Shown here: piece by piece, positions 1-32,681 of the stretch
Layout of the letters: every line of letters starts with the position of its first letter
Numbering within the stretch: position 1 is the first letter of the stretch
NCBI GenBank assembly: GCA_023142915.1
Contig: JAGLIO010000002.1
Coordinates: forward strand, 1 to 32,681
Direction: 5' to 3'
From: Candidatus Parcubacteria bacterium
GTDB lineage: Bacteria; Patescibacteriota; Patescibacteriia; Patescibacteriales; UBA12075
Length of the DNA stretch: 32,681 nucleotides
Program-made: the position numbers and the translations under genes
Notes under the pieces: model-generated
The model's input: the letters and a program-made list of their open reading frames with translations, nothing else
What the model was told of the DNA's origin: nothing
The model's database searches: none

Positions 1-110
1 GTGCTGTCTCCCAGCCTGTCCGCCATCCAGCCATGCATATATTCATGAATAACAGCGGAAAAAATCAAAACCACTACTTGAAATATTATAATATTAATTG
101 AAATATCCAT
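1..110 (-). CDS. Site-2 protease family (M50) metalloprotease, N-terminal fragment
   Basis: The ATG at 108-110 on the minus strand opens a frame that runs off the left edge of the window; 36 complete codons are visible. The peptide is a hydrophobic helix followed by the zinc-protease signature HEYMH (H22, E23, H26) and GWMADRLGDS. This HExxH placed in the first transmembrane helix, followed by xGWxAdxLGD, is typical of the short bacterial site-2 proteases (peptidase family M50), intramembrane enzymes that cut membrane-anchored substrates. The second zinc-ligand motif lies outside the window. The gene diverges from rpmB across 90 bases. The family is fairly certain from the motif; the substrate cannot be inferred. 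Confidence 0.8.
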   Translation of the reverse strand, partial: MDISINIIIFQVVVLIFSAVIHEYMHGWMADRLGDS

Positions 111-200
111 AATTTAATAATAATAACATGCCTTGCTTTTTTTAGCAAAATATGATATTGTAAAATTTATAACCAATAATAATTCTAGAAAAATAAAGTT

Positions 201-374
201 ATGGCAAAAAAATGCGATCTATGCGGACGCGGATCAACTAAAGGCGCGTCTCGCTCTCATTCAAATATTAAAACTCTAAGGCGGCAAAATATTAATTTGC
301 AATCAAAAAAAATTGACGGAAAAAAAGTAAATATCTGTACGAAATGTATTAAAACCGCTGTTAAAACGAAATAA
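201..374 (+). CDS. rpmB: 50S ribosomal protein L28
   Basis: A 57-residue basic protein beginning MAKKCDLCGRGS, followed by SRSHSNIKTLRRQNINLQ. This is the usual bacterial L28 pattern (C-x-x-C-G-...-S-H-S-N-x-T-x-R). Two Cys pairs, C5/C8 and C46/C49, make it the zinc-binding form of L28. It is a structural protein of the large ribosomal subunit. The length is normal for the short L28 forms. No clear Shine-Dalgarno sequence precedes the ATG. The gene stands alone between a divergent site-2 protease and a strong rho-independent terminator, so it is probably monocistronic. Confidence 0.93.
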   Translation: MAKKCDLCGRGSTKGASRSHSNIKTLRRQNINLQSKKIDGKKVNICTKCIKTAVKTK

Positions 375-392
375 AACAATTTTAATACTCAT

Positions 393-416
393 AAAAGCGC
401 CGGATTGGCGCTTTTT
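393..416 (+). terminator. Rho-independent terminator after rpmB, possibly bidirectional
   Basis: Perfect 9-bp arms AAAAGCGCC and GGCGCTTTT flank a 5-base loop and end in a T run, 18 bases after the rpmB stop. Because the left arm starts with AAAA, the minus-strand transcript of the hairpin also ends in U's, so it could equally stop transcription arriving from the kinase/regulator operon. The sequence from 417 to 569 is A+T-rich and shows no gene or clear signal. Confidence 0.9.
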
Positions 417-569
417 GATTTTGCGTAAAAATATTAAAATTTCACATAAAATACAATAAAATAAAAATCACAAATAAAACGCTTAATTCTATTGAAAAAA
501 TCTTTATAAAAGTAATACCCATTTTATCCGGATTAACTAACATAAAAAAAATATTAAAATTAATATATT

Positions 570-950
570 CTATAAATTTAATTTGACTTTAACCAGATTA
601 ACTATATCATCAAGTTTCCAATCTGTTTTTACTAAAAAATCATAAACTCTGAATTTTGCTGCCTCAGACACGCTGTCAGCATCACTTAAATTTGTAAGCA
701 TAATAATCGGCACTTCCCCTCCCCATTGCCTGACCCCGCGAATTTTTTTCATAACCTCAATTCCTTCAATTTTCGGCATAATAATATCAAGCATAACTAA
801 ATCAGGTTTTTTGTCAAGTGCTTTAGCCAAAGCTTCTTCTCCGTCTTTAGCCTCTAAAACATCAAAGCCTTTGCTTGTAAATTTTTTGGACAAAGCGCTA
901 AGCATGGCGGCTTCATCTTCCGCGATTAAAATTGTTTTTTTATTTGTCAT
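570..950 (-). CDS. Receiver-only response regulator
   Basis: 126 residues, almost exactly one REC domain. The acidic pair E11-D12 (IAEDEAAM), the phospho-acceptor D55 in LVMLDIIMP, T86 (IIMLTNLSD) and the conserved K108 in FLVKTD are all present, so it should accept phosphate from a histidine kinase. There is no DNA-binding or enzymatic output domain, so any output would have to be by protein contact, like CheY or Spo0F, or through another protein encoded elsewhere. It lies 3 bases after the histidine kinase gene at 954-2075, clearly in the same operon and presumably its partner. Confidence 0.9.
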   Translation of the reverse strand: MTNKKTILIAEDEAAMLSALSKKFTSKGFDVLEAKDGEEALAKALDKKPDLVMLDIIMPKIEGIEVMKKIRGVRQWGGEVPIIMLTNLSDADSVSEAAKFRVYDFLVKTDWKLDDIVNLVKVKLNL

Positions 951-953
951 ATT

Positions 954-2075
954 TTAGCTAGATAATTTTTTAGTTCCTGCTTTTCTTTTCATGCCTTTAA
1001 GCGGAATAGTTATAAAAAATGTTGCGCCATTATCTATCTTTTTAAGCGGCTTCTTGCCTTTCTGCTCTAAAAATTCCAAACTTGGCGACTGAAACCAAAT
1101 TTTTCCTCCAGACTTCTCAATAATGGCCTTCACAATATACAAACCCAAGCCTGTTCCGACTGATTCAATTTTTTTAACATTATCCGCCCTAAATAATTTA
1201 GTAAAAATTTGCGGTTGATTTTCCCTTGGTATTCCGCAGCCATTATCTGAAATTTTTATATAAATATTGGTTTTGGTTTTTTTTATTTCAATCCTGATTA
1301 TGCCTTTTTTCGGCGCGTATTTTACAGCGTTAGAAATTAAATTTTCAAAAACCGTTTTTGTCAAGCGCGGATCTAAATTTATCATTGGCAATTCATCATA
1401 AAGCCTTTCCAATTTAATTTGTTTTTCATCAATCTTTTGTAAAAATTTTTGTATTGATATGTCAACCTTTTTAATAATATCAGTAGGCTCCGGTTCAATG
1501 GAAAATGTGCCGACATCAATGCGTGATACATCTAATAAGGCATTTACCAATTCAATCAATCTTTCATTACTTACATAAACTTCTTTTAAATATTTTTTCT
1601 GTTCCGCGCTAATGTCGCCGGCGTCGCCTGAGATTAAAAAATCCACATACCATTTAATTATTGACAAAGGCGTTCTTAATTGATGCGAAGCAAGCGCGAC
1701 AAAATCGGTTTTCGCGCGGCTAAGCTCTTTATGCTTGCTTACGTCTTGAGCTACGCCTGTTTGCAAACGAGACACTAATTCATTTAAAGCGTTTTTTAAC
1801 TGTCCGATTTCATCTTTTTCCGTAATTGTAAATTTTTTGCTTAAATTACCGGATGCCATCTCTTCTATGCGATAAACAAGTTTAATTATTTTCTTGGAAA
1901 AACGCCAGCTTATCAGATACGCGGTTATAAAAGAAAATAAATAAACAACCGCTCCCAAAACCAAAACTTGCTGCAAAGAATTTTCAATCACAAAAATAGC
2001 GATTAAAACAAAAATCGTTGCAAAGCCCGCTAAAATCAATAATATTTTATCTGAAAGATTTATTTTTATTTTCAT
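954..2075 (-). CDS. Membrane sensor histidine kinase (HAMP-HisKA-HATPase)
   Basis: 373 residues. Two hydrophobic helices near residues 11-30 and 36-56 are separated by only a few residues, so there is almost no extracellular sensor. A HAMP linker follows (about 57-110), then the HisKA dimerisation helix with the phospho-histidine H131 in ALASHQLRTPLS. The HATPase_c domain has the N box (FENLISNAVKYAP, about 243-255), the G1 box SDNGCGIP (about 276-283) and the G2 box VGTGLGLYIVK (about 306-316). All catalytic boxes are intact. The short loop suggests sensing of membrane state or of a partner rather than a soluble ligand (inference). It is followed by its receiver gene and diverges from the RND efflux genes. 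Confidence 0.93.
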   Translation of the reverse strand: MKIKINLSDKILLILAGFATIFVLIAIFVIENSLQQVLVLGAVVYLFSFITAYLISWRFSKKIIKLVYRIEEMASGNLSKKFTITEKDEIGQLKNALNELVSRLQTGVAQDVSKHKELSRAKTDFVALASHQLRTPLSIIKWYVDFLISGDAGDISAEQKKYLKEVYVSNERLIELVNALLDVSRIDVGTFSIEPEPTDIIKKVDISIQKFLQKIDEKQIKLERLYDELPMINLDPRLTKTVFENLISNAVKYAPKKGIIRIEIKKTKTNIYIKISDNGCGIPRENQPQIFTKLFRADNVKKIESVGTGLGLYIVKAIIEKSGGKIWFQSPSLEFLEQKGKKPLKKIDNGATFFITIPLKGMKRKAGTKKLSS

Positions 2076-2092
2076 CTGAAAGATTTATTTTT
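2049..2092. repeat. Short direct repeat across the kinase start codon
   Basis: A 19-base sequence is present twice, at 2049-2067 and 2074-2092, 25 bases apart. The copies span the start of the histidine kinase: one lies in the first codons and the other overlaps the ATG and its leader. It looks like a local tandem duplication that recreated the initiation region. Confidence 0.7.
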
Positions 2093-2102
2093 TATATTTA
2101 TA

Positions 2103-2131
2103 ATTATACATTAAGTTTAATATTGAGTAAA
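2103..2131 (-). promoter_or_regulatory. Candidate sigma-70-type promoter of the kinase/regulator operon
   Basis: On the minus strand TTTACT (2126-2131) and a perfect TATAAT (2103-2108) are separated by 17 bases. This predicts a leader of about 20 bases before the kinase ATG at 2075. Confidence 0.6.
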
Positions 2132-2153
2132 CTAATAAATACTAAAAACACCA

Positions 2154-2183
2154 TTTACAAAAACAAAAAAATATGTTTATATT
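2154..2183 (+). promoter_or_regulatory. Candidate promoter of the RND efflux operon
   Basis: TTTACA (2154-2159) and TATATT (2178-2183), with 18 bases between them, precede the adaptor ATG at 2218. It lies within the same 142-base divergent region as the kinase promoter, with start sites pointing away from each other. The A+T-rich context makes chance matches likely. Confidence 0.4.
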
Positions 2184-2217
2184 AAAAAATAATTAAAATT
2201 TAAATGTAACATAAAAT

Positions 2218-3987
2218 ATGATAGGCATTAAAGAGTTTCTAAAAAAACCAAAAATAAAGGCAATAATCGGTATTATCCTAATTTTAGGCGCGATTGCTTC
2301 TGGAATAAACGCTTTTAACAGCAAGGATAATCAAGAAAATTTAGTTGAAAATAATACAAAAAAACATGTTAACACTATTGTTTTAAACGACGAAAAAAAT
2401 AATAAAACCGAAATTAAAGCCATCGGACTGACTAAAGCCAATGCTAAAATTGATGTTGTTTCAATGGGCAAAGGCACTGCCAGAGGCGTATATTTTGAAA
2501 TTGGCGACAAAATCAAAGCCAATAAATCATTAGTTTCTCTTTCTGATAATTTAACTATAGCAAACTTGATTAGCGCGCAAACCAATTACGCCAACATGCA
2601 AAATAATCTAAATACAAGCAAACAAATTAGCGCGGATAATATTCGCCAAGCCGAAATCGCGGTAAAATCAGCCGAGCAGCAAATTAAAAGCGGAAAAATC
2701 GCGCTTAAGACCACTGAAGATAATTTGCGAGACTATCAAGCTCTAAATCAAAAAAATATCAAAGACACAAAAGATAACGCTGTTATTTCTTTTGACGGTT
2801 ATTTAAATATTATTTTTAATGCTTTGGATAACATTAATGATATTTTGCCAATTAACAATGAAACGCAAATACCGCACATTGAATATCTTTTGGGCGCGCA
2901 AGATATGTCCTCTGTCGGATATGCTAAAACGCTTTATATAACAATGAAAAACGCCTACGAAAATTTAGAAACGATACCACGCTCTTCAGATTCCATATTA
3001 AACGACATGGCGCAAGTAATTAATAATTTAAAACAATTAAAAGAATTAACAAACGCGACCATAACTGTATTGGATAATACAATTAGCAGCAGTAATTTTT
3101 CAGACATAGAACTGAACGCGCAAAAAAGCAGATTTTCAGGACTGCGCGCCGAAGTCGTAAATTCTCAGTCAATGGCGGAAAGAGAATTGCAAATATTGCA
3201 AAATCTTGACCTGCTTGACACACAGCAAATTACCGCGTTGGAAAACGCGCGCATGTCTGCCACAAGCAATTTGGCAAATTATGAAATTAATTATCTCAGC
3301 GCAAAGTCCGCCTTGGAAAGCGCCGGGCAGACAGGCGAACAACGAATTATTTCCGCTAAAACAGCGCTGGATAACGCCAGAAGCCAACTTAATCTGACGC
3401 AAATTCAAGCGTCTGATTTGCAAATTAAAACTCCAATCAGCGGACAAATTACAAATAAATATATTGAAGTCGGAACCGAAGTTAATATTGGCATGAAAAT
3501 CGCTGAAATATCGCAAACCGATATATTAACCATTGAAGCTGATTTATTGGAAGAGGATATAAAAATTATAGACAGAGAACAAAAAGTAATCATTAATAAC
3601 AATCTTAAAGGAATAATTAATCGCATTTATCCGACAGCTGACGCAAACAGCAAGAAAGTAAAAGTTGAAATTATATTTGATAATTCAAAAAATGACTTAA
3701 TCGCCGGTTCTTTTGTTGATGTATTAATTTCCAAAATCAAAGAGGACAACCTTGAAAACACAAAAATTTTCATTCCTTTGCGAGCTTTAACCATAACGCA
3801 AAATGAAAGTTTTGTTTTTGTTGTTAATAGCGCAGGTGAAGAACAAATTGTTAAAAAAATTATTGTAAAAACAGGAATTTTAGACGGAACTGAGGTTGAA
3901 ATAATTGATGGCTTGCAATTTAGTGATGAGGTTGTGGTTGATGGCAATAAGAATATTGGTGATGGAGAAAAAATTATAATTAAATAA
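2218..3987 (+). CDS. RND efflux adaptor (HlyD/MFP family membrane-fusion protein)
   Basis: 589 residues. One transmembrane anchor (about 14-32) precedes a first half lipoyl-like segment (GTARGVYFEIGDKIKANK, about 84-106). A very long Gln/Asn/Ala-rich helical hairpin of about 280 residues follows, then the second lipoyl half TPISGQITNKYIEVGTEV (from about 403), a beta-barrel and a C-terminal membrane-proximal domain ending GLQFSDEVVVDGNKNIGDG. This order is that of periplasmic adaptor proteins linking an RND pump to an outer channel. At 589 residues it is clearly longer than most adaptors of this family, the excess being in the hairpin. The permease begins 4 bases after its stop, so the two are co-translated. 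Confidence 0.88.
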   Translation: MIGIKEFLKKPKIKAIIGIILILGAIASGINAFNSKDNQENLVENNTKKHVNTIVLNDEKNNKTEIKAIGLTKANAKIDVVSMGKGTARGVYFEIGDKIKANKSLVSLSDNLTIANLISAQTNYANMQNNLNTSKQISADNIRQAEIAVKSAEQQIKSGKIALKTTEDNLRDYQALNQKNIKDTKDNAVISFDGYLNIIFNALDNINDILPINNETQIPHIEYLLGAQDMSSVGYAKTLYITMKNAYENLETIPRSSDSILNDMAQVINNLKQLKELTNATITVLDNTISSSNFSDIELNAQKSRFSGLRAEVVNSQSMAERELQILQNLDLLDTQQITALENARMSATSNLANYEINYLSAKSALESAGQTGEQRIISAKTALDNARSQLNLTQIQASDLQIKTPISGQITNKYIEVGTEVNIGMKIAEISQTDILTIEADLLEEDIKIIDREQKVIINNNLKGIINRIYPTADANSKKVKVEIIFDNSKNDLIAGSFVDVLISKIKEDNLENTKIFIPLRALTITQNESFVFVVNSAGEEQIVKKIIVKTGILDGTEVEIIDGLQFSDEVVVDGNKNIGDGEKIIIK

Positions 3988-3991
3988 AAAT

Positions 3992-6900
3992 ATGCAAAAC
4001 AATACTTCATATTCCGAGAAAATAGACGTGAAACTTAAAAAGGCTTTTGAGCAAGAAAAAAAATCTTTTGTCGGGTTTTTTGTTAAAAACTATCGCTTTA
4101 CTTATTTGATTTTATTTACAATAATCATAATCGGGCTTTTTTCGGTTTTAACTCTTCCCAAGGAAGCTGAGCCTGAAATACGCGTTCCTTTTGCTGTTGT
4201 TACAACTATCTACCCCGGAGCGAATCCGACTGATATTGAAGATTTGATAACTGAAAAACTTGAAAATAAAATTAAAAATTTGGAAGATATTAAATTATTT
4301 AATTCAAGCTCAGGGCAAGGCATATCCAGTATTTTTGTTGAATACGAGGCAGAGGCTGAATTAAAGGAAAGCTTTCGCAAATTGCGGGAAGCTGTTGATG
4401 ACGCTAAAACAGAATTGCCTGACACGAGCGAATCGCCTGTTGTTACAGAAGTGAATTTTAATGACATGCCGATAGTCACCTATTCTTTGGCTGGTGATTA
4501 CGCAAACGAAGAATTAAAAAAATTCGCTGACGATTTAAAAGATATTTTTGAGAATATCAATGATGTTTCCCGCGTGGAAATTTTAGGCGAATTGGAAAGG
4601 GGATTTCAAATTATCGCCAATCAAAAAAAATTAGTCAACTTTAATATTTCTTTGGGACAAATTGTCGGGGCAATTCAAGCTAACAACTTTAGCTTGCCTG
4701 CCGGAAATATTGAAATTGATAATTTTGAGTATGGCGTAAGAATTGATGGACGAATAAACTCCGCTTTTGAATTAAACGATATTGTTGTCGCAACTTTTAA
4801 CAACACGCCGATTTATTTAAAAGATGTAGCGGAAATTAAAGACACTTACAAAAAAAGAACAACAGAATCGTATATTGGTTTTTTTAATCAAGAATCAAAA
4901 AATACAGTGTCTTTACAAATATATAAAAAAACAGGCGGTAATATTTTAAATATAGTAGCTGATTCTCAGGCCAAAATTGATGAATTAAAAAACAGCCAAA
5001 CATTGCCGGAAAGTTTGATTATTCAAAAAACCAATGACAACTCTGTTTTTATAAAAGAAGATTTGGAAACTCTTGGCGCAAGCGGATTGCAAACAATAAT
5101 TTTGATTGCTTTAATACTTATGCTTATTTTAAGTTTAGAGGGCGCTTTAATTACTGCTATGGCGCTTCCTTTTGCTTTTTTTCTTTCATTTATTTTTTTA
5201 AAAATGCAGGGAATGACGCTAAACAGCATGGTGCTTTTTTCGCTTGTTTTGTCGCTAGGGCTAATGGTTGATAACGCGATTATAATTATTGAGGGGATAA
5301 ACGAATATATTAACAAACATAAAAAATCTGTTTTTGAGGCTGCTCTGCTTTCTGTTTGGAATTTTAAATGGGCGATTACCGCAGGAACAATGACAACTGT
5401 TTCCGCTTTTCTGCCTATGCTTTTGGTTTCCGGAATTATGGGCGAATATATGTCAATTATGCCAAAAACAATTTCCGTTACGCTTTGCTCAAGTCTTTTT
5501 GTGGCAATCGTAATTATCCCAACGCTTGCGGTCAGATTTATTAAAGTATCTGGTAACAATGGACATGGACAACGCAATAAAAAAAGGCATATTTATTTGG
5601 GGAAAAAAATGTCAAAACTTCATGCTTATTATATTAAACTTTTGAAAAATATTTTGCCAAATAAAAAGAAAAGGCGAAGTATATTGGCGGTATCATGGGT
5701 ATTGTTAATTTTGGCAATCGCGGCTCCTGTTTCAGGATTAATGAAAATTGAAATGTTCCCTAATATTGATCTTGATTATTTTATTGTCAATATCAAACTT
5801 CCAAATGGCTCAAGCCTAGACGCAACACGACCGATAGCCAAACAAGCTGAAAAAATTATCGCTCAAACCACGGAAGTTGATAATTATGTTACGACGCTTG
5901 GCGTGTCTGCTTCGCTTGGCTTTCATGGCGGTATGAATAGCAGTCCGCATCTTGCTAATATCACTATTAATTTAAAAGATAAAAAAGATAGAGAAAAAAA
6001 AAGTTATGAAATTGCCGAGGAATTGCGCTCTAAAATTTTAATTCATGGAGCTGATGTTACGATTGAAGAATTATCAGCAGGACCGCCAACAGGCTCGCCT
6101 ATTGAAGTGAGAATTTTCGGTGATAATATGGAGGGGCTTTCAATTCTTGCTTCTGATGTTAAAAAATATTTTAAAAATATTAATGGAGCAATAAACATAA
6201 AAGACAATCTTGCTGATTCTGCCGGAGAATTTACTTTTAAAATAAATAAGCAAAAAGCGGATTTTTACGGATTAAGCGCTCCGATAATCGCGAATAATTT
6301 GCGTTCTGCTCTTTACGGCGCTAAAGGGTCTGAAGTTAATATTGAAAGCGAAGATGTTGATATTACCGTTAAATACGAAGATAATATTTTTAGCTCTGTT
6401 GATGATATTAATAACCTGCTTATTCTTACGCCAAAGGGAGAACAAATCGCTTTAAGCCAAGTCGCTGATGTTAGTCTTGAGCCGGCGCTTTTGACAATAG
6501 ACCATCGCGATGGCGAGAAAATAGCAATTGTTAGCGCGGACTTAAAAGCAGATGCTGATTTGAAAAATATTTTAAGCGATTTTGCGGAGTTTCAAAAAAC
6601 TTTAAATTTGCCTAAAAATTTCAGTATCGCGGTTGGCGGAGAAGTTGAGGACATTCAAAAATCTTTTACAGAATTGTTTATGTCTATGATTCTTGCGGTT
6701 TTGTTAATCTCTGTTATTCTTGTTTTGCAATTCAATTCTTTTAAACAGCCTTTTTTAATAATTTTCTCAGTGCCATTGGCATTCATCGGCGTGATTATCG
6801 GGTTAAATGCCCTTGGCCAGCCTTTTTCTTTTACTGTATTTATAGGCTTGGTTTCTTTGTCAGGAATCGTTGTTAACGATTCAATTGTTTTGATTGACAG

Positions 6901-7153
6901 AATAAACAAAAACATCAAAGACGGAATGGAATTTTTTGAAGCGATTATTGAGGGCGGAACTGCTAGAATGCAGCCGATTTTCTTAACATCAATCACAACA
7001 ATAGTCGGCGTTTTTCCTTTGCTTTACGCCAGCGAACTATGGCGCGGATTATCTTTAACTATAATTTTCGGATTGTTGTTTTCTACAATTTTGACGCTTG
7101 TGATTATTCCGATTTATTATGCTGGGATTTGTGGAAAAAAACGCCGTTCTTAA
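3992..7153 (+). CDS. RND superfamily efflux permease (AcrB-like)
   Basis: 1053 residues, close to AcrB length. TM1 is near residues 31-53. Two large extracytoplasmic regions follow TM1 and the mid-protein helix (SWVLLILAIAAPVSG). The TM4 signature LGLMVDNAIIIIEGI carries D427, the likely proton-relay aspartate; the neighbouring position is N where AcrB has a second Asp. The second half has the related SGIVVNDSIVLIDRI without the AcrB lysine, as in many non-AcrB RND exporters. The C terminus is a bundle of helices (FPLLYASELWRGLS and following). It should use the ion gradient to export a substrate that cannot be deduced here. It is paired with the adaptor at 2218-3987; no outer-membrane TolC-type gene is in the window. 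Confidence 0.92.
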   Translation: MQNNTSYSEKIDVKLKKAFEQEKKSFVGFFVKNYRFTYLILFTIIIIGLFSVLTLPKEAEPEIRVPFAVVTTIYPGANPTDIEDLITEKLENKIKNLEDIKLFNSSSGQGISSIFVEYEAEAELKESFRKLREAVDDAKTELPDTSESPVVTEVNFNDMPIVTYSLAGDYANEELKKFADDLKDIFENINDVSRVEILGELERGFQIIANQKKLVNFNISLGQIVGAIQANNFSLPAGNIEIDNFEYGVRIDGRINSAFELNDIVVATFNNTPIYLKDVAEIKDTYKKRTTESYIGFFNQESKNTVSLQIYKKTGGNILNIVADSQAKIDELKNSQTLPESLIIQKTNDNSVFIKEDLETLGASGLQTIILIALILMLILSLEGALITAMALPFAFFLSFIFLKMQGMTLNSMVLFSLVLSLGLMVDNAIIIIEGINEYINKHKKSVFEAALLSVWNFKWAITAGTMTTVSAFLPMLLVSGIMGEYMSIMPKTISVTLCSSLFVAIVIIPTLAVRFIKVSGNNGHGQRNKKRHIYLGKKMSKLHAYYIKLLKNILPNKKKRRSILAVSWVLLILAIAAPVSGLMKIEMFPNIDLDYFIVNIKLPNGSSLDATRPIAKQAEKIIAQTTEVDNYVTTLGVSASLGFHGGMNSSPHLANITINLKDKKDREKKSYEIAEELRSKILIHGADVTIEELSAGPPTGSPIEVRIFGDNMEGLSILASDVKKYFKNINGAINIKDNLADSAGEFTFKINKQKADFYGLSAPIIANNLRSALYGAKGSEVNIESEDVDITVKYEDNIFSSVDDINNLLILTPKGEQIALSQVADVSLEPALLTIDHRDGEKIAIVSADLKADADLKNILSDFAEFQKTLNLPKNFSIAVGGEVEDIQKSFTELFMSMILAVLLISVILVLQFNSFKQPFLIIFSVPLAFIGVIIGLNALGQPFSFTVFIGLVSLSGIVVNDSIVLIDRINKNIKDGMEFFEAIIEGGTARMQPIFLTSITTIVGVFPLLYASELWRGLSLTIIFGLLFSTILTLVIIPIYYAGICGKKRRS

Positions 7154-7159
7154 TAATTT

Positions 7160-8569
7160 TTACAAAAAATTCCTAACAATCCCCTCTAGCTTGCCTTGTT
7201 TGACTATTCGTAAATTTTTATAGCTAACCACCGTATCTGGAATAACTGCAGTTTTAAATCCGAGCTTTTCGGCTTCTTTTAAACGCTCTTTTAATTTTCC
7301 AACCTTCCTGATTTCACCGCCCAAACCGACCTCTCCGATTACAACTGTTTTTCTGTCAACAACTTGGTTTAAAAGCGAAGAGGAGATTGCCAGACAAACA
7401 GCCAAATCCAGACTTGGGTCGCTTACTTTTAATCCGCCGGCGATATTTATAATTACGTCTTGATTGGTTAAATTTATATTGGCACGCTTTGTTAATACAG
7501 ACGTTAAAACCTGCAAGCGATTCAAATCAAACCCGGACGACTTACGCTGCGGATATCCGAAAACCGTTTTTGTAACCAGCGCCTGCACCTCCACTAAAAA
7601 CGGCCGTGTGCCCTCCATAATAACACCGACCACCGATCCTGATATTGACTGAACTTTATCATCCAAAAAAACCGCGGAAGGATTGCTTACTTCTTTAAAA
7701 CCTTGTCCTGTCATTTCAAAAACTCCCAATTCGTCAACCGAGCCAAAACGATTTTTTGATGCTCTAAGCATGCGGTAATCATGTCCGGTTTGGCTTTCCA
7801 AATACAAAACCGCGTCAACAATATGCTCTAAAGATTTCGGTCCGGCAGCCGACCCATCTTTGGTTATGTGCCCTGTCAAAATCACGGCAATATTATTTTC
7901 CTTGGCTAATTCCAAAAATTTTATCGTGCAAGCCCTTATTTGATTAATACCACCCGCTTCCGATGGCACTTCTGATGAATACATAGTTTGGATTGAATCT
8001 ACTACAACCAAAACCGGTTTTCCCGCCATAGCTTTAGCGTCGGCGGGCTTGTCCTCCGAAGCCTTGGCATAGGAGGGCTTACCACCTAAAATAGCCGGAA
8101 TTATTTTTTCAACATCAGTTTCACTAATAAATTGCACGCCCTTAACATCACATTGTAATCTTTCCAACCTATCTTTTACCTGGATGGGTGATTCTTCTCC
8201 GCTGATATAAATTATATTTCCATACTTTTTTTTGTTAATCGCGTCTGTCATTTGCGCCAATAGCGTTGATTTTCCAATTCCCGGTTCGCCTGCTAGCAAA
8301 AGCAAAGATCCTGGAACAATTCCACCGCCAACTACCCTATCCAACTCACCTATCCCTGTAGTCATTCTCGTTAAATTCTGTGATTTTATTTTTTCCAAAT
8401 CTATTATCTTAGCCGAAACGGACATATTTTTTTGTTTTTCACGCCCATCCCCGACAAATTGCTCGCTCAAAGTCCCCCAAGAACCGCACTCCAAACAGCG
8501 CCCAATCCATTTTGAAGACTGCGCGCCGCACTTTGAACATTCGTAAATTGTTTTTTGTTGTTTTGGCAT
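7160..8569 (-). CDS. radA: DNA repair protein RadA (RadA/Sms branch-migration helicase)
   Basis: 469 residues with the complete RadA layout: an N-terminal zinc finger (C11, C14, C25, C28), a RecA-like ATPase with Walker A GEPGIGKS (94-101) and Walker B VLVVVDSIQ, the RadA-specific KNRFG motif (272-276), and a C-terminal Lon-like domain (IAGGLKVSDPSLDLAV). RadA drives branch migration during recombination and helps natural transformation in several bacteria. Residues 165-184, just before the Walker B strand, are an insertion of two 10-residue units (PSYAKASEDK and PADAKAMAGK) not normal for the family. The gene is last in the minus-strand block, 41 bases after the DsbA-like gene, and converges on the RND permease with only 6 bases between them. 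Confidence 0.96.
   Translation of the reverse strand: MPKQQKTIYECSKCGAQSSKWIGRCLECGSWGTLSEQFVGDGREKQKNMSVSAKIIDLEKIKSQNLTRMTTGIGELDRVVGGGIVPGSLLLLAGEPGIGKSTLLAQMTDAINKKKYGNIIYISGEESPIQVKDRLERLQCDVKGVQFISETDVEKIIPAILGGKPSYAKASEDKPADAKAMAGKPVLVVVDSIQTMYSSEVPSEAGGINQIRACTIKFLELAKENNIAVILTGHITKDGSAAGPKSLEHIVDAVLYLESQTGHDYRMLRASKNRFGSVDELGVFEMTGQGFKEVSNPSAVFLDDKVQSISGSVVGVIMEGTRPFLVEVQALVTKTVFGYPQRKSSGFDLNRLQVLTSVLTKRANINLTNQDVIINIAGGLKVSDPSLDLAVCLAISSSLLNQVVDRKTVVIGEVGLGGEIRKVGKLKERLKEAEKLGFKTAVIPDTVVSYKNLRIVKQGKLEGIVRNFL
8018..8077 (-). repeat. Two in-frame 30-nt repeat units inside radA
   Basis: Two 30-base units each encode P-x-x-A-K-A-x-x-[DG]-K. Each unit has short G/C-rich inverted arms: CCTCC/GGAGG (8053-8057, 8072-8076) and CCCGCC/GGCGGG (8022-8027, 8042-8047). 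The same type of unit occurs four times at 14481-14600. The number of bases is a multiple of three, so the radA frame is kept. Confidence 0.8.
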
Positions 8570-8610
8570 TTTTTAGTTAATCTCTTGAATCGATTTTATA
8601 AAAACGATTA

Positions 8611-10131
8611 CTAATTTGGCACAAAATTATTTGGATCTGCGCCTTCTATTATTTCACCATTTTTATAAACATAATGTTTGTCTTTCGAATAATAATAATC
8701 TATGGGTTCAAAAGAACTCAAATCAGCTTCTTCTATTAATTTAGATTCGTGATATACATTATTTTTATCTTTACCATAAATTCCTTTATCTATCAAAAGT
8801 GTAAATACCGCTGGATCAGCATTTATTAATTTTTCAGAACCAAAATATACATTATTTTTATCTTTTGCATAACTACATCCTGATCCATCAGTTAGGCTAT
8901 GTCTTTCTGGAAAATATTCAAAGGTATCAGGATCAGCGCCTTGAATAATTTTATTTTTTTCCCAAGTACCATCTTTGTTAAAACTTATCAAATTATAGAC
9001 AGCACTTTTATCTAAATAATAAAGATCTCTTTCGTCGCCACAGTTAATAATTTTAAAAGTTCCAACATCAATATTCCCAAGAATTTTATTAGCCGAATAA
9101 ATATTATTTTTATCTTTTGAGAAACTACACTCAAGATACTCAATATTTTCAGGATCAGCATTTTCAATTATTTTATCCCCCCAAAAAACATAATTTTTAT
9201 CTTTGGCAATACTATATCTAGCGGAATGTATGACGGTAAAAGTTGATAAATCTACGCTTTCTATTCTGTTTTCTTTTTTAGTTCCCAAATAATAAATATA
9301 CATATTACTTTTATGGTAATTTCCATATTTCGTTATAGGAATTATTTCCGTTTCCTTATTATTTTCTACTAGGGAGTTTGATGTACTTGATACTTGCGTT
9401 CTCTCAATCAATCTCTCCAACTCCACCGCTTCAATTCCTCCCAAATATCCTTGATTATTAACATATACAAATGGCACGCCGTTAATTAGTAACGCGTCGG
9501 CTTCAAAAATATTGTCATTAATTAATTTTTCAACTAACCCTTTGTCAATGCAGGTTTGCCATCTTTTAATATCCAAGCCTGTCTTTATGGCTATTTTTCT
9601 GAATGTAGTTTGGCTCAAATTTGCTGTCTCAGAAAATAGTCTCTCGTTATATTCCCAAAACAAACCCTGTTCATCGGCGCAGCGCGCGGCAACAGCCGCC
9701 CTGTATGACACGGAAGTAAAATCAGATTCGGGATAATCTTTCCAAATTAATTTTATTTTATTTTCATGCTTTTCTACACTTGCCTTTATCATTTCCAATT
9801 GCTCAGCGCAATACTCGCAATCATAATCAGAATAAATAAAAACAGTAAGCGGCGCCTCTGCAAAACCTAAAACAGGATCTTCTTTCCGCAAAATCGGCTC
9901 CTTAATCATGTCTTTCAAATTAGGAACCTTGGTAATAAAAGGATCTGAAGTATCAGCGTCTATTTGCCTTACCTGCTTGGAGTAACTTTTTTCATCTGCG
10001 GCAATCAAGCGATTATAATAATTATTTAAATAAAAAATTAAATAAATGCCAAACAAAAACAAAAAAGCCAATAGCGACGCTATGACAAAAAAATACGCGT
10101 AAAATTTATTTTTATTTATTTTTTTTAGCAT
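8611..10131 (-). CDS. Membrane-anchored DsbA-like thiol oxidoreductase fused to DKNYY repeats
   Basis: 506 residues. An N-terminal transmembrane helix (about 11-34) is followed by a DsbA/thioredoxin-fold domain (about 80-245) with the active site C105-E-Y-C108 in YSDYDCEYCAEQ and the cis-proline loop INGVPFVYVN (P220). From about residue 270 to the end come six or seven copies of a roughly 35-residue beta repeat such as YSKDKNNIYSANKI and YSKDKHYVYKNGEIIEGADP, which matches the DKNYY family. The thioredoxin part should form or reshuffle disulfides outside the cytoplasm; the DKNYY part has no known activity and may bind a surface partner. It sits in the secretion block that also encodes a Cys-rich giant protein, a plausible substrate. 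No VKOR or DsbB partner is in the window. Confidence 0.88.
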   Translation of the reverse strand: MLKKINKNKFYAYFFVIASLLAFLFLFGIYLIFYLNNYYNRLIAADEKSYSKQVRQIDADTSDPFITKVPNLKDMIKEPILRKEDPVLGFAEAPLTVFIYSDYDCEYCAEQLEMIKASVEKHENKIKLIWKDYPESDFTSVSYRAAVAARCADEQGLFWEYNERLFSETANLSQTTFRKIAIKTGLDIKRWQTCIDKGLVEKLINDNIFEADALLINGVPFVYVNNQGYLGGIEAVELERLIERTQVSSTSNSLVENNKETEIIPITKYGNYHKSNMYIYYLGTKKENRIESVDLSTFTVIHSARYSIAKDKNYVFWGDKIIENADPENIEYLECSFSKDKNNIYSANKILGNIDVGTFKIINCGDERDLYYLDKSAVYNLISFNKDGTWEKNKIIQGADPDTFEYFPERHSLTDGSGCSYAKDKNNVYFGSEKLINADPAVFTLLIDKGIYGKDKNNVYHESKLIEEADLSSFEPIDYYYSKDKHYVYKNGEIIEGADPNNFVPN

Positions 10132-10134
10132 AAA

Positions 10135-10797
10135 TTATTTTCTCCAATAAACACTATCAACTTTCCATGCTCCGTCTTCCATGACAAAACCGATTAAAAT
10201 ATCTTGGGAAAAAGTGTTGGAATAATTATTCATGGTTCCTGTTGCCTCTCTTCTGCGGGTAGAAATCAATACGCTGGCAAAACCTAAGTCATCATCAAAA
10301 TCTTTTAATTCCGAGGCAACAGACTTGGTTGTTATGCCGTAATAAATAGATGTATCGTAATTTTTTTCTTTTTGCTCTTTTATATAGCTATCCGACCATT
10401 TTTTCATTTTTGAACTCATAAAAATTTTCAAACTGCTGATGTTGCCGAAATTGGATTGATTGGAATAAGTTCCAAAACGTTCCGCAAAAGAACCGGCAAT
10501 CCTTATTAAATCCTTTTTGCCTACTTGAACTTCCTCTGCCACTGTATTATTTTCATCAAAATCGCCAATCGTAATTTCTCTCGGGTCTTTGTTTGCGCTG
10601 TCCTGGCTGGAATTTATCTGATCTTCGTCAATATTAAGCGCTTTCGGAATTTCATTATTTTTATCACTTATCACGGAATCATCATTTGTTTTGCGTATTA
10701 AATTTAAAAAATCTCCGGCAAAGAAAACATAAATAATACCGGCAAGCAATACCACTCCGACCAAAATAATTATAAAACCAAATATTTTTTTTTGCAT
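10135..10797 (-). CDS. Membrane-anchored hypothetical protein of the secretion locus
   Basis: From the ATG at 10797 the protein is 220 residues: MQKKIFGFIIILVG starts a single N-terminal transmembrane helix, followed by an acidic Asn/Asp-rich linker and a C-terminal globular domain of about 130 residues ending DILIGFVMEDGAWKVDSVYWRK. The ending, with a strand followed by GAWKVDSVYW, recalls small NTF2-like folds such as those of VirB8-type secretion proteins, but this is only a resemblance. An upstream ATG at 10845 would add 16 basic residues encoded by a pair of hairpins, so I prefer the downstream start, which puts the hydrophobic helix at the N terminus. The gene lies between the VirB4-like ATPase and the DsbA-like gene, 3 bases before the latter. 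Confidence 0.65.
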   Translation of the reverse strand: MQKKIFGFIIILVGVVLLAGIIYVFFAGDFLNLIRKTNDDSVISDKNNEIPKALNIDEDQINSSQDSANKDPREITIGDFDENNTVAEEVQVGKKDLIRIAGSFAERFGTYSNQSNFGNISSLKIFMSSKMKKWSDSYIKEQKEKNYDTSIYYGITTKSVASELKDFDDDLGFASVLISTRRREATGTMNNYSNTFSQDILIGFVMEDGAWKVDSVYWRK

Positions 10798-10808
10798 ATA
10801 TTTAGTTA

Positions 10809-10841
10809 TTCGCTTTGCGAACCCGCCTCTACGAATGCGGG
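10809..10841. repeat. Two small adjacent hairpins in the leader of the 10797 gene
   Basis: TTCGC/GCGAA arms with a 3-base loop (10809-10821) abut CCCGC/GCGGG arms with a 10-base loop (10822-10841). The G+C content is far above the surroundings, and CTCTACG resembles the arm sequence of the palindrome at 30173-30200. This is probably a decayed dispersed palindrome. Confidence 0.5.
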
Positions 10842-10872
10842 ACATGCGAATTATTATTATTAAAATTAATAG

Positions 10873-12807
10873 CTAAGCTATTTCCATATCTTTAACAGCG
10901 TCTTCTTCGTCTTCCTGATTGTTTTCTTGCCCTAAATTTTCCGCAAACTCTTTTTTTGCCTCTTCAATTTCCAAAAGCTGCCGAGGATCTGATGTGATTA
11001 ATTGATCTTCCGTATAAGAAGCGACTATTTTAATGGCGGCGTGCTTTGTGCCTGCGAAAAATATTCCTTCTCCGACACCGCATTCAAGCAATAAATATTT
11101 TTCCCCCTCGGTTAAAACAAAAGTTTTCTGCACTAAATCAATGGAAGCGCTTGACTGCTTTAACAACAACTGCAAAGACGAATTAGTCACAATAGCCTGG
11201 CCGTAAGGCGAAACCAAAAAATCATTTACGTCTTGCGTAATAGTAGTCACGCCCAAATAATATTTTCTGCATCTTTTAACCAGCGCGAAAATAAATTTCG
11301 CGCTATCCTCATGCTGCATCAGCCACCAAGCTTCATCAATTACCAATATGCGCTTCTTGGAAACGCTGCGAACAACATTCCAAATATAATTAATAATCGT
11401 ATAAATTGCTATCGGCCTTAATTCATCCTCTAAATCGCGCACTGAAAAACATACTAAAATATTATCCATTTTAACATTAGTGGGACTATTAAACAAGCCT
11501 GCAAAAGTTCCTTGAGTATATTTTCTAAGCCTTAAGGCCAAATCGGCTCCGCCTTCCATTCCTTCCATAATATCCTGCAAATCCTGCATAATCGGCGCTT
11601 CAACAGTTGCCAAATCGCAATCAGGCGTGATGTCTTTTTTTGCGTAAGTTTCCAATAAAGCGCGGTCAACCACTGAATCTTCTTCATGGCTAAGGTCGCC
11701 AAGCATTAAGCGGATCAAGCCTTTAACCGTTATCACGGCGCTGCGAATTATATCGCCGGGTTTGGAATCGCCGCCGATTGCGCGCGGCAAATCAAACGGG
11801 TTAATTTTATTTTCACTGGACAATGATAAATTAACATAAGTGCCGCCAACAGCGTCGGATAAATGCTTATACTCATGCTCGGGATCAATTACCATAACTT
11901 CGGTTCCCAGCATTAAAGAGCGCAAAATTTCCAGCTTAATCGCATAGCTCTTGCCGGCTCCGGAAGTCGCGAATACCACTGTGTTGGCGTTTTGCAAACT
12001 AAAACGATCAAAAAGAATTAAGCTGTTATTATGGCGGTTTACACCGTATAAAATTCCGTTATCAGTGGTCAGTTCGCTTGAAATAAAAGGAAATGACGAG
12101 GCAATCGGCGATGAATTCATGTTAAAAGTAATATATAATTCGTCATTGCCGAGAGGCAAAGTGGAGTTAAAGCCTTGCTCAGCCTGATAAAAAACTTTTT
12201 TTGAATAAACCAGGCGCGAACCGAAAATATTTTCAATCTCGCCGGTCAAGCGGCTTAATTCTTCTTTTTTTTCAGTATATATTGTTACATACAGAGCGAA
12301 TTGAAAAAATTTTTCTATACCCTGCGTTAAAGCGTCGCGCAAGGCTTCAATATCCCTTAGTGCTGTCTCGCGCAATGGATCGCGCGCCGCGCCTTTTTCC
12401 GCGTCTGAAATTATCTGCGCTTCCAAGCCGCCTACTTTCTTTTTTAATTGTTTTAAAATAATAGCGCTTTCAACAGGATAAAAAAACATAGCCACGTCAA
12501 AAGTGGAATTAAGATTAATAACCGGCGCGAACCAACCAACGCTTATATAGCGCGGATAATTTATAATAAAAATCGTACGCACGAACTTATCTCCCAAAAT
12601 CAAATAGTCAGGATTTATCTTCATGCTGGCGGGAGCGATTAAATCATTTATTGAAATAATGCCTTTACGATACGCTTTTTCTTCTTCAATATACTCCTTG
12701 GTTATATCAACCGAATGACTTAATTCTTTAATGGACTTTTTCTCAGCTTCCGCGCGCTGATGCTCCAATTCAAGCTCTTGCTCTTGCGCTTTTTTAGGTT
12801 CAAACAT
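10873..12807 (-). CDS. VirB4/TraC-type type IV secretion ATPase, motor half
   Basis: 644 residues. A helical N-terminal region (EPKKAQEQELELEHQRAEAE) and a VirB4-family middle domain lead to a RecA-like motor domain with Walker A FATSGAGKSY (about 279-288), the following VIDPEHEY motif typical of VirB4/TraC ATPases, and Walker B RILVIDEAWWLM (about 484-495). A conserved late motif ITQDVNDFL follows. Such ATPases hydrolyse ATP on the cytoplasmic side of a type IV secretion channel to drive substrate or pilus movement. The usual VirB4 N-terminal domain is encoded by the preceding gene (12852-13538). The gap of 44 bases, with its own stop and start, suggests a natural split rather than a frameshift. 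Confidence 0.9.
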   Translation of the reverse strand: MFEPKKAQEQELELEHQRAEAEKKSIKELSHSVDITKEYIEEEKAYRKGIISINDLIAPASMKINPDYLILGDKFVRTIFIINYPRYISVGWFAPVINLNSTFDVAMFFYPVESAIILKQLKKKVGGLEAQIISDAEKGAARDPLRETALRDIEALRDALTQGIEKFFQFALYVTIYTEKKEELSRLTGEIENIFGSRLVYSKKVFYQAEQGFNSTLPLGNDELYITFNMNSSPIASSFPFISSELTTDNGILYGVNRHNNSLILFDRFSLQNANTVVFATSGAGKSYAIKLEILRSLMLGTEVMVIDPEHEYKHLSDAVGGTYVNLSLSSENKINPFDLPRAIGGDSKPGDIIRSAVITVKGLIRLMLGDLSHEEDSVVDRALLETYAKKDITPDCDLATVEAPIMQDLQDIMEGMEGGADLALRLRKYTQGTFAGLFNSPTNVKMDNILVCFSVRDLEDELRPIAIYTIINYIWNVVRSVSKKRILVIDEAWWLMQHEDSAKFIFALVKRCRKYYLGVTTITQDVNDFLVSPYGQAIVTNSSLQLLLKQSSASIDLVQKTFVLTEGEKYLLLECGVGEGIFFAGTKHAAIKIVASYTEDQLITSDPRQLLEIEEAKKEFAENLGQENNQEDEEDAVKDMEIA

Positions 12808-12851
12808 AATTTATTAGATGCTAAAATTAAATATTTAAAATATCTTAACTC

Positions 12852-13538
12852 CTACTCACTCAGACGTAATTGATTAACATCAACCAATTTCTGATTAATT
12901 GAAGTAGCTGGATTATAAGTATTATAATATAATTCCAAAAGGCTTTGCGTATCAAGCTGGACTGATTGCAGCCCTATTGAACCAAGTCCTGCGATAATAT
13001 TATCAACCCTGCGAGTTAATTCAACTTTGCGCCTTTGGAATATATTGCTTTTCATTTTAATTAAAGTCGCCGGCTTAAATACGTCAAAAAAACGGCTAAA
13101 AAAACCTTTTTGCTTATCAGACAGCGGATTATAAGTCAAAACAACATAAAAGCGCTTATTCATAATTTTGCTCATTGAAATAAGCTCTTGAATATATTGC
13201 ACATATTCGCCTGTCTGCATTTTTAACAATTCATTGGTTTGCTCTTTTTCTTTTTGTTTTAATGATTTTATATAATTTTCAATATTTAACTCGCGCGACT
13301 GGATAACAATCTGCAAGGGAAAATCAATGTTATTTAAAAAACTGACATAAGCGGAAATAATCGCATTCTGCTCATCCTCGCTTTTTAAAGCAAAATTAAT
13401 GCTTGAAACCAAAATCACCGCCCGCAAAGTGCCGTCGCGCATAATCACCGTATCCTCTTTTACCTCGGCAATATCCAAAAATTTTTCCGTAGAGGAAGTA
13501 ACCTTATTTCTTACCAATTTATTTTTAGGATTAGCCAT
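12852..13538 (-). CDS. TraC-like protein, equivalent of the VirB4 N-terminal domain
   Basis: 228 residues. The motif FLDIAEVKEDTVIMRDGTLRAVILVSSINFALKS near the start, followed by a strand-rich segment with LQIVIQSRELNIENYI and FYVVLTYNPL, is the pattern of the N-terminal domain of VirB4/TraC ATPases in Gram-positive-type conjugation systems. It has no Walker motifs. It lies directly before the ATPase half and 3 bases after the PrgI-like gene, so PrgI, TraC-like and ATPase form the usual order. It probably docks the ATPase to the membrane channel. The role is inferred from order and sequence pattern. Confidence 0.75.
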   Translation of the reverse strand: MANPKNKLVRNKVTSSTEKFLDIAEVKEDTVIMRDGTLRAVILVSSINFALKSEDEQNAIISAYVSFLNNIDFPLQIVIQSRELNIENYIKSLKQKEKEQTNELLKMQTGEYVQYIQELISMSKIMNKRFYVVLTYNPLSDKQKGFFSRFFDVFKPATLIKMKSNIFQRRKVELTRRVDNIIAGLGSIGLQSVQLDTQSLLELYYNTYNPATSINQKLVDVNQLRLSE

Positions 13539-13541
13539 AAT

Positions 13542-14009
13542 TTAAAAATTAACGGTTTTAATATTTTCTTTAACATTTTCATCAGCTTGCGCGTTAGTTT
13601 CTCCTCGATAAGCGCCGCTAGTATCAACAATCAAAGCCAATTCGCTTAAACGAGAAGCGCTAATATGCTTTTTGGTTATTGGCGCGTATTCTTTAATTAT
13701 TTTTTTTGCGTCTTCTGTAATATTTTCACCCTCATTAATCCAAACTCTTTTTTTGGGCTTCTTTGACGTTTGAATAAAATTTAATACAAAAAAATGAAAA
13801 GGCATTCCGTTTATTTTAAAAAACGCGAACACGCCGCTTACGCAAAAAATCATAATGCTTGAGCCTAAAAACAAAGAAAAATCAAAAAATTTATAACATA
13901 CAATCATCACCATAAAACCGAAAAACATAATAATAAACTGCCGCGCCGTAATAGGCCCGATAATTTTGTCTTCAACATCAATAAATTGCGGTACTGTAAA
14001 CTGTTGCAT
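13542..14009 (-). CDS. PrgI-like (VirB3-like) small membrane protein of type IV secretion
   Basis: 155 residues. The N terminus MQQFTVPQFIDVEDKIIGPITARQF is the typical PrgI start (a short beta element, then D-K-I-x-G-x-x-T-x-R-Q). Two transmembrane helices follow (about 24-42 and 46-64), then a cytoplasmic segment that includes the common FHFFVLNFI-x-KKPKKRVW. PrgI proteins are the VirB3 counterparts in Gram-positive-type machines and pair with the VirB4 ATPase. The C-terminal 60 residues (EYAPITKKHISASRLSELAL) are a soluble extension. Its position immediately before the TraC-like and VirB4-like genes supports the call. Confidence 0.85.
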   Translation of the reverse strand: MQQFTVPQFIDVEDKIIGPITARQFIIMFFGFMVMIVCYKFFDFSLFLGSSIMIFCVSGVFAFFKINGMPFHFFVLNFIQTSKKPKKRVWINEGENITEDAKKIIKEYAPITKKHISASRLSELALIVDTSGAYRGETNAQADENVKENIKTVNF

Positions 14010-14015
14010 AACTCT

Positions 14016-15398
14016 TTAGTATCTTAATTTTTTATTCAACTCCATTACCGCCAAAAATTCTTCCTTATTCAAACAATCTTCTCCTTTTTCTTGCCTGTTG
14101 TTTATTATAGCATCAACTCCTTGGTTGGCGCTAATACTATCTTTGCCAATATCCAAATACATTTTATTCAGCTTGCTTTGTCGCCAAGCCTTAATGCCTG
14201 ACAAGCGCTGCGCGTAATTTTCTTCTTCCAAAAATTCAATTTTTTCCGATATTTTTTTTATTCGTACGTTTGAATCATTGCTTAAACGGCGAAAATTAAG
14301 CAAATCCATTTCCTTTAATTCGTCAATAGGACCAAGCAATTTCGGAGTATGCTTAACATCGTCCATTTTTACTTTTCCGCTTTTCACCTCAGGACGTTTC
14401 ATAGAAGGTTGCTTTGCAATTTCAAATTTTAATTTAGAAGGCTTAAAAATTTCTTTCTTGTCTTTTTTATTTATTGCCGACTTGCCCGCCGTAGCTTTAG
14501 CGAAGGAGGGATTATCCTCCAATGCCTTATCAGCTAAAGGCTTGCCCCGCGCAACTTTAGCGTAGTGGGGCTTGTCCCGCGCATCCTTGGCGTAGTGGGG
14601 CATATTCTTGAAATCATAATCCATATCCCGAGCGGATTCAATAGTTATTTCTTCGCTTCGGACTGGCGCGTTTTCCTGTTTTTTTTCTTCTTCAATTCTT
14701 TTTTTGTCAGCTAAAACCAATATATTATCAGCGTAAATCTCGCTAAAAGCCAAACCGCCGGAATCTATATCTTTGGATAATGTTTGTTTTGTATCAACTT
14801 TATTTCTAATTCCTTTTAAATATATTGTAATTATCCCGAAAAAACGCTTGCGTAAATCTTCAGAACTGAAATTCACTCCGATTTCTTTAGACGCCGCGTT
14901 AACAATATTATCATAATTAAGCTGTTTTTTTTGCTTTTCCGTATTATCAATTTCAAAACTTTCCAATTTTTTAGCCAATCCCTTTACTTCTTCTTCGTCT
15001 TCAGTTGAAAAAAAGAAATTTGAGCCTCTTACTTTTGTTTCTTCTTTTCTGTTTTGCGCTAAATCATTCAATTGTTCGCTGTCATTTCCGCCATCAATAG
15101 TATCCGCGCGCGCTTCTTTGGCTATTCCCAAATAATCAGCCACTACAAACAAAACATTATCTTTAAGATCATCAACCAAGCGCTCAGCCTGCCGCGCGTC
15201 CAAATCATGCTCAAACACAAAATACTTGGATAAATCCAAAATTGAAATATCCTTTACCATCACCCGCATTATCACCATCGCCAAACTAACGCCGTATTTT
15301 TCTTCCAATTCTTTAATTGCAGTCATAACCTCTGGCGCGGAAATTGCCATTCGCAATTCTTGCGGCAACTGATTAAATTTTTCTAAATAATTTAGCAT
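14016..15398 (-). CDS. Hypothetical cytoplasmic protein of the secretion locus, with in-frame peptide repeats
   Basis: 460 residues with no signal peptide or membrane helix. The N-terminal helical domain (about 1-100) starts YLEKFNQLPQELRMAI and resembles the start of the next upstream gene product (FNQKLNRLPKDVQEFL), so the two are probably distant paralogs. A second helical region at about 165-240 is followed by a charged linker. Residues 267-306 are four tandem 10-residue units (from PHYAKDARDK to PSFAKATAGK), an obvious insertion of the type also seen in RadA. The C terminus is helical and ends LNKEEFLAVMELNKKLRY. No family was recognised. Its place between VirB6-like and PrgI-like genes suggests an accessory cytoplasmic component. 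Confidence 0.7.
   Translation of the reverse strand: MLNYLEKFNQLPQELRMAISAPEVMTAIKELEEKYGVSLAMVIMRVMVKDISILDLSKYFVFEHDLDARQAERLVDDLKDNVLFVVADYLGIAKEARADTIDGGNDSEQLNDLAQNRKEETKVRGSNFFFSTEDEEEVKGLAKKLESFEIDNTEKQKKQLNYDNIVNAASKEIGVNFSSEDLRKRFFGIITIYLKGIRNKVDTKQTLSKDIDSGGLAFSEIYADNILVLADKKRIEEEKKQENAPVRSEEITIESARDMDYDFKNMPHYAKDARDKPHYAKVARGKPLADKALEDNPSFAKATAGKSAINKKDKKEIFKPSKLKFEIAKQPSMKRPEVKSGKVKMDDVKHTPKLLGPIDELKEMDLLNFRRLSNDSNVRIKKISEKIEFLEEENYAQRLSGIKAWRQSKLNKMYLDIGKDSISANQGVDAIINNRQEKGEDCLNKEEFLAVMELNKKLRY
14481..14600 (-). repeat. Four tandem in-frame 30-nt units in a secretion-locus gene
   Basis: The region is exactly 4 x 30 bases and encodes four units of the form P-x-x-A-K-x-A-x-x-K or close variants. 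The two units nearest the gene start share CCCCACTACGC and are almost identical; the other two have diverged. Units carry short inverted arms such as CCCGC/GTGGGG and CCCGCC/GGAGGG. They are the same family as the two units in radA at 8018-8077. Confidence 0.8.
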
Positions 15399-15415
15399 TA
15401 TTTTTTAATTACACG

Positions 15416-15450
15416 TTCGTAGGAACAGGGCGGTGCCCTGTTCCTACGAA
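15416..15450. repeat. Perfect 35-base palindromic element between two genes
   Basis: The 16-base arms TTCGTAGGAACAGGGC and GCCCTGTTCCTACGAA flank a GGT loop with no mismatch. The element fills most of the 62-base gap between the two hypothetical genes. A diverged copy (24 of 30 aligned bases identical) lies inside rsmA at 30421-30450. It lacks a T tract on the transcribed strand, so it is more like a REP-type dispersed element than a terminator, though the RNA hairpin would be very stable. Confidence 0.85.
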
Positions 15451-15460
15451 AAAATAATTT

Positions 15461-16633
15461 TTAATCAAAACGCCTAATCTCCTCTTCAACCGCCATTCTC
15501 TCTAAACTGCCTGCTGTATATTTATTTGCCTCAATTTTCAAACTTTCCAATTTCTTTTTATTATCAATCTCCTCTTCAATCGCCAGCCGCTCCAATCCAC
15601 CCTCGCTGAATTGCTCTTCCTCGCGCCTTAATTCGTCAATCTTTTTTTCTTCTTCGGTTTTTGGCGGCCCCCAAATTTTTCGCGTTTGCCCAATCGTTTC
15701 TTTTTCCTTTTTAACCGGAATAATCTCCCATTCTTCCATTGGCACATCCCGCAAACTTTCCGGAAAAAACTTTAAATTGCGATACAATTGCAATAATTTC
15801 TGCACTAATTTTTTTTCTTCCGTTCCTAAAAGCTTAGCGTTTTTAGATTCGGTAATATATTTGCTCAAAGCCAAATTATTAAACATCCCGCTGCCATAAA
15901 CTTTAATAAAATCCTGAATCCAATTCCCAATCGTAGGCGACTGCGTCTTGCTGTCCATCTCAAATCGTTCGTGGGTGAGGAATTCGCCGTTATTATAAAG
16001 CTCGTTTTCTAATTCATTTTTGAAATTTGAATCATCAACAAACAGCTGAATTAAATTACTGTTATAATCTTCTAAAAACGGGTTTACATGATCTGCCAAA
16101 AAGCATGATAACATACCGGAAAATATTTCCCGGCTGTCTTCTTTTTCTTTCTGCTCATTATATTTGCGTGGTTTAATTTCTTCTTCTTCCGGCTTATTAG
16201 GAATATGCTCTTGAAAATCATCAGCCAATTCTTCTTTAAAAAATTCATTTTCCTCTTTAATGGCTTGTTTTTGAATTTCAATATATTTTTCATAATCTTT
16301 AATCTTTGCACCTTGCTTTTCTAAATATTTTTTTGCTTTCCCGTTAAACCAATCATCAACAATCAACAATCTTATGCCGACAATTTTCAGCGCCATTTTC
16401 TTTGCATTTTTTTCATCAAAACCAAAGACATTAATTAATTCTAATTCTAACTCTGGAATCTCTAATTCTTTAAAATACAATCTGCTTATTATTTCAGCAA
16501 CTTTTGTAAAATCATTGCTGTTTATATTATTTTCCGAGCAAATCAAAAGATTCAATTCAGAAGCTTTCATTGAAATTAAAAACTCCTGAACATCTTTAGG
16601 CAACCTATTCAATTTTTGATTAAAATTATTCAT
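15461..16633 (-). CDS. Hypothetical cytoplasmic protein of the secretion locus
   Basis: 390 residues, acidic and highly helical, without signal or membrane segments. The start FNQKLNRLPKDVQEFLIS and the following helical pattern match the N terminus of the neighbour at 14016-15398, suggesting an ancient duplication with divergence. The middle contains LVQKLLQLYRNLKFFPES. The C-terminal tail holds two copies of a short helix, GGLERLAIEEEI and GSLERMAVEEEI, about 30 residues apart. No known family was recognised. It follows the VirB6-like gene with a 2-base gap and so is co-expressed with the secretion machine, perhaps as a cytoplasmic adaptor (inference). Confidence 0.7.
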   Translation of the reverse strand: MNNFNQKLNRLPKDVQEFLISMKASELNLLICSENNINSNDFTKVAEIISRLYFKELEIPELELELINVFGFDEKNAKKMALKIVGIRLLIVDDWFNGKAKKYLEKQGAKIKDYEKYIEIQKQAIKEENEFFKEELADDFQEHIPNKPEEEEIKPRKYNEQKEKEDSREIFSGMLSCFLADHVNPFLEDYNSNLIQLFVDDSNFKNELENELYNNGEFLTHERFEMDSKTQSPTIGNWIQDFIKVYGSGMFNNLALSKYITESKNAKLLGTEEKKLVQKLLQLYRNLKFFPESLRDVPMEEWEIIPVKKEKETIGQTRKIWGPPKTEEEKKIDELRREEEQFSEGGLERLAIEEEIDNKKKLESLKIEANKYTAGSLERMAVEEEIRRFD

Positions 16634-16635
16634 AA

Positions 16636-19050
16636 TTATACTGACATTATTTCATCATCTGTTTTTATCTTTTTTGCGTCATCACTATCTTTATTATGCG
16701 TTAATATTATTTCACGCATTTCACGAACCAATTCCGGATTTTCGCCTTGTTTATGCATTGATTTAAGTTTGGCATAAGTAATGTTAGAGGCTACATTATT
16801 ATTTGCTACAACAACTTGTGAACTATTATTATTTCTAATCATTTTATATAAATCATCTTTCTCAATTTTATTAATATCTTTAGCTTTGGCATTTTTCAAA
16901 TAATTGCCTAAAGCTTTATGGTCAACATCCAATCCTTTTTTAAATGCTTCGGTAATATCTCCGGTTAATTTAGCATGAAGCTTCGCGTATTTATCATCCA
17001 TTAAACTATCTTCATCTCTAGCGCCCTTTAAGCCCTCGCCAACACCTTCTTGATATTTTCTTCCTCTCTTAAATGCGGTTTCAAGAACTCTTGTCACATC
17101 TTCGTCATGGTACTCTTCCAATGCCTTTACAACATTTTTATCTTTATAAGCGTCTGCTCTCAATTTTGTAGAATCAACTTTTCCTTTGTCAATACGATTG
17201 CCAAACTTTTCTCTTCCTTCTTTTGTTTTAAAGTCATAAGCGATATGGGCTTGATTTTTATCAATTTCCGTATTTAACTCTCTTAATTTAATCTGATTTG
17301 CCTGTAATACATCTCTTGCCCTGTCAACGGCTTTGTCATCCTTGAAATCTCCATCTTTAGCCAATTTGAGCGCTGCTGCCATTTTTGTTTCTCCTGATGA
17401 GGTTTTATCATTCATTAATTGATCTAATTGGCTGGCGTTCATATTGGCATCAGTGTTTTTCTTGGTAGCTTTTTCAATCGCTTCAACTTGAGCCCTATGC
17501 AAGGTTGCCCGAGCATCGCTTTGCGCGCTTTTCCAAGAATCATGGGCGGCAACTCCCAGCGCGCCCATTGTTTTTTGTTCTTTTTTATCTATTACTAATG
17601 ATTTTGCAGTAACTTGATTATCTTTGTCTAATTCCTTAAATACTCCTTTTTCATCTGACTTATATTTCTTTCCGTCATATTTCATTATTGCGTCATTAGG
17701 CTTTTCCAACTGCTCGGAATAATAATCTCTTTTTGCTTGTTTTAAACTTTCTTTTTTACCGCGCCTAGCCGCAAGCGCCGTTCTTATGTTATTAGGGATA
17801 TTATAAGCCCCCGTACCCAAAGTAGTTGCGATTCCCTTATCTCCAAGTTTTGTTCCGAGCATTTTATCAACTCCCCTGCCAGCAAATTTATCCGCGGTTC
17901 CCAATGTAGCCAAACCAATCCTTCCACCGGCTTTTGCGGTAGCTTTTGCACCATCAGCAGCTTTATCTTTACCCCATTTAGCAAATTTTGCCGCCCTATC
18001 AGTTGTCTGTCTCTTAACAAAACCAAGCCCCATCCCCTTCGCCTTGCTCGCTAAATTCGCGCCATAGCTGGCGCCCATGGCGCCTAGGGACATAGTAATT
18101 TTCATGGCGCCGATTAAGAGTCCAATTGCAAGAATAAGCTGCATTGCGTTTTGGCTATCTCCTATTTCTGTAATTGTTGCCTGAATATTTTCGGCACTTC
18201 TTAAATCTAAAAAATCATAAGCATTTTTGGCTATAGTCAAAGAAAGCCAAGTAAAAAAAGCCAAAACAGGACCAACGATTAAGTATTTAGTAAATTCGCC
18301 CCACCACTGCGTCCAATATTTTCCTCCACCCGGAACCGCTGTTGATAAAAACGCCAAAGGCGACAAGACAATCAAAATCCAAAACATAATCAAGCGCATT
18401 ATCAATATGCCCATCAACATAATCATTATAAATAAAGCAATAACCATAAAAATCAAAGCCAAGCCAGCCGCATAAAACATTTGCGAATCCATATCGCCAA
18501 AATCAACCGCCTTGCTTAATGCAAGTAATTCATCAATATGAAGCATTACCACAAAATTACTGCTAGCTCCGGCAAAAGCATTGCTAAAAGTCAGCATTAC
18601 AATTTGTGAAATATCAATTAAAAAAAGACAAATTGTTTTAGAAAAATTTATTAACACCGCCATAATCAATAATTTTGGCAGATATTTTTTCATTGAATAA
18701 TTTTCCAAACGCAATATCGTAGCAAAAGCTATCATTAAAAGCACCAAAATAAAAAACATATTGCACAAATCCCGAACAATTCTCCATCCGTAAGCCACCC
18801 CGTCAATATCAAACTCTTGTAATGTAAAAAGCCAATTTACGACATGCATAACAAGAGTTAACATTGTGCCAAAAGCGCTTGCAATATATAAAGTAACCCA
18901 CGCCAAAAAACCGACAATCGCACTTCCGTCAGCCCTTACAATATTCGCACCAACCCCCTCAACCCCAAAAATATTCGCAGGCAACACAAAAAATACCAAT
19001 GCAAGCAGGGTAAAAATTAATATTCCTTTTTTTAGTTTTTTATTTAACAT
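16636..19050 (-). CDS. VirB6/TrbL-like polytopic membrane protein with long cytoplasmic-type tail
   Basis: 804 residues. A signal-like first helix (about 8-28) is followed by several further transmembrane helices between about 44 and 335, including LALIFMVIALFIMIMLMGIL and the motif FWILIVLSPLAFLSTAVPG, then WTQWWGEFTKYLIVGP. This is the pattern of the VirB6/TrbL channel protein. From about 335 to the end the protein is hydrophilic, rich in Lys, Asp and Ala, and helical, far longer than in classical VirB6. The ATG lies inside the last codons of the upstream ORF6N gene (7-base overlap), indicating translational coupling. It should form the inner-membrane core of the secretion channel together with PrgI and VirB4. 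Confidence 0.85.
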   Translation of the reverse strand: MLNKKLKKGILIFTLLALVFFVLPANIFGVEGVGANIVRADGSAIVGFLAWVTLYIASAFGTMLTLVMHVVNWLFTLQEFDIDGVAYGWRIVRDLCNMFFILVLLMIAFATILRLENYSMKKYLPKLLIMAVLINFSKTICLFLIDISQIVMLTFSNAFAGASSNFVVMLHIDELLALSKAVDFGDMDSQMFYAAGLALIFMVIALFIMIMLMGILIMRLIMFWILIVLSPLAFLSTAVPGGGKYWTQWWGEFTKYLIVGPVLAFFTWLSLTIAKNAYDFLDLRSAENIQATITEIGDSQNAMQLILAIGLLIGAMKITMSLGAMGASYGANLASKAKGMGLGFVKRQTTDRAAKFAKWGKDKAADGAKATAKAGGRIGLATLGTADKFAGRGVDKMLGTKLGDKGIATTLGTGAYNIPNNIRTALAARRGKKESLKQAKRDYYSEQLEKPNDAIMKYDGKKYKSDEKGVFKELDKDNQVTAKSLVIDKKEQKTMGALGVAAHDSWKSAQSDARATLHRAQVEAIEKATKKNTDANMNASQLDQLMNDKTSSGETKMAAALKLAKDGDFKDDKAVDRARDVLQANQIKLRELNTEIDKNQAHIAYDFKTKEGREKFGNRIDKGKVDSTKLRADAYKDKNVVKALEEYHDEDVTRVLETAFKRGRKYQEGVGEGLKGARDEDSLMDDKYAKLHAKLTGDITEAFKKGLDVDHKALGNYLKNAKAKDINKIEKDDLYKMIRNNNSSQVVVANNNVASNITYAKLKSMHKQGENPELVREMREIILTHNKDSDDAKKIKTDDEIMSV

Positions 19051-19586
19051 TTAAACCCGATTTCTTTTACTTTTTTATTTTTATCTTCTTTCATTAGAAT
19101 GTCTAAAATTCTGAATATTTCCGTAAACTTTTTATTGCCTTCTTTTTCAATTTTCATAATTTTATCAGCCAAATCCTTATATGAATAAACCAATTTTCTT
19201 ATTTTTACGAAAGTACGCATAATTAAAATATTCGTTTCAACAGCCTTTTTACTTTTTAAAACACTTGAGAGCATTGCAACGCCTTGTTCTGTAAAAACGT
19301 ACGGAAAATATTTTATATGTTTACCTCTGCCTTTCTTTAAGGTCGCAAATTGCGACCTTAAAGAATCATCAAATATTCCCTCTTTTTCTAAAAATTCAGT
19401 TTCCATTTTAGTAAGCCGGAACATAAAATCACTAGGAAATCTCTCAATATTTCTTTTTACCTGTTCATTTAGTCTCTTTGTCGTAACTCCATAAAGCATA
19501 GCCAAATCCCTATCCAGCATAACTTTTTGTCCGCGGATTAATAATATTTTATTTTCTATTTTTTCCAATGGAATTATATTTGGCAT
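19044..19586 (-). CDS. ORF6N-domain protein, copy 1 (nearest to the VirB6-like gene)
   Basis: 180 residues. The N-terminal ORF6N domain (about 1-60) has LLIRGQKVMLDRDLAMLYGV and TKRLNEQVKRN-x-x-RFP-x-DFMFRLT. A linker with SLRSQFATLKKGRGK follows, then the conserved YFPYVFTEQGVAMLSSVLKS and a helical tail ending NKKVKEIGFKC. ORF6N domains are found in phage antirepressor-like and KilA-N-type proteins and are thought to bind DNA. Its C-terminal part differs most from the other two copies, while its first 100 bases nearly match copy 3. Its stop overlaps the VirB6-like start by 7 bases. The coding sequence includes a perfect 31-base palindrome at 19334-19364. Confidence 0.88.
   Translation of the reverse strand: MPNIIPLEKIENKILLIRGQKVMLDRDLAMLYGVTTKRLNEQVKRNIERFPSDFMFRLTKMETEFLEKEGIFDDSLRSQFATLKKGRGKHIKYFPYVFTEQGVAMLSSVLKSKKAVETNILIMRTFVKIRKLVYSYKDLADKIMKIEKEGNKKFTEIFRILDILMKEDKNKKVKEIGFKC
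19334..19364. repeat. Perfect palindrome in ORF6N copy 1
   Basis: 15-base arms TCTTTAAGGTCGCAA and TTGCGACCTTAAAGA surround a single central base. It encodes SLRSQFATLK and lies in the linker between the ORF6N domain and the FTEQGVAML segment. Confidence 0.9.
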
Positions 19587-19588
19587 AT

Positions 19589-20095
19589 TTACTCACACTT
19601 AAACCCAATTTCTTTTACTTTTTTATTTTTATCATCTTTCATTAAAATATCTAAAACTTTAAAAATATTAATAATTTTTTTGTCGTATTTTTGTTCTATT
19701 TCCGCGATTTTCACTGCTAAACCCTCGTAAGAATTAATGAATTTGCGCATATTTACAAAAGTGCGCATAATCGCGATATTAACTGTAACAGCCTTTTTAC
19801 TTTTTAATACTCCTGACAACATTGCCACTCCCTGCTCAGTAAAAACATAAGGAACATATCTTCGTCCTCCTTTTTTTGAGGTGCCAAAATGGCGCCTCAA
19901 AACTTCAAACTCTTCTTTTGTTAGTCTAAACATAAAATCTTCCGGAAATCTGTCAATATTTCGTTTTATCGCCCTTACCAATGCTTTAGTTTCTATTTCA
20001 TAAAGTACAGCTAAATCACTATCCAGCATCACTTTCTGCCCGCGAATAAGCAATATTTTATTCTCTATTTTTTCTAATGGAATTATATTTGGCAT
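19589..20095 (-). CDS. ORF6N-domain protein, copy 2
   Basis: 168 residues with the same plan as its neighbours: ORF6N domain MLDSDLAVLYEIETKALVRA and RNIDRFPEDFMFRLT, a variable linker (EVLRRHFGTSKKGGRR), the conserved YVPYVFTEQGVAMLSGVLKS, and a helical tail ending KKVKEIGFKCE. Its recognition-like segment (EIETKALVRAIKRN) differs from GVTTKRLNEQVKRN of copies 1 and 3, so its DNA target may differ (inference). The 3' half is close to 95% identical by eye to copy 3. It is 2 bases upstream of copy 1. An imperfect palindrome is present at 19874-19902. Confidence 0.88.
   Translation of the reverse strand: MPNIIPLEKIENKILLIRGQKVMLDSDLAVLYEIETKALVRAIKRNIDRFPEDFMFRLTKEEFEVLRRHFGTSKKGGRRYVPYVFTEQGVAMLSGVLKSKKAVTVNIAIMRTFVNMRKFINSYEGLAVKIAEIEQKYDKKIINIFKVLDILMKDDKNKKVKEIGFKCE
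19874..19902. repeat. Imperfect palindrome in ORF6N copy 2
   Basis: 13-base arms TTTTGAGGTGCCA and TGGCGCCTCAAAA, with one mismatch, flank AAA. It is at the position corresponding to the copy 1 palindrome, but with different arm sequence. Confidence 0.8.
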
Positions 20096-20101
20096 AATTA
20101 T

Positions 20102-20611
20102 TTAATCACACTTAAAACCAATCTCTTTTACTTTTTTATTTTTATCATCTTTCATTAAAATATCTAAAACTTTAAAAATATCAATAATTTTTTTATCATA
20201 TTTTTGTTCTATTTTCGCGATTTTCACTGCTAACCCCTCGTAAGAATTAATGAATTTGCGCATATTTACAAAAACTCTCATTATAGCAACGTTAACTTCA
20301 ATTGCTTTATCGCTATGCAACACCCCTGAAAGCATGACAACTCCTTGCTCTGTAAAAACATAAGGTATTGAAGAAGAATGTTTAAGTAAAACGAACCGGT
20401 CGCAATTTGCGACCAGTTGCTTAAATTCTTCTGACATTAGCTGAAACATAAAATCTACTGGAAATCTTTTCGCGTTTCTTTTTACCTGTTCATTTAATCT
20501 TTTGGTTGTAACTCCATAAAGCATAGCCAAATCCCTATCCAGCATAACTTTCTGCCCGCGGATTAATAATATTTTATTTTCTATTTTTTCCAATGGAATT
20601 ATATTCGGCAT
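20102..20611 (-). CDS. ORF6N-domain protein, copy 3
   Basis: 169 residues. The ORF6N domain is nearly identical to that of copy 1 (MLDRDLAMLYGVTTKRLNEQ), the linker is unique (EEFKQLVANCDRFVLLKHSSS), and the part from IPYVFTEQGVVMLSGVL onwards is closest to copy 2, including the shared NMRKFINSYEGLAVKIA. Copy 3 is therefore a mosaic of the other two, as expected from recombination or gene conversion within the array. It is the first of the three in transcription order and starts 3 bases after the small membrane protein stop. A palindrome occupies 20394-20418. Confidence 0.88.
   Translation of the reverse strand: MPNIIPLEKIENKILLIRGQKVMLDRDLAMLYGVTTKRLNEQVKRNAKRFPVDFMFQLMSEEFKQLVANCDRFVLLKHSSSIPYVFTEQGVVMLSGVLHSDKAIEVNVAIMRVFVNMRKFINSYEGLAVKIAKIEQKYDKKIIDIFKVLDILMKDDKNKKVKEIGFKCD
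20394..20418. repeat. Palindrome in ORF6N copy 3, read in a different frame
   Basis: 25 bases with the core GGTCGCAA/TTGCGACC identical to copy 1, but with different outer base pairs (AAC/GTT) and one G-T wobble. The core is translated as VANCD here and as SQFAT in copy 1, so the reading frame over the core is shifted. Confidence 0.85.
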
Positions 20612-20614
20612 AAA

Positions 20615-20902
20615 TCAATTTAACCAAATAAACTTTAAAACCTCCCATTTATGGGTAACGGCGTATCCTCCTGCTAAAATAATTAACCCTAAAAACAACA
20701 ACAAACTAACAACCGCGAATAAAATAATTTTAGTAACTGGAATTCCAGTTGCTTTTCCAAATTTTAAAGCAGCTGTTCCGATTCCCGGCGCTAAAGATTT
20801 AATCGCCATATTCGCGCCTTTTTCAGCCAAACCGATATCAGAATTAATTTTGGATTGGCGTAAACGGCTGGAAATGTCATCAAAATTTTTTGTGTTTGGC
20901 AT
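20615..20902 (-). CDS. Small single-pass membrane protein of the secretion locus
   Basis: 95 residues from the ATG at 20902 (MPNTKNFDDISSRLRQSKIN). A soluble, Gly/Ala-containing N-terminal part (KGANMAIKSLAPGIGTAALKFGKATG) precedes one transmembrane helix (about 58-82, ILFAVVSLLLFLGLIILAGG) and a short tail HKWEVLKFIWLN. A TTG at 20914 overlapping the giant gene stop is an alternative start; the ATG is preferred because it lies 8 bases after that stop and gives the MPN start also used by the neighbouring ORF6N genes. The family was not recognised. A small membrane subunit or a chaperone for the giant protein are possible roles (inference). Confidence 0.65.
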   Translation of the reverse strand: MPNTKNFDDISSRLRQSKINSDIGLAEKGANMAIKSLAPGIGTAALKFGKATGIPVTKIILFAVVSLLLFLGLIILAGGYAVTHKWEVLKFIWLN

Positions 20903-20910
20903 AAATTTTA

Positions 20911-23900
20911 TCAATTACTTGCCGAAGCGCCCCAATTATCAGTCAAAGCAACACCTATTTTATCATAAGTTCCGATTGTGTAATAATGTATAAACTCATG
21001 CGGCTCTTCAATGTTTGGTCTGTCATTAAGTTCGCCGTAAGCCGCCGGAGAATCAACAACCCCGTCAGCCCAGTCAATATCAATCCTAGATAAAGGTAAT
21101 TGTTCCTCGTCAATAACTGAAGTAAACTTCAAAGTATAGTATCCTGAATTAATGATTGTAAAAGTGGGGGCCACTCCGCCCCAAACAACATTATCACTGC
21201 CGTCTTCCAACGTAACATTGTCTATTATAGGTAAAATTTTACAGGTAGGTCCGTTAACGGCCGCGTATCTATCAATAATATCGGCGGGCAAACAATCTGC
21301 GGGTGGTAATATATTATCAATAATATTATCTATGTCGTATCTGTTGGCGCCCCAGTCCCAAATCACGGTGCGGTAGCTTTCCACAAACAAACTGCTGATA
21401 ATATCTTTAGTGTCGTTTGAATCAACATTGTCTAAATTATTTATTAAATCGCAGGTTTCGCCGGCAGGGCATTGCAAATCCAAATAATGCTCATCACTAT
21501 TTTCGTCTCCATAATCCCAAGCCCCTCCAGGATAAGGATGAGCGCAGACAATTTCTTCATGATTACTGCAACGACCTATGTCTTTGCAAGACGGTCCATG
21601 GCACCCGTAAGGCAAGCCTGATATTACCGATTCACTTAAATTTTCCCTAAAAAATAAACGATCGTATTCGTCTGTTGAAACTATGCCGTCCCAGTCTTCA
21701 GGGCTTTTGACTTCAGCTGGAATTATAGCAGAGCCAAACGGAGGATCTTCATCTCCGTAAACATATCCGCCAAGCCCGCTAAGAGCATAATCTGAACCGG
21801 TTCGCACCCTGCCTGTCCACGCTTTGTCGTCAGCCGTATCAGAAACAACCTGATAAAATTTATCACACTGCAAACGATAATTCTCGGGATACATTAATTC
21901 GCTTGTTGTGTAATTGTATATCATAACAGGCGGATCTGAATCTGGTTCATTGTGAACAAGATCTCCGTCATACACATACCAGCTACCGAAAATTGCTGGA
22001 TACGCTACGTCATTTTTTGGAACACATGTATATCTTATATTATATTCAGTTCCAAGATCCCATCCACCTCCACATTCGCCATCTTCATAAACCATAACTG
22101 CTAATTTATAATCTGCATCAAGACAACCATCATAATATTCAGAATAATGACTGCCACATCCGGCGCCAGATAATGCTATATCTAATCCAGACCTCCATTC
22201 TCCTTCAGTTACAAGACTTCCAATTCCAGTCCAATCCACGATACCTGCCCAAAAATCTAAATCACAACAATAATCATCCTTATCAAATATTATCTTAGAT
22301 GTCCTTTTCTCCACAAAATCAAAATTAGCGTCCATGTCGGCGCAGTAGTAAACAGGGAATTTGCCTTCATAGCCTACTCCGCGTTCAATAATGGAAGAGC
22401 TTTTTATTCTGTCAACAGGATACCACATAAGGCAAGCGTCCCTGTTTCCGGGATATCGATCATATTCCATGCAATATCCTTCCATTCCCTTATCTATGCC
22501 TTTAATCATGTCATAGCTGTTGCAGGTAAAACTTTCTTGAGTAGGGTAAAGCCGGCAAGTCTTTGGAATAAAATCAGGCGTTTCAATCACCGGCGTTATT
22601 CTTATATTGTCAAAATAAATACTGCCTTTCAAATCTGCCCCTGAAACGGATTCGGCTTGCAGAGAAATCTCCATAAAACCGCTGGTTGGTTTAAAACTTT
22701 TTGTCATCGCTGTCCAGCCGTAAACGCTTTCATCAGATTCAAAAATTTCATTCGCTCCTCCAGTTAAAACTACTTGCGCTTTTGCATCGTTATTGGTGCT
22801 GCTTAAATGATAAGTGTTAACCATGTAGCTTATATAATAATCTTGTCCGACCTCAACCTGCGTGGAATTTGAAACAAGCCGCTGTCCCGCCCCCAATTTT
22901 AGCAATGACCGGCCCTCCATTGGATAAACAATGCCTGAAATCTCTGCTTCATAAGGATTATTTATAACATAAGCGTAATCAGGATCCCAAATGGTTCCGT
23001 CTAAATACCAATCAAGCGGATAATTGTCAGAATCATACATTTCGAAACTGCCATTACCCACATTGGCCTCAGCGCCTACTTCTTGCATATTTCCCAAATG
23101 ATATTGATCCATTATGACATAGCCGGATGTATCTTGATCATTGTTTATGTTAAAACTGTGAATGCCGGAATAATTGACAAATGACTGGCACTGGCCGCTT
23201 GAATTCATTTTAACGCAATTCCCAACGTTGTAACATTTATGCTCGCCCGTCATCAAGTCTTCCATGGAACTCCTGCAAGCAAGCCATTCAGCGCATACTC
23301 TATCAGGTTGGACTTTAATAAGCTGATTCGCGTTGCGATTTGTGGCGGCTCCTACTGCCGGGCTTGTTCCGTTCCCATCATTAATAGTCAAATTAGCGTC
23401 AAATTTCAAGCCGACAAAACCTGTTCCTGTTATTGCTCGTTCATTAAGTAAAACACATCCTTTTTCAAAATCAACAACGCCGTTACATGAAGACATGTCA
23501 AGATCATAATTAATTTGATAATCAATTATTGCTTTCTTTAATTCAACATCGCCAGATGCTGCATCCACCTCTATAGCACAGTCAGTGTTTGAATCAGAAT
23601 AAATCAAAGCGCTTTTAACCTCTGTTAATGATAATTGCAAAGCAAAGCTATTGCCGATATTTAATAAATTATTATTTTCATCCAACCGATAAATATCATT
23701 TGGGCAATCAATTGTTATATTTCCCGCGTTATTTGAACCGGCTAGCCTATATAACGTATAACTGCCCATATTAATATCCTGAACATTAGCAACCCATCCG
23801 TCGGGAACACCGTTTGAATCATCGTCTTGTAAAAAATCATTATTAAATATTAAATTAGTTGAAAATTTGCTTACAGGATCAATTAACTCGGAACAGCCAC

Positions 23901-26900
23901 TCTCGCTTGCCGGACAAACACCGGTCCATCCGGCGCTTGGCTGATAAACCTGAATTTCTTGCCCGCCATAACCGATTGTTTTAAATTCAGTCAAACATTT
24001 ATAATTAAATTTATCTAAAACGCAAGAATTATAGCACTTATTGTCCTCGCACTCCATATTCTCTGCGCAATCGTCATTTGAATCGCAAACATTTCCATCA
24101 CTTGCGCAATCGCTTGATTCATGGCAAATTTCATTTTCAATCGGACCAATATCCGGATCGTTAATTTCTCCGCTATTATCAATATCGCATTTTTTTATCT
24201 GCTTTTTATACCAGCCTATTGAATTAACATCGCCATACGGTTGAATGTATTCGCATACCTGATCGCCCGGATCTTTAAAATATTCCGTTCCATCGCCAGC
24301 AAGCCAAATCTCGCATTGAACCGCGTCGCTGCCGCAAAGAATGGTTTCATACTTATCAGGATTATTTTTTAAAAATATATCGCTATATTTAACCTGATTT
24401 TCATAAGTATAAGGTTCTCCCAGTCGCTCACAACCTTTATCAGCGGAATAACATTGCTTGTCTTTGTCGTATACAGCAAAAATAAATTTATCTTTTGGAA
24501 TATTAATTGTAGGAGAAACGTCTGTCGGAGCCAATGGCAAATCAGCGCTCCCAAACTCACTATAATTATACGTATCAATCATTAATTCGCATCCAACCGC
24601 GCTTTCGTGGCAAAGTTTGCTAAATTGCCGTAAATTATGTATTTCGCTTTGGGTATTCAGATAAGATTCACATCCCAAATTATAATATCTATCCTGAATT
24701 ATATCTGATACGTCATACATGCAAGCGTCAATATCCCAGGAATTTTTAATCAAATAATATCTATCAATAATTTCAACCAAACGAATATTATCTATATAAA
24801 ACTTGCTATCGGCCTGAATGATTATTTTTTCTTCATTGCTAATTATATAATCCAGAGTGTCGTTATTTAAAGAAGTAAGATTAAAATTATAAAATTTCCA
24901 CTCCGAATCTAGCTCATAATTATTTGCCTCTCCAAGCTCAAATTCAATATCAACGTTATCAACCCCAAATCCGATTCCGGTAAACGCGCCGGCATCAGCG
25001 GACTTGGCAATAAAGCTGATATAATATGATTTATCCAATTCCAATATTGAGCCTAAAATCTTAAAAATCTCATTATCAGCGCCTGAAACATAGAGAGAGT
25101 GCCCGCCGACCATTAAAGCCTCGCTTGACGGATTTAATGCGACCGGCAAATCGCCTTGCCAATTTTCATTAGTTCCTGATTCAATATCATCATTTAAAAT
25201 AAATCGCATATTATTTCCGCTGCTTCCTGAATATTCACGGCATCCGGCTTGTTTGGCTGAACATTTTTTGCCTTCTCCCGGAACGGCATCATATAAACAC
25301 CGTTCATGCTGAGAATTCCATAGTCCGCCATTTTTACAAAAAACCGCTTCTCCCGAATCAAACACGCAAACCTTGGTGTTGCTTTGGTTCTCGCAATCAG
25401 CTGCCACGCATTTGCTTTCACAGTCAAAATCACCATTGCATTCTTCATTGCACCAAAAAACAGCCGTAGCTTCATTTTCAATTATATTGTTTTCAGTGCG
25501 CCGATACGGATGGCAATTGTCAGAGCAGCTTATTGTGCGAGTGTATAAATGATAAGTAATCTCACCGTTTTTATTATAAAATTCCCGGCAGTCTGAATTG
25601 TAATCAGGATCGGTCGCCGGCTTATTATATATTTCTTTGCTACATTCGCTTGCGTCATTTCTGGTTGTTTGCGGACCATAATCGCTTGCAATACCGTCTT
25701 TTTCAAGATTATAAACGCGCAATTGATAACCGGTCTCGCTTGAACCCTCCCATGTGTAAAATTCCGCGCAAGACTCATCCGGCTTGCGACATTGCCTTAA
25801 TTCCGAATAATATTCTCGCGCCTCGGCGCCTAAGCCCAGTTCGTCCAAATTGGTAAATTCATCGCACCCTACGGAGCTTGCTCCGCATTTTTCCGCTGAC
25901 GCCGGCACGAAATATTGCGGCTGCAATGAATCAAAAGCGGTCTGCGTTTGAAAATATTCATTATAGCCGACGCATTCATCAGGGCAATAATCATCAGCCG
26001 TTGCCTTGCCGGCTATGCTCATTTTATCTTTAACTGCAGTGTACATATCACAGCCGACTTCATCGGCGTTGCACCAGCGACTAAAATTATCGCATTTAGG
26101 AGAATCTATTCCAGCTACTGATTCATAGACAATATAAACATCGCTAATCTGCGCTAAAGCGTCATCACCTGACCCATCCAGACAGTCATTTACCGACTGA
26201 TGACCTACTAATTGCATAGATATTGTAATAGTCTGCCCGGCAAAAGCTGAAATATCATAATTTATTGCTCCGGCATCATAATCAGTTAAATTATTAACAC
26301 TCCATACTGACGGTTCCCATGATTCAATGGTAGCTAAAACACTGTTTCCAGTGGCATCTCTTATCTCTAAATAATAAGCATCGGGGATATCAGGCAGACC
26401 GGGATGCAAATCAAAGCTTCTCATTTTAACATTGCGCCAAAGATGCAAAGCAGTCGCGCTGTTAGGAACATTAATAGGGTCTGAAATAAGCATTCCGTCA
26501 TAATCATTATTGCTAAGCCCGTCTAGGTTGGGCGCGTCTTCGCCAAAGCCCCAAGTATTCGGACCAAGTCCCAATTCCCAATCGCCGCCGTTGGCAACCA
26601 AATAAGCGCCGCTTGGATTATCAACTCGCGTGCCCTCCGGTCCTGAGCCCGGAGGACTTCCGCAATGCCCTAATACAGGATCAATTGATTCTTGAAAAAT
26701 CCAATTCGCAATCTGCATAAACGACGTTACCGATTCTGATTCTGAACAATTTAAATAATCCGGGGCTAATTTTTGATAAACCACATTACTTTCTTGGTAA
26801 TCTTTGTACCGTGTGGCTCTTTCATTAAACTCTAATTGCACAGCGTCAATTAAACAGCCAGCTTCTTGATTTTCTATGCTGACAAATATTTGATCACAAG

Positions 26901-29154
26901 GCACGTTAATTAACGGCTTGTGCGCAACTTCAAAACGTTGCCAATTATTAGAAGTGTTTATTATTTTTTCGCTCATTTCCAAAACACCGTCTTCCATTCC
27001 AATACCTGCTTCTATTTTTACGTCTGTTCCGCAATTTTTCATATAAAGGGAAAATGTAATTGGCATTTCACTAAAATCCAAGCCATTAACGTCGTTCGGA
27101 ATTGGAAATTGCGTATTCGTTAAATCAACAGCTCCGAGAGCAGCGCTCCATCTGCCGTCATACCCGTCTTCAACCCTTACCCACGCGCCGTCATCAGATT
27201 CAAAACTGGAATTATTTATTAAATTAGTTCCAAGACCTTGTTTAACCCGTATAAATTCATGGCACCCTTCGGCATCTTCATCGCATTCTTCAACGTCTCC
27301 GTCTAAATACATTTTATTGCCATTGAACATATTACAATCATATTCATTGTTTAAAAAATCATAATCTTGGCAATATGCTTTACAGCCGGCATTATCAGCG
27401 TTACAGCCCTCGTAATTAAGCGTATTTTCCAAATAAGAAGCAGACTGTCCATCTTGTTTTTTAAATGTCTGACAAGTGTTAAATTCGGAGTCGCAGGACT
27501 CTCCGTTAAAGTCCCATTTTCGCCTCTCTTTAGAGCAATAACCGTATAATTCGCAAGAACCGTCATCGTTTTCTTTTATGCAAGACTGCTCATCAGCGCA
27601 ATAATTATCATTGCGCACAATCGCCAGCACGCTATCGCTGTCTTCGCCCATAATTTTCTCTGTAATAATTTCCGGACCAGGACCTTCTTTTTTACAATAA
27701 TTCAAAGGAGCTTTTAAAACCCAGGTTGGATCAACCAACCCCTTGCACCAATTAGCAAAATACCCGTCATGCTCGTCACCTGCGCTAAAACACGCGACCA
27801 TATCGCCTAAATCTTTTGTACCCTCAATGTTTCCAAGATTATCCTTAATATATTCCGCCGCCAATTCCCATCCTACCGGAATAATCCTGAATTTTCGCAA
27901 AATCAGCATTGAACGATAAGGAAAGCCTCCGTTATGCTCCGGCTCCAGCCCGTCAGAATCAAAACCAAATGTCCAATCAGGATTCAAATATCCTTTTTCA
28001 ATGGCATCGCTAACGCTATTTTTTTCAGCAATCGCCTCCCGAAATTTATCAGTAATCACGCAATTAGTCGGCCCTGCTTTTTGCGGATCAGGACATGCTG
28101 TTAATTCTGCCAAAATCTCATAATCTCCGCGCACATCAAAAACAGGTTCATTCAAAACCGCAAACCGCGCTTCAGCGCCTTTCGCGCCTTCGCTGTAAGG
28201 ACTAGATTCATAATCGCTAAACCCCGTAAAACCGCCCCAATCGCCTTGATAACTGTTCTCAGGAAACTTCAAAACCAAGCCGTCTTTAAACCATTTTTTC
28301 GCTAATTTTCCAATTAAAGTATTTATAAACATATCAATTGAATCGGCAATTACGTTACCAGTATAAACATTTTCTCCGTCAGTAGCCGTATCAAGTGTTT
28401 CTTCAGCATAATCATGAACCAACTCAGATGGAGTTGTTATATATCCGCTTATTTTTTCGGTTACTGGTTTAAATGTATTTTTCATCCATACATTTGTTTT
28501 TTCTTTTTTTTCATCAGCCACTTTGTCAACTATTTTACTTTGCAAAGACAAGGCAGTTCCAAGATCATTTTGCCTTGGATCGTACATGGCCTGAAAACGA
28601 TTTAAAAAATTAGGATCATTAAGAGTTTCCTCCCAGTTGTCTTTCATTTCAGTAAACGTACAATCAGGCTCACCAGGACGTCTGCTTCTATATAAACCTA
28701 AGCCGACTTTAAGCTTTATTGCCGGATTTAATTCGCAAAGATCAAAATTATACTCTTTGCCAAATTCTTCCATAAAATCCCCGGCAGCCACATCAGCCGC
28801 GTTAGTTAAAAAATCTCCAAAATTATCAGTCTGAAACATCGGTGCTTGCCCTTTGTCGCCGGTAGCCAAATAAGTAGCGGCGTCATAAGCCAACCTATCT
28901 AAAAATGTTCCCAAAGCAGACTTAAAAGCAATGGCAGCCGCGGCATCGCCCTCCTTTGTGCTTGTCCAATTCCAAAAAGAAACCGCCCAGTCTTTCATAT
29001 TTTGAATTATGCCTTCCTCAGTTGCCGCTGTTCCCTTTGCATCTGTTGTCATTACCTCCGCTGCCCATACATTAATGGCATTAAACAACGTAGAAAATGA
29101 AATTAAAAAAATTAATAAAACAATAATAGCTTTTTTTATTTTATATTCTTTCAT
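20911..29154 (-). CDS. Giant secreted Cys-rich protein with carbohydrate-binding-like domains
   Basis: 2747 residues. A signal peptide (KKAIIVLLIFLISFSTLF, ending near NVWAAE at about 32) leads to a roughly 500-residue region without recognised domains. From about 580 to 1760 a Cys pair motif C-x4-x-[GQ]-C recurs at least nine times, for example CNADNAGC, CDEDAEGC, CHESAVGC and CPASESGC. Between these lie three or four jelly-roll modules like carbohydrate-binding family 4/9, recognisable by starts such as NLINNSSFESDDGAW and GNGSFEMYDSDNYPLDW and ends such as YIDNIRLVE and YFDNIRITP. The C terminus (WADGVVD...FIHYYTIGTYDKIGVALTDNWG) resembles a PKD-type domain. There is no obvious C-terminal anchor. 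It is the first gene of the secretion block and is probably a surface or released adhesin. Function unknown. Confidence 0.85.
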   Translation of the reverse strand: MKEYKIKKAIIVLLIFLISFSTLFNAINVWAAEVMTTDAKGTAATEEGIIQNMKDWAVSFWNWTSTKEGDAAAAIAFKSALGTFLDRLAYDAATYLATGDKGQAPMFQTDNFGDFLTNAADVAAGDFMEEFGKEYNFDLCELNPAIKLKVGLGLYRSRRPGEPDCTFTEMKDNWEETLNDPNFLNRFQAMYDPRQNDLGTALSLQSKIVDKVADEKKEKTNVWMKNTFKPVTEKISGYITTPSELVHDYAEETLDTATDGENVYTGNVIADSIDMFINTLIGKLAKKWFKDGLVLKFPENSYQGDWGGFTGFSDYESSPYSEGAKGAEARFAVLNEPVFDVRGDYEILAELTACPDPQKAGPTNCVITDKFREAIAEKNSVSDAIEKGYLNPDWTFGFDSDGLEPEHNGGFPYRSMLILRKFRIIPVGWELAAEYIKDNLGNIEGTKDLGDMVACFSAGDEHDGYFANWCKGLVDPTWVLKAPLNYCKKEGPGPEIITEKIMGEDSDSVLAIVRNDNYCADEQSCIKENDDGSCELYGYCSKERRKWDFNGESCDSEFNTCQTFKKQDGQSASYLENTLNYEGCNADNAGCKAYCQDYDFLNNEYDCNMFNGNKMYLDGDVEECDEDAEGCHEFIRVKQGLGTNLINNSSFESDDGAWVRVEDGYDGRWSAALGAVDLTNTQFPIPNDVNGLDFSEMPITFSLYMKNCGTDVKIEAGIGMEDGVLEMSEKIINTSNNWQRFEVAHKPLINVPCDQIFVSIENQEAGCLIDAVQLEFNERATRYKDYQESNVVYQKLAPDYLNCSESESVTSFMQIANWIFQESIDPVLGHCGSPPGSGPEGTRVDNPSGAYLVANGGDWELGLGPNTWGFGEDAPNLDGLSNNDYDGMLISDPINVPNSATALHLWRNVKMRSFDLHPGLPDIPDAYYLEIRDATGNSVLATIESWEPSVWSVNNLTDYDAGAINYDISAFAGQTITISMQLVGHQSVNDCLDGSGDDALAQISDVYIVYESVAGIDSPKCDNFSRWCNADEVGCDMYTAVKDKMSIAGKATADDYCPDECVGYNEYFQTQTAFDSLQPQYFVPASAEKCGASSVGCDEFTNLDELGLGAEAREYYSELRQCRKPDESCAEFYTWEGSSETGYQLRVYNLEKDGIASDYGPQTTRNDASECSKEIYNKPATDPDYNSDCREFYNKNGEITYHLYTRTISCSDNCHPYRRTENNIIENEATAVFWCNEECNGDFDCESKCVAADCENQSNTKVCVFDSGEAVFCKNGGLWNSQHERCLYDAVPGEGKKCSAKQAGCREYSGSSGNNMRFILNDDIESGTNENWQGDLPVALNPSSEALMVGGHSLYVSGADNEIFKILGSILELDKSYYISFIAKSADAGAFTGIGFGVDNVDIEFELGEANNYELDSEWKFYNFNLTSLNNDTLDYIISNEEKIIIQADSKFYIDNIRLVEIIDRYYLIKNSWDIDACMYDVSDIIQDRYYNLGCESYLNTQSEIHNLRQFSKLCHESAVGCELMIDTYNYSEFGSADLPLAPTDVSPTINIPKDKFIFAVYDKDKQCYSADKGCERLGEPYTYENQVKYSDIFLKNNPDKYETILCGSDAVQCEIWLAGDGTEYFKDPGDQVCEYIQPYGDVNSIGWYKKQIKKCDIDNSGEINDPDIGPIENEICHESSDCASDGNVCDSNDDCAENMECEDNKCYNSCVLDKFNYKCLTEFKTIGYGGQEIQVYQPSAGWTGVCPASESGCSELIDPVSKFSTNLIFNNDFLQDDDSNGVPDGWVANVQDINMGSYTLYRLAGSNNAGNITIDCPNDIYRLDENNNLLNIGNSFALQLSLTEVKSALIYSDSNTDCAIEVDAASGDVELKKAIIDYQINYDLDMSSCNGVVDFEKGCVLLNERAITGTGFVGLKFDANLTINDGNGTSPAVGAATNRNANQLIKVQPDRVCAEWLACRSSMEDLMTGEHKCYNVGNCVKMNSSGQCQSFVNYSGIHSFNINNDQDTSGYVIMDQYHLGNMQEVGAEANVGNGSFEMYDSDNYPLDWYLDGTIWDPDYAYVINNPYEAEISGIVYPMEGRSLLKLGAGQRLVSNSTQVEVGQDYYISYMVNTYHLSSTNNDAKAQVVLTGGANEIFESDESVYGWTAMTKSFKPTSGFMEISLQAESVSGADLKGSIYFDNIRITPVIETPDFIPKTCRLYPTQESFTCNSYDMIKGIDKGMEGYCMEYDRYPGNRDACLMWYPVDRIKSSSIIERGVGYEGKFPVYYCADMDANFDFVEKRTSKIIFDKDDYCCDLDFWAGIVDWTGIGSLVTEGEWRSGLDIALSGAGCGSHYSEYYDGCLDADYKLAVMVYEDGECGGGWDLGTEYNIRYTCVPKNDVAYPAIFGSWYVYDGDLVHNEPDSDPPVMIYNYTTSELMYPENYRLQCDKFYQVVSDTADDKAWTGRVRTGSDYALSGLGGYVYGDEDPPFGSAIIPAEVKSPEDWDGIVSTDEYDRLFFRENLSESVISGLPYGCHGPSCKDIGRCSNHEEIVCAHPYPGGAWDYGDENSDEHYLDLQCPAGETCDLINNLDNVDSNDTKDIISSLFVESYRTVIWDWGANRYDIDNIIDNILPPADCLPADIIDRYAAVNGPTCKILPIIDNVTLEDGSDNVVWGGVAPTFTIINSGYYTLKFTSVIDEEQLPLSRIDIDWADGVVDSPAAYGELNDRPNIEEPHEFIHYYTIGTYDKIGVALTDNWGASASN

Positions 29155-29188
29155 GTATTTAAAAATTAATAATTTGTTTGCTATTTCC

Positions 29189-29210
29189 GCCTAGGCATTA
29201 ATGCCTAGGC
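29189..29210. repeat. Perfect 22-base palindrome
   Basis: Arms GCCTAGGCATT and AATGCCTAGGC are directly abutting. It is followed on the plus strand by TACATTTTTT. It matches the element at 29302-29323 at 18 of 22 positions, so both are copies of one family. Confidence 0.85.
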
Positions 29211-29222
29211 TACATTTTTTTA

Positions 29223-29240
29223 ATCCCGTTGAAACGGGAT
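29223..29240. repeat. Small hairpin ATCCCGTT/AACGGGAT
   Basis: 8-base perfect arms with a GA loop. It would lie in the leader of the giant gene mRNA if the promoter at 29259-29287 is used. Confidence 0.6.
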
Positions 29241-29258
29241 ATTATTATTGATGTTTTT

Positions 29259-29287
29259 ATTATATAGCCCGATTTATCGGGCTTAAA
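29259..29287 (-). promoter_or_regulatory. Candidate promoter of the giant gene with a palindrome in its spacer
   Basis: On the minus strand TTTAAG (29282-29287) and a perfect TATAAT (29259-29264) are 17 bases apart. The spacer is almost entirely the palindrome AGCCCGAT/ATCGGGCT (29266-29283), which could be an operator. It would give a leader of roughly 100 bases with two further hairpins. The -35 is weak and A+T-rich DNA gives chance hits. Confidence 0.35.
29266..29283. repeat. Palindrome AGCCCGAT/ATCGGGCT
   Basis: 8-base perfect arms with a TT centre. No T tract follows on the minus strand, so it is not a terminator for the TSP3-motif gene. Confidence 0.7.
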
Positions 29288-29301
29288 AAATTATCAATTT
29301 A

Positions 29302-29329
29302 GCCCTGGCATTCATGCCTGGGCGTTTTT
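29302..29329 (+). repeat. Palindromic element followed by a T run
   Basis: Arms GCCCTGGCAT and ATGCCTGGGC (one mismatch), then GTTTTT. In the plus orientation it looks like a terminator but no plus-strand gene lies upstream. It is a sibling of the palindrome at 29189-29210. Confidence 0.65.
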
Positions 29330-29348
29330 AACAAATTTCCTCTTCTAA

Positions 29349-29378
29349 TATACTGGCCAGTATAATACCGGCTGGTAT
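29349..29378. repeat. Tandem operator-like palindromes
   Basis: The perfect 16-base palindrome TATACTGGCCAGTATA (29349-29364) is followed directly by an imperfect one with arms ATACC/GGTAT (29365-29378). The pair lies just beyond the stop of the TSP3-motif gene. Confidence 0.6.
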
Positions 29379-29390
29379 AATATAATTTGC

Positions 29391-30089
29391 TTAATTTACT
29401 TGCTCTTCCGCCAAAGCCTCGCTAAAACTCTCCATTAAATCTTTATCGCTGATTTGATCAAGAAGCGCTTTTTCCATTCCCGCTTCAATCAATAATTTCC
29501 TTAAATCATCCGCACTCATTTCCTCGCTTCCCAAATCACTAATTTGCGCGTTATTTGGTATAATCTGCGCGTTCAACTCTTCCAAGTCAATATTATTCGC
29601 AGTTCCCGGATTAACCAATTGAGCGTCTTCATTAAACAAAACATCATTATCGCAATCCCTGCCAGCCGGACAATTGGGATTTTTATTATTATCAATTTCT
29701 TCCTTATCTGAAAAACCGTCGCTGTCAGAATCTTCCAAATAAGGCGAGGTTTTATAAAAATTCAGTTCATCATAATCTGAAAGGCCGTCTTTGTCAGTAT
29801 CTTTATTTTGAAGATCAGCATCGCTTAAATCCGAACAATTTCCACTGGGACAAAATTTTTCCAAATCAGATCCGCTATCCCTGTCTTTTACTACGCTCGT
29901 TTTCGGCGAAAACGGAGAATAAATTCCTTTTTGAATATTAATTATTCCAAAAACAAAAACAATCACGGCAAAAAAAGCCAGAACTGCCAAAGCAATTTTT
30001 TGGCTAACTCCCAAACCGCTAAAAATATGAGATTGATTAGTTTCAATCTTATCTTCTGTTTGATTGTCTTTGTTATGATTTTCTTGCAT
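29391..30089 (-). CDS. Membrane-anchored protein with thrombospondin type-3 calcium motifs
   Basis: 232 residues. A polar N-terminal segment is followed by one transmembrane helix (about 31-51, IALAVLAFFAVIVFVFGII), then an extracytoplasmic region. Two thrombospondin type-3/EF-hand-like calcium loops are visible: DTDKDGLSDYDEL (about 97-109) and DSDSDGFSDKEEI (about 118-131). Two Cys pairs, CPSGNC and CPAGRDC, bracket them and may form disulfides. The tail is acidic and helical and ends MESFSEALAEEQVN. It is a likely surface or periplasmic structural protein; no enzyme activity is indicated. It precedes the giant gene on the same strand but is separated from it by the palindrome-rich gap. Confidence 0.8.
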   Translation of the reverse strand: MQENHNKDNQTEDKIETNQSHIFSGLGVSQKIALAVLAFFAVIVFVFGIINIQKGIYSPFSPKTSVVKDRDSGSDLEKFCPSGNCSDLSDADLQNKDTDKDGLSDYDELNFYKTSPYLEDSDSDGFSDKEEIDNNKNPNCPAGRDCDNDVLFNEDAQLVNPGTANNIDLEELNAQIIPNNAQISDLGSEEMSADDLRKLLIEAGMEKALLDQISDKDLMESFSEALAEEQVN

Positions 30090-30112
30090 GGGGAAAAAAT
30101 ATTTATAATAAA

Positions 30113-30142
30113 ATTATACCATATTTTGCCTAAAAACTCCAA
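30113..30142 (-). promoter_or_regulatory. Promoter of the TSP3-motif gene
   Basis: On the minus strand the extended -10 TGGTATAAT (TATAAT at 30113-30118) lies 18 bases after TTGGAG (30137-30142). The predicted leader is about 17 bases. The ATG at 30089 is preceded by TTTTTTCCCC, not a Shine-Dalgarno sequence. Confidence 0.6.
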
Positions 30143-30172
30143 ATTTTTTTTATTTATCGTTGTATCGCGATG

Positions 30173-30200
30173 GTAGAGACGCGCCGTGGCGCGTCTCTAC
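30173..30200. repeat. Perfect palindromic element after rsmA
   Basis: 13-base arms GTAGAGACGCGCC and GGCGCGTCTCTAC flank GT. It lies 16 bases beyond the rsmA stop. Weaker outer arms (GTTGTATCG and CGATATAACAAC) extend it. No T tract follows in the rsmA direction, so it is better described as a dispersed palindrome than as a classical terminator. Confidence 0.85.
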
Positions 30201-30215
30201 GATATAACAACAAAC

Positions 30216-31034
30216 CTAAAAATACCTCAACAACACCGCCCAATCTTCAACCGACATCTCCTGCGCTCTGATTTTTTCATTAAAACCAGCTTTTTTAAGC
30301 CACTCTCCCGCCTGCTTTTGATTAATATGATAACCGTTTGCCAAATTATTTTTCAACATTTTACGTTTTGAACTAAATCCGATTTTAACTAATTGAAAAA
30401 ATTTCTTTTCAAATTCACCGACAAAAACATGGCAGTGACCTGTTCCTACTAATTTAATTATCGCGCTATCAACTTTTGGCATCGGCCAAAAATCCGTTTT
30501 TGGCGCATATTCAATAATTTCCGCTTTTGCGTAAAACTGTACTGAAACCGCGAGCAGGCTCATTTTACCGGGTTTGGCAATAATTCGCTCAGCAACTTCT
30601 TTTTGCAACATCAAAACCATTGAACTTGGCTTATTATCACAGCTTAAAAATTTCCGTAAAAAAACCGAGGTGATATTATATGGAAGATTTGCAACAACTT
30701 TATAATTTGGAATTTTAAAATTAATATCCAAAATATCCTCATTAACAACTTCAATATTGCTTATATTTTTTTCTTTTAAATTCGCCCTAAGCAACTCAGC
30801 CAGCTTATCATCCAACTCAACCGCGATTACTTTTTTAGCTTTCCCTGCCAATTTCTCAGTTAAAAATCCTAATCCCGATCCCACCTCTAAAACAGTATTA
30901 TTTTTATCAATTTTTGCTGAATCCACTATTAAATCATAAACATCTTCATTAATTAAAAAATTCTGCCCACGCGAGCGGGCAGGTTTGATGTTGTTTTCTT
31001 TGCAGATTTGTTTGGTTTTATTAAGTAAATTCAT
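30216..31034 (-). CDS. rsmA: 16S rRNA dimethyladenosine transferase
   Basis: 272 residues from the ATG at 31034. RsmA (KsgA) dimethylates two adjacent adenosines near the 3' end of 16S rRNA. The substrate-side start ARSRGQNFLINEDV, SAM-binding motif I LEVGSGLGF (about 49-57), the acidic VELDD motif, and catalytic motif IV NLPYN (116-120) are all intact, as is the C-terminal VKIGFSSKRKMLKNNL. An upstream in-frame ATG at 31109 would extend it by 25 residues, but that stretch contains the promoter, so I reject it. Residues of about 196-206 (VGTGHCHVFVG) fall between VDSAIIKL and FEKKFFQLVKIGF and are encoded by a decayed copy of the intergenic palindrome of 15416-15450. Confidence 0.95.
   Translation of the reverse strand: MNLLNKTKQICKENNIKPARSRGQNFLINEDVYDLIVDSAKIDKNNTVLEVGSGLGFLTEKLAGKAKKVIAVELDDKLAELLRANLKEKNISNIEVVNEDILDINFKIPNYKVVANLPYNITSVFLRKFLSCDNKPSSMVLMLQKEVAERIIAKPGKMSLLAVSVQFYAKAEIIEYAPKTDFWPMPKVDSAIIKLVGTGHCHVFVGEFEKKFFQLVKIGFSSKRKMLKNNLANGYHINQKQAGEWLKKAGFNEKIRAQEMSVEDWAVLLRYF
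30421..30450. repeat. Decayed palindromic element inside rsmA
   Basis: 24 of 30 bases match the intergenic palindrome at 15421-15450, including the uninterrupted run CCTGTTCCTAC. The right arm is kept and the left arm has changed, so the hairpin is now imperfect. The rsmA frame is open through it. Confidence 0.65.
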
Positions 31035-31043
31035 TACTATTTT

Positions 31044-31052
31044 ATTATAGCA
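31044..31052 (-). promoter_or_regulatory. Extended -10 promoter of rsmA, nearly leaderless
   Basis: Minus strand TGCTATAAT with TATAAT at 31044-31049. The expected start point lies only about 3 bases before the ATG at 31034, so the mRNA would have almost no leader. The upstream -35 position is only a T run. Confidence 0.6.
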
Positions 31053-31054
31053 TA

Positions 31055-31082
31055 TTGAATATTTTAAAAAAAATGCTATAAT
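31055..31082 (+). promoter_or_regulatory. Promoter of the plus-strand secreted-protein genes
   Basis: TTGAAT (31055-31060), 16 bases, then TATAAT (31077-31082) with the extended element TGC. The ATG is at 31103, giving a leader of about 13 bases. It forms an inverted repeat with the rsmA promoter. Confidence 0.65.
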
Positions 31083-31102
31083 TAAATTATAAATTTTAAA
31101 AT

Positions 31103-31474
31103 ATGGCAATATTAAAAAATAAAATAAATTTATTGTTTTATTCTTCTATTATTTTTTTTATTATCACTTGCTCTACGCATATTTTTAATAAAAATAAAAC
31201 AGCCAACGCTATCGGATCTAGCGGCGGCAGAATATCAACAATAATTCTACCAAGATCTCCTGATTGCACTCCTCAAATGTGTACTTGCAATTCGGCATAC
31301 ATGGTTACTATTGTGCCTTACGGCGGGAATGATTCTGTTTTGTGCATTCCCGTAATAAACATTCCAGTCACCGGATTAACAATCTCTATGAGTAGCATAG
31401 GTTACAAAATGCTTGGTTATTGGACAGCAACGCAACCAACTGCAGCGTCAGGCAACTGGGGAACATCACCTTAA
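31103..31474 (+). CDS. Small secreted Cys-containing hypothetical protein
   Basis: 123 residues. A signal-like N terminus (NKINLLFYSSIIFFIITCSTHIF) precedes a mature part of about 90 residues rich in Gly, Ser, Thr and Pro. Four Cys residues are present after the signal, in SPDCTPQMCTCNSAY and SVLCIPVIN, suggesting two disulfides. The C terminus is aromatic and small-residue rich (YWTATQPTAASGNWGTSP). No family was recognised; a secreted or pilin-like surface protein is possible. It is the first gene after the divergent promoter and precedes the next gene by 13 bases, so the two are probably co-transcribed. Confidence 0.7.
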   Translation: MAILKNKINLLFYSSIIFFIITCSTHIFNKNKTANAIGSSGGRISTIILPRSPDCTPQMCTCNSAYMVTIVPYGGNDSVLCIPVINIPVTGLTISMSSIGYKMLGYWTATQPTAASGNWGTSP

Positions 31475-31487
31475 TTTTATTAAATTT

Positions 31488-32630
31488 ATGAAAAAAAATA
31501 AAAAATTATTAATCTCAATAACATTAATTATCACATCTTTATGTTTTATTTTTTTTGATAATAAATTATTGGCGCAGCACACAATTTCATCAGAACTAAA
31601 AGGAAAAATTCTTTTGCAAGTTGAAGAGCACGGAGAGGCTTGGTATGTTTATCCTTATGATTTAAAAAAATACTATCTTGGAAAACCAAAAGACGCTTTT
31701 GACATTATGCGCAATCTTGGTATTGGAATATCTAATAACGATATAAAACAAATCCCAATAGCCGAGGCAAATTTTATAGGCAAAGATGATGATAATGACG
31801 GTTTATCCAATGAAATTGAAGACAGTATCGGAACTGATAAAAATAATTCCGATTCTGACAATGACGGGTATAATGATAAAACTGAAATACTGAATAATCA
31901 TAACCCTCTCAACAATAAATCCCTAACAATAAACACTGAGCTTCAAAAAAAATTATCCGGATTAATACTAATGCAAATAGAACAAAACGGCGAAGCTTGG
32001 TATGTCAATCCTGGTAATTTAAAAAGATATTATCTTGGAAAACCGTTAGACGCATTCAATCTGATGCGCAACCTTGGACTGGGAATCACAAATAAAAATA
32101 TAGCGAAAATTGAAGAATACAAAATCAATCAAGAATATACAACTGAAAATATTATAAAAAAATTTACAAATCTAATAAATAACTCAGATAACATAAGAAA
32201 ATATACTGATTCAAGTTATAATTTTAATTTTGATTACCCTAATGATTGGAAAATTAAAAAATATGAAAATCAGCCTTATATCACTCAAATAACAGATTCT
32301 GAAAGAGATTATATTATAGAAAAAAAAGGAGTAATTTCTTTAAATTATTTTAAAATTCAAAATAATACAAACACAAATGTTGATACTTTTAGGGTTGCCT
32401 CAAAAGGCAAGTCAACCGTATTAAGCGATGAAGAAAAAAATATAAACAATAAGGAAGCTTACGAAAATTCCTATGAACATCTTTTGGCATATGAAAAAAC
32501 AACCACAATTCAAATAGACTCAGATGAATTTATACAAATTACCTTAGCTACGGCAAAGCATAACAATGATTATTATATTAATATATATGATAATTTATTA
32601 AGAAGCATCCAATTTACAGCTCAGCAATAA
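31488..32630 (+). CDS. Secreted protein with two WYV-YYLGK repeats and calcium motifs
   Basis: 380 residues. The start at 31488 is chosen because MKKNKKLLISITLIITSLCF is a clear signal peptide; the in-frame ATG at 31413 would place 25 polar residues before it and overlap the preceding gene. Two copies of a roughly 50-residue module (about 38-88 and 157-207) share LLQVEEHGEAWYV or LMQIEQNGEAWYV, KYYLGKP-x-DAF and MRNLG-x-GI. Between them are thrombospondin type-3-like calcium loops DDDNDGLSNEIED and DSDNDGYNDKTEI (about 100-135). The C-terminal part (from about 240, SSYNFNFDYPNDWKI) resembles PsbP-like domains. A surface protein of unknown function. The remaining 51 bases to the window end show no feature. 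Confidence 0.82.
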   Translation: MKKNKKLLISITLIITSLCFIFFDNKLLAQHTISSELKGKILLQVEEHGEAWYVYPYDLKKYYLGKPKDAFDIMRNLGIGISNNDIKQIPIAEANFIGKDDDNDGLSNEIEDSIGTDKNNSDSDNDGYNDKTEILNNHNPLNNKSLTINTELQKKLSGLILMQIEQNGEAWYVNPGNLKRYYLGKPLDAFNLMRNLGLGITNKNIAKIEEYKINQEYTTENIIKKFTNLINNSDNIRKYTDSSYNFNFDYPNDWKIKKYENQPYITQITDSERDYIIEKKGVISLNYFKIQNNTNTNVDTFRVASKGKSTVLSDEEKNINNKEAYENSYEHLLAYEKTTTIQIDSDEFIQITLATAKHNNDYYINIYDNLLRSIQFTAQQ

Positions 32631-32681
32631 AACCAATAAACACGCGCGTCTTTAAATATGCTTAATTATTTCCATAAATTT

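Follow-up and report, generated by a model that had tools for sequence, protein, structure and literature searches.

In-frame 30-nt tagged palindromes in radA of a Candidatus Parcubacteria bacterium and their relation to REP sequences

The radA gene of a Candidatus Parcubacteria bacterium was found to carry two in-frame insertions of 30 nt, which, judging from sequence comparison, are very probably copies of a non-autonomous, REP-like mobile palindrome of exactly 30 nt. Stepwise presence and absence among relatives, nested copies with exact ends, occurrence in several reading frames, stem covariation and spread over many phyla argue for a mobile palindrome, while the anatomy of the unit, with a 5' tag and a mismatched one-strand hairpin, places it as REP-like with a new tag and suggests a single-strand mechanism. 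Patescibacteria are treated as streamlined in genome papers. About half of the sampled Patescibacteria genomes carry the unit, some copies being located inside core enzymes, and the unit explains odd peptide inserts (AKASEDK, LKLRRT, RSFSEGG and EALAKA) of predicted proteins, which can mislead alignments and annotation.

Units in radA and ORF14016 and their presence among relatives

In the window, i.e. the whole stretch of 32,681 nt that was analysed, the host genes and their units were as follows:

7160..8569, minus strand: radA, host gene, encoding an AAA_25/KaiC ATPase with a Zn ribbon and a Lon-like C-terminal domain
8048..8077, minus strand: RadA unit CCCTCCTATGCCAAGGCTTCGGAGGACAAG, in frame, PSYAKASEDK; among three congeners only in the window's species
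8018..8047, minus strand: RadA unit CCCGCCGACGCTAAAGCTATGGCGGGAAAA, in frame, PADAKAMAGK; shared by the window's species and congener G001 but lacking in G002
14016..15398, minus strand: ORF14016, host gene of four units, without Pfam match, adjoining PrgI and TraG-like P-loop genes
14571..14600, minus strand: unit CCCCACTACGCCAAGGATGCGCGGGACAAG, in frame, PHYAKDARDK
14541..14570, minus strand: unit CCCCACTACGCTAAAGTTGCGCGGGGCAAG, in frame, PHYAKVARGK
14511..14540, minus strand: degenerate unit, PLADKALEDN, in register by eye and below the reach of covariance model R1
14481..14510, minus strand: unit CCCTCCTTCGCTAAAGCTACGGCGGGCAAG, in frame, PSFAKATAGK

Both RadA units directly precede the Walker B strand VLVVVDSIQT. 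The original prediction of two in-frame 30-nt units at 8018-8077, just before Walker B, was exact in its coordinates and agrees with the alignment to the solved RadA 5lkm_A, in which the window's RadA is 20 residues longer between chain residues 154 and 161. The short inverted G/C-rich arms described for these units correspond to outer stems of 5-7 bp that close a mismatched inner stem. As 11 of 30 positions differ between the two RadA units (about 63% of bases in common, counted by eye in the nucleotide alignment), they are separate insertions, the second being no slippage duplicate of the first. The same unit type had been predicted in an unrelated gene at 14481-14600, where four copies, three clear and one degenerate, were indeed located. 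The unit motif matched the window 8 times, where dinucleotide shuffles gave an expectation of 0.16 and none of them reached 8; three of the 8 matches were the same palindromes read from the opposite strand. A search of the window against Rfam gave no match above gathering score.

The RadA site was aligned in 22 orthologues besides that of the window, namely those of congeners G001 and G002 and 20 more distant ones. Two units were present in the window's species, one in G001, and none in G002 or in the other 20 orthologues. The congener radA genes had clean gaps of 30 and 60 nt, and the remaining gene shared about 87% nucleotide identity. Similar differences were observed elsewhere: ORF14016 had about 4, 2 and 1 units in the congeners, while between congeners 2 versus 1 units were found at a tRNA-Glu site and also on the 3' side of tRNA-Met. 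The unit upstream of tRNA-Lys had a further palindrome of about 20 nt in its loop, which was absent in G002. At a site shared with G001 (L022), two stem pairs were changed on both sides, as seen by eye. Some unit sites were common to several species, indicating that part of the unit set is older. The exact 30-nt steps of two, one and no units in RadA, together with copies elsewhere, favour the proposal that a mobile sequence persists in coding DNA. An ordinary lineage-specific RadA loop, or a tandem repeat bound to this locus, which the two adjoining 10-residue units might suggest, is practically discounted by the stepwise absence in close relatives and by copies genome-wide and in other phyla.

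Two further features of the window were observed. Three neighbouring, closely similar ORFs at 19044-20611, all with the start MPNIIPLEKIENKILLIRGQKVMLD, look like a local tandem gene amplification. At 20911-29154, a cysteine-rich ORF of 2747 residues with an apparent signal sequence adjoins the PrgI/TraG-like genes and may belong to a surface apparatus of type IV secretion-like character.

Structure, distribution and reading frames of the unit

The 30-nt consensus of the unit is Y-CC-N-CC-TWCGC-YAAR-GCTWCG-G-N-GG-R-CAAG. It forms a hairpin in which mismatches are conserved and the outer stem covaries, with a CAAG/CTTG tag on one side only. On the CTTG strand, the 5' CTTG tag is followed by an outer stem that is GC-rich but variable, by conserved mismatches of purines round one A-T pair, by a conserved and GC-rich inner stem, and by a small loop. 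With a search pattern in which two stem pairs were left free (N), these pairs were complementary in 34 and 32 of 47 distinct copies, versus 12.9 and 18.9 after shuffling, and none of 10,000 shuffles was as high. The covariance-model alignment agreed on the covariation of the outer stem, although a fitted alignment itself leans towards structure. Inner mismatches and core were nearly invariant, in part because the search patterns fix them. Outer stem positions 2 and 3 were C-G in all 225 copies selected by the regular expression, which itself required CC...GG, and also in nearly all covariance-model matches. For the consensus, folding energies favoured the CTTG strand over the CAAG strand. A-C mismatches of the CAAG strand, equal to G-T pairs in the CTTG strand, outnumbered the reverse by 53 to 6, indicating that foldability is maintained on the CTTG strand.

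Copies were abundant beyond the window, both in its genome and in others. The 1.32-Mb genome of the window had 9 matches to the strict motif versus 0 for the reversed pattern, and 24 covariance-model matches up to E = 1, of which 18 had E below 0.01. Among 192 sampled Patescibacteria, 89 had matches to covariance model R1, with up to at least 29 copies per genome among the matches listed, and 32 had the strict motif; in 148 genomes of the Chryseolinea phylum, the strict motif was present in 4, the sample centre Chryseolinea included. The reversed control gave no match in either sample. A scan of GTDB genomes with the strict motif yielded at least 120 stretches, and the matches listed include Patescibacteria, Bradyrhizobium isolates, Geomonas diazotrophica, Chryseolinea serpens and Rhodohalobacter, as well as Verrucomicrobiota, Lentisphaeria, Kiritimatiellae, Armatimonadota, Acidobacteria and others. 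Motif counts in such genomes ranged from 1 to 66, which speaks against stray contamination for the multi-copy genomes. Collections of plasmids, phages and E. coli contained no full-length match and hence revealed no carrier. In IMG/VR, the motif was present in 22 stretches (L304-L325) from contigs with a viral classification, which may be true viruses or mis-binned bacterial DNA.

Half of 70 copies sampled from the phylum (35) were intergenic. The in-gene copies were read in frame F1 (PxxAKAxxGK) in 18 cases, in F2 in 5, antisense in 9, and in the frame closed by TAA in 3, two of which had a CCAAGG variant removing the stop, while in the third an additional base shifts the frame. Unrelated peptides, e.g. 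PPSLKLRRA, DLSAEALAKA and ARLRQGYGGQ, result from the F2, antisense and CCAAGG-only frames. Thus, the predicted peptide P-x-x-A-K-A corresponds to the commonest frame but is one of several, and about half of the sampled copies lie outside genes. F1 was the frame of every clearly in-gene copy in the window's genome. The host proteins are conserved enzymes and include RadA (three different places), LigA, DnaE, PolA, UvrC, PurL, Obg, PrmC (two copies), an RluD-like enzyme and SecA. The preference for F1 and the exposed-loop sites are most simply explained by selection against damaging insertions. The length of 30 nt is divisible by three, and four of the six frames are free of stops, so that copies within proteins can be tolerated.

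Noncoding copies clustered at tRNA genes, a neighbourhood common in the phylum sample. In the window's genome, units directly adjoin tRNA-Arg, -Glu, -Val, -Met and -Lys, in some cases as inverted pairs, and the last G or the CCA of the tRNA is provided by the unit. At one locus (L014; G000 contig C29, about 10573-10920), inverted units flank tRNA-Arg, -Met and -Lys exactly at the tRNA ends, and pairing between these units could extend the acceptor stems.

Insertion sites and the candidate mobilising enzyme

The ends of the unit were visible where one copy had entered another. Seven loci (L074, L131, L174, L186, L255, L316 and L322) had one unit inside another unit's loop (GCY^AARGC), and in L204, L209, L244, L248, L251 and L260 a unit lay within the right arm of another (RGCT^WCGG); of the 9 units listed at RGCT^NCG, at least 6 were in such a right arm. 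After removal of the 30 nt, the outer unit was exactly whole, with no duplicated target, so that each new copy adds exactly 30 bp. In L196, a filled host repeat, GCCCGCTG-unit-CCGCGGGC, stands beside unfilled copies of the same repeat, e.g. GCCCGCTGTCGCGGGC, and in Bradyrhizobium-like loci (L193, L230, L256, L286, L293 and L302) the unit lies inside the repeat GGATTGCT^TCGCTTCGCTCGCAATGAC, which by its sequence looks like a CGTC REP. Junctions after CT or CA made up 44-45% of copies outside the window's genus, versus 11% in the background; within the genus, they were 0 of 19. Units at the apex of a pre-existing palindrome with a stem of at least 7 were 10 of 222, versus 0.8%, several of them from one genome. 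A palindrome apex was rejected as the general target, as this effect, though real, concerns a minority of insertions.

Units with a different palindrome of about 20 nt, of the GTGGCAAAGCCAC or GTGACTTCGTCAC type, in their loop were observed in L014 (1698-1748) and L018. A second small mobile palindrome, of about 20 nt and found in unit loops, at tRNA-Lys absent from G002, may therefore exist.

Y1_Tnp genes and units co-occurred across 192 genomes with an odds ratio of 3.0 (p = 3e-4), although a Y1_Tnp match was lacking in 9 of the 28 unit-rich Patescibacteria and in 2 of the 9 other unit-rich genomes. Among 50 loci around Y1 genes in unit-bearing genomes, a clear unit was present in two only, at a distance from the gene, and none had a RAYT gene flanked by units in the manner of a REPtron. 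Y1/RAYT was consequently dismissed as the obvious cognate enzyme, the flanks of the Y1 genes being nearly unit-free and the association moderate and incomplete. The RAYT genes beside units in L196 and L262 were likewise rejected, because there the unit sits inside another palindrome adjoining the gene, and the adjacency probably reflects the insertion target. No recurrent gene family was found beside units among the unit loci. The only Y1_Tnp gene of the window's genome (G000; L010, contig C74, around 11148-11489) is flanked by other palindromes, GTAGCCTAGGCATTCTATGCCTAGGC and ATCCCGTTGAAACGGGAT, which recur one kilobase further on, GTAGCCTAGGCATTCTATGCCTAGGC having a GTAG start like classical REPs.

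A mechanism can be proposed in which the unit would fold as a tagged hairpin on the CTTG strand, a trans-acting Y1/HUH enzyme would act on this folded single strand, and the unit would insert without target duplication, adding 30 bp with each new copy; inside proteins such as RadA, the resulting hydrophilic loop of 10 residues would be tolerated. That a single-strand transposase of the TnpAREP/IS200 kind moves the unit in trans on the folded CTTG strand is suggested tentatively, falling somewhat short of probable.

Alternative explanations and comparison with known systems

The main alternative is that the palindromes were made and spread without a transposase, through replication errors such as hairpin-templated copying, template switching and slippage between copies. 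Quasi-palindrome correction and slippage could yield covarying stems and tandem copies, and no enzyme was found; nevertheless, this explanation is unlikely, since the second RadA unit is too unlike the first to have arisen by slippage, the inner mismatches persist in different phyla where copying of this kind ought to remove them, and units within unrelated host sequence keep their fixed 30-nt ends without duplication. Less likely still is that selection has kept and spread the units for a function of the RNA or DNA, e.g. in the processing of tRNA 5'/3' ends, in mRNA stabilisation or in termination. The noncoding copies of the window's genome, which abut tRNA ends as inverted pairs and could extend the acceptor stem, would be expected under such a function, as would the common tRNA neighbourhood in the phylum sample; but most tRNA genes in the retrieved loci were without a unit, and it would be left unexplained why in-gene copies use several frames and both strands, why copies are nested and why congeners differ in copy number.

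It is also conceivable that selection acted on the insert as a protein motif, a linker rich in lysine and alanine that spread through the usefulness of its peptide, as all in-gene copies of the window's genus share one frame and F1 is the commonest in the phylum sample. This possibility is very remote, because the other frames give unrelated peptides, half of the copies are intergenic, and the stem covaries as DNA or RNA.

Most REPs fall into the GTAG and CGTC super-families (Di Nocera et al., PMC3733652). The unit resembles GTAG REPs in having a hairpin on one strand (20-40 nt in REPs, the unit being 30 nt) with a tetranucleotide tag 5' of the hairpin, in stem mismatches, found in E. coli REPs and conserved in the unit, and in copies inside DNA-repair genes, REP copies inside repair genes having been reported (PMC3733652). 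It differs in that the tag is CTTG, not GTAG, in both consensus and strict motif, and in that units are mostly single rather than dimers, have no unit-flanked RAYT and are widespread in Patescibacteria. The TnpAREP of E. coli requires the GTAG tag and stem mismatches and cleaves at CT, and a Marinomonas enzyme of this type cleaves at CT and CA (PMC8266576). Outside the window's genus, the unit junctions after CT or CA match these cleavage dinucleotides, but they are read on the CAAG strand whereas folding is on the CTTG strand, so that the likeness is suggestive only. CGTC REPs, including Rickettsia RPE-4/RPE-6 and Neisseria dRS3, are likewise short tagged palindromes without a known dedicated transposase, occur in several phyla and have some copies in frame within genes (PMC3733652); their tag, however, is CGTC (or TGTC/CCTC), and their stems almost always start with A-T, whereas unit stems start with C-G.

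The original prediction had compared the unit with the Rickettsia palindromic elements. The comparison holds for the mode of insertion, as elements of the RPE-1 type also enter unrelated housekeeping protein genes with the frame preserved; the closest architecture is instead that of the REP class, the short tagged hairpin. The Rickettsia elements, described as about 150 bp and rickettsial (PMC10969869), are set apart by size and range from a unit of 30 nt found in many phyla. MITEs are similarly non-autonomous, palindromic and dispersed, but the unit is much shorter and has no target-site duplication at exact junctions. The lack of target duplication at nested junctions is shared with single-strand transposition of the IS200/IS605 type, in which insertion occurs 3' of a short fixed target; the unit shows a C(T/A) preference outside the window's genus and none within it.

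Tagged short palindromes able to sit in frame are a known kind. Neither a CTTG nor a CAAG tag occurs in the text of PMC3733652, and no relevant mention of the unit type, its peptides or its core DNA was found in open-licence papers; the CTTG tag type, the phyletic range, the stronghold in Patescibacteria and the exact self-nesting appear to be undescribed in the papers searched. It is possible, though we would stop short of calling it likely, that the units constitute a third REP-like super-family, characterised by the CTTG tag and a length of 30 nt, whose palindromes would move as single-stranded hairpins across many phyla with a stronghold in Patescibacteria, prefer existing hairpin loops, their own included, and change conserved proteins in ten-residue steps. 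Should the unit be a REP class whose tag is new, the GTAG/CGTC scheme would gain a further member, and as ends, target and folded strand can be read from nested and empty sites, the mobiliser could be sought.

Follow-up and report, generated by a model that had tools for sequence, protein, structure and literature searches.

A giant cysteine-rich exported protein encoded next to virB6 in a patescibacterial type IV secretion locus, a candidate host-contact arm

Gene content of the locus

The window, by which we mean the whole 32,681-nucleotide stretch analysed here (contig JAGLIO010000002.1 of assembly GCA_023142915.1, Candidatus Parcubacteria bacterium), carries a long run of minus-strand genes in the order KsgA, a 232-aa protein with TSP3-like repeats, a giant exported protein, a 99-aa membrane protein, three ORF6N genes, a VirB6-like protein, two conserved proteins of 390 and 460 aa, PrgI, a TrsD-like protein, VirB4, a 236-aa protein, a DsbA-like protein and RadA, where KsgA and RadA are names that we presume from their domains. 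Coordinates below are those of the window, on the minus strand unless marked otherwise. The VirB4-like ATPase (10873..12807) exceeded the cut-offs of both NF045971 (347.3 bits against 325) and PF19044 (93.3 against 25.8), as did the PrgI/VirB3-like protein (13542..14009) that of PF12666 (42.3 bits against 27); a VirB4-family ATPase and PrgI/VirB3, as expected of an MPF-FATA-type type IV secretion system (T4SS), are thus both present. The TrsD-like protein (VirB4 N-terminal; 12852..13538) matched NF041427 with an E-value of 5.5e-8 and 32.9 bits, under that model's cut-off of 200.

The putative VirB6/TrbL-like membrane protein (16636..19050) has several hydrophobic segments and was identified by its topology, its position and its family. 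PF04610 (TrbL) matched 5 of 30 members of the VirB6-like family (best E-value 2.8e-7), while the Pfam search returned no PF04610 match for the window copy itself. On these grounds, we read it as the VirB6/TrbL component of an MPF-FATA-type T4SS. The 390-aa (15461..16633) and 460-aa (14016..15398) proteins are conserved in loci of this kind, and the 236-aa protein (10135..10845) is a conserved, predicted single-pass protein. On the other side of VirB6 lie the 99-aa protein (20615..20914), an ORF with a single hydrophobic stretch between the giant and VirB6, and, 5' of the giant, the membrane-anchored 232-aa protein (29391..30089), whose TSP3-like repeats scored below the cut-off. The three tandem ORF6N-domain genes at 19044-20611, also between the giant and VirB6, have near-identical starts (repeats D1-D2), and ORF6N-like genes were seen in the same gap in seven relatives.

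The giant gene and its cysteines

The giant gene (P0001; 20911..29154) is a single uninterrupted ORF with an ATG start, encodes 2747 aa and takes up 25% of the window. A preliminary description made from the sequence had reported a 2747-residue signal-peptide protein that fills a quarter of the window and has at least nine C-x4-x-[GQ]-C pairs; all of this held on measurement, and the strand (minus) can now be added. The N-terminal export/anchor segment (residues 1-31; 29062..29154) contains a hydrophobic stretch at residues 5-31, the same test found none elsewhere in the protein, and a hydrophobic N-terminus was also present in 52 of the 56 relatives tested. No LPxTG sortase anchor was found in the window protein when LP.T[GAS] was sought.

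The protein has 97 cysteines. Exactly nine pairs follow the pattern C-x5-[GQ]-C, whereas 2000 shuffled versions of the sequence averaged 0.35 and never exceeded 3, and when spacings of 1 to 11 were compared, every other spacing yielded at most one cysteine pair; the nine pairs are beyond chance. In an alignment of the giant with 39 relatives, 48 of its 97 cysteines are invariant across the 40 sequences, and these include all 18 cysteines of the nine pairs. Searched alone, the giant retrieved no family in Pfam or NCBIfam (E<=1) and no PDB match by sequence.

The DsbA-like thioredoxin encoded further along the locus (8611..10131; PF13462 at 9.3e-21, PF01323 at 4.7e-13) also carries DKNYY repeats, an odd combination for a T4SS locus. 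A DsbA-like protein lies downstream in 2 of 4 testable loci, and searches of the genome for VKOR and DsbB found neither. As a side point, this neighbour is a possible disulfide catalyst for the giant.

Domain organization of the giant

The protein begins, after its export segment, with a module at residues ~60-250 (28405..28977) that has conserved cysteines C140 and C165 and is common to short T4SS-locus proteins of other patescibacterial classes. It was poorly predicted (pLDDT mostly 40-65), and neither its profile nor that of region 60-660 retrieved any match in the PDB; when region 60-660 was scanned with Pfam, 1 of 32 members had a single stray match, which we disregarded. Then comes a class-specific, conserved, cysteine-rich core at residues ~330-640 (27235..28167), of which ~339-490 was modelled with confidence as mostly helical. 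AlphaFold2 gave a mean pLDDT of 58.9 for residues 36-1014, with confident stretches at ~339-490 and 640-795, and of 78.4 for residues 1015-2195.

The remainder alternates between predicted jelly rolls and cysteine-rich segments. Jelly roll 1 (residues 640-778; 26821..27237; CBM_4_9/CBM16-like) precedes a lineage-specific insertion at residues ~806-1014 (26113..26739), which is unbroken only in the match to one relative of the same genus, the matches of other relatives stopping at ~802 and restarting at ~1016. A cysteine-rich segment with C-x5-GC pairs (residues 1016-1310; 25225..26109) leads into jelly roll 2 (residues 1312-1467; 24754..25221; CBM22/CBM_4_9-like), and a second such segment, with C-x5-[GQ]-C pairs (residues ~1475-1760; 23875..24732), into an all-beta segment (residues 1765-1950; 23305..23862) that may be a further jelly roll; its strands are predicted with pLDDT mostly of 73-93, lower at the end, and it retrieved no individual fold match. 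Jelly roll 4 (residues 2027-2190; 22585..23076) is again CBM-like. The C-terminal segment (20914..21237), which we take to be PKD-like in look although no tool matched that label, ends without a membrane anchor.

The jelly rolls are related to one another, profile comparison within the giant giving probabilities of 97.3 (rolls 1 and 2), 95.5 (1 and 4) and 86.5 (2 and 4). PF02018 (CBM_4_9, E<=0.01) matches roll 2 in 20 of 32 family members, roll 1 in 15 of 25 and roll 4 in 3 of 25, and in the Pfam search it never matched the window copy of the giant itself. Against the PDB, the roll 2 profile retrieved the CBM22 xylanase 4xup with an E-value of 2.4e-9. Foldseek and VIA comparisons of the predicted models recovered the beta-sandwich jelly-roll fold of a CBM_4_9-like module: roll 1 resembles CBM16/CBM4-type folds (Foldseek E 7e-6; VIA Z 10-11.3), roll 2 resembles CBM22 (Z 13.8, rmsd 3.2, 137 aligned), and roll 4 resembles CBMs (Z 15.4, rmsd 2.2, 134 aligned to 8xmz). 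By profile and predicted fold, then, the three jelly rolls at ~640-778, 1312-1467 and 2027-2190 resemble carbohydrate-binding modules. Three or four such modules had been proposed from the sequence, with structure prediction as the suggested check; prediction and profiles agree on three, and the fourth (1765-1950) stays a candidate. We would like to note that function is not deducible from a CBM-like fold, since such folds also have structural roles, and that phage tail and baseplate proteins are among the fold matches as well. Matches to the receptor-binding domains of bacterial toxins were attributed to the common CBM-like fold and not to kinship with toxins, and the Foldseek alignments of the 1015-2195 model to long multidomain proteins (ranks 1-6) were dismissed on account of rmsd values above 30.

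Distribution within the class

The giant was found in 11 of 12 genomes of the family and 54 of 60 of the order, and the six misses in the order sample were still negative with a profile of residues 1019-1775. Across the class, 132 of 143 genomes have it: 129 were detected by the profile of residues 60-660, and three of the 14 misses were recovered by that of 1019-1775. TrsD is present in 10 of the 11 class genomes in which no giant was detected, so either the giant can be absent alongside a T4SS or these assemblies are broken. Among 56 copies of at least 2300 aa in the fetched loci, length ranges from 2358 to 3818 aa with a median of about 2730; masked bases account for an apparent open frame of 26,141 residues in one relative. 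Most of the relatives that carry a name are Candidatus Falkowbacteria, Parcubacteria and Patescibacteria assemblies, with Uhrbacteria more distant. We take Falkowbacteria and Uhrbacteria to belong to class ABY1, which would be consistent with the radA neighbour here. In ABY1, radA is described as a neighbour of the T4SS (PMC12102498, in its accessible text). The bearers of the giant are tiny, probably host-dependent bacteria.

Linkage to the secretion genes

Linkage was counted over the same 56 copies, with shorter or cut copies dropped and only loci with enough flanking sequence considered. A VirB6-like gene lies 3' of the giant on the same strand, 5 to 7545 bases away, in 37 of the 40 loci whose 3' flank extends for 5 kb or more, and the TSP3-like gene lies 5' of it in 43 of 47. 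The fetched stretches around giants extended to PrgI in 18 of 31 cases and to TrsD in 16 of 29. In the phylum sample, 15 genomes of the class contain both giant and TrsD; nine have them on one contig and strand and six on different contigs. The preliminary description had the giant in fixed company with VirB6/PrgI/VirB4-like genes, which is true of VirB6 and less so of PrgI and VirB4; it had also made the giant the first gene of the block, and strictly it is not, because the conserved TSP3-like protein and KsgA lie ahead of it on the same strand.

Four of the six split genomes belong to one family, f39. In one of its genomes (G121; two contigs, L216 and L257), the giant and TrsD are truly apart, and VirB6 there has no adjoining module protein; in this genome and in a second of the family (G084; L258), the giant and the VirB6-VirB4 block stand on different contigs and both are kept. 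The giant has left the T4SS locus in this family.

The gap between giant and VirB6, in loci with VirB6 in reach, also holds a 21-member family of small membrane proteins with a hydrophobic stretch towards the C-terminus. It is possibly an unrecognised T4SS subunit.

The N-terminal module in other classes

A profile of the class proteins, run over 285 genomes of the phylum, gave 27 matches, 24 in the class and three outside it. The three are open frames of 544-624 aa that align to the first part of the profile only, and in each case KsgA and VirB6 flank the frame in a locus of the same type. With these three included, a profile of residues 70-250 matched 23 of 192 genomes (16 in the class, seven outside), and the next profile round 27 of 192 (16 in the class, 11 outside). 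TrsD was found in 180 of 192 genomes of a search drawn with the same settings; most genomes of other classes with TrsD therefore have no detectable module.

In nine of the 11 outside genomes, module and TrsD share a contig, and in all nine they are on the same strand with the module 4.0-10.2 kb upstream; in the other two genomes the contigs differ. The profile had been built without four of the 11, and three of these four have module and TrsD on one contig in the same orientation. The preliminary description had suggested a search for the same gene order in other CPR genomes; the outside loci that were read run KsgA, (TSP3-like), module protein, VirB6, PrgI, TrsD, VirB4. The exported module proteins of other classes are about 280-1114 aa long; the eight that were read span 280-1112 aa and have 0.7-1.8% cysteine, compared to a median of 3.8% in the giants. 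Since the module is found on T4SS-locus proteins elsewhere, it is the shared part that is a T4SS-locus module, and the cysteine-rich extension is seen only in the giant's own class.

Two further loci from other classes are worth recording. In L259, an exported-looking 573-aa ORF stands at the module position without a profile match. In L255 (12574-19090), a module protein of 1112 aa is followed by a further ORF of 1054 aa ahead of VirB6.

Interpretation

The combination of cysteine-rich export, CBM-like modules, T4SS neighbourhood and a first domain shared with distant relatives makes the giant a strong candidate for host contact. We lean, with somewhat better than even confidence, towards the giant being an extracellular, membrane-tethered component of the T4SS locus which in this class has expanded into an arm that binds glycans and contacts the host; a role as host-contact adhesin, which the preliminary description had put forward, is plausible. 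The first ~250 residues would be an old module, borne in several patescibacterial classes by an exported protein whose gene lies immediately 5' of virB6. In the giant's class, this protein would have grown several-fold by the addition of segments with invariant cysteines, presumably disulfide-braced, that alternate with CBM-like jelly rolls. Sec would export it, its N-terminus may be held at the membrane near the VirB6/VirB3/VirB4 channel, and its cysteines would be oxidised outside the cell, perhaps by the DsbA-like protein from the same locus. The long arm could then bind glycans on the surface of a host or neighbour and keep the secretion channel against its target.

Another explanation, which we regard as unlikely but deserving of serious weight, is that the giant is a general disulfide-braced surface or coat protein whose ligand is the wall or exopolysaccharide of its own cell and which shares an operon with the T4SS by history only. 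A large, conserved protein that is kept in family f39 though unlinked from TrsD is what such a coat would look like, its CBM modules could bind the cell's own glycans, and its C-terminus has no membrane anchor. Against this, the N-terminal module accompanies the T4SS locus outside the class in every same-contig case, and VirB6 follows the giant almost throughout.

Less probable still, in our estimate, is a scaffolding role in the T4SS, in which the arm would build a chamber or extension outside the cell and the jelly rolls would be building blocks and not sugar binders. The very strict conservation of the cysteines and the large size kept in all 56 copies would suit a scaffold, as would the commonness of jelly rolls in the phage tail and baseplate proteins that the models also match; however, several modules have CBM_4_9 sequence matches, and a scaffold would be expected in other classes as well, where the protein is short. 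That the giant is cargo, an effector passed by the T4SS into a host, agrees with its being encoded at a T4SS locus but is very improbable given its hydrophobic, Sec-type N-terminus in nearly all relatives tested, its dozens of invariant cysteines suited to folding outside the cytoplasm, and its nature as one conserved family with no catalytic domain by Pfam or NCBIfam. The giant had been described as either part or cargo of the machine, and the N-terminal module shared with other classes speaks for part.

Returning to the host-contact arm, a broader proposal can be made more tentatively, at rather less than even confidence: the N-terminal module may define an unrecognised extracellular subunit of patescibacterial T4SS loci, encoded 5' of virB6, which in one class carries a giant disulfide-braced, glycan-binding arm. 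If the arm is real, secretion channel and host adhesin would form one built-in unit in this class, and the giant would supply the contact protein so far missing from a type of T4SS that is reported to be essential for its bearer's survival. By combining a T4SS-locus module with glycan-binding-like domains across a whole class, the giant provides a concrete candidate for the contact component that can be put to the test; it also gives a means of tracing its smaller equivalents in other classes and could serve as a marker when the surface of uncultivated cells is labelled.

Comparison with known systems

TraN of F-type T4SS is a cysteine-rich surface protein that stabilises mating pairs, and the F transfer region also encodes thioredoxin-like proteins. 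Like TraN, the giant is a cysteine-rich, predicted surface protein with a thioredoxin-like protein encoded nearby. TraN is an outer-membrane protein of diderms and, we assume, several times smaller, and the giant has no match to the TraN sequence family in Pfam or NCBIfam at E<=1.

No published description of the giant was found in a search of the main texts of the literature, with thin coverage of subscription papers and preprints. What is new is a T4SS-associated surface protein unusual in its size, its cysteine array and its class-wide fixation. The patescibacterial T4SS is described as related to MPF-FATA, and no adhesins such as PrgB were detected in it (PMC12102498). The window shares with that system the set of VirB4, a TrsD-like protein, PrgI/VirB3 and VirB6, a chromosomal location, radA nearby (in class ABY1) and ksgA as a frequent neighbour, and the accessible text of that paper does not mention a giant gene. 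A further parallel is offered by the adhesins of Gram-positive conjugation systems, PrgB of pCF10 among them: they too are large, exported and encoded with a monoderm T4SS, and a role in binding the polymers of the partner cell has been proposed for them (PMC12857230, accessible text). The giant differs from PrgB in being cysteine-rich, in lacking LPxTG and in its CBM_4_9-like modules, where PrgB has a polymer adhesin domain; no Pfam match to any adhesin domain, the polymer adhesin domain included, was obtained at E<=1, and the fold models span residues 36-2195.

Among other patescibacterial proteins, the giant membrane proteins of Vampirococcus are also long surface proteins proposed for host attachment, but they carry WD40, PKD, DUF11, integrin and fibronectin domains, and the accessible text describes no T4SS link (PMC8080830). 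The putative glycan-binding adhesins of Southlakia epibionticum are similarly envelope proteins with polysaccharide-binding-type domains, and both they and the T4SS are reported as essential for epibiotic growth (PMC10633639, accessible text). They differ from the giant in having VCBS, dockerin and FnIII domains and in being encoded far from the T4SS cluster SEML1_0006-0019. The essentiality of the T4SS for epibiotic growth comes from one strain tested, that of Southlakia (PMC10633639, PMC12857230), and for Saccharibacteria one account calls the part played by the T4SS completely unknown (PMC11665869, accessible text).

Other features of the window

Repeats of 30 nt at 8016-8075 and 14479-14598 lie in frame within the radA-like gene and the gene for the 460-aa T4SS-locus protein, and encode repeated AKA..GKP-like peptides. 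On the plus strand, 2218-7153 encodes an HlyD-type adaptor and an AcrB-type RND transporter, which is of note in bacteria thought to be without an outer membrane, and 31413-32630 encodes a TSP3-containing protein of 405 aa, within whose gene 144 nt are duplicated (D4).
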